From Haloarchaeobius amylolyticus (GTDB lineage: Archaea; Halobacteriota; Halobacteria; Halobacteriales; Natrialbaceae): DNA of 64,000 bases. The notes beneath the pieces are model-generated. The model made no database searches, had not been told where the DNA came from, and worked only from the letters and a program-made list of their open reading frames with translations. Below are positions 1 to 64,000 of the stretch, piece after piece. Numbering within the stretch: the stretch's first letter is position 1; every line of letters begins with the position of its first letter. Location of the stretch: positions 248,001 through 312,000 of the forward strand of contig NZ_JANHDH010000003.1 of assembly GCF_026616195.1 (NCBI RefSeq), in the 5' to 3' direction. Both the position numbers and the translations under genes were made by a program.

Positions 1-1152
1 CGGCGCCCACTGCGGCGGTCGCTCGTCGGGACGCCCGGGCTGGCCCTTGAACTCGTACGCCTGCCAGTCGTCTTCGCCGGGGTCCTCGGCGTCGGTCCCC
101 TCGACGACCAGCTGGTAGCGGTCCTTCGTGATGGAGCCGAAGGCGCCGTAGGTGTTGACGAGGTGGAGCGGGTCGAACGAGGTGTTCATCACCTGCCCCG
201 GCGAGAGCATGTTCGCGACCGGCCGGATGCTCATCGCGAGGACGACGAGCGCGACGAGGACGGACACCCCCGACAGGAGCAGTGGCGGCGACGTGGTCGC
301 GGGCGTCGAGACCGGCAGAATCGACAGCAGCATCCCGTCGCTGAAGACCGCGACCGCCTGGACGATGGTGAGCGCGTTCAGCCACGAGAAGTTCCCGGTC
401 AGCATGAGCCACGCCTGGAAGCCGACGGTCGCGACGGCGCCGACGGTCGCGTAGGGCTGGGGCGCGAAGTAGAGGAACGGTATCGCGAGTTCGACGACGT
501 GGTTCCCGAGGACCTCGACCCGGTGGAACCGGTCGGGCAGGTGGTGTGCGAACCAGCTCAGCGGGTTGGGCATCGGCTGGGTCTCGTAGTGGTGGTCGAG
601 GCAGGTGAGGTCGCGCCAACAGTCGTCGCCGCGGATCTTGATGAGCCCCGCCCCGAACATGTTGCGAAAGAGCAGCCACTTGAGCAGCCAGATGACGACG
701 ACCGGTGGGCCACTCGTCCCCGCGCCGAGGAATATCGCCAGGAAGCCGGTCTCCAGCAGCATCGACTCCCAGCCGTACCCGTAGAAGACCCGGCCGGCGT
801 TGACGAACGACTGGTAGAGCCCCCACATGGCCGCCCAGAGGAGCATCGACGCCGGAATCGCGTACGGCTCGGGCAGCCAGTACGGGCCGGCGACGAGTGC
901 GAGGAGCGCGAGGCCGACGCCGGTCCAGGCCGCGAGGCCGATGGTCCGGTCGTCGGGGAAGACGTAGAAGAGGCTCGGGCGTTCCCGGAACGACACGCCC
1001 TCGACGTACTCGTCGATGGGGAGCAGCCCGTCCTCGCCCGCGAGGGGGCGGAACTGGTTCGCCGCGACGAGGAAGGCCAGCAGGTACAGCAGGGCCAACC
1101 CGCGCTGGAAGACGAACCGGACCAGCCAGTAGTCCGCCGTCGACGGCAGCAT
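1..1152 (-). CDS. Lipase maturation factor-like membrane protein (3' end outside window)
   Basis: The first 384 residues are present and the reading frame runs off the window edge. The protein has several hydrophobic segments, and the motifs GYGWESMLLETGF and CWRDLTCLDHHYETQPMPNP, which are hallmarks of the lipase maturation factor (LMF1/DUF1222) family. Vertebrate LMF1 helps secreted lipases fold; the archaeal role is unknown, so only family membership is supported. The ATG at 1152 is chosen because a TATA-like element lies about 30 bases upstream, which fits a leaderless transcript. It is transcribed divergently from the CBS transporter at 1327. Confidence 0.8.
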   Translation of the reverse strand, partial: MLPSTADYWLVRFVFQRGLALLYLLAFLVAANQFRPLAGEDGLLPIDEYVEGVSFRERPSLFYVFPDDRTIGLAAWTGVGLALLALVAGPYWLPEPYAIPASMLLWAAMWGLYQSFVNAGRVFYGYGWESMLLETGFLAIFLGAGTSGPPVVVIWLLKWLLFRNMFGAGLIKIRGDDCWRDLTCLDHHYETQPMPNPLSWFAHHLPDRFHRVEVLGNHVVELAIPFLYFAPQPYATVGAVATVGFQAWLMLTGNFSWLNALTIVQAVAVFSDGMLLSILPVSTPATTSPPLLLSGVSVLVALVVLAMSIRPVANMLSPGQVMNTSFDPLHLVNTYGAFGSITKDRYQLVVEGTDAEDPGEDDWQAYEFKGQPGRPDERPPQWAP

Positions 1153-1176
1153 AGTCGATGGTGATTCGAGGAACGG

Positions 1177-1187
1177 ACAAATATGTG
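1177..1187 (-). promoter_or_regulatory. TATA-like element of the lipase-maturation-factor gene
   Basis: On the minus strand the sequence reads CACATATTTG about 30 bases before the ATG at 1152. That is the spacing of an archaeal TATA box followed by a leaderless start. Confidence 0.4.
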
Positions 1188-1326
1188 GCGAGCGACGGGA
1201 CTGCGCCGGTCTGCTGGTCGAGCAGTCACGTTCGGGCGACGGAACACAGCGCGATTCGTCACGCCGACGGCGGCAGCAGTTACACAAGGGTTACTTCTCC
1301 TGCGCCAATAGCGCCGAACATCGACA

Positions 1327-2682
1327 ATGTCATCCGCGCTCACGGCAGTGCCTGAAGCCACCCTCCTGCAGTACACTGTACCGATCGTCGGTATCGAGCT
1401 GGCCAAGACGACGGTCACGGGCATCGGCGTGCTCATGATCCTGTTCCTCATCATGGGCTCCGGGTTCTTCTCGTCCTCGGAGATCGCGCTGTTCTCCCTG
1501 CCCGCCCACCAGATAGACGCGATGATCGAGGAGGGCAAGCGCGGCGCGCGCGTCGTCAAGTCGCTCAAGGACGACCCCCACCGCCTGCTCGTGACCATCC
1601 TCGTCGGGAACAACATGGTCAACATCACCATGTCGTCCATCTCGACGACCATCGTCGGCTTCTACTTCGACGCGGGCGCAGCCGTGCTCATCTCGTCGTT
1701 CGGCATCACGTCGATGGTCCTGCTGTTCGGAGAGAGCGCGCCGAAGAGCTACGCCGTCGAGAACACCGAATCCTGGGCCCGGACCGTCGCGCCCCCGCTG
1801 AAGATATTCGGGAAGGTGATGTGGCCGCTCATCACGATGTTCTACTACCTGACGGGCATCGTGAACCGCATCACCGGTGGGAACTCCTCCATCGAGTCGT
1901 CGTACGTCACCCGCGACGAGATCCGGAACATGATCAAGTCCGGCGAGCGCGAGGGCATCCTCAACGAGGAGGAGCGCCAGATGCTCCAGCGCACCCTCCG
2001 GTTCACCGACGCCACTGCCAAGGAAGTGATGACCCCCCGTCTCGACATGGAGGCCATCTCCAAGCGTGCGACCGTCGAGGAGGCCATCGAGGAGTGCATC
2101 GAGTCGGGCCACGCCCGGATGCCCGTCTACGAGGGGTCGCTGGACAACGTCGTCGGCGTCTTCGACATCCGTGACCTCGGAGGGTCCAACTACAGTACCT
2201 CCACGGAACTCGAGGTCGCGGACGTGGTCAAGCCGACCCTGCACGTCCCCGAGTCGAAGAACGTCGACGAACTCCTCTCGGAGATGCGCGAGAACCGGAT
2301 GCACATGGTCATCGTCGTCGACGAGTTCGGCGCCACCGGGGGGCTCATCACGATGGAGGACGTGCTCGAGGAGATTGTGGGTGAGATCCTGACCGGGGAC
2401 GAGGACCACCCGGTCGAGTTCGTCGACGACGACACCGTGCTGGTCGACGGGTCGGTCAACATCGAGGAGGTGAACGAGGCCCTCGGCATCGTCCTCCCGG
2501 AGGGCGAGGAGTTCGAGACCATCGCCGGGTTCATCTTCAACCGCGCGGGCCGTCTCGTCGAGCAGGGCGAGACGTTCGACTACGAGAACGTGACGCTGCG
2601 GGCAGAGCAGGTGGAGAACACCCGCATCCAGCGCGTCCGGGTGACCGTCGACCACGAGCTCGACAATCCGGTCGGGGAGTAG
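1327..2682 (+). CDS. CNNM/CorC (HlyC) family transporter with CBS domain pair
   Basis: This is a 451-residue membrane protein. An N-terminal DUF21 domain (about residues 30-190) has four hydrophobic segments, including the stretch GSGFFSSSEIALFSLP. A CBS pair follows (about 210-335; motifs VMTPRLDMEAI and MHMVIVVDEFGATGG), then a C-terminal CorC/HlyC domain (about 350-435). The family is linked to magnesium/sodium transport or efflux, with the CBS pair binding adenine nucleotides. The length is normal and the ATG directly precedes the hydrophobic region. It is the last ordinary chromosomal gene before the repeat-flanked island. Confidence 0.9.
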   Translation: MSSALTAVPEATLLQYTVPIVGIELAKTTVTGIGVLMILFLIMGSGFFSSSEIALFSLPAHQIDAMIEEGKRGARVVKSLKDDPHRLLVTILVGNNMVNITMSSISTTIVGFYFDAGAAVLISSFGITSMVLLFGESAPKSYAVENTESWARTVAPPLKIFGKVMWPLITMFYYLTGIVNRITGGNSSIESSYVTRDEIRNMIKSGEREGILNEEERQMLQRTLRFTDATAKEVMTPRLDMEAISKRATVEEAIEECIESGHARMPVYEGSLDNVVGVFDIRDLGGSNYSTSTELEVADVVKPTLHVPESKNVDELLSEMRENRMHMVIVVDEFGATGGLITMEDVLEEIVGEILTGDEDHPVEFVDDDTVLVDGSVNIEEVNEALGIVLPEGEEFETIAGFIFNRAGRLVEQGETFDYENVTLRAEQVENTRIQRVRVTVDHELDNPVGE

Positions 2683-2734
2683 CCAGTAAGCGAACTGACC
2701 GACCTCGCCGGTGGGATATTCTGTGGCCCTATCG

Positions 2735-2796
2735 CGTGTAGTCGCAACTTCCAAATTCTGGCCAGTAGTTGAGACTAGTCCTCTCAATGCATATGG
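2735..2796 (+). repeat. Palindrome-rich 62-bp direct repeat, copy 1
   Basis: This 62-base segment matches 3886-3946 with four substitutions and one single-base indel. It contains inverted arms AGTCGCAACTT (2740-2750) and TAGTTGAGACT (2766-2776), followed by a second small palindrome, TTGAGAC-N5-CTCTCAA. It lies just after the CBS transporter and before the UPF0175 gene. It may be a recombination site, a MITE-like element or an operator; the sequence alone does not decide. Confidence 0.75.
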
Positions 2797-2810
2797 AAGT
2801 CTGGCGGGTT

Positions 2811-2818
2811 CATAAATA
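2811..2818 (+). promoter_or_regulatory. TATA-like element of the UPF0175 antitoxin gene
   Basis: CATAAATA lies 29-36 bases upstream of the ATG at 2847, consistent with a leaderless or near-leaderless archaeal transcript. The palindromic repeat copy 1 ends 15 bases before it, so the repeat could also act as an operator. Confidence 0.45.
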
Positions 2819-2846
2819 GTATGAAGGCGTAGTCTAGGACAGAACG

Positions 2847-3215
2847 ATGGGACGAATCACCGGCTCGTATCCAGACGACCTCGACCTCCTCATCGAAGGT
2901 GCTGTCGAGGCTGGAGTGTTTGGTAGCAAAAGCGATGCACTACGCGAGTTCGTCCGTGAATACTTCGAGGACCATGAGAACGAGCGCATCGCAGCTGCAG
3001 TTGCTCTCTACGAGCGCGAGCGAATCACGCTCGGCGATGCCGCGAGACTCGCTGCTGTCGACCGATGGACCATGCGTGACATCCTGCGGGAACACAGGGT
3101 CGAACTTCGCCTCGGACTCGCCGACGAAGACGACGCAGCCTACGAGGTAGAGGCAGCGAAAGAACTGGAATTCGATGATGAAGACTCGGATGACGAGGAG
3201 TCGCGTGCGAAATGA
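2847..3215 (+). CDS. UPF0175 family antitoxin-like protein
   Basis: This 122-residue protein has an N-terminal ribbon-helix-helix-like segment (RITGSYPDDLDLLIEGAV, residues 3-20), the KSDALREFVREYF helix, and a UPF0175 helix-turn-helix region (ERITLGDAARLAAVDRWTM) that would bind DNA. The acidic tail (EFDDEDSDDEESR) is typical of haloarchaea. UPF0175 proteins usually precede PIN-domain (DUF3368-type) proteins and are regarded as antitoxins. Here the downstream gene overlaps by 4 bases (ATGA), which supports a TA operon. The partner carries frameshifts, so this antitoxin may now be an orphan. Confidence 0.8.
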   Translation: MGRITGSYPDDLDLLIEGAVEAGVFGSKSDALREFVREYFEDHENERIAAAVALYERERITLGDAARLAAVDRWTMRDILREHRVELRLGLADEDDAAYEVEAAKELEFDDEDSDDEESRAK

Positions 3216-3715
3216 CAGGTGACGGGATTCCACCGAATCCGAGCGTCCTGAACACGACTGTCCTCTCGAATTTTGCGTATATCGACCAGTATGGGTGGTT
3301 GCAGGACTCTCTGGAATCTGCGCAGTTCCAGTTGTTCGCGGGGAACTCGAAAACGGCGTTGCAGCTCATCCATATCTTCAGTCAGCACTCGATACACTCG
3401 ACGACGAAATCCCAGTCGCGACGATTTCGGATACGGTCGCAAACAGGGAGGCGGTTGTCAGTGGCCATCTCGACCCTGGTGAAGCACAGGCGTTCGCTCT
3501 CGCGGACACACGACGGCCGGTTGCTGACTGACGACGGAGATGCTCGGTCGTTTGCGAAAGACCAAGGCGTGACTGTCGTCGGGTCGGTTGGCGTTCTGTT
3601 GGCTGCAATCGATGCTGGGAATATCGATGAAGCCACTGCTGACGAGTGGCTCTCGACGTGGATCGATGAGATCGGCTACTACGTTCCATACCGAACGATC
3701 TCAGAGTATCGATGA
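3212..3715 (+). pseudogene. PIN/DUF3368-like toxin with two compensating frameshifts
   Basis: The start overlaps the antitoxin stop by 4 bases. The PIN-like sequence begins in one frame (VLNTTVLSNFAYIDQYG), continues from about 3295 in another frame (VVAGLSGICAVPVVRGELENG to GEAQAFALADT), and returns to the first from about 3512 (DGRLLTDDGDARSFAKDQG to YVPYRTISEYR). The apparent shifts are near 3293-3294 and 3511. The original frame stays open throughout, so a 167-residue product could still be made, but its middle 70 or so residues would be scrambled. Toxin activity is probably lost. Two sequencing indels are the alternative explanation. Confidence 0.75.
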
Positions 3716-3885
3716 CCATCTTTGTCGAAGTTCAAAATAACTGAAGGGCGGCAGCGCTGGCCTGATTTCTTTAAATACTCGATTCAAGTTGGATTGCTAA
3801 CTTGGGCAGGCGTCTTGACCCGAGTTTGAAGCACGTCGGGTTCGTTGGTCCGGTTGAAATCGTGCATCCTGGCGGTCCTACAGCC

Positions 3886-3946
3886 CGTGTAGTCGCAACT
3901 TCCAATTCTGGCCAGAAGTTGAGACTGGTCGTCTCAATGCATACGG
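3886..3946 (+). repeat. Palindrome-rich 61-bp direct repeat, copy 2
   Basis: This copy is nearly identical to 2735-2796. The inverted arms are AGTCGCAACTT (3891-3901) and AAGTTGAGACT (3916-3926), pairing at 10 of 11 positions around a 14-base spacer. A second perfect palindrome, TTGAGAC-N5-GTCTCAA, overlaps the right arm. It separates the first TA module from the second. Confidence 0.75.
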
Positions 3947-4036
3947 TCCTCGAATCTCCTCGTGGTCGAACGTGACTACAACTGTCGGCTCTCACTATCG
4001 AAGTTTTCAGTGTTTTCGTTGCTTTCACACCTAACA

Positions 4037-4043
4037 CTTTTTA
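4037..4043 (+). promoter_or_regulatory. TATA-like element of the winged-helix/MazF operon
   Basis: CTTTTTA lies 28-34 bases before the ATG at 4071. This spacing favours the ATG over the in-frame GTG at 4050. Confidence 0.45.
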
Positions 4044-4070
4044 CGACTGGTGACGCATACTCATACGACG

Positions 4071-4442
4071 ATGTCCATCGACCGGGATACCTTCGAGAAC
4101 ACGAGCGAGGAAGAACTCACGGACCTCTCCGTCCCTGACCAGGTTCTCGGGTTTCTCGCCGCTAACGAGGATCGAGCATTCAAAGCGCGTGAGATCGCCT
4201 CGCAGACTGCTATCGAAGAGGGGGCGGTCAGCACCGCACTCTCGCGACTGAAGGACCGCGGTCTCGTCGAGCACAAGGCGGCATACTGGGCAATAACCAA
4301 CGATACCGACCGGCTCGAAGGATACAGTGGCTACGAACGAGCGACTGCCCTGTTCAACGAGCAACTCGGCACGGAGGACAAGGAGTCTTGGCGCGAGCAT
4401 GCACCCGGCGAGCCGCATCCGAGTGAGGAGAACGAACAGTGA
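4071..4442 (+). CDS. MarR-like winged-helix protein, probable antitoxin of the MazF pair
   Basis: This 123-residue protein carries a winged helix-turn-helix of MarR type (about residues 18-80; VLGFLAANEDRAFKAREIA and AVSTALSRLKDRGLVEHKA). The fold binds DNA. The next gene, a PemK/MazF toxin, begins inside its last codons (4-base GTGA overlap), so it is read as the antitoxin and autorepressor of that operon. An upstream GTG at 4050 is also in frame, but the TATA spacing supports this ATG. The function is inferred from position and domain type. Confidence 0.75.
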   Translation: MSIDRDTFENTSEEELTDLSVPDQVLGFLAANEDRAFKAREIASQTAIEEGAVSTALSRLKDRGLVEHKAAYWAITNDTDRLEGYSGYERATALFNEQLGTEDKESWREHAPGEPHPSEENEQ

Positions 4443-4792
4443 CCGACGACGAAGCCAACCCAATTTTCGAGCGAGGCGATGTCGTCTACGGTGATGACCC
4501 GTTCAAAGGTGAGACGGACGCTCGGCCCTGGCTCATCCTCTCGAACCACGAGGGACGGCCGTTTCACGGGGAGCAGTACATCGCGCTGACCTTGACGTCG
4601 AAATCGTGGATGGAGGGACTCATCGATATTCCCGAGGAGAGTTGGCTTCGTGGGGGGACGCCAGACGAGAGTCGGATCGTCCCCTGGGGTGTGCAATCGA
4701 TCGGCCACGAGGACATCGATTTCTGGCAGGGCCGTCTGGCGGCTGAGATCGTCGATACCGCGACTACTGCTCTCGTCGACGAACTGCGGTAG
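4439..4792 (+). CDS. PemK/MazF family toxin (mRNA interferase)
   Basis: A 117-residue protein starting at GTG. The signature GDVVYGDDPFKGETDARPWLILSN (residues 13-36) followed by EQYIALTLTS is the PemK/MazF beta-barrel core that cuts single-stranded RNA. The length is normal for the family and no frameshift is apparent, unlike the neighbouring PIN toxin. It overlaps the winged-helix gene, so the two are translationally coupled. A third, degenerate repeat copy follows 45 bases after its stop. Confidence 0.82.
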   Translation: MTDDEANPIFERGDVVYGDDPFKGETDARPWLILSNHEGRPFHGEQYIALTLTSKSWMEGLIDIPEESWLRGGTPDESRIVPWGVQSIGHEDIDFWQGRLAAEIVDTATTALVDELR

Positions 4793-4837
4793 CCACTTGA
4801 GCACCCACGCTTCTACGCGATACCGCTTCTCCAGGCC

Positions 4838-4864
4838 GTAGTCTCATCTTGCCACATTCTGGCG
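4838..4864 (+). repeat. Degenerate third copy of the island repeat core
   Basis: The core GTAGTC-CA-CTT-CCA-ATTCTGGC of copies 1 and 2 recurs here with a few substitutions and one extra base (GTAGTCTCATCTTGCCACAT, then TCTGGCG). The right palindromic arm is not recognisable. Its position directly after the MazF gene means each TA module is bracketed by repeat cores. Confidence 0.5.
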
Positions 4865-5025
4865 ATTTGCTATAGCATCATAGAGTTTATCAGTCGCCTA
4901 TACACCCGATTTCGGCGGTCTGGACGGTCGAGGGCCCAGAACCCAACTCGTCACACCTACTTTCGCTTACAGCCGTAAGAACAAGTAGGTTGAAGGGGGT
5001 CGCCGCTGTAGGCGAAGCCGACACG

Positions 5026-6207
5026 ATGGACCACGCGGATTCGGGGGCTACGAGCGAGGAGTCGGGCGGCGAGGACCCGCTCGCAGAGCCACGACGGGCG
5101 TACGTCGAGACCAAGAGCAAGGGCACGCCAGCACGCCCGGGCCGGTACGCACAGAACGCCGATTCGGTCCTCACGGAGTTCACCGGCTGGATAACGGTCG
5201 AGTACGGCGTCACAGAACTCGAGGATATCGAGACACGACACATGCGCGCGTACGTGCGGGAACTCAAATCGAAGTGGCGCAGGGACGAGTTCGCCGCCTC
5301 GACCTGTCGCACCTACTTCCGGACGGTCCGGGCGTGGCTCGCGTGGTGCGTGAAGAACGGCTGGATCGCGACCAACCCGGCCGAGAACGACGCGGCCGCC
5401 GAGGACCTGCCCCGGGACTCGACGAAGGAGAACGACTCGCGGCAGGTGTGGAGCGACCAGAGCCGGCACGACCTCCTGATGTGGGTGCGTGGGCGGACCG
5501 AGAGCGCGTACGAGTCCCCGATGTGTCCACCGGAACTGCGCCTCCGGCGGACCCGGGACCGGGCACTCGTCACCGTCCTCGCCCGGACGGGGGTCCGCGG
5601 AGCCGAGGTCTTCCGCGACCCCGGGAACAGCCGGCGCGATGGACTGACGTGGGAACGCGTCGACCTCGCCGAGGGGACCATCGAGGTGTGGGGCAAGAGC
5701 CAGGACTGGGAGTACGTCCCCTTCCCCGAGAGCGCCCACGCACCCCTCAGACAGTGGAAACGTGAACTCCGGCCCACGAGCGAGGACTGGCCGGTGTTCC
5801 CGTCGCTCTCGGGTAACTCGCTCTCGGCGGCCATCCGGAAATCTCGGAACGGCACGGTCCCCGACCATCAGGTCGACCGGGCCGTCGAGCGCCAGGGCTA
5901 CCTCCTCGGGTACCTCGACCTCGCGCGCGAGCACGACTGCGCTCCCTCGGCGATGAGTACCACCGCGGCCCGGAACACGATGCAACGACTCTGCGAGGCG
6001 GCCGGCGTCGAGGAGGACGGCGAGTACCTGAAGCCGCACGGCGGGCGGCGCAAGCTCGGCGACGAACTGTACCGCGAGAACCCGGCCCTCGCACAGAAGG
6101 CGCTCCGACACGCGGACATCACCGTCACACAGGAGTCGTACTCATACATCGACCAGGGGGAGGTCGGGGACGAGATAGACCGGATACAGGCCGACGACGA
6201 GTCCTAG
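5026..6207 (+). CDS. Tyrosine recombinase (phage-type integrase, XerC/D-like)
   Basis: This 393-residue protein has an N-terminal SAM-like core-binding domain (about residues 40-125) and a C-terminal catalytic domain (about 145-385). The expected residues are visible: R191 in ARTGVRGAEVF, H338 and R341 in KPHGGRRKL, H362 in ALRHADITV, and a tyrosine at 372 or 374. It is therefore likely active in site-specific recombination. The ATG at 5026 is preferred; an in-frame TTG lies at 4990. It sits between the TA cassettes and the RyR/TIR genes, and may act on the palindromic repeats, though that link is only inferred. Confidence 0.88.
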   Translation: MDHADSGATSEESGGEDPLAEPRRAYVETKSKGTPARPGRYAQNADSVLTEFTGWITVEYGVTELEDIETRHMRAYVRELKSKWRRDEFAASTCRTYFRTVRAWLAWCVKNGWIATNPAENDAAAEDLPRDSTKENDSRQVWSDQSRHDLLMWVRGRTESAYESPMCPPELRLRRTRDRALVTVLARTGVRGAEVFRDPGNSRRDGLTWERVDLAEGTIEVWGKSQDWEYVPFPESAHAPLRQWKRELRPTSEDWPVFPSLSGNSLSAAIRKSRNGTVPDHQVDRAVERQGYLLGYLDLAREHDCAPSAMSTTAARNTMQRLCEAAGVEEDGEYLKPHGGRRKLGDELYRENPALAQKALRHADITVTQESYSYIDQGEVGDEIDRIQADDES

Positions 6208-6333
6208 GTCGGGCCACCAACCGCTCGCCAGCGGGCTGACGGCCGCTAGTTTCAATAGCTCGCTGTCTGATGTTCCACTGACATGCAGGTGGGGACGCAG
6301 ATGGGGAAAGGAGGGGCGCGCTGACGGAGAGCT

Positions 6334-8364
6334 ATGTTCACGGACTCACGGAACCTCCGGTCCATCCCGCGGGCCCGCGTCTGGACGGTCGTCATCCCGT
6401 CGGTGCTCGCCCTCGTCACCCTCGTCGCCGGGTGGGTGGGGACCTATAGATACCTCACCATCAGCGCCCAGTACGGCGAGCTGTCCCGACCGGACAGGGT
6501 GGTCGAGGCCGGCCTGGTCGCGGTCGGATTCTTCGGCCTCAACTCCGGGCCGTTCCCGGCCACGCTGGCGGAGTCGTTTCCACTGGTGGTCGTCGGCCGG
6601 TTCAGCGGTGCCCTGTTCGTCTCCTACGCCGCGGTCCTGACGCTCCTGACGCTATTCGCCTCGCGGCTGCGCCCCGTGCAGATCGGATTCCTGTACCACC
6701 TCGACCGGGTACGCGACGCCGACGCCCCGGGTCACGTGGTCGTCTGTGGCCTCGACAGCCACGGACTGGACCTCGCGACCCAGCTGGCAGCACAGGGGCG
6801 TCGGGTCGTCGCGGTCGAGCGAAAGGGTGACGCCGCGGCCATCAGGCAGGCCCGCGACGCGGGTATCTGGGTGTTCACCGGCGACGCGACTGCCGCAGAT
6901 CTCCTCTGCGGGCGCGCGAAGGCACACCTCGCCAGCGAGGTCTTCGTGGTCGGGGAGGAGGACGAGACGAACGCGGCCGTGGTCCAGACCCTGGCGCAGG
7001 CAGTCGACGGCGGGTCGGGCGCCGCTGGCGGCCGACCAGCTACCGACTGCTACGCCGACGTATCGGCCACGCAGGTCCGTCACCATCTCCACGAGCGCGT
7101 CGAGGACGTGCCGGGCCTGTACCTGTACTCCTACGACGAACCGACCGCGACCGCCCGCGAACTGCTGGCGAACCGACCGGTCGACAGGCTCGAAGCGGCC
7201 ACCGACGGCAGTCGCGTCCACGTGGTGCTGGTCGGCTGGGACGACATCACGAAAGCCATCCTCGCCAGGCTATGCCACACCCTCCACGTCGAGCCGGAGG
7301 TCGAACGCGCCGTGACGGTCGTCAGCCGGGACCCGGCGGCCGCCGAGCGCGAGTTCTACGCCGAGTACCCCGGCGTCGACACCGGCGACTGGGACGACCC
7401 GACGGTGCGCGACTACATCGACGAACTGTTCCCATCGCTCTCGTTCCTCGGACTCCCGGCCAGTCACGAACGACTCCTCTCCGACGGGGCCGAACTCCCG
7501 GCGCGGTTCGGGCCCGACGACGTCCTGACGGTCTTCGTCGGCGGCACCGGCGGTCTGGAGACCGGTTCGCTCGTCTCGACGCTCGTCCCCCGGCTCGAGG
7601 AGTACGAGGAAGAATACGAGATGGACACGACCGTCCACTTCTTCGAGGACGACCAGTGGGAAGCCCGGACCGACGAGCTGGTCGACGCGAAGACCTCGGA
7701 CCGGCTCACCGTCCGGTCCTTCGGCCCGTTCGACGCCGGCGTGAGCCCGGATTCGGTCCGTGGCGACCGGCGCGACCGCCTCGCGAAGCACATCGCCCTG
7801 TTCTACCACCTCCGGTACGACCTGCCGCCGGGAGACGACGCCGAAGCGTGGGAACGCGACCTCATCGATGAGGTCGGCTCCCTCGACGGGTTCTCGGCCG
7901 TGCTCGACGCGTGGCACGACCTCGACGAAGGGCAGCGCACACGGTTCGCCAGGGCGTGCTGGACCGACCTCGCCGAGCACTACCGCGATGCCAACCGGTT
8001 CGCCGCGGACCACGTCCCACTCAAGCGCCGGGTCGCCGACAGGCTCGTGGCTGGTGGCAGGGGAGAGCAAGCGCTCGACGACGGCCTGGACCACGACGAC
8101 GTGGTCGATGCCATCGCCCGCGTGGAGCACGAACGGTGGTGTGCAGAGAAGGTGCTCTCCGGGTGGGAGCCACTCCGGCGCGACCGATGGGACGAGTGGC
8201 AGGACCCCGACCGACAGGCCCGCCTGCGGGCACAGCAGTACCACCGCGACCTGTGGCCGCTCGACGCCCTCGCCGACCTGCCGGCGGACGAGTTCGAGAA
8301 GGACGTCTCGCAGGTCCGATTCGTCCTCGACGCACTGACGACCGACAGCGACACCGACGATTGA
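6334..8364 (+). CDS. Two-helix membrane protein with TrkA-N (RCK) and RyR domains
   Basis: The 676-residue protein has hydrophobic helices at about residues 16-38 and 84-109, joined by a loop (VGFFGLNSGPF) that resembles a pore loop but lacks the TVGYG filter. A TrkA-N Rossmann domain follows (about 132-215; VVVCGLDSHG, then FTGDAT), then a second Rossmann-like unit (about 292-420), and a C-terminal RyR domain (about 590-660; VEHERW, SGW, YHRDLWPLDAL, EKD). RyR and RCK domains bind small ligands, and the layout resembles a ligand-gated membrane channel or sensor. The purine-rich AAAGGAGGGG tract lies about 20 bases before the start. The next gene begins 7 bases after its stop. Confidence 0.78.
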   Translation: MFTDSRNLRSIPRARVWTVVIPSVLALVTLVAGWVGTYRYLTISAQYGELSRPDRVVEAGLVAVGFFGLNSGPFPATLAESFPLVVVGRFSGALFVSYAAVLTLLTLFASRLRPVQIGFLYHLDRVRDADAPGHVVVCGLDSHGLDLATQLAAQGRRVVAVERKGDAAAIRQARDAGIWVFTGDATAADLLCGRAKAHLASEVFVVGEEDETNAAVVQTLAQAVDGGSGAAGGRPATDCYADVSATQVRHHLHERVEDVPGLYLYSYDEPTATARELLANRPVDRLEAATDGSRVHVVLVGWDDITKAILARLCHTLHVEPEVERAVTVVSRDPAAAEREFYAEYPGVDTGDWDDPTVRDYIDELFPSLSFLGLPASHERLLSDGAELPARFGPDDVLTVFVGGTGGLETGSLVSTLVPRLEEYEEEYEMDTTVHFFEDDQWEARTDELVDAKTSDRLTVRSFGPFDAGVSPDSVRGDRRDRLAKHIALFYHLRYDLPPGDDAEAWERDLIDEVGSLDGFSAVLDAWHDLDEGQRTRFARACWTDLAEHYRDANRFAADHVPLKRRVADRLVAGGRGEQALDDGLDHDDVVDAIARVEHERWCAEKVLSGWEPLRRDRWDEWQDPDRQARLRAQQYHRDLWPLDALADLPADEFEKDVSQVRFVLDALTTDSDTDD

Positions 8365-8371
8365 GACTACT

Positions 8372-9769
8372 ATGCCAACCAAAGCTACCGTCTACCGGGC
8401 ACTCATCGCCTCACCAGCCGACGTACAGGAGGAACGCAACGCGACCAGGGAGGTTATCATGCAGTGGAACGCCGCGCACTCGCGCCAGCAGGGCGTCTAC
8501 ATCGAGCCGGTGCTCTACGAGACCCACGTCGCGAAGGACCTCGGCGACTCGCCCCAGGACATCATCGGCCGACAGCTGTACGACCACTGCGACCTCGTCA
8601 TCGGCGTCTTCTGGAGCCGCATCGGGACCGCGACCGAGAACGCCGAGGGCGGGGCCGTCGAGGAGGTCGAAACGTTAGCCTTCGACGAGGGCAAGCCCGG
8701 CATCGTCGGCTTCTCCCAGCGCGACATCCCCCGGGACCAGCTCGACGTCGAGCAGATACAGAAGCTCGAGCGCTTCCAAGAGAAGTGCCGGAACGAGGGG
8801 CTGTTCTTCACGTACCAGACGACGGAGGAGTTCAAGAACCAGTTGAGCCAGGAGCTGGCGAACACGATGAACCACCTCCTGGAACAGGAGACCGAGGGGA
8901 GCTTCACGAAGAAGTCGAAGCAGGACGCCGAGGCCAGCGAGTACGACCCCGAGGTCGACCACGGACGCCTTCAGCTCTCCTCGGACACCCACAAACAGCA
9001 GGACCTCGACGCCCTCGACGACGTGCTGGCGCACTTCGAGGACTCAGACATCGAACCCCCGTATCGGGTGCTCGACGCTGGCTGTGGCTACGGGACGGTC
9101 ACGCAGGACCGCTTCGGCCACGACGACCGATTCGACGTGCTCGCCATCGACAGGGTCCCGAACGTGCTGAGCATCGCCCGCGGCGAGTACGACGCCCCGA
9201 ACATCGAGTACCGCCAGCTGGACGTCAACGACCTCGAATCCGCCGACATCGGGACCTTCGACCTCGTGGTCGCGACCTACCTCTTCCACCACCTCGAGAA
9301 CCAGGAACCCGTGCTCTCGATGCTGTGGGAGCGCGTCCGCGAGGACGGTGCCCTCTTCGTCCGGAGCTGCGAGGACGGCCAGCACATCCACTACCCGCCC
9401 GACGAGGACATGGACTGGCTGGTCGAGGTGACCGACGATATCAAGGGCAGCAGCGACCGGACCCACGGCCGCCGGCTCTACACACACCTGAAGCGCCTCC
9501 GACCCGAGCCCGACGAGATCCAGCTCGACCTCCGGAACTACCACACCGCGGGCAAGGACCGGGACGAACGCGAGCAGTACTGGGACGTGTTCCACTCCAA
9601 CCGGCTTCACTACGCGGAGGTGCTGGCGAAGCGGCCGGACGCGACCGCACAGGACGAGGAACTCTACGAGACGATGCGCAAGCGCTTCGACCGCCTCGAA
9701 CAGAAGTTCACCGACAACGATGCCTTCCTCGATGCGAAGAGCGTCCCGCTGACGGTCGCCTACAGGTGA
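8372..9769 (+). CDS. DUF4062 domain fused to a SAM-dependent methyltransferase
   Basis: This is a 465-residue fusion. The N-terminal part (about residues 6-170; RALIASPADVQEERN, CDLVIGVFWSRIG) is DUF4062, a Rossmann-like domain common in nucleotide-linked conflict proteins. After a charged linker comes a class I methyltransferase (about 230-345) with motif I VLDAGCGYGTV, the acidic VLAID strand end and the LVVATYLFHHLE motif. The target is unknown. It follows the RyR gene after 7 bases and is probably co-transcribed. A promoter for the TIR gene lies after its stop. Confidence 0.75.
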   Translation: MPTKATVYRALIASPADVQEERNATREVIMQWNAAHSRQQGVYIEPVLYETHVAKDLGDSPQDIIGRQLYDHCDLVIGVFWSRIGTATENAEGGAVEEVETLAFDEGKPGIVGFSQRDIPRDQLDVEQIQKLERFQEKCRNEGLFFTYQTTEEFKNQLSQELANTMNHLLEQETEGSFTKKSKQDAEASEYDPEVDHGRLQLSSDTHKQQDLDALDDVLAHFEDSDIEPPYRVLDAGCGYGTVTQDRFGHDDRFDVLAIDRVPNVLSIARGEYDAPNIEYRQLDVNDLESADIGTFDLVVATYLFHHLENQEPVLSMLWERVREDGALFVRSCEDGQHIHYPPDEDMDWLVEVTDDIKGSSDRTHGRRLYTHLKRLRPEPDEIQLDLRNYHTAGKDRDEREQYWDVFHSNRLHYAEVLAKRPDATAQDEELYETMRKRFDRLEQKFTDNDAFLDAKSVPLTVAYR

Positions 9770-9799
9770 CGGACGGCCAGGGTCCAGCGAATGATTGGA

Positions 9800-9805
9800 T
9801 TTTAT
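9800..9805 (+). promoter_or_regulatory. TATA-like element of the TIR gene
   Basis: TTTTAT lies 28-33 bases upstream of the ATG at 9833, inside the 63-base gap after the methyltransferase gene. The TIR gene may thus have its own leaderless transcript in addition to readthrough. Confidence 0.45.
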
Positions 9806-9832
9806 GGACGAAAAGCCAGAACGAGTGACACG

Positions 9833-10900
9833 ATGGACAGGGACGTCTTCCTGAGCCACTCGTCGGAGGACGCCGACGTGGCGACGGACATCTGCCAGGG
9901 GCTGGAAGCGAGGGGTATCGACGTGTGGATGGCGCCGCGCGACATCCCGGGTGGGAAGGAATGGACGGCCGCGATACTGGACGGCATCGATTCGTGCGAG
10001 GGCATCGTGTTCCTCTCGAGCGAACACGCCTACGACTCGGCACAGACGAAGCGAGAGATACAGCACGCGTCCGACGACAAACCCATCATCCCGGTCCGAC
10101 TGGACGACACCAGCGCGCCGGCGCACTTCCGGTTCTACCTGTCGCACATCCAGTGGATCGAGGCCGGTCAGTCGCCGGACGAGGAGGTGTACGAGGAACT
10201 CGCGGACGCCGTGGTCGAAGCATGTGCTGATGTGACACGAAGCCTGCCCGAGGACTCGGCAGCCGACGACGACAGCAGCGGCGAAGATGACGAGACGGAA
10301 GCCGGCAGCGAGGAAGAGGATCCGAGTCCCGACATCGACCCTGCGGAACTGCGGGAACTCGTCGAGATCCTCGACGCAGAGCAGGCACACATCGCCGACG
10401 AGGTCGCGAACGCGATGGAGCGACAGCTCGGTGAGACACCGATAGACCTCCGGTCGCGGAGCCGCGAGTTCGTGGCGGACCTGCGTGCGGAACTGGAAGC
10501 CATCGACGTGGAGGACGGGTCTGGCGGAGACGGTCTCCTCACGCAATCCACGACCGACGCGGAGACACTCGACGGCTACGTCGTCACGTTCTCCGTCGAC
10601 GGAGACGCGGTGAAGACGATGAGTGGCCAGAACCAGAGCGAGGCGATGCGGCAGGCGACCGACTACCTCATCCGGAAGCATGGGCTGGTCGAGGCGGTCG
10701 ATGAGATCCCGTGGGTGCCCGGCAACAAGAAGGCGATACTGAACAACTCCACCGAGTGGGAGCACGCCGTCACCCAGTACTACGAACTCGAGTCCGGCTA
10801 CTACCTGGACACGAAGCTCAGCAAGCGCGGGAAGCAACGCGAGTTGGAGCGCATGGCTGACCGCTGTGACCTGTCCGTCTCGTTCACCGGCGAGTGGTGA
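9833..10900 (+). CDS. TIR domain protein with C-terminal domain of unknown function
   Basis: Residues 1-140 form a TIR domain: VFLSHSSEDADVA, then GIDVWMAPRDIPGG, then IVFLSSEHAYDSAQTKREI. E75 in the last motif is in the position of the catalytic glutamate of NAD-consuming TIR enzymes. An acidic linker (about 148-175) and a helical segment lead to a C-terminal domain (about 245-355; GYVVTFSVDG, QSEAMRQATDYLI, YYLDTKLSKRGKQRELERMADRC) that I cannot name. NADase or cyclase activity is expected from the family but not shown. It is the third gene of the RyR/DUF4062/TIR set. An in-frame start at 9791 would overlap the TATA element and is disfavoured. Confidence 0.82.
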   Translation: MDRDVFLSHSSEDADVATDICQGLEARGIDVWMAPRDIPGGKEWTAAILDGIDSCEGIVFLSSEHAYDSAQTKREIQHASDDKPIIPVRLDDTSAPAHFRFYLSHIQWIEAGQSPDEEVYEELADAVVEACADVTRSLPEDSAADDDSSGEDDETEAGSEEEDPSPDIDPAELRELVEILDAEQAHIADEVANAMERQLGETPIDLRSRSREFVADLRAELEAIDVEDGSGGDGLLTQSTTDAETLDGYVVTFSVDGDAVKTMSGQNQSEAMRQATDYLIRKHGLVEAVDEIPWVPGNKKAILNNSTEWEHAVTQYYELESGYYLDTKLSKRGKQRELERMADRCDLSVSFTGEW

Positions 10901-10962
10901 CGACTCCGTCGGGACCTGACTGAAACTGCCCCGACGTCGGTCGCAATCGTCCGGGAGGACAG

Positions 10963-11700
10963 TTACTCGCCGCCGAAGAGCCGGAGGAGTCTCTCCCGGT
11001 ACAGGTACCCGAACAGACTCGCGATTACCAGGACGAGCGCGACCACGAACGCGGCGCCGAAGTGCCGCGTCCCCAGCAGGTACCCGAAGACGTTGACGAG
11101 GAAGAACGCCGGTGCCCGACCGACCACGGCGATGACGACCAGTTGCCAGAGGGGGACCTTCGTGAGCCCCCCGGCGAAGCAGATGACGTCGTCGGGCAGC
11201 CCCGGGACGAGGAACAGCAGGAAGAGCGTGGGGCGGGCGTACTCGTCACTGACGGCGTCGAACCACGCGAGGGCGTCGTCGTCGACGATGGTTTCGACGT
11301 ACCCACGCCCGAACCGACGCGACAGCCAGAACGCGACCGCACTCCCGATGGTGACACCGAGCATGTTGTAGAGCGTCCCCCACCAGACGCCGAAGAGGTA
11401 GCCCGCGACGATGGCCAGCACCTGGCCGGGCACGGGCGCAGCGACCACCTGCACCGCCTGCAGCAACACGAGGACGACCGGTGCGAGGATACCGTAACCG
11501 CGGATGAACTCGCGTAACGCCTCGGGCTCAGTCAGGAACGAGAGATAGCGCTGGACGAGGATGGTCGCGGCGACGAAGAGCACTGCGACCACGAGGGCGT
11601 GGAGGAGGAACCGGCGACGGCTCCGGGGAGAGCTGAACACCTTCGTGTCGCCGAGCCGGGACCGTGCTCGTTCGAGGGGGCCGGTCATGGATTCGGACAT
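10963..11700 (-). CDS. TVP38/TMEM64 (VTT/DedA-like) membrane protein
   Basis: A 245-residue protein with about six hydrophobic segments and the VTT-domain features APVPGQVLAIVAGYLFG and LVPGLPDDVICFAGGLT. The family includes lipid scramblase-like membrane proteins; the archaeal role is unclear. The ATG at 11700 begins a short polar N-terminus before the first helix. It is transcribed divergently from coaD and marks the return to ordinary chromosome after the island. Confidence 0.82.
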   Translation of the reverse strand: MSESMTGPLERARSRLGDTKVFSSPRSRRRFLLHALVVAVLFVAATILVQRYLSFLTEPEALREFIRGYGILAPVVLVLLQAVQVVAAPVPGQVLAIVAGYLFGVWWGTLYNMLGVTIGSAVAFWLSRRFGRGYVETIVDDDALAWFDAVSDEYARPTLFLLFLVPGLPDDVICFAGGLTKVPLWQLVVIAVVGRAPAFFLVNVFGYLLGTRHFGAAFVVALVLVIASLFGYLYRERLLRLFGGE

Positions 11701-12010
11701 GGCTGAACGAAGATGGTCGAGAGCTGCTGTTCGGACCGTGCGTCCGCCGGGAGGGTACCGTCGACCATCGCCGGACAGTCGAGAGTCAGTACCACAGCGC
11801 CGCCCGACCGTGACATGGTGCCCCCGACGACCGCGGGCCGTATAATTACCCCGATTACCTCGGCCGGAGTAGAATATCACTCGTACCGATATGTATGTCA
11901 TTCGTGAGACTTCAGGTACCGTCCAGACGTATCGCGGACAGGATTCTTCCATGGGCGGAACAGTCGCCGCGACCCTGCAAATTACATCACGTGGCCTCCC
12001 AGAAGACGAC
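11701..12010. promoter_or_regulatory. Divergent intergenic region TVP38 / coaD
   Basis: This 310-base region holds no supported gene. CAAATTACA at 11978-11986 is a good TATA-like element 25-33 bases before the coaD ATG. TATAATTACC at 11841-11850 could serve the minus strand, which would give the TVP38 mRNA a leader of over 100 bases. Confidence 0.4.
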
Positions 12011-12529
12011 ATGAGCCAGTCAGACCGGATCGCGATGCTCGGTGGGACCTTCACCCCGATCCACAACGGGCATCGTGCCCTCCTGCACAAGGCGTTCCAG
12101 ACGGCGAGCCACGACGGCCCGGGTGACGGCCGAGTCATCGTCGGACTCGCCGCCACGTCCCTCGCGAAGCAGACACGGAGCGACCCGGAACACGTCGCGA
12201 TGCTCGGGTCGTTCGAGGACCGCCGGGCGGACCTCGATGCCGAGCTCGACCGCATGGACGACGCCTACAGCGCACGCTACGAGATCATTCGACTGGAGGA
12301 CGCCCACGGCCCGGCGACGAGCCGCGAGGACCTCGACGCAATCGTCGTCTCACCGGAGGCGAAGGCACAGCGGCGGGCGTACGAACTGAACCAGGAACGG
12401 CTGGATGCTGGCCTGCGACCGGTCGAGATACACACGCCACCCTTCGTCACGGCCGAAGACGGGTCGCGGATCAGCAGCACGCGGATCCGGAACGGTGAGA
12501 TCGATGAACACGGGCGTCTCCTCGAGTGA
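12011..12529 (+). CDS. coaD: Phosphopantetheine adenylyltransferase (archaeal type)
   Basis: This cytosolic enzyme transfers AMP from ATP to 4'-phosphopantetheine in coenzyme A synthesis. The 172-residue protein has the nucleotidyltransferase motif GGTFTPIHNGH (residues 11-21) and the C-terminal ISSTRIRNGEI motif, both diagnostic of the family. The ATG at 12011 is placed right before the first beta strand and about 30 bases after a TATA-like element; in-frame codons further upstream have no conserved sequence. Confidence 0.93.
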   Translation: MSQSDRIAMLGGTFTPIHNGHRALLHKAFQTASHDGPGDGRVIVGLAATSLAKQTRSDPEHVAMLGSFEDRRADLDAELDRMDDAYSARYEIIRLEDAHGPATSREDLDAIVVSPEAKAQRRAYELNQERLDAGLRPVEIHTPPFVTAEDGSRISSTRIRNGEIDEHGRLLE

Positions 12530-12652
12530 GCGGTGAGACGACGCCAGGGTGGGACTGCCTGTCACCGGACAGCCGGGGTAGCCCCGCTCGTAATTATCGG
12601 GTTCTGAGAAATAACTGGTGTCTACAAGCGTATCTATCTCGAATATTCCCGT

Positions 12653-13075
12653 ATGTACGACAGGATTCTGGTCGCGACCGACGGCAGCGCCGACGCGAAC
12701 CGCGCCGCGACACACGCGCTCGAACAGGCCGAACGACACGGTGCGGAGCTGCACGCGCTGTTCGTGGTCGACACCGACCGGTACGCCGAACCCGCACTGA
12801 GCAGCACCGAACTCGACACCACCGAGATCGAGGACTGGGGCGGTGAGCAACTCGACGAGATCGTCGACCGCGGTGAACAGCTCGGTCTCACCGTGACGAC
12901 CCGGTGCTGTCACGGCAAGCCCTACGTCGAGATCATCAACTACGCCGACGAGGTCGACGCCGACCTCATCGTCCTCGGCTACCACGGACACTCCCACACC
13001 GAGACCGAACAGATCGGGAGCGTGACCGACCGCGTCGTCCAGAACGCGGGACGACCGGTACTGATCGCAACCTGA
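12653..13075 (+). CDS. Universal stress protein (UspA family)
   Basis: The 140-residue single Usp domain begins MYDRILVATDGSADANRA and ends with the nucleotide-binding signature LGYHGHSHTETEQIGSVTDRVV, in which GxHGH and GS contact ATP in relatives. It is one of three Usp genes in this window, and lies beside a cation/proton antiporter, a frequent haloarchaeal pairing. The specific role is unknown. Confidence 0.9.
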   Translation: MYDRILVATDGSADANRAATHALEQAERHGAELHALFVVDTDRYAEPALSSTELDTTEIEDWGGEQLDEIVDRGEQLGLTVTTRCCHGKPYVEIINYADEVDADLIVLGYHGHSHTETEQIGSVTDRVVQNAGRPVLIAT

Positions 13076-13162
13076 GCCGGTAGCCGTTCCGGCTCTGGGT
13101 AGCCGGGACGAACCACCTCGCCGTCACGGTCGGTAGAGACACTCCTCTGGACTGCTCCGTTC

Positions 13163-15025
13163 TCAGGTGGTACAGTAGTCGATAGCGTCACGAACTGCCT
13201 CCCGCCGGCCGATGAACGTGAGGTGGTCGCCCTTCTCGATGCGGTCACTCGGATGGGGGAGCTGGTCGGATTCGTCCCGGCTCACCAGCGCCAGGTGACA
13301 GCCCTCGGGTAGTTCCTCCGTCAACCGGGACACGGACTTCCCGGCGTGTTCGTCGGAGGTGACCTCGATCTCCTGGACGTCGCCGTCCTCGTCGAGTTCC
13401 CGCATCCACTGGGAGATCCGGGGTCGCTCGATGACGTTGTCCATCGACCATGCGACGGACATCGACGTGGAGATTGGCTCGATGTCGATGTCGTCGAACG
13501 CGTCGAGGTTCGACGGCTCGTTCACCCGGGCGACGACGTCCTCGACGCCGTACGTGTTCCGCGCGATCTGCCCGACGAGGAGGTTCACGTCGTCGTCTTT
13601 CGTGGCTATCGCGACGGTCTTCGCGTTGTCGATGCCGGCCCGTTCCAGGACCTGCTGGTCGGTTCCGTCGCCACGGTGCACCGTGTGCCCCTCTCGACGC
13701 AGGTCCTCGACCACCGCCTGGTCCTGCTCGATGATGACGACCTCCTCGCCTCGATTCTCCAGCCGGTCGGCCAGTTCTTTCCCGACTCGTCCACCGCCGA
13801 CGATGAGCACACGCATCGGTATCACGTCGAGCACCTGTGCGATGTGACGGGCCAGCCCCCCTTCAAACACGACGGTCACGAAGATGACGAGGAAGACCGT
13901 ACCGACCAGCGTCGTCGCCGCGGGCGAGGGCTGGAGTTCGAGCGCGAACAGCGTCGCGACGCTCGCAGGGATGATGCCGCGGGGCCCGAGCGCACTGACG
14001 AACAGTCGTTCGCGGAGGGTCAGTCGGTCGCCGACGGTGCTGAGGAGTACGGCAGCCGGGCGGATGATGGCCGCGATGGCGACCACGGCGACGAGGCCGC
14101 CGAGACCCAGGTCGAGCAGGTCCTGGAGCGAGAGCAGGGACGCGAGCGTGATGAACACGAACGAGATGACGAGGACGGAGACGTCGCCCTTGAACTGCTC
14201 GATGGTGTCCCGGTAGGGGATGTCCGTGTTGCCGAGGATGAACCCGCCGGTGGCGACGGCCGCGATGCCAGCCTCCGACGCGCCGAACCGGGCGCCGAGG
14301 ACCTCCGCGATGCCGTACATCGCGAGCGAGGAGACGAGGACCATGAGGCGAGCGTTCTGGGGTGCGTTCTCGACCGCCTGTCTCCCGTGTCGCAGGACGT
14401 ACCACAGCACCCCTGCGACCGCGGCGCCGACCAGCAGTCCGAGGCCGAACCGGAGGACGAACTCCCAGACGAGCGTCGGCAGCCCCCGTGACTCCAGCAG
14501 GACGTACTCGAACGTGACGATGGCGAGGATGGCCGCCGTCACGTCGTTGACGACGCCCTCCGTCTCGAGCGTCGACGCGACCCGTTCGCGGACGGGGACG
14601 ACGCTCATGATGGGGGTGATGACGGTCGGGCCGGTCGCGACGAGGAGCGACCCGATGAGGAACGCGAGGTCCCACGGCGTCCCGAGGACGTAATGGACGA
14701 CCACGGCCGTCCCGACGAGCGACCCGACCGCACCGAGGGTGACCAGCCGGATGGTCTCGCGCTGTGCGGACCGGATACGGTCGAGGTGCAGGTGGAACGC
14801 CCCCTCGAACACGATGATCGCCACGGCCAGCCCGACGATGGCCTGGAGCGCGTCCCCGAAGATAGAGGGCGTGATGAGGCCGAGCCCCTCCGGCCCGACG
14901 AGGACGCCAGAGAGGATGAGGAAGACGACGCTCGGAATCCGCAGTCGGTCCGCGAGGACCTGTGCGGCGACGCCCAGGCCCATGATGGTCACGACGATCT
15001 GGATGAGGTCGACTGCAGCACTCAT
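13163..15025 (-). CDS. Cation/proton antiporter with C-terminal TrkA-N and TrkA-C domains
   Basis: A 620-residue protein. Residues 1-390 contain about a dozen hydrophobic helices of the CPA (Na+/H+ or K+/H+) exchanger fold. A TrkA-N Rossmann domain follows (VLIVGGGRVGKELADRLENRG, then HTVHRGDGTDQ), and a TrkA-C domain closes the protein (EIEVTSDEHAGKSVSRL, then DHLTFIGR). The RCK tail would gate exchange with NAD(H) or another nucleotide. The ATG at 15025 is chosen over an upstream one at 15058 because it directly precedes the first helix. Ion specificity cannot be read from the sequence. Confidence 0.87.
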   Translation of the reverse strand: MSAAVDLIQIVVTIMGLGVAAQVLADRLRIPSVVFLILSGVLVGPEGLGLITPSIFGDALQAIVGLAVAIIVFEGAFHLHLDRIRSAQRETIRLVTLGAVGSLVGTAVVVHYVLGTPWDLAFLIGSLLVATGPTVITPIMSVVPVRERVASTLETEGVVNDVTAAILAIVTFEYVLLESRGLPTLVWEFVLRFGLGLLVGAAVAGVLWYVLRHGRQAVENAPQNARLMVLVSSLAMYGIAEVLGARFGASEAGIAAVATGGFILGNTDIPYRDTIEQFKGDVSVLVISFVFITLASLLSLQDLLDLGLGGLVAVVAIAAIIRPAAVLLSTVGDRLTLRERLFVSALGPRGIIPASVATLFALELQPSPAATTLVGTVFLVIFVTVVFEGGLARHIAQVLDVIPMRVLIVGGGRVGKELADRLENRGEEVVIIEQDQAVVEDLRREGHTVHRGDGTDQQVLERAGIDNAKTVAIATKDDDVNLLVGQIARNTYGVEDVVARVNEPSNLDAFDDIDIEPISTSMSVAWSMDNVIERPRISQWMRELDEDGDVQEIEVTSDEHAGKSVSRLTEELPEGCHLALVSRDESDQLPHPSDRIEKGDHLTFIGRREAVRDAIDYCTT

Positions 15026-15131
15026 GATGGGGGGCCCTTGAAAGACGAGAAACCGCACTCAGAAGCGTTCATGAGACTCGTGGCGTCGGCTACGGTGGTC
15101 CCACTCCTAAAGGTGCCTATCACGGCCAATC

Positions 15132-15308
15132 TTGGCCGACTGTGGCGGGACAGGCCAAGGCTCCCACCAGGAGTTCGCGAAGCAGTACGAGCAACACGTC
15201 GTGGCCACCCCACCCGAGACGGAGAACTGCCGTCACTGTGGGTGGCGACGCCGTACCGACGGCGCGACGATGGTGACGTACCACGAGTACCGGGGCGAAT
15301 CCCTCTGA
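15132..15308 (+). pseudogene. Possible remnant of a small zinc-ribbon protein
   Basis: A frame ending at 15306-15308 encodes about 58 residues, with DCGGTGQGSHQEFAKQYEQH near its beginning, ENCRHCGWRRRTDG in the middle and YHEYRGESL at the end. The two Cys-rich spots look like half-sites of a zinc ribbon. No good ATG is present (an in-frame TTG at 15132 and a stop at 15108-15110), so a decayed or partial gene is more likely than a live one. Confidence 0.35.
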
Positions 15309-15566
15309 CGACCAGTGAGATAATAAACCGAGTGCAGTTGCTATATTACACTGAGTGAGTATCTGTTGTATTATTGGACGATTTATCCCCTCAAACCGGC
15401 TCAGATGAGATTCTACTGGTCGCTATTTTGTTTATTCGCCAACTGAATCTAGCATATAAAGAAGCGCGAGAAACAGCTCTACAGTTTTCTACCTGGCCAC
15501 CTGGAACGTGTCTTGATAATCTCGGACCCGGAATCGGAGAAGCCGGGGGAGCGAACCCGGGGCCAG
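15309..15566. other. AT-richer intergenic segment
   Basis: The stretch from about 15318 to 15490 is distinctly lower in GC than the surrounding genes. I see no gene with haloarchaeal codon use; a 66-codon frame from 15374 is not convincing. It may be a scar of past insertion. Confidence 0.4.
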
Positions 15567-16730
15567 CTACCTGAGTGCCAGCCAGCCCACTGCCACACCG
15601 GTCAGCAGGAAACAGCCGATGAGGCTCGCGAACGCGACGGAGTAATCGAACTCGGTCGCGACGAAGCCGACGTACGACGGCCCGAGGCTACCGAGCGCGA
15701 AGTACGCCGTCCGGAGGGCGCCGAGGTCGCCGCCGACCGTGTCGCCGGCCAGCTGGCCCACGATGTGGACGTAGATGACGGGCCAGAACGTGGTGAGCCC
15801 GACCGCGAAGACGGCGAGGCCGACGACGACCAGGATTCGGGTGTCGGTGGCCACGAGCGTACTGAGCCCGACCACACTGAGGGCGGTGGTGGCTGCCGCG
15901 ACGTGCAGATGCGACCAGCGGTCGCCGAGTGCGCCAGCGACGGGCGTCGTCACCGTGCCGACGAGGAAGAGCCCGGCGAACCCGATGGTCGCCCAGAACT
16001 CCGAGAAGCCCTTCTCGAGGTGGAGGAACGTCGGGAGGAAGCTCGCGGTCCCCTGCCAGGCGAACAGCGTCAGGGCGGTGACCGCGATGAGTACGCCGGA
16101 CTGGGGAGTCCTGACGAGGCGCCTCGCCGTTTTCCGCAGTTCGAGGTCCACCGTCGAGACGGTGAGGGCCTGGCGGTTGATTCGGTGAAGGACGGCCATC
16201 ACGACACACAGCAACAGCGCGATGGGGAGGAACGCGGCCCGCCAGGTGGTGAAGGTGAGCACGACGGCTGCGAGTCCGGCAGAGAGGGTGCTCCCGAGGT
16301 TGACGGCAGCGTCCCTGATGCCGAAGGCGCGCCCGCGCTGCTCGTCGAAGAGGTCGCCGAGGAGGACCATCCCCGCGGGCTCGAAGGTGCCGTACCCCGC
16401 GCCGACGAGGGCCAAGCCCAGGACGAACTGCGGGAACGTGTTCGAGACGGCCAGCGAGAGGAACCCCGCGACGAGGAGCACCTGACTCAGGAGGAGGACG
16501 ACGGTCGAGGGCAGGTGGTCGGCGTACCGGCCGCCCGGATACTGGACCAGCGCGTTGGTCGCCCACAGGACGGAGATGGAGACGCCCGCGGTCGCAGGCG
16601 AGATGTCGAACGTCTCGATGATGGACGGCAACAACGGCGCGACGACGAGCACACCGGAGAGGGTGACGACGAGGCCGAGTGCGTGGAGCGATAGCTGGCG
16701 GCCGGCGTACCCCGAGATGACGTCTCTCAT
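15567..16730 (-). CDS. MFS transporter
   Basis: The 387-residue protein has about twelve hydrophobic helices and the MFS loop motif GGRYADHLPS after helix 2. It is a secondary carrier of the cytoplasmic membrane; the substrate is not evident. The ATG at 16730 is preferred to an in-frame codon at 16787 because it leads directly into MRDVISGYAGRQLSLHALG, and a TATA-like TATTCAAAC lies about 35 bases upstream. It is divergent from the EamA-type gene. Confidence 0.82.
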   Translation of the reverse strand: MRDVISGYAGRQLSLHALGLVVTLSGVLVVAPLLPSIIETFDISPATAGVSISVLWATNALVQYPGGRYADHLPSTVVLLLSQVLLVAGFLSLAVSNTFPQFVLGLALVGAGYGTFEPAGMVLLGDLFDEQRGRAFGIRDAAVNLGSTLSAGLAAVVLTFTTWRAAFLPIALLLCVVMAVLHRINRQALTVSTVDLELRKTARRLVRTPQSGVLIAVTALTLFAWQGTASFLPTFLHLEKGFSEFWATIGFAGLFLVGTVTTPVAGALGDRWSHLHVAAATTALSVVGLSTLVATDTRILVVVGLAVFAVGLTTFWPVIYVHIVGQLAGDTVGGDLGALRTAYFALGSLGPSYVGFVATEFDYSVAFASLIGCFLLTGVAVGWLALR

Positions 16731-16852
16731 GTCGGTCGTTGTGGAACGGTCGCAGGGTGGGTTTGAATAGCTTCGGTGTCCGGCCAAGTATTGCTGTCCC
16801 GGCCCCGGGGGAAATCGTTATTCGGCTCGCCCGAGTGTACCACGTACACGCA

Positions 16853-17269
16853 ATGTCGAAAGCGACAGTACTCTTCGCAGGCGCAGCCATGGTACTCTAC
16901 GCGGGGTGGGCGTTCTTCGCGAAACTCGCCACGCGAACGGTCCCGGCAGAACAGGCAGTGGTCTACACCTACGTCGCGGGGCTGGTCGCCGTCGGCGGCT
17001 ACATCCTGCTCGACTCCGGCGGGTCGGTCACGGTCACCACCGACGGCTTCTGGCTCGCGGCGGTCAGCGGCCTGTGTCTGGGCCTCGGGACGCTCGCGTA
17101 CTACACCGCCCTGACCGACGGGTCGGTCGGTATCGCCACCAGCATCAGTGGGATGTACCTCCTGTTCGCGACCCTCCTCGGGGTCGTCTTCCTGAACGAG
17201 TCGCTCGGGAAGGCCAACATCGCGGGCATCGGGTTCGCGGTCGTGGCGGTGGTCCTCCTCGCGCAGTGA
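16853..17269 (+). CDS. EamA-type (drug/metabolite transporter) small membrane protein
   Basis: A 138-residue protein with four to five hydrophobic helices matching a single EamA repeat (LFAGAAMVLYAGWAFFAKLA at the N-terminus; LLGVVFLNESLGKANIAGIG near the end). Full DMT carriers have two repeats, so this half-size protein probably works as a dimer, as small multidrug-type carriers do. The ATG is about 30 bases after a TTATT element. Confidence 0.78.
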   Translation: MSKATVLFAGAAMVLYAGWAFFAKLATRTVPAEQAVVYTYVAGLVAVGGYILLDSGGSVTVTTDGFWLAAVSGLCLGLGTLAYYTALTDGSVGIATSISGMYLLFATLLGVVFLNESLGKANIAGIGFAVVAVVLLAQ

Positions 17270-17325
17270 CCAGCCGGTGGGAACACACCCGAAGTTCTTA
17301 CTGCCGGTACCACGAACGACCGAGT

Positions 17326-17754
17326 ATGGTGGTCCTGGCAGCCATCGACGATTCCGAGAGAGCATCGCGCGTCGCCGACGAAGCCGCGAAACTCGCGGCC
17401 GCGTTCGACGACGAACTCCACCTCGTCCACGTGTTCAACCGGTCCAGACTCGTCGACGTCCTGGAGGTCACCCTCGACGACGAGGACCCGGCCGAGAACT
17501 ACGAGGTCCAGCAGGAGGCAGACCGCATCGCGGCCGCCGCCACCGCCGACGTGGAGTACCCGGCGGAGACGGTCGTGCGGGTCGGTGACCCCGTCACGAA
17601 CGTCGTCGAGTACGCCGAATCGGTCGACGCCCGGTACATCGTCATCGGGGGCCGCAAGCGCACCCCGACGGGCAAGGCGCTGTTCGGCAGCGTCACGCAG
17701 AAGGTCATGTTGAACGCCGACCGACCGGTGGTCAACGCCCCGGGCCAGAACTAG
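17326..17754 (+). CDS. Universal stress protein (UspA family)
   Basis: The 142-residue Usp domain starts MVVLAAIDDSERASRVADEA and ends with IGGRKRTPTGKALFGSVTQKVM, the G-rich ATP-binding motif. It closely resembles the Usp at 46520 in this motif (GRKRTP, GKALFGS), so the two may be paralogues. It stands alone between the EamA gene and the BCCT operon. Confidence 0.88.
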   Translation: MVVLAAIDDSERASRVADEAAKLAAAFDDELHLVHVFNRSRLVDVLEVTLDDEDPAENYEVQQEADRIAAAATADVEYPAETVVRVGDPVTNVVEYAESVDARYIVIGGRKRTPTGKALFGSVTQKVMLNADRPVVNAPGQN

Positions 17755-17884
17755 AACCGACCTCCGCTTCTCGCGCGCACAGGAGGAAAAGCCGTAGTAG
17801 AGAATAGAGAACGCTGCAAGCGCGACTGCGAGAGTCCGCGCGTACTGCTCGCGTCGACGGTCGCAGCAGTCGGTACCGACGGAT

Positions 17885-19522
17885 CTAATCTTCGGAGAGC
17901 ATCGCCGAGTCCGAGGGACTGCGGCGCGGGCTGGCGGTGCCAGTCCCACTCTCGTCGCTGTCCGTGTCGCGCTCCGTGAGCAACACCGGATGGTGTTCCT
18001 CGAGTTCCTTCGTCAGGCCGACGAAGCACAGCAGGCAGATGATGGCCACCGGCAGGCCGACGAGGACGATCATGTCCTTGAGCGCCGGCAGGCCACCCAC
18101 GATGAGCAGCAGGGAGGTCAACAGCCCGACGAGGGTCCCCCAGGTGACGCGGTTCAGGGTCGAGGGGTCCTCGTCACCGCCGGTGGTGAACATCGCGAGG
18201 CTGAGCGTGGTCGAGTCGACCGTGGTGATGAGGAACGTCAGCACCAGCAGCAGGTAGAGCGCGGAGAAGACCCCGCCGAGTCCGAAGGGGACGATCTGCT
18301 CGAACAGCGGGAAGCCGGCGACCTCGGTGCCGTACTCGCCGACGGCGCCGAGGATGTCGGCCTTGCCGTTGTGCTGGACCCACAGCGAGGAGCCCCCCAT
18401 GACGATGAACCACGGGAACGAGGCGGCCGAGGTACCGGCGAGCCCGGCGAAGACGACCTGCCGGATGGTGCGGCCGCGGCTGATGCGGGCCATGAAGATG
18501 CCGATCATCGGCGCGAACGAGAACCACCAGGCCCAGTAGAAGACCGTCCAGCCGCCGACCCAGGAGGCGCCGTTGGCCACGTTCGCGTAGAGGCTCATCT
18601 CGATGAACTCGTTGACGTAGCCGCCGACAGCCTCCGTCCCGAGGTTCATCAGGAAGCCGGTCGGGCCGGCCACGAACGCGACGAACAGGAGGAGCGTGAA
18701 CAGGGCCATGTTGAAGTGCGAGATGCGGCGGATGCCCTTGTCCACACCGAGTGCGGCGGAGATGGTGAACCCGATGGTGAGCCCGGTCGTCACCAGCAGG
18801 ATGCCGAGGTCACCGAACTGCATCCCCCAGTTGTAGGTCAACCCGGTCAGGAACTGGGTCACGACGAAGCCGAGCGAGACCGCGACCCCACCGACCGAGA
18901 GGACGACGATGCCCATGTCGAGCGGCTTGACCCACCAGCTGTCGAGGTTCTCGACGCCGACGAAGGGCGCGAAGATGGTCGAGGGCTTGATGGGTGCGCC
19001 CCGACGGTGCACGAAGTACGCGATGGTCACGCCCACGATGAGGTAGGCCGACCACGGCGAGATACCCCAGTGCAGCAGGGTGTACTGGATGGACCCGGGC
19101 ATCACCCCGGCCGACTTCGCACTCGCGCCGAGGAACGGCGGGGCCGAGGCGTAGTGGAAGAGCGCCTCTGCGGGGCCGAAGAAGACCAGCCCGGTCGAGA
19201 GCCCGGCGGAGAACAGCATCGCGAAGAACGCGAAGAACGAGTACTCCGGGTCCTCGTCCTCGCCGCCGAGTTTGATCTTCCCCCACGGGCCGAGCAGTAG
19301 CCACAGGCAGAACGCCACGCAGATGAACATGATGCCGAGGTACACCCAGCTGATGTTCTTCCACAGCCACGTGTTCACCTCGGTCAAGGTCTCTGCGGCG
19401 GCTGACGGCCACATGCCGATGATGGCGATCGCGATGACTGTCAGTATCGCCCCACCCCAGAAGACCGACGGTTCGATTTCGTCCCTGAACTCCCTGAACA
19501 TGCTGTCTGGTTCGGTGCTCAT
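17885..19522 (-). CDS. BCCT family transporter (betaine/carnitine/choline type)
   Basis: A 545-residue membrane protein of the BCCT fold. Features include the start DEIEPSVFWGGAIL, then GLSTGLVFFGPAEALFHY, LHWGISPWSAY, and VFYWAWWFSFAPMIGIFMARISRGRT, the conserved helix 8 Trp/Gly-rich signature. BCCT carriers import quaternary ammonium compounds, either as osmolytes or as carbon/nitrogen sources. It is the last gene of an operon: 13 bases separate it from the Rieske gene. The catabolic neighbours favour uptake of a nutrient. Confidence 0.9.
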   Translation of the reverse strand: MSTEPDSMFREFRDEIEPSVFWGGAILTVIAIAIIGMWPSAAAETLTEVNTWLWKNISWVYLGIMFICVAFCLWLLLGPWGKIKLGGEDEDPEYSFFAFFAMLFSAGLSTGLVFFGPAEALFHYASAPPFLGASAKSAGVMPGSIQYTLLHWGISPWSAYLIVGVTIAYFVHRRGAPIKPSTIFAPFVGVENLDSWWVKPLDMGIVVLSVGGVAVSLGFVVTQFLTGLTYNWGMQFGDLGILLVTTGLTIGFTISAALGVDKGIRRISHFNMALFTLLLFVAFVAGPTGFLMNLGTEAVGGYVNEFIEMSLYANVANGASWVGGWTVFYWAWWFSFAPMIGIFMARISRGRTIRQVVFAGLAGTSAASFPWFIVMGGSSLWVQHNGKADILGAVGEYGTEVAGFPLFEQIVPFGLGGVFSALYLLLVLTFLITTVDSTTLSLAMFTTGGDEDPSTLNRVTWGTLVGLLTSLLLIVGGLPALKDMIVLVGLPVAIICLLCFVGLTKELEEHHPVLLTERDTDSDESGTGTASPRRSPSDSAMLSED

Positions 19523-19535
19523 GTGTTCTATCCTC

Positions 19536-19994
19536 TTAGAGGTACACCACGACGGTCTCCTGTTCGACCTCCACGTCGTAGGTCTCGACCGGTGGTTCGT
19601 CTCCCTCCAGTTCGACGGAGCAGCCGTCACAGCCGCTGCCGTCGGTCGCTACGTCCTCCGGCTCCTCGACCGTCGCCTCGAACGACTTCGCCTTCACCTT
19701 GTGCGGGTTGAAGATGGACTCGCCCGACTTGATGTCGAACTCCCACCCGTGCCACGGGCACCGGACGATCTCGCCCGGGCGCTCGTACTCGAACTCGCCA
19801 GCCTTGTCCGAGGTCGTCGTGCCCGTGACCGGGCCCTCACAGAGCGGGGCGCGCTGGTGCGGGCAGTCGTTCTTGAGCGCGAAGTACTCGCCGTCGACGT
19901 TGAAGATGCCGATGGAGAAGCCGTCGAGTTCCGTGATGAGACGCTCGCCCTGCCCGATGTCGTCGGCCGGGCACACCTCGAAGCGCTTCTCCAT
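19536..19994 (-). CDS. Stand-alone Rieske [2Fe-2S] ferredoxin-like protein
   Basis: A 152-residue single-domain Rieske protein. C44-P-H46 and C79-PW-H82 supply the two Cys and two His ligands of the [2Fe-2S] cluster. There is no oxygenase catalytic domain, so it is probably a soluble electron carrier for a partner oxygenase. It lies 2 bases after the amidohydrolase gene and 13 before the BCCT gene, so the three are one transcript. No oxygenase alpha subunit is present in the window. A tail segment (SGCDGCS, residues about 118-124) adds extra cysteines. Confidence 0.87.
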   Translation of the reverse strand: MEKRFEVCPADDIGQGERLITELDGFSIGIFNVDGEYFALKNDCPHQRAPLCEGPVTGTTTSDKAGEFEYERPGEIVRCPWHGWEFDIKSGESIFNPHKVKAKSFEATVEEPEDVATDGSGCDGCSVELEGDEPPVETYDVEVEQETVVVYL

Positions 19995-19996
19995 CG

Positions 19997-21127
19997 TCAG
20001 TCCTCACCCTGCTCGACCGGGAGCTTGTACAGTTCGGCCGCGTTCTCGTACTTGATGGCACGTTCCATGTCGTCGTCCATCGGTGGGAGCCCCCAGGTCG
20101 GGTCGTCGCCGTCCCAGTGGGGGTAGTCGCTGGCGAAGATGAGGACCTCGTCGGCGTGCATCATCTCCAGGATCTGGTTGTGGTGCTCGGGCTTCTCGGG
20201 CTCCTCGATGGGCTGGCTGGCGAACCAGACGTTCTCGCGGATGTACTTGCTGGGCTTCTTCTCCAGCCACGGCACCTGCGAGCGCAGGCCCTTCCAGTTC
20301 TTGTCGAGGCGCCACATGAAGTGCGGGAGCCAGCCGTAGCCGCCCTCGATGAAGGCAAAGCGCAGGTCGGGGTACTCGACGAACACGCCCTCGGTGACGA
20401 GGCTCGCGAGCTGGCCCATGTAGTAGGCGCCGAGGAGCGTGTGCCACTCGATGTAGCTGTTCGGATGGCCCGCCCCGGTCGGCGGGTTGGCGACGCCGTG
20501 GCCCTCCGAGAAGGGGTGGACGGCGACCGCGAGGTCCATCTCCTCGGCCGCCTCGTAGATGGGCCAGTAGCGCGGGCGACCGTAGGGGTCCTCGGAGCCG
20601 CCCGGCATGAGGACCTGCTTGACCTGCGGATGGTCGCCGTACTCGCGAATCTGCTCCGCGGAGGCCTCGGGGGCTTTCGGCGCCGCGTAGATGGAGCCGA
20701 TGAACCGGTCGTCGACCGTGAGGCACTCCTCGATGAGCCACTGGTTGTAGGCGTCGGCCAGCGCCGCGGCGTACTGCCGGTTCGGGACGGCGCCCAGGTT
20801 GAGCCAGGAGTTGCCGGTGAGGATGGCGTAGTCGATGTCGTACTCGTCGAGGTGGTCCTCGGCGATCTTCTCGAGGTCGGATCCCGGTTTGCCCCCGTCC
20901 TCGGGTTTCTCGTCCTGCCGGAGGAACCCACCCGGGTTGCGATAGAGCAGGGTCGGCGTCACGATACCGTCGCGCTGGTACTGCTCCGGGAGGTACTTGA
21001 TGATCTCCTCGTCGTCCTTCCACCGCTGGTGGATGTCGCAGTCGATGAGCGAGAGCTCGGCCTCGGCGTCCGACTGCTCGCCCACGCGCTGGTGAGGCGT
21101 TGTCATGGTGTCCGGGTTGACGTACAT
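19997..21127 (-). CDS. Amidohydrolase family protein (amidohydrolase-2/ACMSD-like)
   Basis: A 376-residue TIM-barrel hydrolase or decarboxylase. The N-terminal metal motif DCDIH, a central AVHPFSEGH segment, IEGGYGWLPHFMWRLD, and the C-terminal metal aspartate in FASDYPHWDGD match amidohydrolase-2 enzymes such as aminocarboxymuconate-semialdehyde decarboxylase. The substrate is unknown. It is first in the operon with the Rieske and BCCT genes. An alternative ATG at 21106 has a TATA-like element (TGTTTATGTA) at good spacing; both starts remain possible. Confidence 0.85.
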   Translation of the reverse strand: MYVNPDTMTTPHQRVGEQSDAEAELSLIDCDIHQRWKDDEEIIKYLPEQYQRDGIVTPTLLYRNPGGFLRQDEKPEDGGKPGSDLEKIAEDHLDEYDIDYAILTGNSWLNLGAVPNRQYAAALADAYNQWLIEECLTVDDRFIGSIYAAPKAPEASAEQIREYGDHPQVKQVLMPGGSEDPYGRPRYWPIYEAAEEMDLAVAVHPFSEGHGVANPPTGAGHPNSYIEWHTLLGAYYMGQLASLVTEGVFVEYPDLRFAFIEGGYGWLPHFMWRLDKNWKGLRSQVPWLEKKPSKYIRENVWFASQPIEEPEKPEHHNQILEMMHADEVLIFASDYPHWDGDDPTWGLPPMDDDMERAIKYENAAELYKLPVEQGED

Positions 21128-21479
21128 GGTTGTTGTACATAAACATTATCCAATCTGAGAATAATTTACTAGAATAGTATACTTACTCGGGTGGCTAATT
21201 TCCGCCCCTGGTGTCTTCTAACCGCCGTTCGCCGATTCATTAAAAGAAATCTGATATTCGACAATCGCGAATGTCGCTGGGCCGCAGATCGGTGGACATG
21301 TGCGTCGAGGTTGGGGTGAATCTCTCGTGTCCGTCGCTATATTCTCGGCTCAGCGATGACGAACATCCAGAAACGGGTCGATGCCGTGGTACCCCGGCCA
21401 GACAGGATGGAGGCAGAGACACCCCCATCGATTCGACAATTCCGAATCTATTAGTGGATGGTATGTCATTGTATGTCTC
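21128..21479. promoter_or_regulatory. Divergent control region: amidohydrolase operon / IclR gene
   Basis: This 352-base region has no gene. AT-rich elements at about 21138-21168 are candidate TATA boxes for the minus-strand operon. For the IclR gene, CTATTAG lies about 30 bases before the ATG, and a 7-base direct repeat GTATGTC (21461-21467 and 21471-21477) sits just upstream of the start. Confidence 0.4.
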
Positions 21480-22247
21480 ATGGGTGACGAGGCAAACCGG
21501 CCGATCAAATCGCTGTTGACCATGGAGGAGCTGGTCGAGGTCCTGGACGAGACGGGGGGTGCGCGGGTGACCGAGGTCGCCGAGGAACTCGACAGGCCAC
21601 AGAGCGTGGTCCACGACTACCTCAGCACGCTCCGCCAGCTCGGCTACGTAGTCAAGGAGGGGTCGGCGTACCGGCTCAGCCTGCGCTTCCTCGAACTGGG
21701 GTCGAGAGAGCGGTCGCGGAACCCCCTCTACGAGATCGCGAAGCCCGAGATAGAACGCCTCGCGGACGAGTCGAGCAGCGAACTCGTCTCGCTCGTGGTC
21801 GAGGAGGACGGGCAGGCCGTCTGCCTCGACGCCGCCTGGAGCAGCCAGAGCATCCAGTACAACACCTTCCCGGGGATGCACTTCCACCTGCACTCCTCGG
21901 CCACGGGCAAGGCGATGCTCGCGCACATGCCCGAGGACCACGTCGAGGAGATACTCGACCGCCACGGGATGCCCGAGCGGACCCCGAACACCATCACCGA
22001 CCGCGAGGAACTGTTCGACCAGTTCGAGACCATCCGGGAGCGCGGATTGAGCTACGAGCGCGAGGAGTACAAGCTCGGGATGATGTCCTACGCGGCCCCG
22101 ATAACCGACGACGAGGAGGACGTCCTCGGTGCCGTCAGCGTCTCGGGACCGGCCCACCGGATGCGCGAGGACGAGGTCGAGGCGGAGCTGACGAACAAAC
22201 TGCTCTCGGCCATCAACATCATCGAACTGAACTACGGCGCGCGCTGA
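21480..22247 (+). CDS. IclR family transcriptional regulator
   Basis: A 255-residue protein with an N-terminal winged helix (about residues 12-75; ARVTEVAEELDRPQSVVHDYLSTL) and a C-terminal IclR ligand domain (about 85-250) containing HSSATGKAMLAHMP and the VSGPAHRM strand. It is divergent from the amidohydrolase/Rieske/BCCT operon and upstream of a convergent saccharopine-dehydrogenase-like gene, so it probably controls one of these in response to a small organic acid. The effector is unknown. Confidence 0.9.
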   Translation: MGDEANRPIKSLLTMEELVEVLDETGGARVTEVAEELDRPQSVVHDYLSTLRQLGYVVKEGSAYRLSLRFLELGSRERSRNPLYEIAKPEIERLADESSSELVSLVVEEDGQAVCLDAAWSSQSIQYNTFPGMHFHLHSSATGKAMLAHMPEDHVEEILDRHGMPERTPNTITDREELFDQFETIRERGLSYEREEYKLGMMSYAAPITDDEEDVLGAVSVSGPAHRMREDEVEAELTNKLLSAINIIELNYGAR

Positions 22248-22359
22248 CCGGCGAGCAGCGACCTGCAGGCACCGATTCGCCCGCGAGAAGGGGGACAGAC
22301 TCGTTCTGGAGACGATTCGACCGCGTCTACGGTTCCACAGCCGACTCGACTGCGCGAGC

Positions 22360-23583
22360 TTACTTCGCCGGCGTCGTCTCTGCGACCAGTTCGAAGCCGC
22401 GCTCCTCCATGGCCTCGAAGTACCGTTCGGGGGAGACGCCACTGGTCTCGGTGGTGAAGATGCCTGTGCCGGTGGATTCGCCGGCCGCCATGAGCTGGAG
22501 CGTGACCGACAGCGGGACGCCGACGTAGCAGCCGTACTCCCGCATCAGCGTGATGTCGTTCCCGTCGAAGAACGGGAAGGGCTGGGTCATGTGGTAGACC
22601 GACCGAGCGCCGCGGTCGCCCGCCGAGCCGACGACCTCCGTCGAGAGGATGGTCTGGGGCGTCCACTCGGTCTCCGGCGAGAGTTCGCTCGGGTCGCGCC
22701 ACTCGTCCTCGGCGCCCTCCTGGATGATGGCCTGCTGCATGGCCTCCAGTGGGTCGACCTCGGTCCCGTTCACCTCGACGGGGTCCGCGTCGAACAATCC
22801 GGCGTTCAGGAGCGTCTCCTCGTAGTCCTGCCACTCGGGGTGCCAGACACCGCGGGTGACGATGCGCTCGACACCCGTCTCCTGGGCGATGTCCGACCAC
22901 GGGAACGTGATGGACTCGGGGTGGGTGATGACGTACGTCTCCTGCTGGCCGACCGGGTCCGGGAAGTCGAACTCCTTGCGCAGGCCGAACGGCGGCAGGT
23001 CCTTCGTGACCTCGCCGTCCTGCCAGACCACGCGTTCGTCGACGTTCGGGTCGTGCTCGTAGGTGACCGTGTCGGTGAGGCCGGCGGTCGTCTGCGTGAG
23101 CAGCCGCCACATGCCCCAGTAGAAGTTCACCTCGCTCACGTCGTCCATGTCCTGGCACGCGAGCATGCCGAGCATGATGGTGCTGACGACGCCGCCATTA
23201 CAGAACCACAGCGCACAGCCCGCCTCCTCGAACTCGTCGGAGCGGGCGAGGATGCGGTCGAAGTCGAACGCGTTCAGGTCGACGCCCGTGATGTCACCGA
23301 CCTCCACGATGGCGTCGAGCACGTTGTCCTCGAACTGGTAGGGGAGCCCGTTCACGACGTAGTCCGCGTCCTCGAGCACCCGGACGAGGTCCTCGGTCGA
23401 GGTCGCGTCGACGTCCGTGAAGGTGACCCGCTCGTCGTCGACCACGTCGAGCAACTTGCGTGCGTTCTCCTCGTCGACGTCCGCGACGACGATCTCGTCG
23501 AATCCGCTCGTCCTGTGCAGGTCGTACACACAGGACGAGGTCATTGCGCCAGAACCGCCTAGTACCACTACTGTTCCGCTCAT
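22360..23583 (-). CDS. Saccharopine dehydrogenase-like NAD(P)-binding oxidoreductase
   Basis: A 407-residue protein. The N-terminal Rossmann fold starts TVVVLGGSGAMTSSCVYDL, followed by VVADVDEENARKL and NGLPYQFEDNVLDA; the rest matches the Sacchrp_dh catalytic/dimer region (ALWFCNGGVVSTIMLG). Family members act on amino acids at an imine carbon, but this one lies outside any lysine pathway, so another amino or keto acid is likely. A TATA-like ACTTTTGTG lies about 33 bases before the ATG. It is divergent from the aldehyde dehydrogenase. Confidence 0.78.
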   Translation of the reverse strand: MSGTVVVLGGSGAMTSSCVYDLHRTSGFDEIVVADVDEENARKLLDVVDDERVTFTDVDATSTEDLVRVLEDADYVVNGLPYQFEDNVLDAIVEVGDITGVDLNAFDFDRILARSDEFEEAGCALWFCNGGVVSTIMLGMLACQDMDDVSEVNFYWGMWRLLTQTTAGLTDTVTYEHDPNVDERVVWQDGEVTKDLPPFGLRKEFDFPDPVGQQETYVITHPESITFPWSDIAQETGVERIVTRGVWHPEWQDYEETLLNAGLFDADPVEVNGTEVDPLEAMQQAIIQEGAEDEWRDPSELSPETEWTPQTILSTEVVGSAGDRGARSVYHMTQPFPFFDGNDITLMREYGCYVGVPLSVTLQLMAAGESTGTGIFTTETSGVSPERYFEAMEERGFELVAETTPAK

Positions 23584-23720
23584 GTCTCATCGACTCCGTT
23601 TCGACCCCTGACACAAAAGTCTTGGCCAAATTGAAAGCCACATTACCAGAATTCTGGACGGAGAGCGTTTCACGCGCCCGTTCTCGTGTGCGCGTGTGGT
23701 CGCGCAAGGAAGCCCCTGCC

Positions 23721-23747
23721 CCCTTACCACAAGGGATAGACATTTAT
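23721..23747 (+). promoter_or_regulatory. Aldehyde dehydrogenase promoter with CCCTT/AAGGG inverted repeat
   Basis: ATTTATG (about 23740-23746) lies some 27-33 bases upstream of the ATG at 23773. Just before it is a perfect 5-base inverted repeat, CCCTT-ACCAC-AAGGG (23721-23735), placed where a regulator could help or block TBP/TFB. Confidence 0.4.
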
Positions 23748-23772
23748 GCGAGAAACGAGCAGTGTTGGCTGC

Positions 23773-25224
23773 ATGCCAGAGACAGTCGGCAACTTCGTCA
23801 GCGGTGAGTGGACAGTATCGGAGACGGGTGAGACCTTCGTGGTCGAGAACCCGGCCGACCCGGACGACGTGGTCGCGCACTTCCAGCAGTCGAGCGCGGC
23901 CGACACCGAAGCGGCCATCGAGGCGGCCGCCGACGCCCAGGCCGAGTGGGCGGACATGCCCGCACCGGACCGCGGCCGCATCCTCACCCGCACCGCACAG
24001 GAGATCGAGAACCGCCAGGAGGAACTGACCGAGACGCTCGTCCGTGAGGAGGGCAAGGCCCGCCCCGAGGCCGCGGGCGAGGTCCAGCGCGCCGTCGACA
24101 TCTTCTACTACTACGCCGAGAAGGCGCGCGACCTCGGCGGCGACGTGAAGGCCGCGAGTGGCCGGGACACGAACCTCTACACCGTCGGGGAGCCCCTCGG
24201 CGTCGCCGGGCTCATCACGCCGTGGAACTACCCCATCGCCATCCCGGCGTGGAAGCTCGCGCCCGCCCTCGTCACGGGGAACACCGTGGTCATCAAGCCC
24301 GCCTCGCAGGCGCCCAACGTGGCGCGCAAGCTCGTCGAGTGCCTGGAGGCGGCCGGCATCCCGGACGGCGTGGTGAACTTCGTGACCGGTCCCGGCAGCG
24401 AGGTCGGCACCGAACTCACCACGAACGAGTCGGTCGACGCAATCTCGTTCACCGGAAGCGGCAACGTCGGTGACGTCGTCTACCAGCAGGCCGCCGAGGA
24501 CCAGAAGCGCGTTCAACTGGAGATGGGCGGGAAGAACCCGACCCTCGTCACCGAGAACGCGGACGTCGAGGAAGCCGCCGAGGTCGTCGGGAGCGGTGCC
24601 TTCGGCGTCACCGGGCAGGCGTGTACCGCCACCTCTCGGGCCATCGTCCACGAGTCGGTGTACGACGCGTTCGTGGCAGAGCTCGTGGAGTACGCCGAGT
24701 CCCTCTCTATCGGCCCCGGCCTCGACGACTACGACATGGGCCCGCAGGTCAGTGCGAGCGAACTCGACGGCACCCTCACGTACATCGACGTCGGCACCGA
24801 GGAGGGTGCGACCCTCGAGACTGGCGGGGCGGCGCTCGACGACGGCGAGTACGACTCGGGTCACTTCGTCGAGCCGACCGTCTTCTCGGACGTCTCCTCC
24901 GACATGCGCATCGCCCAGGAGGAGATCTTCGGCCCGGTCGTGGGCGTCATCCCCGTCTCGGACTTCGAGGAGGGCGTCGCGGTCGCCAACGACACGCAGT
25001 ACGGCCTCGCGGCCAGCGTCGTCACCGACGACCTGACCGAGGCGAACCGCTTCGTCGACGAGGTCGAGGCGGGCGTCGTCAAGGTGAACGAGAAGACGAC
25101 CGGCCTCGAACTCCACGTCCCCTTCGGCGGGATGAAGGCCTCCTCCAGCGAGACCTACCGCGAACAGGGCGACGCCGGCCTCGACTTCTTCACCACGACG
25201 AAGACCGTCTACGCCAACTACTGA
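23773..25224 (+). CDS. NAD(P)-dependent aldehyde dehydrogenase
   Basis: A 483-residue enzyme that oxidises an aldehyde to a carboxylate. Catalytic residues are visible: N152 in TPWNYP, K175 in VIKPAS, E250 in LEMGGKNP, and the nucleophile C284 in GQACTATSR. The family resemblance is to 2-oxoglutarate semialdehyde/2,5-dioxovalerate or succinate semialdehyde dehydrogenases, but specificity cannot be fixed. The ATG at 23773 is chosen over one at 23746 because of the TATA spacing. It is convergent with the IclR gene at 25264, a probable regulator. Confidence 0.9.
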   Translation: MPETVGNFVSGEWTVSETGETFVVENPADPDDVVAHFQQSSAADTEAAIEAAADAQAEWADMPAPDRGRILTRTAQEIENRQEELTETLVREEGKARPEAAGEVQRAVDIFYYYAEKARDLGGDVKAASGRDTNLYTVGEPLGVAGLITPWNYPIAIPAWKLAPALVTGNTVVIKPASQAPNVARKLVECLEAAGIPDGVVNFVTGPGSEVGTELTTNESVDAISFTGSGNVGDVVYQQAAEDQKRVQLEMGGKNPTLVTENADVEEAAEVVGSGAFGVTGQACTATSRAIVHESVYDAFVAELVEYAESLSIGPGLDDYDMGPQVSASELDGTLTYIDVGTEEGATLETGGAALDDGEYDSGHFVEPTVFSDVSSDMRIAQEEIFGPVVGVIPVSDFEEGVAVANDTQYGLAASVVTDDLTEANRFVDEVEAGVVKVNEKTTGLELHVPFGGMKASSSETYREQGDAGLDFFTTTKTVYANY

Positions 25225-25263
25225 CCCGGCCGACCACCCTGTTCGGTCACGTCGAACAGGTTC

Positions 25264-26028
25264 TCAGTACTGCTTCAGGTTTATCTCGACGAGGTTCGCG
25301 GCGCGTCGGAGCAACTCGGGGAGTTCCTCGCGGTAGCGTTCGCCCGACAGTCGCGTCGCCGGGCCCGAGACGCTGATGGCACCGAGGACCTCCCCCTCCG
25401 GGCCGCGAACGGGCGCCCCCACACAGCGTAGTCCCTCCCCGTATTCCTCGTCGTCGAACGCGACCCCGCGTTCCCGGACCTCGGCCAGCGTCTCGAAGAG
25501 CGTCTCCTCGTCGGTGATGGTCTGGTCGGTGTGGGCCGGGAGGCCGTGCTGGTCCAGTATCTCCGCCACGCGCTCGCGTGGCATGTGCGCGAGCATCGAC
25601 TTCCCCGTCGCGCTACAGTGCAACTGGTGGACGTCGCCGGCGTCGGTCGAGAACTGGATGGTCTGGTCGCCCTGGGTACGGTAGAGGTAGACGCCACGAC
25701 CCGCCTCCTCGACCGCGAGGTTGGCGAGTTCGTTGGTCTCGCGCGCCAGGTCGTCCACGTGCGGGCGTGCGACGCTGTAGATACCCGTCTGGGTGCGGAC
25801 GCGCTCGCCGAGCTGGAGGAACCGGAGACTCAGCCGGTAGCGCCCGTCGTCCGCCACGACGTACCCGTTCTCCCGGAGGGTCGCGAGGTGGCCGTGGACC
25901 GTGCTCTTCGAGACGTCGACCTGCTCTGCGATCTCCGTCACGCCGGCCTCGCCGAGGTCCTCGACGACCTCGACGATGCTCAACAGCGTTTCGTCGCTTC
26001 GAATCGTGCCGGGCGTGGAGTCGGTCAT
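25264..26028 (-). CDS. IclR family transcriptional regulator
   Basis: The 254-residue protein has a winged helix (about residues 14-72; VTEIAEQVDVSKSTVHGHLATL) and an IclR effector domain with HCSATGKSMLAHMP and VSGPATRLSGERY. The ATG at 26028 has a minus-strand CTATTAC about 35 bases upstream. It faces the aldehyde dehydrogenase end to end and is a likely regulator of that gene or its neighbours; the ligand is unknown. Confidence 0.9.
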   Translation of the reverse strand: MTDSTPGTIRSDETLLSIVEVVEDLGEAGVTEIAEQVDVSKSTVHGHLATLRENGYVVADDGRYRLSLRFLQLGERVRTQTGIYSVARPHVDDLARETNELANLAVEEAGRGVYLYRTQGDQTIQFSTDAGDVHQLHCSATGKSMLAHMPRERVAEILDQHGLPAHTDQTITDEETLFETLAEVRERGVAFDDEEYGEGLRCVGAPVRGPEGEVLGAISVSGPATRLSGERYREELPELLRRAANLVEINLKQY

Positions 26029-26339
26029 GCTGTCAGGGACGACGTGACGGACCGTAATAGGTGGTCGGCTTTTCCTCACGCTCGTTCGCTGTGGTCGAAT
26101 CCGGGTCAGCGGGGTGCTCGGAGAGGAGACGGGGTCTCAGACGTGAGGGCAACTGCGTGTCCTTCCCAGGAGTGTTCGATGCTGCGGAACAGCCCGCGTT
26201 CGACGCGTCACTGCCGGTACGGGAGGTGAGACAGTGTCGTGTTACAGTCATATGCTCGTAACAGCAGAGGATGGCCGAGGGCAGGTCACGGCCCGGACCC
26301 GAGGCAACGTTTTACCGTCTGCTGGGTGAAGATAGCGAC
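26029..26339. promoter_or_regulatory. Divergent control region: IclR / orphan rdfA
   Basis: No gene is seen in this 311-base stretch. It has a TATA-like CTATTAC (minus strand, about 26058-26066) for the IclR gene, and GTTTTACC (about 26309-26316) located 24-31 bases before the rdfA ATG. Confidence 0.4.
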
Positions 26340-26966
26340 ATGGAGGAAGACACGCCGACGGACGCCGGTGGGGGCGGCCGTGGCAAGGTCGCCAGGCTCA
26401 TCGCGCAGTACGGGCTCGCCCCCGAGGTCGGCGAAGACATGGTCGAGCAGTGGACGGCAGAGGGCGACCAGCGCACGAGCCTCCGTGACCTCGCCGACCA
26501 GTTCAACCGCCGGCTGCTGCGAGCCGCACTCGAGAGCGACGGTGAACACGTGCGCGATAGTCAGGTCGAGTCGTACTACCGGCGGTTACGCCACGCCGAC
26601 CTCACCGCCGGGGAGCGGGTCGAACTCGAACAGGAACTGGCGGGTCGCGGTGTCGATATCGACCAGCTCGAGACCGATTTCGTCTCGTACCAGTCCATCC
26701 GGACGTTCGTCAAGAACCGCGGCGCAGAGTACGTCCAGGCAGGTGACGAGGCCCAGTTAGCGCGAGACGCCGAGAGCATCGAACGGCTCCGCTCCCGGCT
26801 GCAGTCGGTGACGACGGACCGCCTCGACCGCCTCGACCGCACTGACCGCATCGAACTGGGCGAGTACTCCCTGCTCGTCGACGTGCAGGTGTTCTGTGAG
26901 GACTGCGGGACGCAGTTCGACGTCGTCGACCTGCTCGAGAACGGTGGCTGTGCGTGCGATTCCTAA
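26340..26966 (+). CDS. rdfA: Rod-determining factor RdfA-like protein (orphan copy)
   Basis: A 208-residue protein of the haloarchaeal RdfA family, needed in Haloferax relatives for rod-shaped cells. Family marks are the N-terminal KVARLIAQYGL, the SLRDLADQFNRRLL segment, VDIDQLETDFVSYQSIRTFV, and the C-terminal zinc-like end VFCEDCGTQFDVVDLLENGGCAC. It aligns throughout with the protein at 49588-50205 in this window but has no SMC-related gene beside it. The N-terminus is extended and glycine-rich. Confidence 0.82.
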   Translation: MEEDTPTDAGGGGRGKVARLIAQYGLAPEVGEDMVEQWTAEGDQRTSLRDLADQFNRRLLRAALESDGEHVRDSQVESYYRRLRHADLTAGERVELEQELAGRGVDIDQLETDFVSYQSIRTFVKNRGAEYVQAGDEAQLARDAESIERLRSRLQSVTTDRLDRLDRTDRIELGEYSLLVDVQVFCEDCGTQFDVVDLLENGGCACDS

Positions 26967-27069
26967 CTCGAACAGGCTCGCGATGGGCATAACAGACGTA
27001 CGCCTGTTAGGGTAGTCGGATTGATTCACGCCAGCAGATCGACCGAGGACGGGACGCGGAAACCGCAGG

Positions 27070-27837
27070 TCAGGAGAGGGAGATCTCGAGTTCGAACTCG
27101 TTGGCGACCCCGAGCAGGATGTTCGGGAGTTCGGTCCGGAAGCGCTCCTCGTCGACGCGGTTCGCGGGGCTGGCGACGCTGAACGCGCCGACGACCTGCC
27201 CGTCTGCACCCTGGACCGGCACGCCGACCGCCTTCACGCCGTCGAGTTGTTCCTCCTCGTTGAACGCGATTCCTCTCTCGCGAATCTCGGCGAGTTCGTC
27301 GAGCAGCGCCTCCAGGTCGTTGATGGTGTTGTCGGTCCGGCTCGGGAGCCCCCACTTCTCGGCGATCTCCCGCACGCGGAACTCCGGGAGCTGAGAGAGC
27401 AGGGCCTTGCCGGAGGCGGTCTGGTGGAGGTGGAACCGCTTCCCGATGGTCGAGTACTTCCAGACCGCGTGCTTCCCGGAGTAGGTGTGGAGGTAGACGC
27501 CCCGGCCGTTCTCCTCGACGACGAAGACCGCCCGACACTCGGTCTCCCCGGCGAGTTGTTCGGTGTAGGAATCCGCGATGCGGTACGCCTCGCGGCGGTT
27601 CCCGACGTAATCCCCCAGCGCGAGGAACTTGAGACTGAGGTGGTAGACGTCGCCGTCCTTGACCACGTACTCGGCCTCCCGGAGCGTCGTGAGGTGCGCG
27701 TGCATCGTACTGGGGGCGACACCCATCTCCTCGGCGAGTTCCGTCACCCGGGCACCGTCCATCGCTCGAAGCGTCTCGACGACCTCGAGTGAGGTCTGGG
27801 TCGTCTGCAGCGTGCGTCCGCCGTCCTGTGTAGCCAT
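27070..27837 (-). CDS. IclR family transcriptional regulator
   Basis: A 255-residue IclR protein: winged helix at about residues 15-75 (VTELAEEMGVAPSTMHAHLTTL), and an effector domain with HQTASGKALLSQLP and VASPANRVDEERF. It lies upstream of a 545-base non-coding region that precedes the beta-keto acid cleavage enzyme, its most plausible target. A minus-strand TTTTATATACTG element lies about 20-32 bases before the ATG. Confidence 0.9.
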   Translation of the reverse strand: MATQDGGRTLQTTQTSLEVVETLRAMDGARVTELAEEMGVAPSTMHAHLTTLREAEYVVKDGDVYHLSLKFLALGDYVGNRREAYRIADSYTEQLAGETECRAVFVVEENGRGVYLHTYSGKHAVWKYSTIGKRFHLHQTASGKALLSQLPEFRVREIAEKWGLPSRTDNTINDLEALLDELAEIRERGIAFNEEEQLDGVKAVGVPVQGADGQVVGAFSVASPANRVDEERFRTELPNILLGVANEFELEISLS

Positions 27838-28382
27838 ACCATGGGAATCGGCTGGTCAGTATATAAAATTCCGCCTTCGCGAATCGTCGTCTGTAGAGCG
27901 TCACTGTGACAACTATTGACAGGGGCGGTTCGCCCGGACGTGGCCCCACCGGCCGGGTGTCAGTATATAAGATTCAGTCTGGTCGAATTCGCTACGGTCG
28001 TAGTAAGTATTCGAGACCAGTACGGTTCGTCCGGAATCCGTGGCGAAACCAGCCATGTTCGTGAGAATCTCGTGGATTCCCGGACGCTTGCGTGATTCCT
28101 GTTCCGCGCTCGCCTGTGAGACGCTCTACAGATCGTGGTCACGGGCCCGGTGTCGTAGACGATAGTCCAGCTCGAGAGTTCCGCATACTCGCTCTTCGGA
28201 GATTAGAAGCCCCAGAACGACGGCGCTGGACCTGTTACTGGAAGATACAGTCGATAGCGGCGGGTGAGCGCACGCTGATTCGGTAGAAGCGAACAAGTGC
28301 GAGAAACGGTAACGCGGCCCAATTACGCTGTCTCAGCAGTTCGAGGGCTCGATTCGGTCCGGGCTGTCGCAGCTACAGGGCC
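27838..28382. other. Long intergenic region with duplicated TATA-containing repeat
   Basis: No gene is supported in this 545-base stretch. The 12-mer GTCAGTATATAA occurs twice in the same orientation (27856-27867 and 27959-27970) with further similarity just after it. A separate inverted pair, CTGTAGAGCGTC (from 27891) and GTGAGACGCTCTACAG (28116-28131), lies about 220 bases apart. These may be regulatory sites or the ends of a decayed element. Confidence 0.45.
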
Positions 28383-29237
28383 TCAGAGGTCGAGCATCTC
28401 CCGTGCCTCGGCCGGGCTCGCGATGGGACGTTCGAGTTCGTCGGCGATCCGGGCGGTCCGGCGGACCAGTTGCGCGTTGCTCTCGGCCAGTTCCCCCTTC
28501 CGGTAGTAGACGTTGTCCTCCATGCCGACCCGGACGTGCCCGCCCATCGTGATGGCGGCCGTGGTCATCGGGAGCTGGTGCTTCCCGACGGCGAGGGCCT
28601 GCCACTCGACCGGCTCAGGCAGGTTGTCGACGAAGTTGATGAGGTTGCGCGGCCCCGGTGGCATCCCGTTCTGCATCCCGAAGATGACCGTCGCCCAGTA
28701 GGGGGCGTCGAGGAGGTCCTCCTCGATGAGGTGCTGTGCTTCGGGTATCTGCCCGGGGTTGAACAGCTCGAGTTCGGGCTTCACACCGGCATCACGCATC
28801 CGTTCGGCGTACTCCTCGTTCTGCTCGCGCGTGTTCTCGGCGGTCCGGGTCTGGCCGAAGTTGATGGGGCCGAGGTCGATGGTCGCCAGTTCCGGTCTCG
28901 GGTCCGTCTCGAGGACTGGCGCGATCCGTTCCTCGCGGGGATAGATGCCACCCCCGCCGGTCGTGAAGTTCACCAGGATGTCGTCGCAGTACTCGTCGAT
29001 GTAATCCCGCATCTCCTGGAACCGGGCCACGTCCTTGGTGTTCTCCCCCTCTTCGTCTCGTGCGTGCAGGTGAACGATGGATGCGCCCGCCTCCTCGCAC
29101 GCGGCGAGGTCCTGTGCGATCTCTTCGGGCTGTTCCGGGAGGTTCGGGTTCGCTTCCTTCCCCTGGTGTCCGCCCGTCGTGGCGACACTGATGATGAGCT
29201 TCTTCTCGAAGTAGTCGCTGTAACCACTGTACGGCAT
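28383..29237 (-). CDS. Beta-keto acid cleavage enzyme (BKACE, Kce family)
   Basis: A 284-residue zinc TIM-barrel enzyme. BKACEs condense a beta-keto acid with acetyl-CoA and release acetoacetate plus a new CoA ester. Visible marks are ISVATTGGHQGK, the zinc pair H56-x-H58 in IVHLHAR, FTTGGGG, and GGHVRVGMEDNVYYRKG carrying the third (Glu) ligand. Known substrates range from 3-keto-5-aminohexanoate to dehydrocarnitine; the sequence alone does not choose. It is divergent from an SDR that could make the keto acid. Confidence 0.87.
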   Translation of the reverse strand: MPYSGYSDYFEKKLIISVATTGGHQGKEANPNLPEQPEEIAQDLAACEEAGASIVHLHARDEEGENTKDVARFQEMRDYIDEYCDDILVNFTTGGGGIYPREERIAPVLETDPRPELATIDLGPINFGQTRTAENTREQNEEYAERMRDAGVKPELELFNPGQIPEAQHLIEEDLLDAPYWATVIFGMQNGMPPGPRNLINFVDNLPEPVEWQALAVGKHQLPMTTAAITMGGHVRVGMEDNVYYRKGELAESNAQLVRRTARIADELERPIASPAEAREMLDL

Positions 29238-29351
29238 ACGTTAGAGAGAGTGGGAATCTCGGATTAATAGTTTTGGGTGGCTCCACCACGCCCCATCCTA
29301 TCAGCCACCAATCAATCAGGCTTATTAGGGACCTCGTGTACCAGTTGAAAC
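29238..29351. promoter_or_regulatory. Divergent promoters: BKACE / SDR
   Basis: On the minus strand ACTATTAATC (about 29257-29266) lies some 20-30 bases before the BKACE start. On the plus strand GCTTATTAG (about 29319-29327) lies 25-33 bases before the SDR ATG. The close divergent spacing suggests shared control. Confidence 0.4.
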
Positions 29352-30128
29352 ATGGTATCAGGAAGCACTGCCATCGTTACCGGTGGTGGTCGCGGTATCG
29401 GCCGAGCCATCTGCCGCGAACTCGCTGCAGAGGGGGCCACCGTCGTCATCGCGGACATCGACGAGTCGGAGATGGCCGAGACCGCGGCACTTGTCGAGGA
29501 AGAAGGCGGGCGCGCGTACCCGGTGGAGACAGACCTCCGGTCGTTCGAGGACATCCAGGACACCGTCGACGAGGTGCTCGCCGAGTTCGAGTCCGTCGAC
29601 ATCCTCGTCAACAACGCCGGTATCGCGGGGCCGACCGCCGAGTGCGAGGCCGTGGATCCGGACGAGTGGGACCAGACGATGGCGGTGAACCTTCGCGGGC
29701 CGTTCCTGATGTGCCGGCAGGTACTCCCGGTCATGAAAGAGCAATCGTACGGCCGCATCGTGAACATCGCGTCCGTCACGGGGAAGCGACCGTTGACGCA
29801 GCGGACCCCCTACGCGACGAGCAAGATGGGCGTCATCGGGTTCACCCGAACCCTGGCGGCGGAGGTCGGCGAGGACGACATCAACGTGAACGCGGTCTGT
29901 CCCGGGTCGGTCGATGGGCCGCGGATCGACCGCGTGTTCGAGGCCAAGGCCGAGGCGCAGGGACGGACCTACGAGGACGTCCGGGGAGACGCCGAGGCGG
30001 AGAGCCCACGGCGGGAACTCGTCCAGAAGGAGGATGTCGCGAGGACCGTCTCGTTCCTCTGTTCGCCTGCTGCGGACAGGATCACCGGGCAGGACCTGAA
30101 CGTCTCTGCCGGGAAAGTGATGTACTGA
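29352..30128 (+). CDS. Short-chain dehydrogenase/reductase (SDR)
   Basis: A 258-residue classical SDR: TGGGRGIG cofactor motif (residues 10-17), NNAG (87-90), S141 and catalytic Y154-x3-K158 (YATSK). These enzymes interconvert an alcohol and a ketone with NAD(P). Its divergent partner is the BKACE gene, so it may oxidise a beta-hydroxy acid to the beta-keto acid that BKACE cleaves; this is inferred from position. Confidence 0.85.
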   Translation: MVSGSTAIVTGGGRGIGRAICRELAAEGATVVIADIDESEMAETAALVEEEGGRAYPVETDLRSFEDIQDTVDEVLAEFESVDILVNNAGIAGPTAECEAVDPDEWDQTMAVNLRGPFLMCRQVLPVMKEQSYGRIVNIASVTGKRPLTQRTPYATSKMGVIGFTRTLAAEVGEDDINVNAVCPGSVDGPRIDRVFEAKAEAQGRTYEDVRGDAEAESPRRELVQKEDVARTVSFLCSPAADRITGQDLNVSAGKVMY

Positions 30129-30214
30129 AGCGGTTTCTTCGCCTGTCTGTTCCTGTCGAGGCCCACATCGAGAGCGGTATCCCATACAGAGTAGTATAAT
30201 TCCACAAACATAAT

Positions 30215-30222
30215 CTTTAAAT
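30215..30222 (+). promoter_or_regulatory. TATA-like element of the ABC importer operon
   Basis: CTTTAAAT lies 33-40 bases before the ATG at 30255 of the binding-protein gene. Confidence 0.45.
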
Positions 30223-30254
30223 GGGTATGCTCGCATCTTCATGTTGTTCACTAC

Positions 30255-31604
30255 ATGGCAAGAGATAACAGCAGCCACTCTCGGCGGTCCTTCATGAAGC
30301 GGACCGTCGCAGGTGGGACGACCATGGGGCTCGGCGCGATGGCAGGGTGTACCGGAGACTCTGGAAATACGAGTAACGACGGCGGCGGAGGCGGCGGTGG
30401 CGGTGGCGGTGGCGGCGGTGGGTCGGGTGGTGGCGGCGGTGGAAAGTCCATGGCCAGCATCACTCGCCTCTCCAACGCGTACTGGGGTTCCTGGGTCAAG
30501 GGATACAAAGAGGCCGCCGAGGCCCTCGGGTACGAGACCAACGTCCAGCTCAACGACGGGAAACTGAGCAAGCAGATCCAGCAGGTCGACTCGGGCATCG
30601 CGAACAACGTGGACCTCATCATGGGACAGGCGTTCACCAACTCCGGTGTTCCGCCGATCGCGGAGGCAGCCGTCGAAGCAGGCGTGCCCCTGACCATGCT
30701 GTGGACCATCGACAAGTGGTACACGCCGGAGGACGCGGGCGACGAGTTCGTCCAGTTCTTCATGCCCAACGCGATCAACAACGGCTACACCGCGGCGAAG
30801 GCCCTGTTCGAGGCGATGGGCGGGAGCGGCAACATCGTCCACATCGAGGGCGTTCGCGGGAACGCGGCCAACACCGGGCGCAACCTCGGGCTCGACAAGG
30901 CGATGAAGGAGTACCCGGACATCAACCTCCTGGCACCGCCGCAGCAGGGTCGGTGGGTCAAGTCCGAGTCACGGAAGGTCATGTCCGACTTCGTCTCCCA
31001 GTTCGGCGACGACATCGACGGCGTGTTCGGCCAGAACGACGCTGTCGGTCTCGGTGCACTCACCATCGCAGAGGAGAACGACCTCGACGTCGAGGTCGTC
31101 GGAATCGACGGCATCCCGGAAGCGCTCGACCTCGTCGAAGAGGGTCGGTTCACCGCCTCCGTCTCCTCTCTCGGCCCCTGGCAGGGTGGCTGGTGTCTGG
31201 TCAAGGCACACGACTTCGCGAACGGCTGGCGGCCCAAGCCAGGCGAGCGCATGATGCTGCACGGCAGTCCGCTGCTCGTGAAGGAGACGAGCGAGTTCGA
31301 CATGATCGAGACGCTCCCCGTCATCGACGCCGGAGAGTTCAACGAACTCATCTTCGAAGGCGACTCCACTCCCTACGACTGGGAGAAGATGTCCGTCGTG
31401 GAAGCAGGTGAGGACGAGTGGGACCCCCAGAACTCACTCGTTCCCATCCGGAAGGAGGACATGGTCGCCCCCGGCCTCCTCAACTGGAAAGAGGAGAACC
31501 GTCCGAGCGGCTACGAGATCCCGTCCGTGTACTCCGACTCGGGAGCCATGGACGAGGTCGAACAGATGTACGCGGACCACTTCCAGACCAACCCACTCCA
31601 GTGA
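30255..31604 (+). CDS. ABC substrate-binding lipoprotein, ribose/xylose-type (Tat-exported)
   Basis: A 449-residue protein with a twin-arginine signal (SRRSFMKRT), a lipobox ending MAGC (Cys about residue 32), then an unusually long glycine tract (about residues 43-65), typical of a flexible surface tether in haloarchaeal lipoproteins. The mature part is a type I periplasmic-binding fold (peripl_BP_4 type: VDLIMGQAFTNSGVPPI, GVFGQNDAVGLGALTIA, VVGIDGIPEALDLV). It captures a sugar-like or small polar ligand and feeds the ATPase and permease encoded next. Confidence 0.88.
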   Translation: MARDNSSHSRRSFMKRTVAGGTTMGLGAMAGCTGDSGNTSNDGGGGGGGGGGGGGGSGGGGGGKSMASITRLSNAYWGSWVKGYKEAAEALGYETNVQLNDGKLSKQIQQVDSGIANNVDLIMGQAFTNSGVPPIAEAAVEAGVPLTMLWTIDKWYTPEDAGDEFVQFFMPNAINNGYTAAKALFEAMGGSGNIVHIEGVRGNAANTGRNLGLDKAMKEYPDINLLAPPQQGRWVKSESRKVMSDFVSQFGDDIDGVFGQNDAVGLGALTIAEENDLDVEVVGIDGIPEALDLVEEGRFTASVSSLGPWQGGWCLVKAHDFANGWRPKPGERMMLHGSPLLVKETSEFDMIETLPVIDAGEFNELIFEGDSTPYDWEKMSVVEAGEDEWDPQNSLVPIRKEDMVAPGLLNWKEENRPSGYEIPSVYSDSGAMDEVEQMYADHFQTNPLQ

Positions 31605-31631
31605 ACGTCGTCACCTCGTTCCCCGAGAACT

Positions 31632-33209
31632 ATGTCGAATAATATGACACAACGCGCTGCACCCGACGACGAGCTATCGGCACAACGAGAGAGTGAATCC
31701 AGCCTCCGCGTCCGGGATATCTCGAAATCGTTCCGGCACGTCACCGCACTCGACGGCGTCTCCCTTCACATCGACAAGGGTGAAGTGGTGGGACTCGTGG
31801 GCGAGAACGGAGCTGGGAAGAGCACGCTCCTGAACATCCTCACCGGAGTGTTGCAACCCGACAGGGGTGAGATCACCATCGACGGGCAGTCGGTGACGCT
31901 CTCGAATCCCAGCGAGGCCGCCGAGTACGGTGTCTCGCTGGTCCATCAAGAACAGGACGTCATCCCGAACCTCAAGGGCTACGAGAACCTGTTCCTGGCC
32001 AGGGAGTCGTCCCGGTTCGGTGTTCTCAGACAGAGCGAGATGAGCGAACAGGCACAGGCGTTCGTCGACGACCTCGGTATCGACATCGACGTCGACGAGT
32101 ACGTCAAGGACTACTCGTTCAACGAGCGCCAGATGCTCGAGATCGCCAAAGCGTTCCACCGCTCGAGCAGATCTGACAACCCCGTCATCCTGCTCGACGA
32201 ACCCACGGCTGGGCTCGAGGAGGCGGGGCGAGAACTCCTGTTCGAGCGCATCGACGACCTTCGGGACAAGGCGACCTTCGTGTTCGTCTCCCACGAGCTC
32301 GACGAAGTACTGCAGGTCACAGACCGGGTCTACGTCCTGAAGGACGGCGAGCTCGTCCACGAGGTGCCGGCAGCCGACGCGACACAGGACCTGCTCCAGG
32401 AGAAGATGGTCGGGCGTGAGAGCTCGTCGGAGTACTACAAGATCCCTGACCAGCGGGACGAGTCTTCCCTTGGAGAACCCACGATGCAGGTCGAAGGACT
32501 CCGGTCCGAGCAGGAGGACATCGGCCCACTCTCCTTCTCCGTCAGCGAAGGGGAGATATTCGGCATCGTCGGGGTCGAAGGGTCCGGTAAAGAACGGCTC
32601 GGGCGGCTGCTCGCCGGGGACCTCCCCGCCAGCGACGGCACGATACGTATCGACGGTGAGTCCGTCGAGACCGGGTCCGTCGCAGAGATGGTCGAAGCCG
32701 GTGTCGGGTACGTGCCGAAGGACCGCAAGACAGAGGGACTATTGCTGTTCCAGTCTGTGGTCAACAACACGTCACTGGCTGCCGTCCGGACCATGAACGG
32801 CCGGCTCCCACTGCTGGACCTCGACAGCGAGGTCGAGATGACCGAGGAGGCCATCGAGGAACTGAACATCAAGACACCCGGTCGTGAGGCCCTGGTCCAC
32901 GGACTGAGTGGCGGCAATCAACAGAAGGTCGTCCTCGCCCGGTGGCTCGCCCAGGATTCCTCGGTGCTGGTCGTCGACAACGTCACCAGGGGCGTCGACG
33001 TCGGTGCGAAGGAGGAGGTGTACCGGCTCTGCCGTGAACTGACCCAGAAGGGCGTCTCCATCGTCTTCATCGGTGACGAGCTTCCCGAAGTCATCGGGAT
33101 GTCCAACCGTATCGCCGTCATGCGGAAAGGACGACTCGACGAGGACATCTTCGACGCGTCGCCCGGAAACAAACCGACCGAAGAAGAACTGATACAGCGG
33201 ATGATCTAA
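31632..33209 (+). CDS. ABC importer ATPase with two nucleotide-binding domains (RbsA/XylG type)
   Basis: A 525-residue double ATPase. Domain 1 has Walker A GENGAGKST and Walker B VILLDEPTAG, with a divergent signature (YSFNERQ). Domain 2 has Walker A GVEGSGKER, the signature LSGGNQQK and a Walker B ending VVDNVTRGVD, in which DN replaces DE. Such asymmetry, with one weaker site, is usual for this subfamily. It starts 28 bases after the binding-protein gene and ends 2 bases before the permease. Confidence 0.9.
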   Translation: MSNNMTQRAAPDDELSAQRESESSLRVRDISKSFRHVTALDGVSLHIDKGEVVGLVGENGAGKSTLLNILTGVLQPDRGEITIDGQSVTLSNPSEAAEYGVSLVHQEQDVIPNLKGYENLFLARESSRFGVLRQSEMSEQAQAFVDDLGIDIDVDEYVKDYSFNERQMLEIAKAFHRSSRSDNPVILLDEPTAGLEEAGRELLFERIDDLRDKATFVFVSHELDEVLQVTDRVYVLKDGELVHEVPAADATQDLLQEKMVGRESSSEYYKIPDQRDESSLGEPTMQVEGLRSEQEDIGPLSFSVSEGEIFGIVGVEGSGKERLGRLLAGDLPASDGTIRIDGESVETGSVAEMVEAGVGYVPKDRKTEGLLLFQSVVNNTSLAAVRTMNGRLPLLDLDSEVEMTEEAIEELNIKTPGREALVHGLSGGNQQKVVLARWLAQDSSVLVVDNVTRGVDVGAKEEVYRLCRELTQKGVSIVFIGDELPEVIGMSNRIAVMRKGRLDEDIFDASPGNKPTEEELIQRMI

Positions 33210-33211
33210 CA

Positions 33212-34213
33212 ATGAGCGGAAACACGCAAGAGAACACGATTTCGAAGTGGATAGCCGAACAACGAGACCAACGGACACTCCAGGACTGGATCATCGACGT
33301 CGGCCCCTTCGCCATGTTGATCGTCCTGGGTATCGTGTTCTCCCTGCAGTCGGAGAACTTCCTCACCTACGGGAACCTGATCACGAACGTCGCGAAGAAC
33401 AGTGCGTTCCTGTTGCTCGTCGCACTGGCGGGGACGTTCCCCATCCTGCAACAGAGTATCGACCTCTCGGTCGCACAGCTCGTGACGCTCACCGGGGTCG
33501 TCGCCGCTGTCCTCGTGGGCGACTACGGGGTCCTCGCGCTGGTCATCGCCGTTGTCGTCGGCATGCTCGCTGGCGCCATCAACGGGCTCGTGTTCACCAA
33601 GCTCAAGGTGCCGTCGTTCCTGGTCACCCTGGGTACCCTCTCGATCATGGGTGGGCTCGCCCTCATCGTGACCGACGGCTCGTCCATCACGTTCCGGAAC
33701 GACACCGTCCGGAACATCGCCACCGGCGAATGGATACCTGGGATTCCGAACCTCGTGATGTGGGGCCTGCTGTTCTACGGCTTCACCGTGTTCCTCGCCT
33801 GGCGGACCAAGTTCGGGCGCTACTGTTATGCCCTCGGTGAGAACGAGCGCGTCGTCGAACTCGCCGGGGCGAAGGTCGACCGGTACAAGATCTACCCGTT
33901 CATCCTCTCTGGTCTGCTCTGTGGGGTTGCTGGCGCGCTGCTCGCCGCCCGCATCTCCTCGGGGTCTGCACAGATGGGCGAAGGGTTCCTGCTGCCGAGC
34001 ATCGCGGCCATCGTCATGGGTGGGACCGCGCTGACCGGCGGTGTCGGCGGCCCCCACCGGACGCTCCTCGGCGTCCTCGTCATCGCCGTGCTGCAGAACG
34101 GTATGAACCTCACCGCGGTCGACCCATTCATCCAGGAGATCGTCCTGGGCGTCGTCGTGGTCGCTGCGGTCGCCCTGTCCATCGACCGTCGCAAGATCGA
34201 CGTGGTGAAGTGA
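33212..34213 (+). CDS. ABC importer permease (RbsC/AraH type)
   Basis: A 333-residue membrane protein with about eight to ten helices and family segments GTFPILQQSIDLSVAQLVTL, LKVPSFLVTLGTLSIMGGLA and ALGENERVVELAGAKVDRYK, the cytoplasmic EAA-like coupling loop. One permease gene is enough, since this class works as a homodimer. It completes the binding protein-ATPase-permease operon. Confidence 0.9.
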   Translation: MSGNTQENTISKWIAEQRDQRTLQDWIIDVGPFAMLIVLGIVFSLQSENFLTYGNLITNVAKNSAFLLLVALAGTFPILQQSIDLSVAQLVTLTGVVAAVLVGDYGVLALVIAVVVGMLAGAINGLVFTKLKVPSFLVTLGTLSIMGGLALIVTDGSSITFRNDTVRNIATGEWIPGIPNLVMWGLLFYGFTVFLAWRTKFGRYCYALGENERVVELAGAKVDRYKIYPFILSGLLCGVAGALLAARISSGSAQMGEGFLLPSIAAIVMGGTALTGGVGGPHRTLLGVLVIAVLQNGMNLTAVDPFIQEIVLGVVVVAAVALSIDRRKIDVVK

Positions 34214-34526
34214 GCGCACCGGGCGCTCCTCTTCGCGGCGACTGACCGACCTTCGTCTACGACGTCGTTCCGTATTTTCAGCTCACCAGTTCGACGCGGC
34301 TCTCGGTAGACGGTAACAGATTCTTGCTGCAGACCGGTGCGTCTCGTTCCAGTCCTCATCGCACCGACCGACGCGATGCCGCCCGGTGTATCGTGGGTCC
34401 CGTCGGTGGTCGAGTTGGCTCGCCGTCACACTGCTCACACTGGGCTGTACCCGACGGAGTGCGGTACGGAAGAAGAGAGGTCCCGAGTCGTCGCCGCGCT
34501 CTCTGGGCCGGCCTCGGCGAGGAGTA
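34214..34526. other. Intergenic region after the ABC operon
   Basis: This 313-base stretch lies between the convergent ends of the permease and VOC genes. I see no gene, repeat or clear terminator in it beyond one short T-rich tract (about 34270-34280). Confidence 0.4.
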
Positions 34527-35021
34527 CTACGCGTCCCGGTTGCTGTATATCCGCTCGTGGCTGTGCGAGTAGATCTCCAGCAGGTTGCCGTACGGGTCCT
34601 TGCAGTACGTCAGGGTGTACTCGTCGTCGTCCTCGAAAATCTCCCACACCTCCGAGTAGTGGTCGCCGCCGTGTTCGTCGATGCGTGCGGCGAGTCCCTC
34701 GACGTCTGGGTCGATGACACACAGGTGGAACAACCCTGCTCGAGTCGGGTCCGGCTCCGAGTGAGCGCCCGTGGAGGTGAACTCGAACAGCTCGATTCCG
34801 ATCTGATTGCCTGTGGCGAGATGTGCAAAGCGCATCGTCTCGAATTCGCCGAGGAGATTCGCCGCCTGTCGACCGCCGTATCCTTCGTCGGCCGTTATCT
34901 CGTCGGGACCCTTGACGTGGCTGAACCCGAGGACGTCACAGTACCAGTCGATCGCTTCGTCGAGGTCCGGAACGGTGAGCCCGACGTGGGCGAGGCCACG
35001 CGGATATGCTGATTCGGACAT
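34527..35021 (-). CDS. VOC (glyoxalase/dioxygenase) superfamily protein
   Basis: A 164-residue protein with the paired beta-alpha-beta-beta-beta folds of the vicinal oxygen chelate group: GLAHVGLTVPDLDEAIDWYCDVLGF at the start and LFHLCVIDPDVEGLAARI in the second half, ending YCKDPYGNLLEIYSH. H12, E78 or nearby, H124-region and the final E are candidate metal ligands. The reaction (isomerase, lyase, dioxygenase or epimerase) cannot be chosen. It is the last of five minus-strand oxidoreductase-like genes. Confidence 0.8.
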   Translation of the reverse strand: MSESAYPRGLAHVGLTVPDLDEAIDWYCDVLGFSHVKGPDEITADEGYGGRQAANLLGEFETMRFAHLATGNQIGIELFEFTSTGAHSEPDPTRAGLFHLCVIDPDVEGLAARIDEHGGDHYSEVWEIFEDDDEYTLTYCKDPYGNLLEIYSHSHERIYSNRDA

Positions 35022-35086
35022 TCCGTGCCAAGAGATGCCACACAGTATCAAATAGTTTCGGATTCAGCTACCCCCGCAGACGGCGT

Positions 35087-35896
35087 CTACTCGGCCCATG
35101 GCGTGCTATCGACCTTCTCCTCCTCGGCAGGATCAACCGTTCGAACCTCCCGTTCGATATCATCGATACGCCTGAGGTCGTCCTCGGTGAGTTCCAGCGT
35201 GAGTGCGTCGTAGTTGTCTGGGATGTGATCACCGGATGCTTTCGGGATAGCCGCGACGTTGTCCTTGCTGAACAGCCATGCGAGGCTGACCTGTGCGACG
35301 GAGACACCGTGAGAGGCGGCGATATCTTGCAGCACTGGCTCGTCGAAGACTGCCCCCTGTGCGAGGGGTGAGTAGGCGACGAGGTACATATCGGCCTGCT
35401 GGACGTACTCGACCAGTTCCTCCTGGTGGAGCAGCGGATGCATCTCGACCTGTGTCGCCAGCATCGGTGCGTCGAGGATTTCACGCGCCTCGTCGAGCAG
35501 TGCAGGGGTGAAGTTGCTCAGCCCCACACCGCGTATCTTCCCGTCAGTATACAGGTCATCGAACGCACCGAGCGTCTCCTCGGGGTCGTAGGCGTTCGTC
35601 GGCCAGTGGACGTAGAGCAGGTCGACGGCGTCGAGCCCGAGTCGGTCGAGGCTCTCCTCTGTGGTCCGTCGCACGTCCGATGCACCCAGGTTCTCCGGGA
35701 GGACCTTCGTCGCGACGGTCACCGCTTCACGGGGAATAGAGCTCTGCTCGATTCCTTCTCCGACGATGGCTTCGTTCTCGTACCACTGCGCGGTGTCGAT
35801 GTGGCGGTAGCCGATCTCGAGTGCGGTTTCGACGGTCGACGGGTCGGTGATACCGACGGTCCCGAAGCCAAGTCTCGGCAGTTCTTCGGCTGGCAT
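35087..35896 (-). CDS. Aldo/keto reductase
   Basis: A 269-residue NADPH-dependent (beta/alpha)8 reductase. The catalytic tetrad is visible: D34 and Y39 in HIDTAQWYENE, K64 in VATKV and H97 in YVHWPT. The length and IRGVGLSNF motif match the 2,5-diketogluconate reductase group, which reduces a range of aldehydes and ketones. The ATG at 35896 begins at the first beta hairpin; it sits between VOC and alcohol dehydrogenase genes. Confidence 0.88.
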   Translation of the reverse strand: MPAEELPRLGFGTVGITDPSTVETALEIGYRHIDTAQWYENEAIVGEGIEQSSIPREAVTVATKVLPENLGASDVRRTTEESLDRLGLDAVDLLYVHWPTNAYDPEETLGAFDDLYTDGKIRGVGLSNFTPALLDEAREILDAPMLATQVEMHPLLHQEELVEYVQQADMYLVAYSPLAQGAVFDEPVLQDIAASHGVSVAQVSLAWLFSKDNVAAIPKASGDHIPDNYDALTLELTEDDLRRIDDIEREVRTVDPAEEEKVDSTPWAE

Positions 35897-35971
35897 GGTC
35901 AAGGGTTCACAGACGGCAATCAAAAGGGTATCGTCGGTTTCGGTCGTCGGTACGTCTGGAGTGGTCCCGCG

Positions 35972-37045
35972 CTACGGTTCGACGAGGATCTTGACGTGCT
36001 CGCTCTCCGAATCGAGCAGGGCCTCGAAGCCCTCGTCGACGAGATCCTCGAGCGAGATTCGTGCGGTGATCATCGGTTCGGGGTCGAACTCGCCGGATTC
36101 GAGGAAGCTCGTGACCATCTCGAACTCGCGGTCCGCGAGTGGCCCACTGAGGTACCCATTCGACCCGTTGATGCTCCGTTCGACGACGACGAGTTCGTTT
36201 GGCGTGAGGCCGACGTCGTCGTCGGAGATGCCGACCGCAGTTATCTGGCCGCCGCGTTTCGTCGCCTCGATGGCCGCCCTGAACGTCGGTTCGATGCCGA
36301 CCGCTTCGAACGCGACATCGACGCCACCGTTGGTCGCGTCGGTGATCTCGTCGACCGCGTCCGTCGCGGTCGGGTCGAGCGTCTCTGTCGCCCCGACCGC
36401 TTCGGCGATCTCACGGCGCTTCGCCCGGGGTTCGGAGACGAACACGTCCGTCGCGCCGGCAGCCTTCGCGGCCTGGACGATGGAGATCCCGATGGGCCCG
36501 GCGCCGAAGACGGCGACGCTATCCCCGGCCTGCATCCCGGAACGTCGCGTCGCGTGCACGCCGACACTGAATGGCTCGACGAGCGCCCCGTACTCGACCG
36601 GGACGCTGTCGGGGAGCTGGACGACGTTGCTCGCCGGGACGACCGCGGACTCGGCGAACCCACCGCTGGCAGCGGAGAGGCCGATGTTCGCGACCGACTC
36701 GCAGAGGTTGTGGCGACCCTCGGCACAGTACCGGCAGTCCCCACAGACCATCGCGGGGTTGGCTGTGACCTCGTCGCCGACCGCGACGTCGCACACGTCG
36801 CTGCCGACCTCTGTGACGGTCCCGCTGAATTCGTGGCCGAGCGGGACAGGCAGCGAGACCCCGGTCAGAGGATGGGGCGTGTCTTCGTCGGGCGTCAGGT
36901 CAGGTCCGTCCTCGAACTCGTGCAGGTCCGTGCCGCAGATACCGCAGGCGGCGACCTCGATGCGTACATCGTCCGCGCCGACCGCTGGTTCAGCCACCGA
37001 TTCGACACGGATATCTCCCGAGCCGTAGTAATTTGCAACCCTCAT
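35972..37045 (-). CDS. Zinc-dependent alcohol dehydrogenase (MDR family)
   Basis: A 357-residue medium-chain dehydrogenase. Catalytic zinc ligands are C37 (CGICGTD) and H71-E72 (GHEF), with a Glu near 157; the structural zinc has C101, C104, C107 and C115. The Rossmann motif is VFGAGPIGISIVQAAKAAG. The pattern resembles 2,3-butanediol or sorbitol-type dehydrogenases. The upstream in-frame codon at 37060 is disfavoured because MRVANYYG starts the fold. Confidence 0.87.
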   Translation of the reverse strand: MRVANYYGSGDIRVESVAEPAVGADDVRIEVAACGICGTDLHEFEDGPDLTPDEDTPHPLTGVSLPVPLGHEFSGTVTEVGSDVCDVAVGDEVTANPAMVCGDCRYCAEGRHNLCESVANIGLSAASGGFAESAVVPASNVVQLPDSVPVEYGALVEPFSVGVHATRRSGMQAGDSVAVFGAGPIGISIVQAAKAAGATDVFVSEPRAKRREIAEAVGATETLDPTATDAVDEITDATNGGVDVAFEAVGIEPTFRAAIEATKRGGQITAVGISDDDVGLTPNELVVVERSINGSNGYLSGPLADREFEMVTSFLESGEFDPEPMITARISLEDLVDEGFEALLDSESEHVKILVEP

Positions 37046-37135
37046 GACCCAGAGTAACACAGACCACCCACAAAAGCGTTCGTTTCTGGCAAGATTCCCC
37101 GTGGGGACCCCGAAGCAAGTGTGCGATGGAGACGA

Positions 37136-38809
37136 CTAGTCAGACCCGGCCGCTGTCACGTGGTCGTCGGGAACGGTTCCGTCGTCGTTCCAGTCGCGGA
37201 CGCCGTAGTATTCGTCGAGCGCCATCTCGAAGTCCGGCAGGTCGTACGGCAGCCGGTCGTCGGACCGGTCGAAGCCACGCTGGTTGTTGAAGTGGCGTTC
37301 CAGTTCGACCACGCGCGAGCCGATGGCGAGCATGTCGTCGTAGTCCGCGTCGAACAGTCCCTCGTACCGTTCCTCGGTCATCGTCCCGCGCGAGAACCGA
37401 CAGACGATGCCGCAGTCCTCGAAGGCTCGCGCGTTCTCCTGCCGGACCACGAAGGGCGCCTTGCCCTCCAGACCGCTCTGGGAGAGGGCCTCTTCCTTAC
37501 CCACGAGAGGGTACTCCCACGAGTACAGCGTCGTGTACATGTGGTCCGCGCCGCGGTTCGCGGTCGCGTAACTCAGCCCCTGCCCGTGGAGCGTCCGGCC
37601 GTCGTGGGCGGCGAACTCCAGGCCCTTCACGGTCCAGTTCTCGACGCCGAGCTCCTCGTGGAAGCGGTCGATACCCTCCGCGAGCATGTCGCCGACGTCC
37701 TCGCGGTAGGCGATCTTCTCGACGAGGTCGAAGATGAGGTCGGTGTTGCCGAACTCGTCCTCGCTGGCCAGATAGGCGGAGGCCACGTCGCCACAGGAGA
37801 TGGTGTCCATGCCGAACTCGTCACAGAGGTCGTTCGACTTCATCACGTCGACGATGTCGTCGACCCCGGCGTTAGCCCCGAACGACATGACGGTCTCGAA
37901 CTCGGGCCCCTCGGTCTCGACGCCGCGTTCCTCGTCCTTCGTCGGGAGCTTGCAGGCGAACGCGCAGGCCGAGCACGTCCCGCGTTTGTACTTCTTCTGC
38001 TCGACGCTGTCGCCGTTGATTCCCTCGACACCCTCGAACGATAGTTCGGAGAAGTACCGGGTCGGCAGCGCGTCGACCTCGTTGGCGAGGTCGGTGACGT
38101 TGGTCGTGCCCTGGCGTTTCATCAGGCTGTCCGAGGTCGCCGCGTCCCGATGGACGTCCATCTGGACGGGCGGAATCTCGATGTCGTGTGCCGAGTCGCC
38201 CGCGAACGTGATCGCCTTGATGTTCTTCGAGCCGAGCACGGCGCCGAGCCCCCCGCGACCGAAGGCCCGGCTCTCGGTCGTCATGATGGAGGCGAACCGG
38301 ACCGCGTTCTCGCCGGCGGGCCCGATGCAGGCCGTGTGCTCGGGCTCCAGGTCGTGTTCCGCCTCGATGTAGGCGACCGTCTCGGGCACCGTCGCCAGTT
38401 CGAGGTCCGGGACGGGTTCGAACTCGACGCCCTCGTCGGTGACGTGGACGATGCTGAGTTCGTCGCATGCACCGGTGAACTCCACCGCGGCGTAGCCGGT
38501 ATCGGCGAAGTTGCGGGACATGAACCCACCGGCGTTCGACGAGAACAGACCGCCGGTCTGGGGCGAGACGCTCGTGCAGTTCATCCGCCCGGTGAAGCTC
38601 ATGTTCGATGCCTGCATCGGCCCCGTGCTGAGGTAGAGTCGGTTCTCCGGCCCGAGCGGGTCGGTGTCGAAGGGAATCCGCTCGTGGGCGAGTTTCGTCG
38701 CGACGCCGCGGCCACCGACGAACGTCTCCAGGACGTCGTCGATGTCTTCGGTGGTCGTCGTGCGGGCACCACAGTCTATCGACAGCAGTGGCCCCTCGGT
38801 GTGAAGCAT
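37136..38809 (-). CDS. Tungsten-containing aldehyde:ferredoxin oxidoreductase (AOR), copy 1
   Basis: A 557-residue AOR-family enzyme that oxidises aldehydes to acids with ferredoxin as acceptor and a tungstopterin cofactor. The [4Fe-4S] cysteines C279-x2-C282-x3-C286 (CSACAFAC) and C470 (IVCRFSR) are present; the pterin loops include GGRGVATKLAHERIP and SIMTTESRAFGRGGLGA. It is highly similar to the protein at 52260-53927. It sits beside alcohol dehydrogenase and SDR genes, which could supply its aldehyde. Confidence 0.9.
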   Translation of the reverse strand: MLHTEGPLLSIDCGARTTTTEDIDDVLETFVGGRGVATKLAHERIPFDTDPLGPENRLYLSTGPMQASNMSFTGRMNCTSVSPQTGGLFSSNAGGFMSRNFADTGYAAVEFTGACDELSIVHVTDEGVEFEPVPDLELATVPETVAYIEAEHDLEPEHTACIGPAGENAVRFASIMTTESRAFGRGGLGAVLGSKNIKAITFAGDSAHDIEIPPVQMDVHRDAATSDSLMKRQGTTNVTDLANEVDALPTRYFSELSFEGVEGINGDSVEQKKYKRGTCSACAFACKLPTKDEERGVETEGPEFETVMSFGANAGVDDIVDVMKSNDLCDEFGMDTISCGDVASAYLASEDEFGNTDLIFDLVEKIAYREDVGDMLAEGIDRFHEELGVENWTVKGLEFAAHDGRTLHGQGLSYATANRGADHMYTTLYSWEYPLVGKEEALSQSGLEGKAPFVVRQENARAFEDCGIVCRFSRGTMTEERYEGLFDADYDDMLAIGSRVVELERHFNNQRGFDRSDDRLPYDLPDFEMALDEYYGVRDWNDDGTVPDDHVTAAGSD

Positions 38810-38875
38810 ACACAGAGACAGTCTCGCACGGTCTACAAAATCGTTACGACCTGCGCGATCGTGCTGTACTGGGGC

Positions 38876-39631
38876 TCAGGCGGTGAAGCCGCCGTCGAGG
38901 ACCAGGTTGTGGCCGGTCACGAACGACGACTCGTCGCTCGCGAGGAAGAGGGCAGCGTCGGCGACCTCCTCCGGCTGGCCAGCACGCCCGAGTGGGGTCT
39001 GTTCGAGGAGGCCACCGGCCGTGTCGCCGTCCTCCTGGGTCATCGCCGTCTCGATGAGGCCCGGGTTGAGCGCGTTCACCCGGATGTCGTTCTCGCCGTG
39101 TTCGACGGCCAGCTGACGGGTGAGGTTCGTCACGGCGCCCTTCGAAGTGCAGTAGAGCGACGAGTTCGGCAGGCCGCGGATGCCCCCGATGGAGGACATG
39201 TTGATGATGTTCCCGCCGCCGTCCTGCGCCAGCATCACCTCGATGGCAGCCTGACAGCCGAAGTAGACGCCCTTCATGTTGATGTCCATCAGGAACTCGT
39301 AGTCCTCCATCGTGGCCTCCTCGATGGGCATCTGGCGGTCGACGCCCGCGTTGTTCACCATCACGTCGAGCGACCCGAACGCGTCGACGGTCTGGTCGAC
39401 CGCGTTCTGCAATGCACCGACGTCGGTCACGTCCGTCTGGACGAACTGCGCGGTCCCGCCGTCGGCTTCGATGGCCTCGTGTGTCGGGTCACCCCCGAGA
39501 CGGGGTTCCTCTTGCAGGTCGGCGACGGTGACGCTCGCGCCCTCCTCGGCGAATCGGCGAGCGATGGCCCGTCCGTTGCCGGAGGCGGCGCCGGTAACCA
39601 GTGCTACGGTATCAGTGAGTCTACCACTCAT
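38876..39631 (-). CDS. Short-chain dehydrogenase/reductase (SDR)
   Basis: A 251-residue SDR with TGAASGNG (residues 13-20), NNAG (93-96) and catalytic Y160-x3-K164 (YCTSK). The C-terminal FVTGHNLVLDGGFTA is the usual tail of this class. A minus-strand ATTTAATC element lies about 30-37 bases upstream of the ATG, so it likely starts its own transcript ahead of the AOR gene (66-base gap). Confidence 0.87.
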   Translation of the reverse strand: MSGRLTDTVALVTGAASGNGRAIARRFAEEGASVTVADLQEEPRLGGDPTHEAIEADGGTAQFVQTDVTDVGALQNAVDQTVDAFGSLDVMVNNAGVDRQMPIEEATMEDYEFLMDINMKGVYFGCQAAIEVMLAQDGGGNIINMSSIGGIRGLPNSSLYCTSKGAVTNLTRQLAVEHGENDIRVNALNPGLIETAMTQEDGDTAGGLLEQTPLGRAGQPEEVADAALFLASDESSFVTGHNLVLDGGFTA

Positions 39632-39772
39632 GGTCTACCGTAGAACTCGGCCAAGGGAGATTAAATGTTCCCCGGCCCCGGTGTGACGGCGGCTAGCTGA
39701 TACGCCAGTGACTGGTAAATGTTCGGAACCATCCATAACTTTAATACGGTATGTACGGAACAGGGACTGTGT

Positions 39773-40849
39773 ATGCTAGAGTCTGGCGCATTGGTGGTTG
39801 ACGCTGTCGGTCACTGCTTCAACCACACACCCGACAACCACAAGCACCCGCACGCCCAGCGATGGGACGACGAGACCTACGAACTCGGCGCGAAACTCCT
39901 CCCGGACAGCCACGTCCCGTCGGAGGAGGTGTTCTACCGAGACCACTCGCCCGAGGAACTGGCCCGTCTCCTCTTCCTGGAGAGTCAGATCGACTACACG
40001 GTGTACCACTCGCTCCCGCTCGACGACTACTTCCACGACGGGTACGTCTCCCGCGAGAAGGGCTTCGAGTTCTGCGAGCAGAACCCGACACGCACGTCGA
40101 TGTACGTCGACATCAACCCGCTCGAAGACGATGCCGTCGAGCAGGTCCATCACTACGCCTCGAAGGACTTCGTGAAGGGTATCAAGCTCTATCCGTCGCG
40201 CTACCAGAACGGGCACGACCTCTCGCTGCAGCTGAACGAGGAATCGGTCTGGCCCATCCTCGAAGCCGCAGCGGACAGCGACGTCGACACCGTCGCGATG
40301 CACAAGTTCATCCCGTTCGCGACGGCCCCGGTGAAGTACTTCCGGATGGACGACGTCGAGGACGCAGCATCGTCGTTCCGGGACCTCAACTTCGAGATCA
40401 TCCACGCAGGATTCTCGTTCCTCGAAGAGACCGTGTTCGCGATGGCCAGCCACGACAACGTGTACGCGAACCTCGAGAACACGGCCTGCATGGTCAACTC
40501 ACGACCGCGCAAGTTCGCCGAGTCGCTCGGTGAGATGCTGTACTGGGCCGGCCCGGACCGCATCCTCTTCGCCAGCGGCGCGACGGCGCTGCACCCGCAG
40601 CCACCCATCGAAGGGATCTGGAACTTCGAGATGCCGGAGGACCTCCGCGTGAACCAGGACTACCCCGAGGTCACCCAGGAGATCAAGGAGAAGATCCTCG
40701 GCAAGAACGCGCTCCGCCTGCTCGGCGAGGACCCCGAGGAGATCCGCGACCAGATCGAGGGCGACAAGTGGGACCAGCAGCGCCAGGAACTCCGCGAGGC
40801 GGAGGACTTCCCGGCCGCACCGTGGTCCACCTACGAGACCAGCGCATGA
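39773..40849 (+). CDS. Amidohydrolase family protein
   Basis: A 358-residue predicted TIM-barrel amidohydrolase. The N-terminus VDAVGHCFNHTPDNHKHPHAQRW is histidine-rich in the place where the metal motif is expected; GIKLYPSRYQNGHDL, AMHKFIPF, IIHAGFSFLEE and RILFASGATALHP mark later strands. The last motif has SGA where many relatives have SD, so the metal site may be atypical. TATA-like CTTTAATA lies 27-34 bases upstream. The stop overlaps the next start by 4 bases, coupling it to a DUF59 protein. Confidence 0.8.
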   Translation: MLESGALVVDAVGHCFNHTPDNHKHPHAQRWDDETYELGAKLLPDSHVPSEEVFYRDHSPEELARLLFLESQIDYTVYHSLPLDDYFHDGYVSREKGFEFCEQNPTRTSMYVDINPLEDDAVEQVHHYASKDFVKGIKLYPSRYQNGHDLSLQLNEESVWPILEAAADSDVDTVAMHKFIPFATAPVKYFRMDDVEDAASSFRDLNFEIIHAGFSFLEETVFAMASHDNVYANLENTACMVNSRPRKFAESLGEMLYWAGPDRILFASGATALHPQPPIEGIWNFEMPEDLRVNQDYPEVTQEIKEKILGKNALRLLGEDPEEIRDQIEGDKWDQQRQELREAEDFPAAPWSTYETSA

Positions 40850-41265
40850 GCATGCCCGACCACATCACCCCCGACCACGAGTTCGACGACCCACTCAAGA
40901 CAGCCATCAAGGCGGAGCTCGACGAGGTGCTCGACCCGTGTAGCTGTGCGAGCAACCATCCCATCAGCATCCTCGACCTCGGGCTCGTCGAAGGTATCGA
41001 GACTAACGACGGCGGCCGTCACGTCGAGGTGACGTTGCTGTTGACGTCGCAGCTGTGTACCTACTTCATCGACATGAACGACGAGATAATCGAGCGCGTC
41101 GAGGCGCTCGACCCCGTCGAGGAGGTCGTCGTCCACCAGGATACCAGCGGGCAGGTCTGGACGCAAGAGCGCATGTCGGACGAGGAACGCAAGGCTCGTC
41201 GCGAGCGATTCCTCCAGCGCATGGACGACGCGGGTGTCACACCCTACGCCGAGCGGACCAGCTGA
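40846..41265 (+). CDS. Metal-sulfur cluster assembly factor (DUF59/MIP18, PaaD/SufT-like)
   Basis: A 139-residue DUF59-domain protein: LDEVLDPCSCASNHPISILDLGLVEGI at the N-terminal half contains the cysteines and PxSxxDLGLV segment of the family, followed by VTLLLTSQLCTYFIDM. Related proteins help mature Fe-S enzymes. Overlap with the amidohydrolase (ATGA) is unusual for a general assembly factor and hints at a dedicated partner function. The C-terminal 40 residues are charged and helical. Confidence 0.8.
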   Translation: MSMPDHITPDHEFDDPLKTAIKAELDEVLDPCSCASNHPISILDLGLVEGIETNDGGRHVEVTLLLTSQLCTYFIDMNDEIIERVEALDPVEEVVVHQDTSGQVWTQERMSDEERKARRERFLQRMDDAGVTPYAERTS

Positions 41266-41424
41266 GAGACGTATCGACCCGGACGACCGACTCCCACACG
41301 TGCCACACCGTCGAACCGGCATCGCGACGACTCCCACTGCAAACCCATAGCACCCACCCGTCGCTCGCCGTTCGACGCTTTTCGAGAAACAGAACCGGAC
41401 CGCAGAGCGACGCCCGGATGCCGC

Positions 41425-43485
41425 CTAGATGGCGTCCTCGATGGCCTCGAGCGCCGCCGGGTTCTCCATCGACGAGAGGTCGCCGGGGTCCTCGCCGCGG
41501 TAGACCGATTCGACCGCCCGCCGGATGACCTTCCCCGACTGTGTCCGGGGGAGGTCGTCGACGAACACCAGTTCGCGGGGGCGGAACGGCTTGCCCTGTT
41601 CTTCGCCGACGAGTTCGCGGAGTTCGCTCGCGAGGTCGTCGTCCGGGTCGACGCCCGGCTCGGGGATGACGAACGCGACGACGGCCGTCCCGGTCGTGTC
41701 GTCGGGGACGCCGACCGCCGCGGCCTGGTTGATGTCCTCGTGTTCACAGAGGACCCCTTCTATCTCGGCGGGACCGACCTTCCGGCCGGCGACGTTGAGC
41801 GCGTCGTCGGCCCGGCCGTGGAGGAACCAGAAGCCGTCCGCGTCCTTCTGGGCCCAGTCGCCGTGGTCCCACAGGTCGTCCCAGGTGCTCCAGTACTCCT
41901 CGAGGTAGCGCTCGTCGCCCGACCAGAGCGACTTCGTCATACTCGGACAGGAGTCGCGAGCGACGAGGTACCCGCGTTCGTTGTCCTCGCGGATGCTCTC
42001 GCCGTCGGCGTCCACGACGTCGATGTCCATCCCGAGCCCCGGGCCGCCGAGACTGCACGGCTTGAGGTCGTTGATGGGCATCGGCATGAGGAAGCACCCG
42101 CATATCTCGGTCCCGCCTGAGATGTTGATGATGGGCGCCTCGCCGCCGCCGACGTGCTCGTAGAACCAGTGCCAGGACTCGGGGTCCCACGGTTCGCCCG
42201 TGCTCCCGAGCAGTCGCAGACTCGAGAGGTCGTGCTTCTCCACCCACTCGTCACCGTGCTTGCGCAGGGCGCGAATCGCGGTCGGCGAGATGCCGAACTG
42301 GGTGAGTTCGTGCCGGTCGATCATCTCCCAGAAGCGGTCCGGTTCCGGGTGGTCCGGTGCCCCCTCGTACATGAACACGGTCCCGCCGAAGGCGTGGTTG
42401 CCGATGAGCGTCCACGGCCCCATCATCCAGCCGATATCGCTGACCCAGAAGAACCGGTCTGCGGGCTTCTGGTCGAAGCCGAAGTGGATCTCCTTGGCGC
42501 ACTGCAGCAGGGCGCCGGCGTGGGTGTGGACGATGCCCTTCGGCTTGCCCGTCGTCCCCGAGGAGTACAGCAGCATCGACTCCTGGTTCGCCGGCAGTTC
42601 CTTCGTCTCGTACGCGTCGTCCTGTGTCGCCACCGCGTCGGCCCACCACTCGTCCCGGCCTTCGGTCCAGGGCACCGAGACAGCCGAGTTCGCATCAGAC
42701 CCGCCGAGCCTGTCGAAGACGACGGTTTCCTCGACGTACCCGGCCGCCTCGATGGCGTCGTCGGCCGCCCCTTTCAGTCGGACCTCGCTGCCGCGGCGGT
42801 AGAACCCGTCGCCCGTGAACAGGACCGAACACTCCGCATCCGCGATGCGGGTGGCGGCCGCATCGACCCCGAAACCGGAGAAGATGGGGACCGCGATGGC
42901 GCCGACCTTGAAACAGCCGTAGAGGATGGCGACGACCTCCGGGACCATCGGCATGTAGAGGCCGACGGTGTCGCCGGTCTCGATGCCCACGGATTCGAGG
43001 TAGTTCGCCACCCTGTTCGACTGTCTGTGGAGTTCGTGGTACGTGATCTCGCGGACGTCGCCCGGCTCACCCTCCCAGATGAGGGCGACCTTGTTCCGCG
43101 TCTCGTTCTCTTGGACGGCGTGTCGGTCGACGACGTTGTGGGCAGTGTTGATGGTACCGCCAGGGTACCACTCGGTGAACTGTGGACCATCGCTGCTCGC
43201 GGCTTCGCCGCTCGCGCCCTCCGAGGCGCGTCGCGCCCCGCCATCGTCCCTGACCTGGTCGTACTCCTCGTAGAACTCGATGTCGAGGTAGTCCACGAGT
43301 TCGTCCCAGAACCAGTCGACCCCGGACGCCGGGATGCCCTCTATCTCGGTCGTGGTCCGTTCGACGAGTTCGTCGTAGTCGGCGATGTCGTACTCCTGCA
43401 TGAACGCCCAGACGTTCGTCGACTCGACGAACGCCCGGGACGGTTCGTGCGCTACCGCTGCCGAATCCGTGGGCTGGTCTGACAT
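41425..43485 (-). CDS. AMP-forming acyl-CoA synthetase (acetyl/propionyl-CoA synthetase type)
   Basis: A 686-residue enzyme of the ANL superfamily: it activates a carboxylate with ATP and CoA. Marks are the N-terminal ACS segment WYPGGTINTAHNVVDRHA, the P-loop YSSGTTGKPKG, the aromatic loop WVSDIGWMMGPW, the hinge HGRADDALNVAGRKVGPAEIE, and the catalytic Lys in RTQSGKVIRR. A long N-terminal extension (about 110 residues) precedes the core. Acetate, propionate or acetoacetate are possible substrates; the gene is followed downstream by thiolase genes on the same strand. Confidence 0.87.
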   Translation of the reverse strand: MSDQPTDSAAVAHEPSRAFVESTNVWAFMQEYDIADYDELVERTTTEIEGIPASGVDWFWDELVDYLDIEFYEEYDQVRDDGGARRASEGASGEAASSDGPQFTEWYPGGTINTAHNVVDRHAVQENETRNKVALIWEGEPGDVREITYHELHRQSNRVANYLESVGIETGDTVGLYMPMVPEVVAILYGCFKVGAIAVPIFSGFGVDAAATRIADAECSVLFTGDGFYRRGSEVRLKGAADDAIEAAGYVEETVVFDRLGGSDANSAVSVPWTEGRDEWWADAVATQDDAYETKELPANQESMLLYSSGTTGKPKGIVHTHAGALLQCAKEIHFGFDQKPADRFFWVSDIGWMMGPWTLIGNHAFGGTVFMYEGAPDHPEPDRFWEMIDRHELTQFGISPTAIRALRKHGDEWVEKHDLSSLRLLGSTGEPWDPESWHWFYEHVGGGEAPIINISGGTEICGCFLMPMPINDLKPCSLGGPGLGMDIDVVDADGESIREDNERGYLVARDSCPSMTKSLWSGDERYLEEYWSTWDDLWDHGDWAQKDADGFWFLHGRADDALNVAGRKVGPAEIEGVLCEHEDINQAAAVGVPDDTTGTAVVAFVIPEPGVDPDDDLASELRELVGEEQGKPFRPRELVFVDDLPRTQSGKVIRRAVESVYRGEDPGDLSSMENPAALEAIEDAI

Positions 43486-43621
43486 AGCGTCTGTTCCACT
43501 GTAACGCGGGCCCACTTCATAAGCGACCCGGGTAGAGGTAGTCCCTGCGAGGCGCTCGACGCTGTCTTGGTGTGGTGTAGTGTGGGAGCAAGGTGACCGC
43601 CTAAGACACAGGAAGGAACTG

Positions 43622-44011
43622 CTACTCGGTCGGTCGCAGGACGAGCAGCCGTGCATCGCCAGACGCCGCCGGTTCCGCCGACGGGACGACATCGGTGCCG
43701 GTCGCGGTCTCGGCGTCGTCGAGACCCCGGACTCGCCCGGTAACCGTCACCGACCCGAACCTGGCGAGCCCGACGTGGTACGGCGCAGCCCCCTCGAACG
43801 CCGTGGGGGCGACGTGGATGGTCGTCACGTCTTCCAGCACTCCGGTCTCGGGGAGTTGGCGCTTTTCGAGTTCGACGTCGCCACAGACCGGACAGCGTCT
43901 GGCTGGCGGGACGACGCCGTGTCCCGACTGGCAGTGGAGGTAGTAGCCCGCGTCCGCGTCGATGGCGTCGAGGAAGTCGTCGTAGCCGGGGTGCGCAGAG
44001 GCTCGGCTCAC
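43622..44011 (-). CDS. DUF35 zinc-ribbon/OB-fold protein, thiolase partner
   Basis: A 129-residue protein beginning at GTG with a 4-base overlap (GTGA) with the thiolase. The zinc-ribbon motif YLHCQSGHGVVPPARRCPVCGD is partly altered: the first knuckle has C-Q-S-G instead of CxxC, so zinc binding may be weakened. The OB-fold follows (VLEDVTTIHVAPTAFEGAAPY). DUF35 proteins form complexes with acetoacetyl-CoA thiolases and channel substrate between enzymes, which fits this gene pair. Confidence 0.83.
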   Translation of the reverse strand: MSRASAHPGYDDFLDAIDADAGYYLHCQSGHGVVPPARRCPVCGDVELEKRQLPETGVLEDVTTIHVAPTAFEGAAPYHVGLARFGSVTVTGRVRGLDDAETATGTDVVPSAEPAASGDARLLVLRPTE

Positions 44012-45174
44012 TGTGTCACCTCCAGCACGTGGACGATGGCGCTCGCGACCGTGCCGCCGGCGTTGTGGGCGAGCCCGACCGTCGCGTCGGGAACCGCGTC
44101 GCTGTTGGGATGCTCCCCGGTCAGGAGGTCGGTGACCTCCGCGATCTGGGCGACGCCGGTCGCGCCGACGGGGTGACCCTTCGCCTTCAGCCCGCCGGAG
44201 AGGTTGACGGGGCGGTCGCCGTCGGCGGCCGTCTCGCCGTCGGCTGCCGCGGACAGACCCGCCCCGGGCTCGTAGAATCCAAGCGATTCGAGCGCGAGCA
44301 CCTCCGCGATGGTGAAGCAGTCGTGGACCTCGACGAGGTCGACGTCGTCGGGGCCGATTGCCGCCTGGTCGTAGGCGGTGTTCGCCGCCCGCTCCGTCGC
44401 CGGTGTGTACGCCCGGTTCACCCGCCGTTGCAGCGCGAGCGTGTCGCTGCTCTGGCCCGTCCCTGTCACGGCGACCGGCGCGTCGACCTCGTGCTCGTCG
44501 GCGTAGTCCTCGCTGACGAGGACGACGGCGGCCGCCCCGTCGCTGATGGGGCACGCGTCGTACAGGCCGATGGGGTCCGCGATGGGCGGGGCGTCGAGGA
44601 CGTCCTGCACCGTGATCTGCTGCTGCAGGTGGGCCTTGTCGTTGTTCATGGCGTGCTCGTGGTTCTTGACCGCGACCGCGGCCAGGTCCTCGCGGGAGCC
44701 ACCGTGTTCGCGGAGGTACGCCCTCGTGAGCAAGGCGTACGCGCCCGGGAAGGTCATCCCCACCCGACGTTCGTGGAGGTCGTCGGCCGCGAGCGCCAGC
44801 GCATCTGTGGCTTCGTGGACGTCGACGTTCGTCATCCGCTCCATCCCGCCGACCAGGACGACGTCGGCCTCGCCGCTCCGGACTGCCCTGACGCCAGCAC
44901 GCATCGCGGCCCCGCCGGACGCACAGGCACTCTCGAAGCGTGTCGCCGCCGCGGTCGTCCCGGCGGCCGCGGCCACGAGCGGGCCCTGGTGGCCCTGGTC
45001 CTCCGTGACCTCGCCGATGAAGTTGCCGTACAGTACCTCGTCGATGTCGGCGTGCGGGACGGCCGCGTCCGCGAGTGCCCGGTCACTCGCCTCGGCGAAC
45101 AGGTCCCTGCCGTGTCGGTCCGGGTGTTCGCCGAACGGCGTCACGGCTACGCCCGCTATGCGGACTGGTTGCAT
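44008..45174 (-). CDS. Thiolase family protein (acetyl-CoA acetyltransferase/SCP-x type)
   Basis: A 388-residue thiolase. The nucleophile is C84 in ESACASGGAAMRAG, the catalytic His is in KGHPVGATGV, and the C-terminal LAHNAGGTVAS occurs where classic thiolases have a second Cys; this is typical of the SCP-x/archaeal group. The reaction is reversible acetyl-CoA condensation or 3-ketoacyl-CoA cleavage. The neighbouring DUF35 and acyl-CoA synthetase genes support use on an acyl-CoA such as acetoacetyl-CoA. Confidence 0.88.
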   Translation of the reverse strand: MQPVRIAGVAVTPFGEHPDRHGRDLFAEASDRALADAAVPHADIDEVLYGNFIGEVTEDQGHQGPLVAAAAGTTAAATRFESACASGGAAMRAGVRAVRSGEADVVLVGGMERMTNVDVHEATDALALAADDLHERRVGMTFPGAYALLTRAYLREHGGSREDLAAVAVKNHEHAMNNDKAHLQQQITVQDVLDAPPIADPIGLYDACPISDGAAAVVLVSEDYADEHEVDAPVAVTGTGQSSDTLALQRRVNRAYTPATERAANTAYDQAAIGPDDVDLVEVHDCFTIAEVLALESLGFYEPGAGLSAAADGETAADGDRPVNLSGGLKAKGHPVGATGVAQIAEVTDLLTGEHPNSDAVPDATVGLAHNAGGTVASAIVHVLEVTQ

Positions 45175-45236
45175 ACGCCACTAGAGACAGGGCAACCGGT
45201 AGTAATCGTTCCGGTCGTGTCAAATTCGGGTGCAGG

Positions 45237-46412
45237 TCAGACGACGTCCGCGACCCCGGCGGCACCGGACCGTCCCACCGCGACGTAGGTGGTGGCCGTC
45301 ACGACGACGAGTGCACCCATGACGAGGACCAGGATGGGCATCGCGTCCGAGATGCCGAACCGGGCCGCGAGCAGGCCGACGACGAAGGGGCCGACCGTGA
45401 TTCCCACGAAGTTCGCCCCGGTTGCGATGGCGTTGACCGGGCCGCTGAATCCTGGTGCTGCGTCCATACCGAACGCGGAGAGCGTCGGAAAGAAGCCCGC
45501 GATGAAGAACCCGAGCCCCATGACGACCGGAAGCAGGACGGTCTCGACCCGGAACACGAACGCGAGGACGAGCAGTGGGAGCGACCCGAGCCCGACGAGG
45601 GCGACCAGCTCCAGATGGCCGAGCCTGTCCGCGAGGACGCTGTAGACGAGTCGGCCGGGGATGTACATCACGAGGAAACTCGACAGCAGGACGTTCGCCG
45701 TCTCCCGGGGGAGGAACTGCGTCGCGAAGAAGGGCAACCACGTGAACACCGTGCCCTCGACGAAGCCACTGCAGAGGAGGGCAGCGACCATGCCGAGGAT
45801 GGCCGGTCGGTGGAGGACCGTCCTGAGACCCGCCAGCGAGATGGTCTCCTCCGACCAGGTCGCTTCGGGGAGTTCGAGCCGCCAGAGCAGCACCAGTAGC
45901 GGTACCAGGGCCACTCCCACGAGGACGTACATCAGACGCCAGTCTCCGTTGGCGAGGACGGCGTTGACCAGCAGTGGGCCTGCAGTGGCACCGAGCGCCC
46001 ACAGCAGCCCGTAGAGGTTGAACATCCGGGCGCGCGTCTCGGGGTAGAGGTGGCTCAACAGGGGCCGGTCGAGGCCACGCACGATTCCCAGCCCGAGGCC
46101 CTGTATCAGCAACAACAGGAGAACCGCAGCGAACGACGAGGTCAGGCTGATGACGAACGAACACGCCACCACGGCCACCATGCCGATACCCAGCATGCGT
46201 CTGATGTCGAGCGACCCGGAGCGCATCCCCACGACCATGACCGCGGTGAGCAATCCGACGGTCCCGGCGGGTCCGACCAGCCCTAGCAGGTCCTGCGTGA
46301 CGATGAACTCGGTCTCGAAGACCGGCAGGAGGGCTCCTCTCGTCTGCTGGAGCACCCCGTGCCCGGCGATAAAGCAGAACAGCACGGCTGTCCAGACGCG
46401 GCGCGTACTCAT
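45237..46412 (-). CDS. MFS transporter
   Basis: A 391-residue carrier with about twelve hydrophobic helices (for example LLLLIQGLGLGIVRGLDRPL and VMYIPGRLVYSVLADRLGHLELV, which contains the MFS inter-helix motif). It lies 62 bases upstream of the thiolase gene on the same strand and may import its acid substrate; specificity is unknown. The ATG at 46412 is chosen because MSTRRVWTAVLFCFIAGHG opens the first helix. Confidence 0.82.
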   Translation of the reverse strand: MSTRRVWTAVLFCFIAGHGVLQQTRGALLPVFETEFIVTQDLLGLVGPAGTVGLLTAVMVVGMRSGSLDIRRMLGIGMVAVVACSFVISLTSSFAAVLLLLLIQGLGLGIVRGLDRPLLSHLYPETRARMFNLYGLLWALGATAGPLLVNAVLANGDWRLMYVLVGVALVPLLVLLWRLELPEATWSEETISLAGLRTVLHRPAILGMVAALLCSGFVEGTVFTWLPFFATQFLPRETANVLLSSFLVMYIPGRLVYSVLADRLGHLELVALVGLGSLPLLVLAFVFRVETVLLPVVMGLGFFIAGFFPTLSAFGMDAAPGFSGPVNAIATGANFVGITVGPFVVGLLAARFGISDAMPILVLVMGALVVVTATTYVAVGRSGAAGVADVV

Positions 46413-46489
46413 GCTAACTCCATGTACGAAGGGGTGGTTAACGATTCCGCTCCCCGGGTCCCCACGCGGTGGTACCGCCCCCATCCTTC

Positions 46490-46518
46490 TATAATGGTGC
46501 AGGTCGTTAGCACGACTG
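46490..46518 (+). promoter_or_regulatory. Promoter of the Usp gene with small inverted repeat
   Basis: TCTATAAT (46490-46497) is an archaeal TATA-like box 23-30 bases before the ATG at 46520. Between the two lies GTCGT-TAGC-ACGAC, a perfect 5-base inverted repeat that overlaps the expected transcription start. Confidence 0.45.
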
Positions 46519-46519
46519 C

Positions 46520-46936
46520 ATGTATCGGATACTGGCAGCAGTCGGTACAGATATCGAGCGAGCACGAACGCAGGTCGAGTACATCCGGAACCTCCCGGAC
46601 GCGTCGACGAACGTCGCGGTGACCATCGTCCACTCGTACGTCGAGGAGGACGACGCCAACACGCCCGTCGACGAGTCGCTCCCGCCGGAGGAGAGCGATG
46701 CGGTCATCGAGGTCCGGTCCCAACTCGAGGCGCACGACATCGAGGTCGACAAGCAGGAGATATACAGTCCCGTCGACCGGGGCATCCTCGACGCGGCCGA
46801 GGACGTCGGTGCCGAGCAGATCGTCATCGCCGGCCGGAAACGGACCCCCGTCGGGAAGGCACTGTTCGGCAGCACCACCCAGTCGGTGCTGCTCCGGTCC
46901 GACATCCCGGTCGTCGTGACCGGCGTGCCCGAATGA
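46520..46936 (+). CDS. Universal stress protein (UspA family)
   Basis: A 138-residue Usp domain (MYRILAAVGTDIERARTQ to the ATP-binding signature IAGRKRTPVGKALFGSTTQSVL). The binding motif is nearly the same as in the Usp at 17326. It stands apart from other genes, followed by a 610-base non-coding stretch. Confidence 0.88.
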   Translation: MYRILAAVGTDIERARTQVEYIRNLPDASTNVAVTIVHSYVEEDDANTPVDESLPPEESDAVIEVRSQLEAHDIEVDKQEIYSPVDRGILDAAEDVGAEQIVIAGRKRTPVGKALFGSTTQSVLLRSDIPVVVTGVPE

Positions 46937-47546
46937 CCGACCGCGTCCAGCGCGACCTGCGATAGCCACACACGAGCAGCCCCACCGCAACACCGCCGGT
47001 CGGGCTGGCCAGCCACGGCTATAGCGACCGTTCTCCTTCCTGCGCGACCCCCGACTCTCGGTGTCGACGCCAGTTTGCCTCCGCTTGTCGATGGATAGCC
47101 CGTCGTTCGGGATACGACGAGCACCGGGAGTGAGCTGACCTGCGCGGCAGTCACAGATTCAGCTATATGATTCGTGTCACTTGGACACACGTGCGTTCAA
47201 TCTGGTGGTTCAAAGCGCAGACTGACGAAACGATACCTGAGTGGAAACCTGAAACATGGGTATTATTCATTAGCGTATTACACTCGAATACTGCGATAGA
47301 TTACCAGAATTGTACCGCATACGAATCATACCACCACTATTTCACGGTGACGAATCCGGCGGCAATAACGTTTCAGCGTCTGGGTAGATGGCGTGTCGCC
47401 CAGTGTATAATCATGATTGAATGTATGTGAATCACTAGACCACTGGCATCGGTCGCTCCTTCGAAGGACGTTCGGACCACGATGACTGTCGGTTCGTGCC
47501 TTCACAGCGGCCCGCAGTCAGCCCGAAAAACGGCGGCAGCCGGGCG
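46937..47546. other. AT-richer intergenic region
   Basis: No supported gene lies in this 610-base stretch. The part from about 47160 to 47430 is clearly lower in GC than the rest of the window; it holds an open frame of 87 codons (47167-47430) whose codon use is unlike the neighbours. It may be degraded foreign DNA. Confidence 0.4.
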
Positions 47547-49502
47547 TCAGATCTGGCTGATGCGCGGGTGGGCGTCGTCGACGGCCTCGGCGTCCTCGGG
47601 CAGCAGCGCCGCCACGAGGAAGTCCGGGTAGTCCTGGAAGTAGTCGACGAGCCGGGCGATTCGGTCGGAATCGATGGCCTCCAGCGAGTCCAGCAGCATG
47701 AACGGGACCTCCTCGTGGACGTCGTGGACGAGGTAGCCCGCCAGCGCGAACACCAGCCCGGTGACCTCGCGTTCGCTCTCGGAGAGGTGCGAGATGGTGT
47801 CCTCGTAGGCCGTGCCGGACTCGGACTCACGGATGATGTGCAGGGTGAAGTCCTTCTTCGTCACCTTCCGGCGTCCCTCGCGCTCCTCGCGTTCGCTCCG
47901 TTCTATCCAGATACGGGCGATGTTCTCGTACTCGAGGACGTCGAGCACCGTCTCCATGTGGTGGTTGAACGACTCGACCGCCTCGGCCTCGATCTGCTCG
48001 ATGCGGGTGCGCAGGTCCTCCAGTTCGGCGTTGATATCCTCACGTTCGGCCTCGAGGTCCGCACGGGTGTCGAGTTCGTCGTCGACCTCGTCGATCTCGC
48101 GGTCGAGCTCGTCGCGCTCGCGTTCGAGGCGGTTCAGCTCGACCTCGAGCTGGCTCGCCTCCTTGTGGAGGCTGAGGACGGTGTCGTCCTTCCGGGTCTG
48201 GAGCGACTCGACCTCGGCCTCGATGTCCTCGACCTCGCTCTCGAGTTCCGCGAGCCGGTCCTCGAGCTGGTCGACGTTCGCCTCCCGGCTCTCGATCTGC
48301 TCTCGCGTCCGTTCGAGGCGCTGGGTGACCTGATTGCGCTGGCGCTCTTTCTCCTGGTAGGTGATGCGCTCGTTCTCGAGGTCGTCTATCTCGTCGTCGA
48401 TGTCGCGGGACTCGCTCAGTTTCTCCTTGCGGAGCTCCTTGAGGCGCTCGACAGTCGCCTCGATGTCCTCGCGGTCGACCTCGTGGCCGCAGGTCCAGCA
48501 GACGACCTGCTCGGAGTCGTCGAGCAACTTGTCGGTGACGGGGCCGTCGTCGGACTCGTGCCCGTCGGTCAGCGCGTCGAGGATGTCCGAACTCGCGCCC
48601 TCGAGGTTGTCCTCGTTGAACTGGATGATCTGCTGGAGGGTGCTCACCTCCGACTGGAGGCTCTGTTTCTCCTTGCGGAGCCGGGAGATCTCCGCGTCGA
48701 TGTCGTCTATCTTCCCGGTCGGTTCGGCGGGGAGTTCCTCCACGTCCGTCTCGAGTTCGTCTTTCTCCTCGCGCAGCGCCTCGAGGCTCTGGCGCTGGAC
48801 CTCGAGTTCCTGGCGGGCGTCGCTCAGCTCGGCGCGCACGTCGCTGAGCTCCTCCATCTTCGCCTCGAGTTCTTCCTTCTCCTCTCTGGACTCGTCGACG
48901 TCCGCGTCCGCGGCCTCTATCTCCTCGCGCTTGGCCTCGAGTTCGGCGCGTTTCTCGTCGATCTCGTCCTCGAGTTCGGCGCGTTTCGTCTCGAGTTCCG
49001 GGAGTCGCTGGCTGAGCCGGGAGAGCTCGTCGAGCCGGTCGTCGATACGGGCCTTCTCGTCCTCCAGCGTGTCGATCTCGTCCTTGATGGCGTCCGTGTC
49101 GACCGGCCGCATGATGAGTTCGCGGAGGTTCTGCTCGGTCAGGACGGCCTGTCGCGTCTCGTTGGTCGCGAGCAAGAACGCGAACAGGTCGGCGAGTTCG
49201 GGGTCGTCGAGGTAGGGGTCGCCCTCCATCCGCGTGGTGCCGTTCTCCCGGTAGAGGTGTCGTGTGTACGTCTGGTCGCCGATGGTGAGTTCGGCGTAGC
49301 CTTCCTCTGCATCGGACTTGATGGAGACGTCGTCGCTGCCCAGGACGGCCATGATGGAGCGCAACAGCGAGGTCCGGTTCGTCGCGTTGCGGCCTGCCAG
49401 TACGTTCACCCCCGCGTCGAACTCGACGCTGGTCTCGGAGATACCACCGATGTTCTCTACGGTGAGACGCACAGTCTTGTCAGCACGTGTAACCTGTTCC
49501 AT
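47547..49502 (-). CDS. Archaea-specific SMC-related (Rad50-like) protein
   Basis: A 651-residue ATPase-like protein with long coiled coils (about residues 140-300 and 345-545) around a zinc-hook-like C335-x2-C338 (VVCWTCGHEV). The N-terminal P-loop position reads AGRNATNRTSLL: the usual GKST lysine is missing. The C-terminal LSESEREVTGLVFALAGYLV and FMLLDSLEAID replace the ABC signature and Walker B. In haloarchaea this family sits next to RdfA, as here, and probably works with it on cell shape or DNA. Confidence 0.87.
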   Translation of the reverse strand: MEQVTRADKTVRLTVENIGGISETSVEFDAGVNVLAGRNATNRTSLLRSIMAVLGSDDVSIKSDAEEGYAELTIGDQTYTRHLYRENGTTRMEGDPYLDDPELADLFAFLLATNETRQAVLTEQNLRELIMRPVDTDAIKDEIDTLEDEKARIDDRLDELSRLSQRLPELETKRAELEDEIDEKRAELEAKREEIEAADADVDESREEKEELEAKMEELSDVRAELSDARQELEVQRQSLEALREEKDELETDVEELPAEPTGKIDDIDAEISRLRKEKQSLQSEVSTLQQIIQFNEDNLEGASSDILDALTDGHESDDGPVTDKLLDDSEQVVCWTCGHEVDREDIEATVERLKELRKEKLSESRDIDDEIDDLENERITYQEKERQRNQVTQRLERTREQIESREANVDQLEDRLAELESEVEDIEAEVESLQTRKDDTVLSLHKEASQLEVELNRLERERDELDREIDEVDDELDTRADLEAEREDINAELEDLRTRIEQIEAEAVESFNHHMETVLDVLEYENIARIWIERSEREEREGRRKVTKKDFTLHIIRESESGTAYEDTISHLSESEREVTGLVFALAGYLVHDVHEEVPFMLLDSLEAIDSDRIARLVDYFQDYPDFLVAALLPEDAEAVDDAHPRISQI

Positions 49503-49587
49503 ACCCCCGCTTACAGGCCCTGGTATGTAATTCTTTGGAAACTAGCACCCTCACCGACACGTATGTTACAACAGTATGTCTGTAACA

Positions 49588-50205
49588 CTACTCCGATTCG
49601 CACGCACAGCCACCGCGTTCGAGGAGGTCGGTCACGTCGTAGCTGCGCCCACAGTCCTCACAGAGCACCTGGATGTCGTTCAGCACGTTGAAGCTCCCGA
49701 GCGTGATGGCGTCGTTCTTCTGGAGGCCTTCGAGGGACCGCTCGGTGACGGCCGTCGTCCGGCCGCGCAGGCGCTGGATGGTCTGTTCGGCCTTCTCGAC
49801 GCGTTCCTCGTCGCTCGGCTCGGGCTGTTCGGCGTCGCGGTGGTTCTTCAGGTACCGGTAGATGGTCTGGTGGGAGACGAAGTCGTTCTCGACGCCCTCG
49901 ACGTCGACCCCGTTCTGTTCCAGGCGCGCCCGGACGAGCGTCTGGTCCGACTCCTCGCCCGTGAGCGCGTTGTAGACGTGGTCGATGTTCTCGCCGAGCG
50001 TGACCACGTCGCTGGCGTCGATGGCCGACTGCAGGATGCGCTTGTTGAACAGGTCGGCGAGGTCCCGGACGCTCCGTTTCTCGTCGCCGTCGCCGAGCCA
50101 GAGACGTTCGAGTTCGTCACCCACGTCGCCGAGGTCGTACTTCTGGATCACCCGGTCGACCTTGTTGGTGGGCTCGTTCGCGCCGTCAGACGTGGGATCA
50201 CTCAT
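49588..50205 (-). CDS. rdfA: Rod-determining factor RdfA
   Basis: A 205-residue RdfA-family protein located 85 bases upstream of the SMC-related gene on the same strand, the standard haloarchaeal pairing. Features: [48 protein letters not shown], and the Cys-rich end [24 protein letters not shown]. Known relatives are needed for rod-cell development. A minus-strand TTTTAAG box lies about 28-34 bases before the ATG, back-to-back with the ThuA gene promoter. Confidence 0.87.
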
Positions 50206-50297
50206 TGCAGGTAGCTACGGGCAACCGGGACTTAAAACCGCGACATCGCCACGTCGCCCGGCAAGGCTTAAGCGCCCGGCGGGTCGACGATGCGACC

Positions 50298-51038
50298 ATG
50301 ACGACGCGCGTGACGGTCTGGAACGAACACAGGCACGAACAGGAGAACGAGGCGGTCGCCGAGGTCTACCCGGACGGCATCCACGCCGTCATCGCGGACG
50401 CGCTCCGGGAGGGCGGGTTCACGGTCGAGACCGCGACGCTCGACGACCCGGAGCACGGCCTGACAGAGGCGGTCCTCGCGGAGACGGACGTGCTCACCTG
50501 GTGGGGGCACAGGGCCCACGACGAGGTCGCCGACGAGGTGGTCGAGCGCGTGAAGGAGCACGTCCTCGACGGGATGGGCCTGCTCGTCCTGCACTCGGGG
50601 CACTTCTCGAAGATCTTCCGCGAGCTGATGGGGACGTCCTGCGCCCTGAAGTGGCGGGACGCCGGCGAGAAAGAGCGACTCTGGGTGACCGACCCCAGCC
50701 ACCCCATCACCGACGGCCTGCCCGAGCAGTTCGTGGTGCCGGAGGCGGAGATGTACGGGGAACACTTCGACGTCCCACAGCCCGAGCGCCTGGTGTTCAC
50801 CTCGTGGTTCGAGGGTGGCGAGGTGTTCCGCTCCGGCTGTTGCTACCACCGCGGCGAGGGCAAGGTGTTCTACTTCCGGCCGGGCCACGAGACGTTCCCA
50901 ATCTACTACCAGGAGGAGGTCCGGCAGGTCCTCCGGAACGCCTGCGAGTGGGCCGCCCCCAGCGACGACGGGCCCGAGGTCTATCGCGGGAACCACGAGC
51001 CACTGGAGGAACTCGATTCGACGCCCGAAGGGCGCTGA
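50298..51038 (+). CDS. ThuA-like (trehalose utilisation domain) protein
   Basis: A 246-residue protein of the ThuA family, which has a class I glutamine amidotransferase-like fold. Motifs: [57 protein letters not shown], and [25 protein letters not shown]. Related proteins act in sugar or polyol catabolism, but the biochemical role is not known. TATA-like GGCTTAAG lies about 26-33 bases before the ATG. Confidence 0.83.
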
Positions 51039-51457
51039 GGGCGGACCAGTTCGGGGTTCTCTCGTCGGGTCCTCTCCGGGCTTCTGCTCGCACCCACGAA
51101 CCAGCGTCAGGACACGCAGCGATGACAGGATAGATGATGACAGATGGTCTTAAAAACGTTCGATTTTGCGGAACCTCGTGCAGTACGCATCCCAGAATGG
51201 ACAGCTCAGGCTGTGAGAACGGGTTTCAACTGAGACGAACGCGTACATCGTTTCCAATCTCGGAATCAGTTTATACTGGTCCGGCCGCTCTCTGCTCGAC
51301 AGACGACCAGAACACTTCGTTTCACGAAATCTGTCCGGAACAATCCCACTGACGACTGTTGACACACCACATAGACGTATGAACGTTCGCGCGAGCCGAA
51401 CGGCTACCCGTACCCTCCCGGGAGTACATCTTTACGTCCGGCCGACAGACTGCCCCC
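51039..51457. promoter_or_regulatory. Intergenic region with palindrome upstream of IclR gene
   Basis: This 419-base region has no gene. Near its end the perfect 10-base palindrome CTCCCGGGAG (51415-51424) stands just before a TATA-like CATCTTTACG (about 51427-51436), 22-31 bases upstream of the IclR ATG. It is a candidate autoregulatory operator. Confidence 0.4.
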
Positions 51458-52252
51458 ATGGGTGAACGCGACACGGGTCACGGGTTGAAGACGACGGCAG
51501 CCTCGCTGGAGCTCGTCGAGACCATCCTCGAGCTCGAAGGCGCGACGATGACGGAGCTCGTGGACGCGACGGGCCTCGCGAAGAGCACGGTCCACAGTCA
51601 CCTCACGACGCTCGCGGAGTACGGCTACGTCGTCAACCGGGACAACCGGTACCACCTCGGGTCGAAGTTCTGCCATCTGGGGGACTACGTCCGCACGCGG
51701 AAGGACTACTACCGCATCGCCCAGGAGACCATCGCCTGGCTCGACGAGGAGTCCTCGATGGAGCCGGACTTCACCGTCGAGGAGCACGGTCGCATCGTCT
51801 CGCTGTACGGCGACCTCGTGTTCGCGAACTCGCCACGGTTCCTCATCGACGGGAGTCCCTTCCACGTCCACACGACCGCCTCCGGCAAGGCCATCATCGC
51901 CGAGTACCCCGAGAGCCGGGTCCGGGAGATCATCGACCGCTGGGGGCTGCCGGCCCCGACAGACCGGACCATCACCACGGAAGCAGAACTCTTCGAGGAA
52001 CTCGAACAGGTGCGCGAGCAGGGCTACGGCGAGGCGAACAGCGAGGCCATCGAGGGCTTCTGGGCGGTCGGGAAGGCCGTGAAGTCGCCGCGCGGCGAGG
52101 TACTCGGGTCCCTGAACCTGAGCGGGCCGGCCTACGCGGTCGACGAGGACACGAAGGCGACGCAGGTCGAACTGCTGGAACAGGGCGTCGAACGCTTCGA
52201 GCGAGGGCTGGTCGAGATGTACCAGCCAGAGACAGCGGGTGAGAACGAGTGA
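51458..52252 (+). CDS. IclR family transcriptional regulator
   Basis: A 264-residue protein with a winged helix (about residues 15-75; MTELVDATGLAKSTVHSHLTTL) and an IclR ligand domain containing HTTASGKAIIAEYP and NLSGPAYAV. It ends 7 bases before the convergent stop of the second AOR gene, and is the nearest regulator of the AOR and aminotransferase genes that follow. It differs from the other three IclR proteins in the DFTVEEHGRIVSLYGD segment. Confidence 0.9.
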   Translation: MGERDTGHGLKTTAASLELVETILELEGATMTELVDATGLAKSTVHSHLTTLAEYGYVVNRDNRYHLGSKFCHLGDYVRTRKDYYRIAQETIAWLDEESSMEPDFTVEEHGRIVSLYGDLVFANSPRFLIDGSPFHVHTTASGKAIIAEYPESRVREIIDRWGLPAPTDRTITTEAELFEELEQVREQGYGEANSEAIEGFWAVGKAVKSPRGEVLGSLNLSGPAYAVDEDTKATQVELLEQGVERFERGLVEMYQPETAGENE

Positions 52253-52259
52253 GCGGTCG

Positions 52260-53927
52260 TCAGGCCGGGACCTTCTCCGAGGGCACGACGCCGTCACCGG
52301 TCCAGCCCCGGCGGTCGTAGTACTCTTCGAGGGCGTCCTCGAAGCCCGGCAGCTGGTCCTCGTACGGCAGTTCGTCGTCGTCGCGGTCGAAGCCGCGCTG
52401 GTTGTTGAAGTGACGCTCCAGCCGGACGATGCGGTCGCCGACCGCGAGCAGGTCCTCGAAGTCCGCGCCGAACAGCATCTCGTAGCGCTCCGGAGTCATG
52501 TAGTCCCGGGAGAACTTGCAGACGACGCCGCTGTCGTTGACCGCCATCTGGTTCTCCTTCTCGATGAGGCGCTGGGGCTTGCCCTCGAACCCACTCGGCG
52601 GGTACGCGTCGTCCTCCTCGACGAGGGGGTACTCCTGCGAGTAGAAGACGGCGTACATGTGGTCGGCACCGCGGTTCGCAACCGCGTAGGAGAGGCCCTG
52701 GCCGTGGAGGACGCGCCCCTCGTGGGCCGCGAAGTCGAGGCCCTTCACCGTCCAGTCCTCGACCCCGAGGTCGTCGTGCACGCGAGCGATGCCCTCGGCG
52801 AGGTCGTCGCCGATGCCCTCGCGCGTTGCGATCTTCTCGACCGTCTCGTGGATGAGGTCGGTGTTGCCGAACTCGTCCTCGCTGGCGAGGTAGGCCGCGA
52901 CGGTGTTCCCGGCCGAGATGGCGTCGAGGCCGTAGCGGTCACAGAGCTCGTTCGACTTCATCACGTCGACGATGTCGTCGACCCCGGAGTTCGAGCCGAA
53001 GGCCATCGCGACCTCGAACTCGGGACCCTCGGTCTCGACGCCGCGTTCCTCGTCCTTCGTCGGGAGTTTGCACGCGAACGCGCAGGCCGAACAGGTCCCC
53101 TTCTTGTACTTCTTCTCCTCGACGGCGCTGCCGTTGATGCCGTCGGCGCCGTCGAAGTGGCGCTCGGAGAAGTAGTACGACGGGAGGCCGTCCATCTCGT
53201 TGGCGAGGTCCATCACGGCGACCGTCCCCTGACGCTTCATGATGTGATCGTCGGTCGCGGCCTCGCGGTGGATCTCCATCTGGGAGGACGGGATGTCGAT
53301 GTCGGGGGCGGAGTCGCCCTCGAAGGTGACCGCCTTCACGTTCTTCGAGCCGAGGACGGCCCCGAGGCCGCCGCGACCGAAGGCGCGCTCCTCGCTGGTC
53401 ATGATGGAGGCGAACCGGACGAGGTTCTCGCCGGCCGGGCCGACGACCGCGGTCTGGTCGGCGCCGATGTCGTGCTCCTCGTCGAGGTAGGAGACCGTCT
53501 CGGGCACGGTCGCCCCGGCGAGGTCGGGCACCGGCTCGAACTCGATGGACTCGTCGGTGACGTGGAGGACGAGCAGTTCGTCGCTCTCGCCGGTGATCTC
53601 GACGGCCGCGTACCCCGTGTCGGCGAAGTTGCGGGACATGAACCCGCCCGCGTTCGAGGAGAGCAGGCCGTTCGTCAGTGGCGAGACGCTGGTGCAGTTC
53701 ATCCGCCCGGTGAAGCTCATGGTCGAGGCCTGCATCGGCCCCGTGGTGAAGTACACCCTGTTCTCCGCGTCGAAGGGGTCCACGTCGAACGGGATGCGGT
53801 CGTGGGCGAGTCTCGTCCCCACGCCGCGGCCCCCGATGTAGTCCGCGAGCACGTCGTCGATGTCCTCGGTCCGTGTCTCGCGGGCGTCGACGTCGACCGT
53901 CAACAGTGGTCCCTCGGTGTGTAGCAT
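52260..53927 (-). CDS. Tungsten-containing aldehyde:ferredoxin oxidoreductase (AOR), copy 2
   Basis: A 555-residue AOR paralogue of the protein at 37136-38809, colinear over its whole length. The cluster cysteines C279, C282, C286 (CSACAFAC) and C470 (GVVCKFSR) and the FGRGGLGAVLGSKN loop are conserved. Differences concentrate in the substrate-side segments (SYYFSERHFDGADG; PSGFEGKPQRLI). The ATG at 53927 (MLHTEGPLLTV) matches the start of copy 1. It is divergent from a class III aminotransferase, so oxidation of an aldehyde derived from an amino compound is plausible. Confidence 0.9.
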   Translation of the reverse strand: MLHTEGPLLTVDVDARETRTEDIDDVLADYIGGRGVGTRLAHDRIPFDVDPFDAENRVYFTTGPMQASTMSFTGRMNCTSVSPLTNGLLSSNAGGFMSRNFADTGYAAVEITGESDELLVLHVTDESIEFEPVPDLAGATVPETVSYLDEEHDIGADQTAVVGPAGENLVRFASIMTSEERAFGRGGLGAVLGSKNVKAVTFEGDSAPDIDIPSSQMEIHREAATDDHIMKRQGTVAVMDLANEMDGLPSYYFSERHFDGADGINGSAVEEKKYKKGTCSACAFACKLPTKDEERGVETEGPEFEVAMAFGSNSGVDDIVDVMKSNELCDRYGLDAISAGNTVAAYLASEDEFGNTDLIHETVEKIATREGIGDDLAEGIARVHDDLGVEDWTVKGLDFAAHEGRVLHGQGLSYAVANRGADHMYAVFYSQEYPLVEEDDAYPPSGFEGKPQRLIEKENQMAVNDSGVVCKFSRDYMTPERYEMLFGADFEDLLAVGDRIVRLERHFNNQRGFDRDDDELPYEDQLPGFEDALEEYYDRRGWTGDGVVPSEKVPA

Positions 53928-54030
53928 CACCCAGAACACGTCGTGCCATCCCCAAAGCGATTACGAAACATGTGGTATCCGTACACAATCGTCGCGCCGA
54001 AGGTGGTGGCGAAACCAGTTACTGTGTACA

Positions 54031-54062
54031 TTGTCCATAGGAAGCGTGGACAAGTTATTTAT
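54031..54062 (+). promoter_or_regulatory. Aminotransferase promoter with TTGTCCA inverted repeat
   Basis: TTATTTAT (54055-54062) is a TATA-like box 24-31 bases before the ATG at 54086, which fixes the start. Immediately upstream is a perfect inverted repeat, TTGTCCA-N9-TGGACAA (54031-54053). Its placement over the BRE side of the TATA box fits an operator site. Confidence 0.5.
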
Positions 54063-54085
54063 TCTAGTTCCACATGGGTCAGTAT

Positions 54086-55471
54086 ATGGCTGCAGGTCCA
54101 CCCATCGAAGAGTTGCACTTCGACGACGCACCGAACGTCGACAGCGTCCCGGGGCCGAAATCGAAGCGACTCATCGAGAAGCAACAGCGTATCGACAGCA
54201 GCGCCGTCGCGTACCCGGAGGACATCCCCATCGCCTTCGACAGCGGGAAGGGCGCCACGGTCAGGGACGCCGACGGGAACGTCTTCATCGACATGTTCGC
54301 CGGCATCGGCGTCATGAACGTCGGGCACGCGAACCCGTACGTGCTCGAGGCGGTCCACGAGCAGACCGACCGGTTCGTCCACACCGTCGACTTCCCGACC
54401 GAGGCCCGGCTCGAACTCATCGAGAAGCTCGACGAGATCGCTCCGGGTGCCCTGCAGGGCAACAACAAGGTCGTCTTCGGCGGCCCGACCGGGAGCGACG
54501 CCATCGAGGCGTCCATCAAGCTCGCCAAGTACAACACCGGCGGCACCGGGCTGGTCGCGTTCCGCGGCGCCTACCACGGCGCGACCAGCGGGGCGATGAG
54601 CCTCACCGGGAACAAGGACTTCAAGGGCGACTACACGCCCCTCCTGCCCGACGTGACCCACGCCCCGTACCCGAACCCGGTCGAGATGGACAAGGCACCG
54701 CAGGCCGCGGTCGACCACGCGCTCGAGGAGGTCAAGGCCATCTTCGAGGACCCCTACGGCGGGTTCGCGAACCCGGCCGGCATCTTCGTCGAACCTATCC
54801 AGGGCGAGGGCGGCGTCGTGACGCCCCCGGAGGGCTTCCTGCAGGGGCTCCGCGACATCGCCGACGACAACGGCGTGCCCCTCATCTTCGACGAGATCCA
54901 GAGCGGCCTCGGCCGCTCCGGCGAGTGGTGGGCGAGCGAGTGGTACGACGTGACCCCCGACGTGATGACCTCGGCGAAGGCGCTCGGCGGGACCGGCTTC
55001 CCGCTCTCGGCCACCATGTACCACGAGGACCTCGACACGTGGGGCTCCGGTGACCACGCCGGGACCTACCGCGGCCACGTCGTCGGCATGCGCGCCGGCA
55101 CCCGCGCCATCGAGTACATCCAGGAGCACGACCTGCTCTCGCACGCCCGCGACCTCGGCGAGTACATCCGCGGTCGACTCGAGGAGGCCGCCGAGGCGAA
55201 CCCGCGCATCGTGGACGTCCGCGGCAAGGGCCTGTTCATCGGCGCCGAGTTCGTCGACGAGGACGGCAACCCGGACGACGAGGCGGCCGACGAACTGCAG
55301 GACTACTGCTTCGAGCACGGCGTCCTCGTCTGGAAGGCCGGCCGGCACGGCAACGTCCTCCGGCTGCTGCCGCCGCTCGTCCTGACCCACGACCTCGCCG
55401 AGACCGCACTCGACGTCATCGTCGAGGGCATCGAGGAGGTCACCAGTCAGGCGGTCGCCGGCCAGCACTGA
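54086..55471 (+). CDS. Class III aminotransferase (GABA/omega-amino acid type)
   Basis: A 461-residue PLP-dependent enzyme. PLP lysine K298 is in [10 protein letters not shown]269 in [13 protein letters not shown] binds the pyridine nitrogen; [18 protein letters not shown] and [15 protein letters not shown] are the usual cofactor loops. Such enzymes move an amino group from an omega-amino acid or diamine to a keto acid, leaving an aldehyde. The second ATG is chosen over the one at 54074 because of its TATA spacing. The AOR divergent from it could oxidise the aldehyde product. Confidence 0.9.
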
Positions 55472-55565
55472 GAACGGCCCCCCACCAACCCGCAGCGCAC
55501 CCGCCGCCGCACCCACATCCCACCTTCCGACCGAACTCCCACTTCAGCAGAATCCCACACCACCC

Positions 55566-55952
55566 ATGCCAGCTCAGCGAGTCAAAACGGACGACGCACC
55601 GCGCACCGACAACCCCTACTCGCAGGGGGTCCGCGCCGGGGACACGCTGTACGTCTCCGGTTACGGCCCGGTCGACCCCGACACGATGGACGACGTCGAG
55701 GGCGACATCGCAGCACAGACCGACCAGGTACTCGACAACATCGCCGCGGTCGTCGAGGAGGCCGGTGGTGACGGCCTCGACGACGTGGTCAAGATCACCG
55801 TCTACGTCACCGACCTCGACGACTACGAACGCGTCAACGAGGCCTACGGCGCTCGCTTCGGCGAGGTCCCACCCGCCCGCGTCTGTGTCGAGGTCTCGCG
55901 ACTCCCAGGTGACGTCCGGGTCGAGATGGACGCCATCGCGCACCTCGGATAG
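55566..55952 (+). CDS. RidA family reactive intermediate deaminase
   Basis: A 128-residue protein of the YjgF/YER057c/UK114 fold. It has the N-terminal NPYSQGVRAGDTLYVSG and the active-site arginine R105 in PPARVCVEVSRLP, the residue that hydrolyses enamines and imines in active Rid proteins. It starts 94 bases after the aminotransferase and could clear imines from PLP enzymes such as threonine dehydratase at 60185. The family contains many subgroups, so the true substrate is not certain. Confidence 0.88.
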   Translation: MPAQRVKTDDAPRTDNPYSQGVRAGDTLYVSGYGPVDPDTMDDVEGDIAAQTDQVLDNIAAVVEEAGGDGLDDVVKITVYVTDLDDYERVNEAYGARFGEVPPARVCVEVSRLPGDVRVEMDAIAHLG

Positions 55953-55979
55953 CGGAGAGAAGAGAACCGGCTCGCCCGG

Positions 55980-56633
55980 TCAGTCGTTCAGTTCTTCGAC
56001 GCGCCTGTCGCGCTGTTCGTTCGCCTGGTCGACCTTCGCGATGAACTCGGACATCTGGGCCTTCATCTCGGAGCGCAGGTCCGACGGCGAGAAGTCCTCG
56101 GATTCGGCGAGCAGCCGGACGAACGCCTGGAGTTCCTCGTCGGTCACCTGCTCGAAGTCGCCGCCCTCGAGCTTGTCGATGACGGCGTCGACGTCGATCT
56201 GGCCGACCGGGTCGACATTGAAGTCGACGGTGACCATCCGGTAGTCCGAGCCGGCCAGCTCCTGTTCGGCCCTGTTCACCCCCTCTGCGAGCATGTCCTT
56301 GAACGGGGTGTAGTAGCCCATCGTCCCGAGGTGGAGGAACGCGAGCATGTCGGTGATGCCCTGCGTGTACGCCTCGCGGTCCTCGGCGTCCGGGTTGAAG
56401 ACGGTCTCGCGGTCGCGCTCCTCGAGGCACTCGAACAGGATGGTGAAGTCGAGGATGGCGTTGCGGAGCCGACGTCGGATGCGGTTGCGCTTCTGTTTCT
56501 TCGAGTGCTCGGTGTAGTCGGTCTTGCGCCCGAGCAGGAACTCGCGGTCGCTCGGCGTGAGGATACCGCGACCCCTGTCGGCGGAGTAGGTGAGTTCGGG
56601 TTCGCCGTCGCCCGCGTCGCGTTCGTTGCTCAT
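55980..56633 (-). CDS. Conserved haloarchaeal-type protein of unknown function
   Basis: A 217-residue soluble acidic protein that I do not recognise by function. Notable parts are GRGILTPSDREFLLG, the strongly basic HSKKQKRNRIRRRLRNAILDF (about residues 47-66) and a helical C-terminal half rich in Asp/Glu. The basic stretch could bind nucleic acid. The ATG at 56633 is supported because sequence further upstream in the frame looks non-coding. It is convergent with RidA. Confidence 0.6.
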   Translation of the reverse strand: MSNERDAGDGEPELTYSADRGRGILTPSDREFLLGRKTDYTEHSKKQKRNRIRRRLRNAILDFTILFECLEERDRETVFNPDAEDREAYTQGITDMLAFLHLGTMGYYTPFKDMLAEGVNRAEQELAGSDYRMVTVDFNVDPVGQIDVDAVIDKLEGGDFEQVTDEELQAFVRLLAESEDFSPSDLRSEMKAQMSEFIAKVDQANEQRDRRVEELND

Positions 56634-57055
56634 ATACAGAAAGTGTATACATCCACGATTAAACCTTACGAGAAACGGCGGAATGAAGGACATATATCCG
56701 ATAAGAGGGTTCCAGTAGCCAGTCTGTCTACAGTACCTGTATATAGAATCGAGTTGGCTCGCTCGCTCCAGCCGCCACCACACGCTGGGACCAGAGCATG
56801 GCGGGCCGAACGCGATTCCAGCATCTCGTGGCGGCCAGCGACCCGCGGCACAGAGTAAACGGATTCCGTAGCCACCATCACCAGTAATCGAAAGCTTTAA
56901 CATGGATATTACTGTTTATCGTGATGTACGGCACCGAGTGGCAGGGACACCCTCCATAGACACACAATGATGTGCTCAACCATACCATGCGCACGTGACA
57001 GTCGTCGCGATGCACAGTACGCGAACCAGTGGCCCGCCAACGGGGGTGGGAGCCC
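56634..57055. promoter_or_regulatory. Divergent intergenic region before the second BCCT gene
   Basis: No gene is supported in this 422-base region. CAGTAAT (56882-56888) and ATTACTG (56908-56914) form a perfect 7-base inverted repeat that brackets a TATA-like AGCTTTAA (about 56893-56900). If this is the BCCT promoter, its mRNA has a leader of over 100 bases. Confidence 0.4.
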
Positions 57056-58681
57056 GTGAGCACCTCAGAGGGGCCAGTCGCGGAGTTCCTCGACGAGATC
57101 GAACCGACCATCTTCGCGTTCGGGGCGGCGATAACCATCCTGTTCGTCGTCGCGTTCAGCCTCCGGCCGGACGCGGCACTGGAGTTCGTCAACGGTATCC
57201 GGCTCTGGATACTGTCGACGTTCAACTGGTTCTTCCTCCTCGCGATGCTCTCGTTCGTCCTGTTCCTCGGGTTCGTCATCTTCGGTCCGTGGGGCAGGCT
57301 CAAGCTCGGTGATGAGAGTCCGGAGTACAGTTACTTCTCGTACTTCGCGATGATGTATTCCGCCGGACTGGCGGCAGGTATCGTCTTCTGGGGACCGGCC
57401 GAGGCCATGTTCCACTACTCGACGGTTCCGCCGTTCTTCAACGCGGAGGCGCAGACCGCAGCCGCGATGCCCCTGGCCGTCCAGTACTCCATCTTCCACT
57501 GGGCCGTCATCCAGTGGTCCTGTTTCACCGTGATGGGACTGGGCATCGGCTACTACGTCTACAACTACGGCGCACCGCTGCGCGTGTCGGCGGTGCTGAC
57601 CCCCATCATCGGCGCCGACAACGTCGACGGCATGCTCGGCAAGTCCGTCGACATCCTCGCCGTGTTCGCGACCCTCGGTGGGGTCGCCACCTCACTGGGG
57701 TTCATCGGGAGCCAGTTCATCACCGGCCTCGACTTCCAGTGGGGCATCCAGCTCGGTGACATCGGGACCGTCCTCGTCATCACCGGGATGGTCGTCATCT
57801 TCACCACCTCGCTGGTGCTGGGGGTCGACAGGGGCATCCGCCGCCTGTCGAACTTCAACATGGTTCTGTTCCTGCTGCTGATGGTCGTGACGCTCGTGTT
57901 CGGGCCGACGCTGCGCATCCTCGAACTCGGGACGCAGGCCATCGGTGGCTACCTCGGGAACTTCTTCGAGATGAGCCTGTACGCACAGGCAGGCGCGACC
58001 ACCACGGACAAGTGGGTCAACATCTGGACCATCTTCTACTGGCTGTGGCCCCTCGCGTGGTCGCCGTTCGCCGGACTGTTCATCGCCCGCATCTCCCGCG
58101 GTCGGAGCGTCCGCGAGGTCGCCTTCGCCGGCATCGGCGCGACCTCGCTGGCGACCATCCCGTGGTTCGCCATCGTCGGCGGCGCGGGCGTGCTGATGCA
58201 GAACAGCGGGACTGCGAGCATCCTCGGCCCGATCAGCGAGTACGGGACCGCGGTCTCCGGGTACGTCCTGTTCGGGAACCTCCCGGTCGTCGGCCCGCTG
58301 CTGCTGTTCGCCTTCCTCGTGCTGGTGACGACGTTCTTCGTCACCTCGGCCGACTCCTCGACCCTCGCGGTCGCGATGATGACGAGCGGTGGCAAGGAGG
58401 AGCCCTCCGCCGTCAACCGCATCTTCTGGGCCGTGCTGCAGGGTGCGGTCGCGTCCATCCTGATGGTCGTCGGTGGCGTCCAGGCGCTGCAGTACGCCGC
58501 CATCATCACGGGCGCGCCGTTCGCGTTCATCTGCGTCATGACGATGCTCGGGCTCATCCGGAGCTTCCAGGACGACTACGGGACCCTGCTCCTGCAGGAC
58601 CGGACCCAGCTGTGGGGTCGCCCGTCCGGGAGCAAGCAGACCGGCAAGGCATCGAACGCGGCACCGCAGGACGACGACTGA
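57056..58681 (+). CDS. BCCT family transporter (second copy)
   Basis: A 541-residue BCCT carrier with twelve predicted helices; SAGLAAGIVFWGPAEAMFHYS, FHWAVIQWSCF and FYWLWPLAWSPFAGLFIARISRGRS are the conserved segments. It is a divergent paralogue of the protein at 17885-19522; the region around helix 8 differs (WLWPLAWSPF against WAWWFSFAPM), which may alter substrate choice. The GTG at 57056 is preferred because VSTSEGPVAEFLDEIEP matches the start of the other copy. It precedes a class III aminotransferase. Confidence 0.88.
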   Translation: MSTSEGPVAEFLDEIEPTIFAFGAAITILFVVAFSLRPDAALEFVNGIRLWILSTFNWFFLLAMLSFVLFLGFVIFGPWGRLKLGDESPEYSYFSYFAMMYSAGLAAGIVFWGPAEAMFHYSTVPPFFNAEAQTAAAMPLAVQYSIFHWAVIQWSCFTVMGLGIGYYVYNYGAPLRVSAVLTPIIGADNVDGMLGKSVDILAVFATLGGVATSLGFIGSQFITGLDFQWGIQLGDIGTVLVITGMVVIFTTSLVLGVDRGIRRLSNFNMVLFLLLMVVTLVFGPTLRILELGTQAIGGYLGNFFEMSLYAQAGATTTDKWVNIWTIFYWLWPLAWSPFAGLFIARISRGRSVREVAFAGIGATSLATIPWFAIVGGAGVLMQNSGTASILGPISEYGTAVSGYVLFGNLPVVGPLLLFAFLVLVTTFFVTSADSSTLAVAMMTSGGKEEPSAVNRIFWAVLQGAVASILMVVGGVQALQYAAIITGAPFAFICVMTMLGLIRSFQDDYGTLLLQDRTQLWGRPSGSKQTGKASNAAPQDDD

Positions 58682-58767
58682 GCCGGTCCTGTTTTCGACT
58701 GCGGTACCGACTTTCTCCGGTCGCTCGTCGCCGGTGGGGTCGACGGCGACTGCTGGCCGATAACAAG

Positions 58768-58795
58768 TTTTAATGTATGCCATCAACGATTGTTG
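58768..58795 (+). promoter_or_regulatory. Aminotransferase promoter with CAAC/GTTG site
   Basis: TTTTAAT (58768-58774) is a TATA-like box 25-31 bases before the ATG at 58799. CAAC-N4-GTTG (58784-58795) lies between box and start, over the expected transcription start site, where a bound regulator would repress. Confidence 0.42.
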
Positions 58796-58798
58796 TGT

Positions 58799-60157
58799 AT
58801 GGATAGGGATACCGCAGAGCCGGATACAGCAGCGCTGCCCGGACCCAACGCCGAGAAGTGGATCGACTTCCACTCCGAGCACGCCGCCCCGAGCGAGTAC
58901 TCCCACGAGTTCGTCTGGGACGTGACCGCCGAGGCCGACGGGCCGTTCGTCACCGACGTCGACGGGAACGTCCTCCTCGACTTCACCTGTCACATCGGGG
59001 CGGCCCCGCTCGGCTACAACAACGAGAAGGTCCTCTCGAAGCTCCGCGAGTTCGACCTCGTCGAGCCGATGAAGATCGCCGGCCAGGACATGTACTTCGG
59101 CGCCGGCCCAGACCCCGAGACCGCCGAGTTCCCCGGGTCGAGCCACCTGATGGACCAGCTGACCGACGTCTGCTCCCACTACGACATGGACACGGTCTTC
59201 CTCTCGAACTCGGGTGCGGAGGCGGTCGAGAACGCGATGAAGGTCACCCACGACCACAAGCCCGCAGCGAAGTACGGCTACGCCTTCGAGGGGAGCTTCC
59301 ACGGCCGGACCCTCGGGACCCTCTCGCTCACGAAGTCGAAGGAGGTCTACACCCGGCACTACCCGGAGATCTCCGGTATCCAGACGGTCCCCTTCTGCGA
59401 GGACCGCGGCTGTTCGGCGGGCACCTGTGACTGTGGCTTCTTCGCGGGCGGCGGCTCGCGCCTGCGGAACTCCCTCTCGCCCGAGGGCGGCCACGTCAAC
59501 CCCGACGAGGTGGCCTTCGCCATCCTCGAGCCCATCCAGGGGGTCGGCGGCTACCGCTTCCCGAGCGAGGAGTTCATGGCCGAGGTCGGCGACGTCTGCG
59601 ACGAGTACGACATCCCCCTCGTCGTCGACGAGATACAGGCCGGCGTCGGCCGGACCGGCGAGATGTGGGCCTCGGACCACTACCCCATCGAACCGGACGT
59701 CATCGCGAGCGCGAAGGGCCTCCGCGTCGGTGCGACCATCTCGAACTCCGAGGTCTTCCCCACGGAGAAGAACCGGCTCGGGTCGACCTTCGGCGGCGGC
59801 GACCTGCTCGCCTCGATGCAGGGCGCGTTCACCCTGCAGGCCATCGAGGAGCACGACCTGCTCGACAACGCGACCGAGCGCGGCCGGCAGGCGAAGGAGC
59901 TCATCCGCGACGACGCGCCGGACCACGTCGAGGACGTGCGCGGGAAGGGGCTCATGCTGGCCGTCGAGTTCGACACGCCCGAGCGCCGGAACGCCGTCGT
60001 GGAGGCCGCACTCGAACGCGGGCTGCTGACGCTGGGCTGTGGCAAGAAGACCATCCGGCTCCTGCCTCCGCTCGACTCGACCGAGCGCGAGATCGAGCTG
60101 GGGACGTCCATCTTCTGTGAGGCGATGGACGCGGTGGCGACCCCGGCACTCGCCTGA
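58799..60157 (+). CDS. Class III aminotransferase with Cys-rich insert
   Basis: A 452-residue PLP enzyme: NSGAEAVENAMK (cofactor phosphate loop), D277 in PLVVDEIQAGVGR and PLP lysine K306 in IASAKGLRVG. An insert contains four cysteines, C200, C205, C210 and C212 (FCEDRGCSAGTCDCGFF), a pattern that looks able to bind a metal and is not in classic family members. The substrate is probably an amino acid or omega-amino acid taken up through the BCCT carrier just upstream. The stop is 27 bases from the convergent threonine dehydratase. Confidence 0.88.
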   Translation: MDRDTAEPDTAALPGPNAEKWIDFHSEHAAPSEYSHEFVWDVTAEADGPFVTDVDGNVLLDFTCHIGAAPLGYNNEKVLSKLREFDLVEPMKIAGQDMYFGAGPDPETAEFPGSSHLMDQLTDVCSHYDMDTVFLSNSGAEAVENAMKVTHDHKPAAKYGYAFEGSFHGRTLGTLSLTKSKEVYTRHYPEISGIQTVPFCEDRGCSAGTCDCGFFAGGGSRLRNSLSPEGGHVNPDEVAFAILEPIQGVGGYRFPSEEFMAEVGDVCDEYDIPLVVDEIQAGVGRTGEMWASDHYPIEPDVIASAKGLRVGATISNSEVFPTEKNRLGSTFGGGDLLASMQGAFTLQAIEEHDLLDNATERGRQAKELIRDDAPDHVEDVRGKGLMLAVEFDTPERRNAVVEAALERGLLTLGCGKKTIRLLPPLDSTEREIELGTSIFCEAMDAVATPALA

Positions 60158-60184
60158 CCGCGGGACAGAGAGAAAAGACTCCGC

Positions 60185-61462
60185 CTACAGTTTCGACTTG
60201 CTGCCGACGACCGTGACCGCCTCGTGCGCGTCGAGCGATTCGAGGACGGTCTGCAGGTGGTCGGGACCGCTGCCGGCGATGCCGACCGTGACCGGGACCC
60301 GGTTCGGGTCGTCGGTGGCTCGCCGGTTCGCGCGTTCGACCTCGTCCAGTGCTGCGCCCGTCTCCTCGACGACCTCGGCGACCGCGGTCAGTGCGGTCGG
60401 CCAGCCCCTGAGTTCGAGCCGCAGGTCGACGTACCGACCCAGCTCCTGGAGGCCGCTCCGGGTCACCTCGGCGTGTTCGGTCAGGTCGACGTTGCCGCCG
60501 GAGACCACGGCCGCGACGTGCTCACCGTCGACGTCGACCGCTCCCGAGAGGAGCGCGGCGACCGGTGCTGCGCCTGCCGTCTCGGCGACCGTCTTCGCGC
60601 GCTCGGCGAGCACCGTCGTCGCGACGGTCAGGTCGCGGTCGCTCACCGACACCACGTCGTCCACGCGTTCGCGGATGACCGCGAAGGTCTGTTCGAGCAG
60701 CCGGGCGTCCGCGATGCCCTCGGCGACGGTGTCGACCTCGGCGAGCCGGTGGATCTCGTCCTGTTCCAGCGACGGCTTCGCGTGGGCGGCACCCTCAGGC
60801 TGGACGCCCACGACCCGCACGTCGGCGTCGTGGGCCTTCAGCACCGTCGCCATGCCCGAGATGAGCCCACCACCGCCGATGGAGACCAGCACGGTGTCCA
60901 CGTCGGGGGTCTCGTCGAGGATCTCCATGCCGACCGTTCCCTGCCCGGCGATGATGTCCGGGTCGTCGAAGGGATGGACGAACTCCAGCCCCTCCTCGTC
61001 GGCCAGTTCGAGGGCGTACTCGTAGGACCCCTCGTACTGCTCGCCCTCGACGACGACCTCGGCGCCGTAGCCCCGGGTCGCCTCTATCTTCGCGGCGGGC
61101 GTTATCTCGGGGACGACGATGGTCGTGTCGATGCCGAGCAGTTGGCCCGCGAGCGCGACGCCCTGGGCGTGGTTGCCCGCGCTGGAAGCGACGACGCCGC
61201 GCTCGCGGACGTCCTCGGGGAGCTGGGCCATCGCGTTGTACGCGCCGCGTATCTTGAACGAGCCGGTGCGCTGCATGTTCTCCAGTTTGAGGTCGACCCG
61301 GGCCGCCCCGCTGCGGTCGGCGATGGTGGTCGACCCGTCGAGAGGCGTGTGGTGGACCACGTCGGCGAGTCGGTCGTGGGCCGCCTCCACGTCGTCGGGC
61401 GTGACGACCGCCGACGCAGGCGGAACCGAATCGCCGGTCGCCGACTCCTGCCCCCGGCTCAT
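60185..61462 (-). CDS. ilvA: Threonine ammonia-lyase (threonine dehydratase) with C-terminal ACT-like domain
   Basis: A 425-residue PLP enzyme that converts threonine (or serine) to the keto acid and ammonia. K70 in RTGSFKIRGAYN binds PLP; SAGNHAQGVALAGQ and VSIGGGGLISGMA (the phosphate loop) are standard. The last 80 or so residues resemble an ACT regulatory domain. The start overlaps the stop of the M20 gene by 4 bases (ATGA), so the two are translationally coupled; a catabolic rather than purely biosynthetic role is possible. Confidence 0.87.
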   Translation of the reverse strand: MSRGQESATGDSVPPASAVVTPDDVEAAHDRLADVVHHTPLDGSTTIADRSGAARVDLKLENMQRTGSFKIRGAYNAMAQLPEDVRERGVVASSAGNHAQGVALAGQLLGIDTTIVVPEITPAAKIEATRGYGAEVVVEGEQYEGSYEYALELADEEGLEFVHPFDDPDIIAGQGTVGMEILDETPDVDTVLVSIGGGGLISGMATVLKAHDADVRVVGVQPEGAAHAKPSLEQDEIHRLAEVDTVAEGIADARLLEQTFAVIRERVDDVVSVSDRDLTVATTVLAERAKTVAETAGAAPVAALLSGAVDVDGEHVAAVVSGGNVDLTEHAEVTRSGLQELGRYVDLRLELRGWPTALTAVAEVVEETGAALDEVERANRRATDDPNRVPVTVGIAGSGPDHLQTVLESLDAHEAVTVVGSKSKL

Positions 61463-62739
61463 GGCCCGTCTTCGGCGACCGAGAGAATCGAGTCCGTGAG
61501 TACCTCGACGCCCGTCTCGAGGCTGCGTTCGTCCACGTCGAAGGTGGGCGTGTGGTGGCTCGTCGGGTGGTCGGTACCGACGATGGCGTAGCACGCGAGG
61601 CCGCCGTCCTCCTGGACGCGCTCCATGAGGAAGGTCGCGTCCTCGCTGGCGCCGAAGTCGGCCGTCGGGACGATGGTCTCGACGCCGTCGACCTCCGAGG
61701 CCACGCCTGCGACCACGTCGACGAGTTCGGGGTCGCTGTCGGCGCGCGGGCTCTCGCTCACGATGTCCACGTCGGCCTCGCAGCCGTGCATCTCGGCGGC
61801 CGTCTCGAACTTCCGGCGGAGTTCGGCCTTCGCGTACTCCATGAGTTCGGTCGTCTCACCGCGGGCCTCGGCGACGGCCTCGACGTCCTCCGCGATGATG
61901 TTGCTCGCGGTGCCGCCCTCGACCCGGCCGACGTTGACGCGGGTCATCCCGTCGGAGTGGCGGGGGATACCGTAGACGTTCTCGATGGCGGTTCCGAGCG
62001 CCTGGATGGCGTTGCTCCCCTCCTCGGGCGCCTTCCCGGCGTGGGCCGACGTGCCCTCGATCTCGACGTCGACGTGGCACATCGCCAGGGGACGCTCGAT
62101 GCCCGCGACGACCTCGCCGGTCGGGTGGTCGAGGCCGACGTGGACCGCGAACAGGTAGTCGATGTCCTCGCAGTACTCGCTCTTCGCCATGGGTGCGCCA
62201 CCGCCGGATATCTCCTCGGCGGGCTGGAAGAACACGACGAGGCGACCCGAGAAGTCGCTCTCCTTCACGGCTTCGAGGGTCGCCAGCCCCCACGTCATGT
62301 GGGAGTCGTGCCCGCAGGCGTGCATGGTCTCGCCAGTCTCGGACCGGAAACCTTCGTCGCTCGGGACGTGGCCCTCGTCTCCCGATTCCTCGATGTACAG
62401 CCCGTCGATGTCGACGCGCAGGCCGACCGTCGGCCCCTCGCCGCGGTCGAGGACCGCGACGGCGCCCGTCGTACCGCCCCGCAGGTCCTCGAGGATGTCG
62501 GGATCGGCCCCCCTGTCGAGGGCGCGCTGGAACCACTCGGTCAGTTCGTCCTCCGGCGGGACGGCCATCCGGTCGGCCGGGTCGTACGCCTCTGCCCCGA
62601 CGGCGAGTTCGTCGACCCCGATGGCCCGTATCTCCTCGACGAGGCGGGCGGTGGTCCAGAACTCGCACCAGCCGGGTTCCGGGTAGCGATGCAGGTCACG
62701 GCGAAGCGCCGCTAATCGGTCTCGCACGGCATCTGCCAT
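61459..62739 (-). CDS. M20 family amidohydrolase (aminoacylase/hippurate hydrolase type)
   Basis: A 426-residue metal-dependent amidohydrolase. Metal ligands lie in MHACGHDSHMTWGL, in PAEEISGGG (catalytic Glu pair) and in TSHHTPTFDVDE near the C-terminus; the dimerisation lid is GTSAHAGKAPEEGSNAIQALG. These enzymes release amino acids from N-acyl or carbamoyl derivatives. It is the first gene of a two-gene operon with threonine dehydratase. The ATG at 62739 is chosen over 62754, which would shift into the promoter. Confidence 0.88.
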   Translation of the reverse strand: MADAVRDRLAALRRDLHRYPEPGWCEFWTTARLVEEIRAIGVDELAVGAEAYDPADRMAVPPEDELTEWFQRALDRGADPDILEDLRGGTTGAVAVLDRGEGPTVGLRVDIDGLYIEESGDEGHVPSDEGFRSETGETMHACGHDSHMTWGLATLEAVKESDFSGRLVVFFQPAEEISGGGAPMAKSEYCEDIDYLFAVHVGLDHPTGEVVAGIERPLAMCHVDVEIEGTSAHAGKAPEEGSNAIQALGTAIENVYGIPRHSDGMTRVNVGRVEGGTASNIIAEDVEAVAEARGETTELMEYAKAELRRKFETAAEMHGCEADVDIVSESPRADSDPELVDVVAGVASEVDGVETIVPTADFGASEDATFLMERVQEDGGLACYAIVGTDHPTSHHTPTFDVDERSLETGVEVLTDSILSVAEDGP

Positions 62740-62926
62740 GTGTCGACGTAACAACCTCCAGGCACTTAACGGTAAACGGTTTCCGTGGACAGCGGTTACA
62801 CAAAAGGACTAAGGTGTGGCCACACCATCGTCTCCGATAGACGCACACCGGTGGAGCGACACGTGTGCCGGACGCAGCGTTGTGCGACCCGGACCCACCG
62901 ACGCCGCCGGTGCCGACCACCCATCC
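62740..62926. promoter_or_regulatory. Divergent control region with two palindromes
   Basis: Between the M20 operon and the hydroxyacid dehydrogenase are a 14-base perfect palindrome, GGTGTGGCCACACC (62813-62826), and a looser one, ACGGTAAACGGTTTCCGT (from 62769). Both sit between the divergent genes and could be sites for one of the local regulators. Confidence 0.45.
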
Positions 62927-63898
62927 ATGACAGAGACAGATATCGTCGTCCTCCGCGAGGGGACGGAAGGGCTCTCGATGGAATCGTACGCAGACGCGCT
63001 CCGTGACCGGCTGCCTGCCGACCGGACGGTCACGCTGGCGCGCACGCCGAAGCAGGAACGCGAACTCGTCCCCGAGGCGCGCGTCGTCACCGGCATCACG
63101 GTCGAGGAGGACCTGCTCGACCGGGCCGAACAGCTCGAACTGTTCGCCTGCACCTTCGCCGGCACCGACCACGTCCCGATGGACACGCTGGCCGAGTACG
63201 GCGTCGCGGTCACCAACGCCGGCGGCATCCACGCGCCCGGCATCGCCGAGCAGGCCATCGGCAACATGCTCACCTTCGCCCGCCGGCTCCACGAGGGCTG
63301 GCGGCGCAAGCAGCACTCGGAGTGGCGCCACTTCCAGTCCACCGAGTTCACCGACAGCACCGTGACCGTCATCGGCCTCGGCTCCATCGGGCAGGCCGTC
63401 GTCCAGCGCCTGCAGGGCTTCGAGGTCGACACCATCGGCATCCGGTACACGCCCTCGAAGGGCGGGCCGACCGACGAGGTCCTCGGGTTCGACAGCGACG
63501 ACGTCCACGACGCGCTCGCCCGCAGCGACTACGTGGTCGTCGCCTGTCCCCTGAACGACCTGACCCGTGGCCTCATCGGCGAGGACGAGTTCGCGACGAT
63601 GCAGACCGACGCCGTACTCGTCAACACGGCCCGCGGCGGCATCGTCGACACCGACGCGCTCGTCTCTGCCCTGCGCTCGAACAAGATCCGCGGGGCGGCA
63701 CTGGACGTGACCGAGCCCGAACCCCTGCCGGCGGACCACCCGCTCTGGGGACTGGAGAACTGCCTCATCACGCCCCACACCGGCGGCCACACGCCGAAGC
63801 ACTGGGACCGACTCGCCGACATCGTCGCGGAGAACCTCGACCGCCTCGACGAGGGCGAGGAGCTCCAGAACCAGGTTCTCGCGCCCGACTCGGGGTGA
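62927..63898 (+). CDS. D-2-hydroxyacid dehydrogenase (NAD-dependent)
   Basis: A 323-residue enzyme interconverting a 2-keto acid and a D-2-hydroxy acid. The Rossmann motif is VIGLGSIGQAV (G150, G152, G155); the catalytic triad is R236 (NTARGGIVD), E265 (TEPEPLP) and H284 (ITPHTGG). It is divergent from threonine dehydratase and M20 genes, so it may handle the 2-keto acid made there. The ATG at 62927 is chosen over an in-frame GTG at 62816 that lies inside the palindrome. Confidence 0.88.
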   Translation: MTETDIVVLREGTEGLSMESYADALRDRLPADRTVTLARTPKQERELVPEARVVTGITVEEDLLDRAEQLELFACTFAGTDHVPMDTLAEYGVAVTNAGGIHAPGIAEQAIGNMLTFARRLHEGWRRKQHSEWRHFQSTEFTDSTVTVIGLGSIGQAVVQRLQGFEVDTIGIRYTPSKGGPTDEVLGFDSDDVHDALARSDYVVVACPLNDLTRGLIGEDEFATMQTDAVLVNTARGGIVDTDALVSALRSNKIRGAALDVTEPEPLPADHPLWGLENCLITPHTGGHTPKHWDRLADIVAENLDRLDEGEELQNQVLAPDSG

Positions 63899-63901
63899 GC
63901 G

Positions 63902-64000
63902 ATGGCGGCGCAGGACCCGGCCGACGACCCGCGTGCTGACTACGAGTACACCGGGGGCGAGGTCGAACGGCCCGGACTCGTCGCCGACCTCGAAGCCCGC
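63902..64000 (+). CDS. Start of an unidentified gene (truncated at window edge)
   Basis: The ATG lies 4 bases after the hydroxyacid dehydrogenase stop, so it is probably co-transcribed. Only 33 residues are visible (MAAQDPADDPRADYEYTGG, then VERPGLVADLEAR), acidic and without a recognisable motif. I cannot assign a function. Confidence 0.55.
   Translation, partial: MAAQDPADDPRADYEYTGGEVERPGLVADLEAR

Follow-up and report, generated by a model that had tools for sequence, protein, structure and literature searches.

The three neighbouring genes P0001, P0002 and P0003, found in the window (the whole 64,000-nucleotide stretch of Haloarchaeobius amylolyticus DNA that was analysed), are read here, with a slight preference, as one horizontally acquired Thoeris-like immune operon with a signal-gated pore. 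The genes are three plus-strand open reading frames of 676, 465 and 369 amino acids, all with coding-model support, and gaps of 7 nt (P0001/P0002) and 21 nt (P0002/P0003) give them an operon-like spacing; they are co-directional, as noted in the preliminary description. The end of a tyrosine integrase gene lies 126 bp before the start of P0001, and a UPF0175/DUF3368-type toxin–antitoxin (TA) module lies upstream of the integrase, so the earlier placing of the genes in an island with a TA module and a recombinase is also borne out. The features of the locus are as follows.

4990..6207, + strand: tyrosine integrase (PF00589, 5e-11); mobility context, outside the proposed mechanism.
6334..8364, + strand: P0001, 676 aa, two transmembrane helices (2TM), RCK (TrkA_N), second Rossmann domain and RyR; proposed effector.
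6370..6714, + strand: pore-forming membrane part of P0001, with helices modelled at aa 13-46 and 83-127; the K+ selectivity filter is missing in the alignment.
6736..6999, + strand: TrkA_N/RCK of P0001, aa 135-222 (PF02254, 1.1e-9).
7933..8337, + strand: RyR of P0001, aa 534-668, from family profile, alignments and fold; H599, W602, H637, D657.
8372..9769, + strand: P0002, 465 aa, fusion of DUF4062 (TIR-like NADase family) and class I methyltransferase.
8372..9016, + strand: DUF4062 part of P0002, aa 1-215; conserved VEEVE at aa 96-100, nt 8657-8671.
9062..9376, + strand: SAM-dependent methyltransferase core of P0002, aa 231-335 (Methyltransf_11, 4.6e-13).
9791..10900, + strand: P0003, 369 aa, or 355 aa from the ATG at 9833; TIR protein, proposed signal maker.
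9845..10201, + strand: TIR domain of P0003, aa 19-137 (PF13676, 2.9e-23); catalytic-type Glu89 at nt 10055-10057.
10343..10897, + strand: C-terminal module of P0003, aa 185-369, common to haloarchaeal HsdR_N nuclease-domain proteins.

The enzymatic side of the locus is represented by P0003 and P0002. P0003 matches TIR_2 in Pfam at 3e-23, and in the alignment Glu89, located in its REIQHA helix, falls on the Glu that other TIRs conserve. This residue is the catalytic-type E75 reported earlier, numbered 89 from the upstream ATG and 75 from the ATG at 9833. The C-terminal module of P0003 is carried by about 50 haloarchaeal genomes, fused to HsdR_N in those examined, which suggests that different effectors have been exchanged on a common module for sensing or oligomerisation. 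In P0002, the DUF4062 match in Pfam is below the cut-off (E 0.0099); however, aa 7-217 correspond to PADLOC PDC-S60 at 4e-25, identity to plasmid DUF4062 proteins reaches 37%, and the methyltransferase match in Pfam is 5e-13. The fusion of DUF4062 with a methyltransferase, proposed in the preliminary description, therefore stands. The view of DUF4062 as a mere adaptor does not, because a 2026 preprint describes the domain as a TIR-like NADase with a role in bacterial defence against phages, the DUF4062 system Swarozyc killing through NAD+ depletion (PMC13174449). With DUF4062 so reported, two candidate NAD enzymes are encoded at the locus. The VEEVE of P0002 matches the VEEIE of bacterial DUF4062 proteins, and the conserved catalytic Glu of Swarozyc is retained. 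A role of the methyltransferase in sensing or tagging the trigger, as suggested earlier, found no support in this analysis.

Orthologs of P0002 are present in seven other haloarchaeal genomes (identities of 51-59%; an in-frame stop interrupts one of them), where a conserved winged-helix-like gene of 89-97 aa lies on their 5' side and integrases occur near some of them. No relative of P0001 or P0003 was found within about 10 kb of the orthologs in these seven genomes, and a conserved three-gene system was consequently rejected. In the standalone orthologs, as aligned, the VEE motif and a nearby segment are lost, whereas both are shared by P0002 and the bacterial DUF4062 proteins. Therefore, the sole copy that belongs to a RyR/TIR operon also stands out by its intact NADase-type motif.

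The proposed effector, P0001, is channel-like in its N-terminal part. Helices modelled at aa 13-46 and 83-107/127, together with TrkA_N at aa 135-222 (Pfam, 1e-9), agree with the two-helix membrane protein carrying a TrkA-N domain that had been described before. The AlphaFold model of P0001 (pLDDT 76.7, pTM 0.73) has GsuK as its best PDB fold match (3e-7), with TrkA also among the closest folds, and the profile of the 47-member family matches GsuK at 4e-20 across the TM and RCK regions. Both profile and fold point to a two-helix pore followed by an RCK gating ring, as in GsuK-type K+ channels. GsuK is a dual-RCK ligand-gated K+ channel, the RCK ring of which is activated by NAD+ and ADP (PMC3510474). 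Relatives are responsive to NAD+/ADP; P0001 differs from GsuK in its missing K+ filter and its added RyR domain. In the alignment, the selectivity filter (TVGYG/TVGFG) is absent from P0001 and most relatives, yet one relative (L178) keeps it as TTVGYGD, and this distribution points to a probable origin of the pore from a K+ channel, followed by a change of selectivity. The loss of the filter weighs against the operon model, and ion conduction by the P0001 pore is putative.

The RyR domain assigned to P0001 in the preliminary description is confirmed, although Pfam scores it below the cut-off (E 0.17 for the whole protein and 0.018 for the fragment). An RyR profile built from 46 relatives, with P0001 left out, matches aa 534-617 of P0001 at 3.4e-13, and a chance resemblance was rejected on this ground. 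The model of the C-terminus (pLDDT 79) has human RyR3 Repeat12 and a Bacteroides RyR protein as its top PDB folds, with weak E values of 0.15-0.9 and probabilities mostly of 0.9-0.99. Moreover, the 47-member family profile hits the repeats of animal ryanodine receptors (about 1e-36) as well as the RyR protein of Bacteroides (2e-18). By profile and fold, P0001 belongs to the RyR-domain family (PF02026). It shares with animal Repeat12 the RyR repeat fold, a channel-type protein and an adenine-nucleotide-binding pocket, but the animal receptors differ in pore and size, and the homology of P0001 was compared for the RyR repeats alone.

For the pocket, P0001 was compared with RyDEP, a phage immune-evasion protein and RyR-domain glycosidase, which binds 3'cADPR and holds its ligand with H75, W78, H100 and D117 (PMC13232231). 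Residues H599, W602, H637 and D657 of P0001 align with these four by spacing and motif, the RyDEP sequence itself standing outside the alignment, and the ligand-binding set thus appears to be retained. In the EHxRW motif, E, H and R are invariant, and 45 of 46 relatives have the W. The pocket loop of P0001 contains an insertion of 13 residues ahead of H637, and the equivalence of this residue is therefore likely rather than certain. The insertion and two further features count against the operon model: at position 488, P0001 does not have the H that is almost invariant elsewhere in the first RyR repeat, and it forms a very long branch among its relatives. RyR domains of phage proteins are reported to bind TIR-made cyclic signals (cADPR isomers) with nanomolar affinity, and most of the tested phage homologs bind without cleaving (PMC13232231). 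In contrast to the evasion protein RyDEP, P0001 is a cellular 2TM-RCK membrane protein with the RyR domain at its end, and its gene has a TIR gene as neighbour.

Relatives of P0001 were not reached through the haloarchaea. Among 293 genomes of the order, searches with P0001 returned generic channel/TrkA similarity alone, and no RyR domain scored above the cut-off, a full-length relative being absent from the 292 other haloarchaeal genomes. The scan of genome contigs with P0001 alone and the tblastn search of plasmids gave no relatives, and single-protein queries against PDB sequences gave no useful information. The route was opened by a phylum-wide search, which gave 15 RyR-positive genomes and revealed RyR proteins in methanogens; five of these, of about 600 aa, have the 2TM, TrkA_N, second Rossmann and RyR organisation of P0001. 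Scanning with an alignment of the methanogen proteins yielded 181 related loci in bacteria and archaea, of which 80 were kept, and the full P0001 architecture is common to the roughly 80 fetched relatives.

The neighbourhoods of these channel genes are clearly not random with respect to TIR genes. Among the RyR-positive genomes, the only TIR gene of the genome lies about 0.5, 3.4 and 6.8 kb from the RyR gene in G446, G466 and G528, respectively, all five TIRs of G502 lie inside the RyR cluster, and four further genomes (G442, G336, G302 and G309) have one TIR within 4 kb of the RyR gene. Around 79 full-length-channel loci, 25 TIR genes were found within 500 bp (77 kb scanned), against five at 1.5-8 kb from the same channels (799 kb). 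This corresponds to a 52-fold higher TIR density close to the channel, with a binomial p of 4e-22 that treats the loci as independent, close relatives being among the 79. Around control TrkA and methyltransferase genes, no TIR gene was found in 176 kb. Channel loci without a TIR within 1.5 kb (52 of 79, a large share of them from a Micromonospora group) count against the operon model. The pairs occur in Methanomicrobiales, Bacteroidales, Mycobacteriaceae, Nocardia, Nitriliruptoraceae, Promicromonospora, Catellatospora, Verrucomicrobiia and others, and such a spread over many lineages indicates that they do not derive from one clone, even with close relatives included. DUF4062 proteins also occur beside this channel family: DUF4062-STAND/TPR proteins adjoin the channel at two loci (L159 and L216), and a third locus (L218) has a DUF4062 ORF near it. 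At a Coriobacteriaceae locus (L153), the RyR-channel gene is adjoined by a partial relative of the DUF4062-methyltransferase (30% identity, aligned through the methyltransferase) and by a further DUF4062 ORF. The pairing of TIR, and also DUF4062, with this channel family across many phyla is non-random. The expectation that all three genes would occur together elsewhere was not borne out for the trio, which was not found in the other genomes searched, and this counts against the operon model; only RyR-TIR and RyR-DUF4062 pairs recur.

These results can be combined in a model of the operon. Modules fused to the TIR and DUF4062 enzymes would sense the trigger, after which the TIR of P0003, and probably also the DUF4062 of P0002, would cleave or cyclise NAD+. 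An ADP-ribose-type product would then bind the RyR pocket of P0001, the RCK gating ring would move and open the filterless, K+-channel-derived membrane pore, and the cell may depolarise or stop growing before the virus cycle is completed. The earlier proposal that a TIR product gates the RyR/RCK protein gains strong comparative support from the TIR adjacency across phyla and agrees with the reported binding of cADPR by RyR domains (PMC13232231).

Other explanations of the locus have to be weighed against this model. The three genes could be independent accessory genes that do not act jointly and are stacked in an integrase-linked variable region, namely a RyR channel together with a DUF4062 protein (Swarozyc-like) and a TIR effector, both of them self-contained. 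The orthologs of P0002 that stand alone in seven genomes with their own winged-helix gene, the occurrence of the P0003 C-terminal module elsewhere with the HsdR_N nuclease domain, and the adjacent integrase and TA module are in line with such stacking. It is nevertheless an unlikely explanation, as the genes share one strand with gaps of only 7 and 21 nt, TIR or DUF4062 genes neighbour RyR channels in other phyla, and the VEE motif, lost from the standalone orthologs in the alignment, is preserved in P0002. It is likewise doubtful that NAD+ depletion itself kills, with the TIR and DUF4062 proteins as executioners and P0001 only sensing that NAD+ drops or that ADP-ribose accumulates, to which it adds membrane damage or feedback. 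The DUF4062 of Swarozyc does kill in this manner (PMC13174449), and RCK rings such as that of GsuK sense NAD+ and ADP (PMC3510474); however, RyR, and not RCK alone, is conserved in every family member used, and the RyR of phage homologs is reported to bind TIR-made cyclic signals with nanomolar affinity (PMC13232231).

Two readings concern P0001 itself. Its RyR domain might degrade or sequester the signal as RyDEP does and serve as an off-switch or buffer instead of an effector, since RyDEP is a RyR-domain glycosidase with ligand residues that align with H599, W602, H637 and D657. The fusion to a 2TM pore and an RCK ring points rather to a ligand-gated membrane protein, and most tested phage RyR homologs bind and do not cleave (PMC13232231), which makes this role quite improbable. 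Least credible of all is a reading of P0001 as an ordinary K+ channel or a protein of ion homeostasis, with neighbours that are unrelated. GsuK and TrkA are its closest folds, and TrkA proteins are numerous in haloarchaea, but P0001 is rare and strain-specific, its family stands next to TIR genes in many lineages while ordinary TrkA genes have none beside them, and the K+ filter kept by L178 is missing. Due to the absent filter, the identity of P0001 as an ordinary K+ channel was rejected.

Compared with known systems, the favoured immune operon resembles Thoeris, which pairs the TIR protein ThsB with the signal-gated effector ThsA, in that a TIR enzyme gene, here TIR_2 at 2.9e-23 with the aligned Glu89, lies in one operon with the gene for a protein carrying a nucleotide-sensing domain, and an NAD-derived signal is proposed. 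It differs in having a 2TM-RCK-RyR membrane protein as the effector and a second, TIR-like (DUF4062) enzyme; neither the SLOG sensor nor the Sir2-type NADase expected of the type I effector ThsA was matched in P0001 by Pfam, PADLOC or NCBIfam. With Swarozyc, P0002 shares a DUF4062 domain with a conserved Glu motif and a mobile, defence-like setting. The C-terminal auxiliary domain of KpSwz binds the phage portal. The C-terminus of P0002 matches methyltransferase families in Pfam, and the text of PMC13174449 mentions neither methyltransferase nor RyR. Judged from its domains, the locus may be classed as a variant of TIR-based signalling immunity that falls outside type I Thoeris by its effector; with a methyltransferase as its C-terminal domain, P0002 is at most a candidate member of Swarozyc. 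No defence model in PADLOC 2023 or NCBIfam 2026 matches the P0001 channel, and in the literature searched on RyR/TrkA with Thoeris/TIR the RyDEP preprint alone was relevant, an earlier mention in comparative genomics being possible.

The recurring TIR-channel pairs suggest a candidate ancient antiviral circuit in which an NAD signal opens a RyR-domain channel. The broader proposition of a widespread, undescribed prokaryotic circuit, in which a cADPR-type signal made by TIR or DUF4062 enzymes directly gates an RCK-type channel through its RyR domain, is put forward tentatively, somewhat short of an even chance. The direct action of cADPR on the RyR domain of animal channels has long been debated. 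If the proposed circuit exists, channels would have come under the control of NAD-derived signals, by way of a RyR domain, before animals arose, and a membrane-effector branch would be added to TIR signalling in both archaea and bacteria. The RyDEP preprint of 2026 reopened the cADPR-RyR debate (PMC13232231), and with a small prokaryotic protein that combines a RyR domain and a channel-like pore, and is encoded beside a TIR enzyme, two purified proteins would suffice to address the question.

The circuit could also explain the presence of RyR domains in many phages, and phage RyDEP proteins would then be countermeasures for which this receptor domain had been reused. Viral contigs compared with the family alignment gave two short matches in the RyR region, and searches of viral contigs with P0002 or P0003 gave none. 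RyR-like stretches resembling the domain of a mycobacterial channel were present in 55 phage records, and they are consistent with putative countermeasures of this kind.

The segment from about 3.4 to 10.96 kb of the window has no counterpart at the matching congener loci compared by synteny, and with no shared sequence over this interval no clean insertion site was found. The haloarchaeal host genome has a size of 4.6 Mb, and downstream of P0003 a membrane gene with a VTT domain is located in the convergent orientation.

The C-terminal module of the TIR protein P0003 (aa 185-369) is also found joined to a different domain. In many haloarchaeal genomes (loci L078-L106), an HsdR_N nuclease domain and a module of this type are joined in one protein, which appears to represent an effector swap between nuclease and TIR. 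The DUF4062-methyltransferase fusion, represented in the window by P0002, recurs in haloarchaea together with a winged-helix gene as a two-gene cassette (loci L068-L074, about 9-11 kb), and integrases are located near some of these cassettes. The Glu motif (VEEVE at aa 96-100 of P0002) is lost from the DUF4062 part of the aligned cassette proteins.

The RyR channel, comprising full-length relatives of the membrane protein P0001, has various neighbours in other lineages. In Mycobacterium and Mycolicibacter (L164-L168, L179-L186), the adjoining TIR protein carries PknH_C as an extracellular domain. In Micromonospora and distant phyla, an unnamed protein family lies beside it, for whose members (listed below) the Pfam search returned nothing above the cut-off.

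L201, 9739-10236: unnamed channel-adjoining family
L149, 7308-7883: unnamed channel-adjoining family
L178, 9578-11524: unnamed channel-adjoining family

In the methanogen loci L130, L131 and L136, RyR and TIR are paired without the channel: next to a TIR gene lies a gene for a short protein that is PAS-like and has RyR at its C-terminal end. Additional RyR proteins, with RelA_SpoT-TPR-SLOG-RyR, TPR/SLOG-like-RyR and AAA-RyR architectures, were observed in the clusters of L132, L135, L140, L148 and L218, where several of them adjoin the channel.

The upstream part of the window contains the following features.

2847-3715: UPF0175/DUF3368-type TA module
2735-2796 and 3886-3946: direct repeat of about 62 nt, two copies

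The repeat lies on both sides of the module, and parts of the segment thus delimited (2735-3946) are present as 95-97% copies on C4, another contig of the same genome.

Follow-up and report, generated by a model that had tools for sequence, protein, structure and literature searches.

A haloarchaeal gene cassette that joins a probable amidohydrolase-related dinuclear oxygenase and its Rieske neighbor to a BCCT carrier and two dehydrogenase-like enzymes

Gene organization of the locus

The window, meaning the whole 64,000-nucleotide stretch of Haloarchaeobius amylolyticus DNA analyzed here, is haloarchaeal DNA with a GC content of 65%. A check of its ORFs against Pfam showed three consecutive genes on the minus strand, encoding a protein formerly read as an amidohydrolase, a small Rieske protein, and a BCCT carrier. 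The gaps between them are 2 bases (19995-19996) and 13 bases (19523-19535), and these coordinates bear out the spacings reported in the sequence-only reading; the range 19536-21127 holds the first two genes only, and the BCCT gene lies outside it. The BCCT ORF spans 17885-19630(-), but its likely start is the ATG at 19522 (MSTEPDS), with which a start codon or a Met is aligned in seven cassette relatives. An Rfam scan of positions 15000-27000 yielded no family at the gathering score. The features of the locus are listed below, where ARO stands for amidohydrolase-related dinuclear oxygenase, the probable identity of the first gene product.

15567-16787 (-): MFS transporter (PF07690), accessory, kept in several cassettes
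16739-17269 (+): half-size EamA transporter (PF00892), accessory, kept in several cassettes
17885-19522 (-): BCCT carrier, 545 aa (PF02028, E = 1.7e-142)
19536-19994 (-): small Rieske [2Fe-2S] protein, 152 aa (PF00355, E = 7.1e-16)
19997-21127 (-): probable ARO, 376 aa (PF04909 Amidohydro_2, E = 1.8e-34), formerly read as an amidohydrolase
21256-21272 (+): candidate palindromic operator, copy 1, ATTCGACAATCGCGAAT, between the ARO and IclR1 genes
21431-21447 (+): candidate palindromic operator, copy 2, ATTCGACAATTCCGAAT, between the ARO and IclR1 genes
21480-22247 (+): IclR1, divergent regulator (PF01614 and PF09339)
22360-23583 (-): SDH, saccharopine-dehydrogenase-like NAD(P) enzyme, 407 aa (PF03435, E = 3.1e-13)
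23773-25224 (+): DVDH, 2,5-dioxovalerate (2-oxoglutarate semialdehyde) dehydrogenase-like aldehyde dehydrogenase (ALDH; NCBIfam NF052305)
25264-26079 (-): IclR2, regulator beside DVDH (PF01614)

Elsewhere in the window, positions 54074-62754 encode a second BCCT carrier, two class III aminotransferases, RidA, a PLP enzyme (PALP), and an M20 peptidase, which may form a cluster for the utilization of diamino acids or ectoine-like compounds. Two genes of the aldehyde ferredoxin oxidoreductase family occur at 37136-38809 and 52260-53939.

The "amidohydrolase" is very probably an oxygenase

Enzymes of the amidohydrolase fold that carry a two-metal oxygenase site have been named AROs, and new members were discovered through small Rieske genes located near PF04909 genes (Liu et al. 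2024, PMC10811679). When the window protein was searched against the PDB sequences, the best matches were the AROs 8sm7 (E = 3.9e-92), SfbO (8sm6, 1.4e-81), 8sm8 (8.6e-71), and 8sm9 (9.7e-68), followed at 1.9e-56 by AibH2 (6m1w), whereas the best decarboxylase reached only 4.1e-14. Its AlphaFold model (pLDDT 88, pTM 0.88) gave the same picture: ARO entries occupied ranks 1-11 of the fold matches, with VIA Z scores from 50.8 to 34.8 (8sm7, 50.8; SfbO, 49.4; Mn/Fe AibH1H2, 44.5; PtmU3, 34.8), and the first match outside the class was a putative amidohydrolase with a Z score of 32.0.

The metal ligands of AibH2 are Asp25, His27, His211, Glu265, Asp337, and His340, with Asp342 in the second sphere, and at position 342 only the two-metal members of the family conserve an acidic residue (Hibi et al. 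2021, PMC7782822). Residue mapping placed all seven, in the same order, at D31, H33, H204, E261, D334, H337, and D339 of the window protein. These residues are kept in all 17 haloarchaeal ARO-like rows of alignment A1, the window protein included and the second PF04909 protein of the window (AMH2) set aside. They are also kept in 42 of the 42 rows of alignment A5, which is a weaker test because the search patterns used to retrieve those rows already included some of these residues. AMH2 is encoded at 39719-40849, about 19 kb from the operon, and is followed by a gene with a FeS_assembly_P domain; it has V, H, and E at the positions of D31, E261, and H337 and is therefore not an ARO. With the PF04909 fold, the six ligands and the acidic second-sphere residue, and an adjacent gene for a protein with the C-x-H...C-x2-H Rieske pattern, the computed properties of the window protein indicate that it is very probably an ARO-type oxygenase, which would bind two redox metals (Mn/Fe or Fe2). 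Some of the more distant ARO-like places may not encode AROs, the ligands having been compared in 17 rows.

The closest known relatives differ from the window protein in informative ways. SfbO, from Litorilinea aerophila, and 8sm7 ("G. y4 TruffO") are the best matches in both sequence and fold and share all the ligands with it. SfbO was itself identified through its Rieske neighbor, and its native substrate is not known (PMC10811679). Its sulfate-binding Arg232 and Arg235 correspond to H229 and L232 in the window ARO, whereas Asn67 and Trp341 are kept; the aligned window position of Tyr280 has no Tyr, and this residue was omitted from the pocket comparison. Because both arginines are replaced, a ligand of the sulfonate type is less likely for the window ARO, and its substrate probably differs from that of SfbO. 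The sections of PMC10811679 drawn on here do not mention a BCCT carrier, SDH, or DVDH with SfbO. The 2-aminoisobutyrate hydroxylase system AibH1H2-AibG-AibF of Rhodococcus wratislaviensis resembles the window operon in the seven key residues of AibH2, in the Rieske-type partner AibG, and in being a catabolic operon. However, AibH2 is 33% identical to the window ARO, and the window operon encodes a single PF04909 protein, so that the two-subunit arrangement of AibH1H2 with its AibH1-like subunit is not found in it; the genome has three further PF04909 places besides AMH2. Nor was an AibF-like reductase found among the scanned cassette genes. PtmU3 of platensimycin biosynthesis has the same fold and the same type of dinuclear site (Z score, 34.8) at 21% identity, but it is a biosynthetic enzyme (PMC7782822), whereas the window ARO is linked to transport and is probably catabolic.

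Conserved pairing with a Rieske protein

The Rieske ligands C44-x-H46...C79-x2-H82 are invariant in all 16 aligned sequences. In the cassette Rieske proteins (window 19536-19994), a C-terminal loop also contains an additional pair of Cys residues (GCxxC), which is absent from the more distant Rieske relatives in alignment A2.

In a survey of 125 Natrialbaceae genomes, in which ARO and Rieske searches were both run at E = 1e-20, the ARO search found 73 places in 44 genomes and the Rieske search found 53 places in 39 genomes. Almost every Rieske place (51 of 53) had an ARO-like place no more than 1 kb away, and 51 of the 73 ARO-like places had a Rieske place at that distance or less. The pairing was tightest among the closer relatives, with 16 of the 17 ARO-like places of at least 47% identity being Rieske-adjacent, and all but one of the 22 ARO-like places that had no adjacent Rieske gene were at or below 41% identity. 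The same association was seen among the best 79 loci of a comparison with public genomes, mainly from Paenibacillus, Chloroflexota, and Verrucomicrobiota: a Rieske gene lay within 1.5 kb of the ARO gene in 70 loci and at 1.8-1.9 kb in 4, and none was present in 5, 3 of which were near contig ends.

The ARO-Rieske pair is thus a conserved core, and the Rieske protein is likely the electron donor of the ARO. The sequence-only reading had regarded the gene set as unfamiliar, a view that does not apply to this core, because the association, haloarchaea included, has already been published (PMC10401708, PMC10811679). The window ARO fits the description that Powell et al. (2023) give of 555 AibH2-like proteins, which include haloarchaeal members and of which 90% have an adjacent Rieske gene and 40% a permease beside them (PMC10401708); unlike the window cassette, that set has no BCCT carrier, SDH, or DVDH named in the portions of the paper used here. 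The core is therefore a new member of a published class. A paper on vitamin B2 catabolism (PMC12746152) was considered as a further case of ARO-Rieske pairing and rejected, as the enzyme it describes is an ordinary Rieske dioxygenase.

A cassette that recurs across haloarchaeal families

The full cassette, comprising ARO-Rieske-BCCT, the divergent IclR1, DVDH, an IclR2-like gene near DVDH, and SDH, was whole in 10 of the 12 genomes that were fetched with the close ARO clade of the window. These are the genome of the window, three further genomes (G005, G074, and G259), and those of Natrinema gelatinilyticum (G054), Natrinema zhouii (G078), Natronorubrum aibiense (G100), Haladaptatus pallidirubidus, Halorubrum sp. 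CBA1229, and Halorubrum laminariae; five of the six named genomes are plasmid records from a plasmid collection. The co-directional order ARO-Rieske-BCCT recurs in nine other loci and is therefore not a chance arrangement. In the ARO tree, the ten cassettes fell with the two remaining loci (L169 and L170) into one clade of 14 rows with a support of 100/100. L169 and L170 keep the ARO, the Rieske gene, an IclR1-like gene, and SDH, but no BCCT or DVDH gene was found in their fetched stretches of 16 and 20 kb. In 10 of the 12 close-clade loci, IclR1 is the immediate, divergently oriented neighbor of the ARO; in L169 and L170 it lies beyond SDH, less than 4 kb from the ARO. The trio named in the sequence-only reading thus does stay together in close relatives. 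The proposal of a single operon made there is supported, as is a catabolic route whose substrate is probably a betaine-like amine; nothing in the data pointed to the aromatic-amine option of that reading. As a description of the set, however, the trio left out SDH, DVDH, and the IclR genes.

In L170, a Halostella variant (12910-20000), the ARO operon lies beside a gene for an S15 (X-Pro dipeptidyl-peptidase-like) protein, with no BCCT gene there, and apparent genes for a dipeptide-type ABC importer occur nearby in both L169 and L170. On pHTUR02 of Haloterrigena turkmenica (L058, 9001-10121), SDH is in pieces with Usp and EamA neighbors, apparently as a remnant of the cassette. Large plasmids carry the cassette at five loci in at least three families (Natrialbaceae, Haladaptataceae, and Haloferacaceae), and the AROs of Halorubrum branch from within those of Natrialbaceae, which suggests that the cassette has spread horizontally. 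Searches of a library of open PMC papers found no description of the BCCT-SDH-DVDH cassette or its palindromes, and no paper on SDH with an amidohydrolase and a BCCT carrier or on a haloarchaeal Rieske protein with a BCCT carrier.

A palindrome occurs twice between the ARO and IclR1. Its pattern, RTTCGAYAANNNCGAAY, was drawn after viewing the window and the sequences of relatives; in the 4.6-Mb genome, it has two matches, both in the ARO-IclR1 intergenic region, and the reversed control has none. The palindrome is present twice at this site in all ten full cassettes, copies that are not independent because the cassettes are related; one cassette has a third copy elsewhere, and L170 has a single copy upstream of the ARO. 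A set of 34 further haloarchaeal loci, 268,134 bases in all, contained no match, and the remaining loci overall gave 28 matches in 1.82 Mb, a count that is not a clean control because it includes extra copies of the cassette locus and AT-richer bacteria. The strict form ATTCGN7CGAAT, with at most one mismatch, occurs 8 times in the window against 1.23 expected; the two exact matches are both between the ARO and IclR1, and the other six are elsewhere in the window. The paired palindromes are likely a candidate operator of IclR1, which may bind both of them.

The two dehydrogenase-like proteins could be assigned to different degrees. SDH passes the PF03435 threshold (50.6 bits against 25.1) and falls short of that for PF16653 (28.5 against 31), so that it lacks the two-domain signature of saccharopine dehydrogenase proper. 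Searches of PDB with SDH and an SDH profile gave weak matches, the best of which were entries named saccharopine dehydrogenase, and a structure prediction from four sequences had a pLDDT of 44, with the Rossmann part alone being usable. DVDH passes NF052305, the model for haloarchaeal 2,5-dioxovalerate dehydrogenase, with 860 bits against a cutoff of 750, and the closest other ALDH in the genome is 42% identical to it. Nine of the ten ALDHs tested near SDH, that of the window included, pass this cutoff; the ALDH of L170, 37% identical to the window DVDH, does not.

SDH is present in all 12 close-clade genomes. It occurs in 7 of the 125 family genomes, six times with the cassette and once in pieces, and, in a sample of 391 genomes of the class, in 14. 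Six of these 14 have the full cassette and two have SDH and the ARO but no BCCT gene. Three (loci L165-L167) have SDH, DVDH, and a BCCT carrier of 45-47% identity; their only ARO-Rieske pair is a distant one and lies several kilobases from these genes (the ARO of this pair is cut off in L166). Of the remainder, one has SDH and BCCT without the ARO (L171), one has an N-terminally shortened SDH alone (L172), and one has SDH in pieces. SDH is thus found without a close ARO in L057, L165-L167, L171, and L172. In Halococcus dombrowskii, 8 bases separate SDH from a DVDH-type ALDH, and the fetched 19 kb contain no ARO. Accordingly, SDH and DVDH may serve a route independent of the ARO, and they resemble a module that can receive input from an ARO.

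A stronger version of this idea is that SDH and DVDH form a separate pathway that merely shares the neighborhood and a type of regulator, the steps downstream of ARO-Rieske-BCCT being encoded elsewhere. It overlaps the other readings, and we regard it as doubtful, although it deserves to be taken seriously. The occurrence of SDH with DVDH in the absence of a close ARO (L057 and L165-L167), the shortened SDH standing alone in L172, and the restriction of the palindrome in the window genome to the ARO-IclR1 region, with none before SDH, are consistent with it. However, the presence of SDH in all 12 fetched genomes with the close ARO clade argues against it. So does the gene order in five of the ten cassettes, where DVDH comes immediately after IclR1 in the same orientation and could therefore share the palindrome-bearing promoter.

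The BCCT carrier and the class of substrate

The carrier clearly belongs to the BCCT family (PF02028, 475.8 bits against a cutoff of 27), but it scored 402 bits against the cutoff of 650 of the glycine betaine equivalog NF047988. Its PDB relatives are carriers of trimethylamine, choline, betaine, and carnitine, together with DddT, a carrier of the sulfonium compound DMSP. All eight aligned cassette carriers have the motifs AGLSTG and WWFSF; the motif corresponding to the former is GMGIG in the trimethylamine carrier and GIGID in the choline carriers, each with a third Trp in its box. The GMGIG motif is linked to betaine binding. The cassette carrier lacks both this motif and the third Trp, and because it also falls below the equivalog cutoff, its substrate may not be a betaine.

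The neighboring clade provides the best hint that the substrate is betaine-like. In all six loci L042-L047, which represent the sister ARO clade and two near relatives (four of the six are in the ARO tree), a gene for an OpuAC-type ABC importer of the glycine-betaine family lies 1.3-3.2 kb from the ARO, so that two unrelated importer families with one substrate class adjoin sister oxygenases. On this basis, the BCCT carrier would import a betaine-like substrate. A second link with uptake of the glycine-betaine type was observed in L165 (285-6382), and also in L166 and L167, where a distant ARO-like gene (31%) and a Rieske gene accompany an OpuAC-type ABC importer. A literature search on homarine as a possible substrate found no useful papers, and one on the breakdown of proline betaine by haloarchaea gave a single genome paper.

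The alternative that the ARO and its Rieske donor are real but act on something other than a betaine, with a divergent BCCT carrier respecified for, e.g., a sulfonium compound, a carboxylate, or a plain amino acid, appears unlikely, but it has several points in its favor. AGLSTG and WWFSF differ from the motifs of the aligned trimethylamine and choline carriers; DddT is among the PDB relatives; and dipeptide-type ABC genes lie near the AROs of L169 and L170, with the S15 hydrolase gene in L170. Moreover, a plain amino acid is the substrate of AibH2 (PMC7782822). Against this stand the OpuAC importers of the sister clade, found at six of six loci and belonging to an unrelated family with the same substrate class.

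Proposed route and its significance

Two further explanations concern the core itself. That the first gene encodes a conventional hydrolase or decarboxylase of PF04909, unconnected with the Rieske protein encoded next to it, would agree with the domain name, as PF04909 includes such enzymes (PMC10811679), but this is highly improbable given the complete set of dinuclear ligands with the acidic residue typical of dinuclear members, the rank of AROs far above decarboxylases by both sequence and fold, and the Rieske linkage in most relatives. The idea of the sequence-only reading that the Rieske ferredoxin lacks an oxygenase and serves one encoded elsewhere is scarcely credible here: such service is common for Rieske ferredoxins (PMC10811679), but the genome (listed completeness, 99.99%), which has six PF00355 matches, has no PF00848 (Ring_hydroxyl_A) match at E = 0.01, i.e., no catalytic subunit of a Rieske non-heme oxygenase system, although the same search, run as a control on 14 reference genomes, recovered the family in 4 of them; an oxygenase in an unassembled part of the genome, or one missed by the model, would be the exception. 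Because the "amidohydrolase" is very probably the oxygenase, the puzzle of the lone Rieske protein dissolves.

The explanation that we favor, and consider probable as a whole, is that the cassette combines an ARO monooxygenase and its Rieske donor with the import of a betaine-like compound and downstream steps by SDH and DVDH, under the control of IclR1. The association of the oxygenase with a BCCT carrier, a dehydrogenase, and an aldehyde dehydrogenase points to a route for the breakdown of such a compound. The BCCT carrier would take up an N-alkylated, zwitterionic substrate, and the Rieske protein would pass electrons to the ARO from a reductase encoded elsewhere, none having been found among the scanned cassette genes. 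The two-metal site would then activate O2 and hydroxylate a C-H bond, which we would guess to be adjacent to nitrogen, leading to N-dealkylation or ring opening; hydroxylation beside nitrogen is plausible, as SfbO strips N-alkyl groups from test substrates (PMC10811679). More speculatively, the SDH-like enzyme might act on the amine product, and DVDH might oxidize an aldehyde such that the carbon enters at 2-oxoglutarate or a homologue, a guess based on the nine of ten ALDHs near SDH that pass the 2,5-dioxovalerate cutoff. IclR1 would govern the operon through the paired operator.

A more specific version, to which we give little weight, is that this would be the first ARO dedicated to a quaternary-amine osmolyte, with an Mn/Fe enzyme of the amidohydrolase fold taking the role that Rieske oxygenases have toward betaines in bacteria. 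A betaine of the proline or hydroxyproline type, for example, might be opened or demethylated by the ARO, after which the SDH-like enzyme might oxidize the N-alkyl amino acid and 2,5-dioxovalerate might be converted to 2-oxoglutarate.

The native substrates of uncharacterized AROs have been left open, and gene neighborhoods have given few clues (PMC10401708, PMC10811679). The conserved cassette offers testable clues to the native substrate of an ARO, namely, the class of its importer, the regulator and its candidate operator, and two enzymes that likely act downstream. Haloarchaea are also a group with workable genetics. If the favored explanation is true, it would correct the habit of databases of labeling such oxygenases "amidohydrolase."
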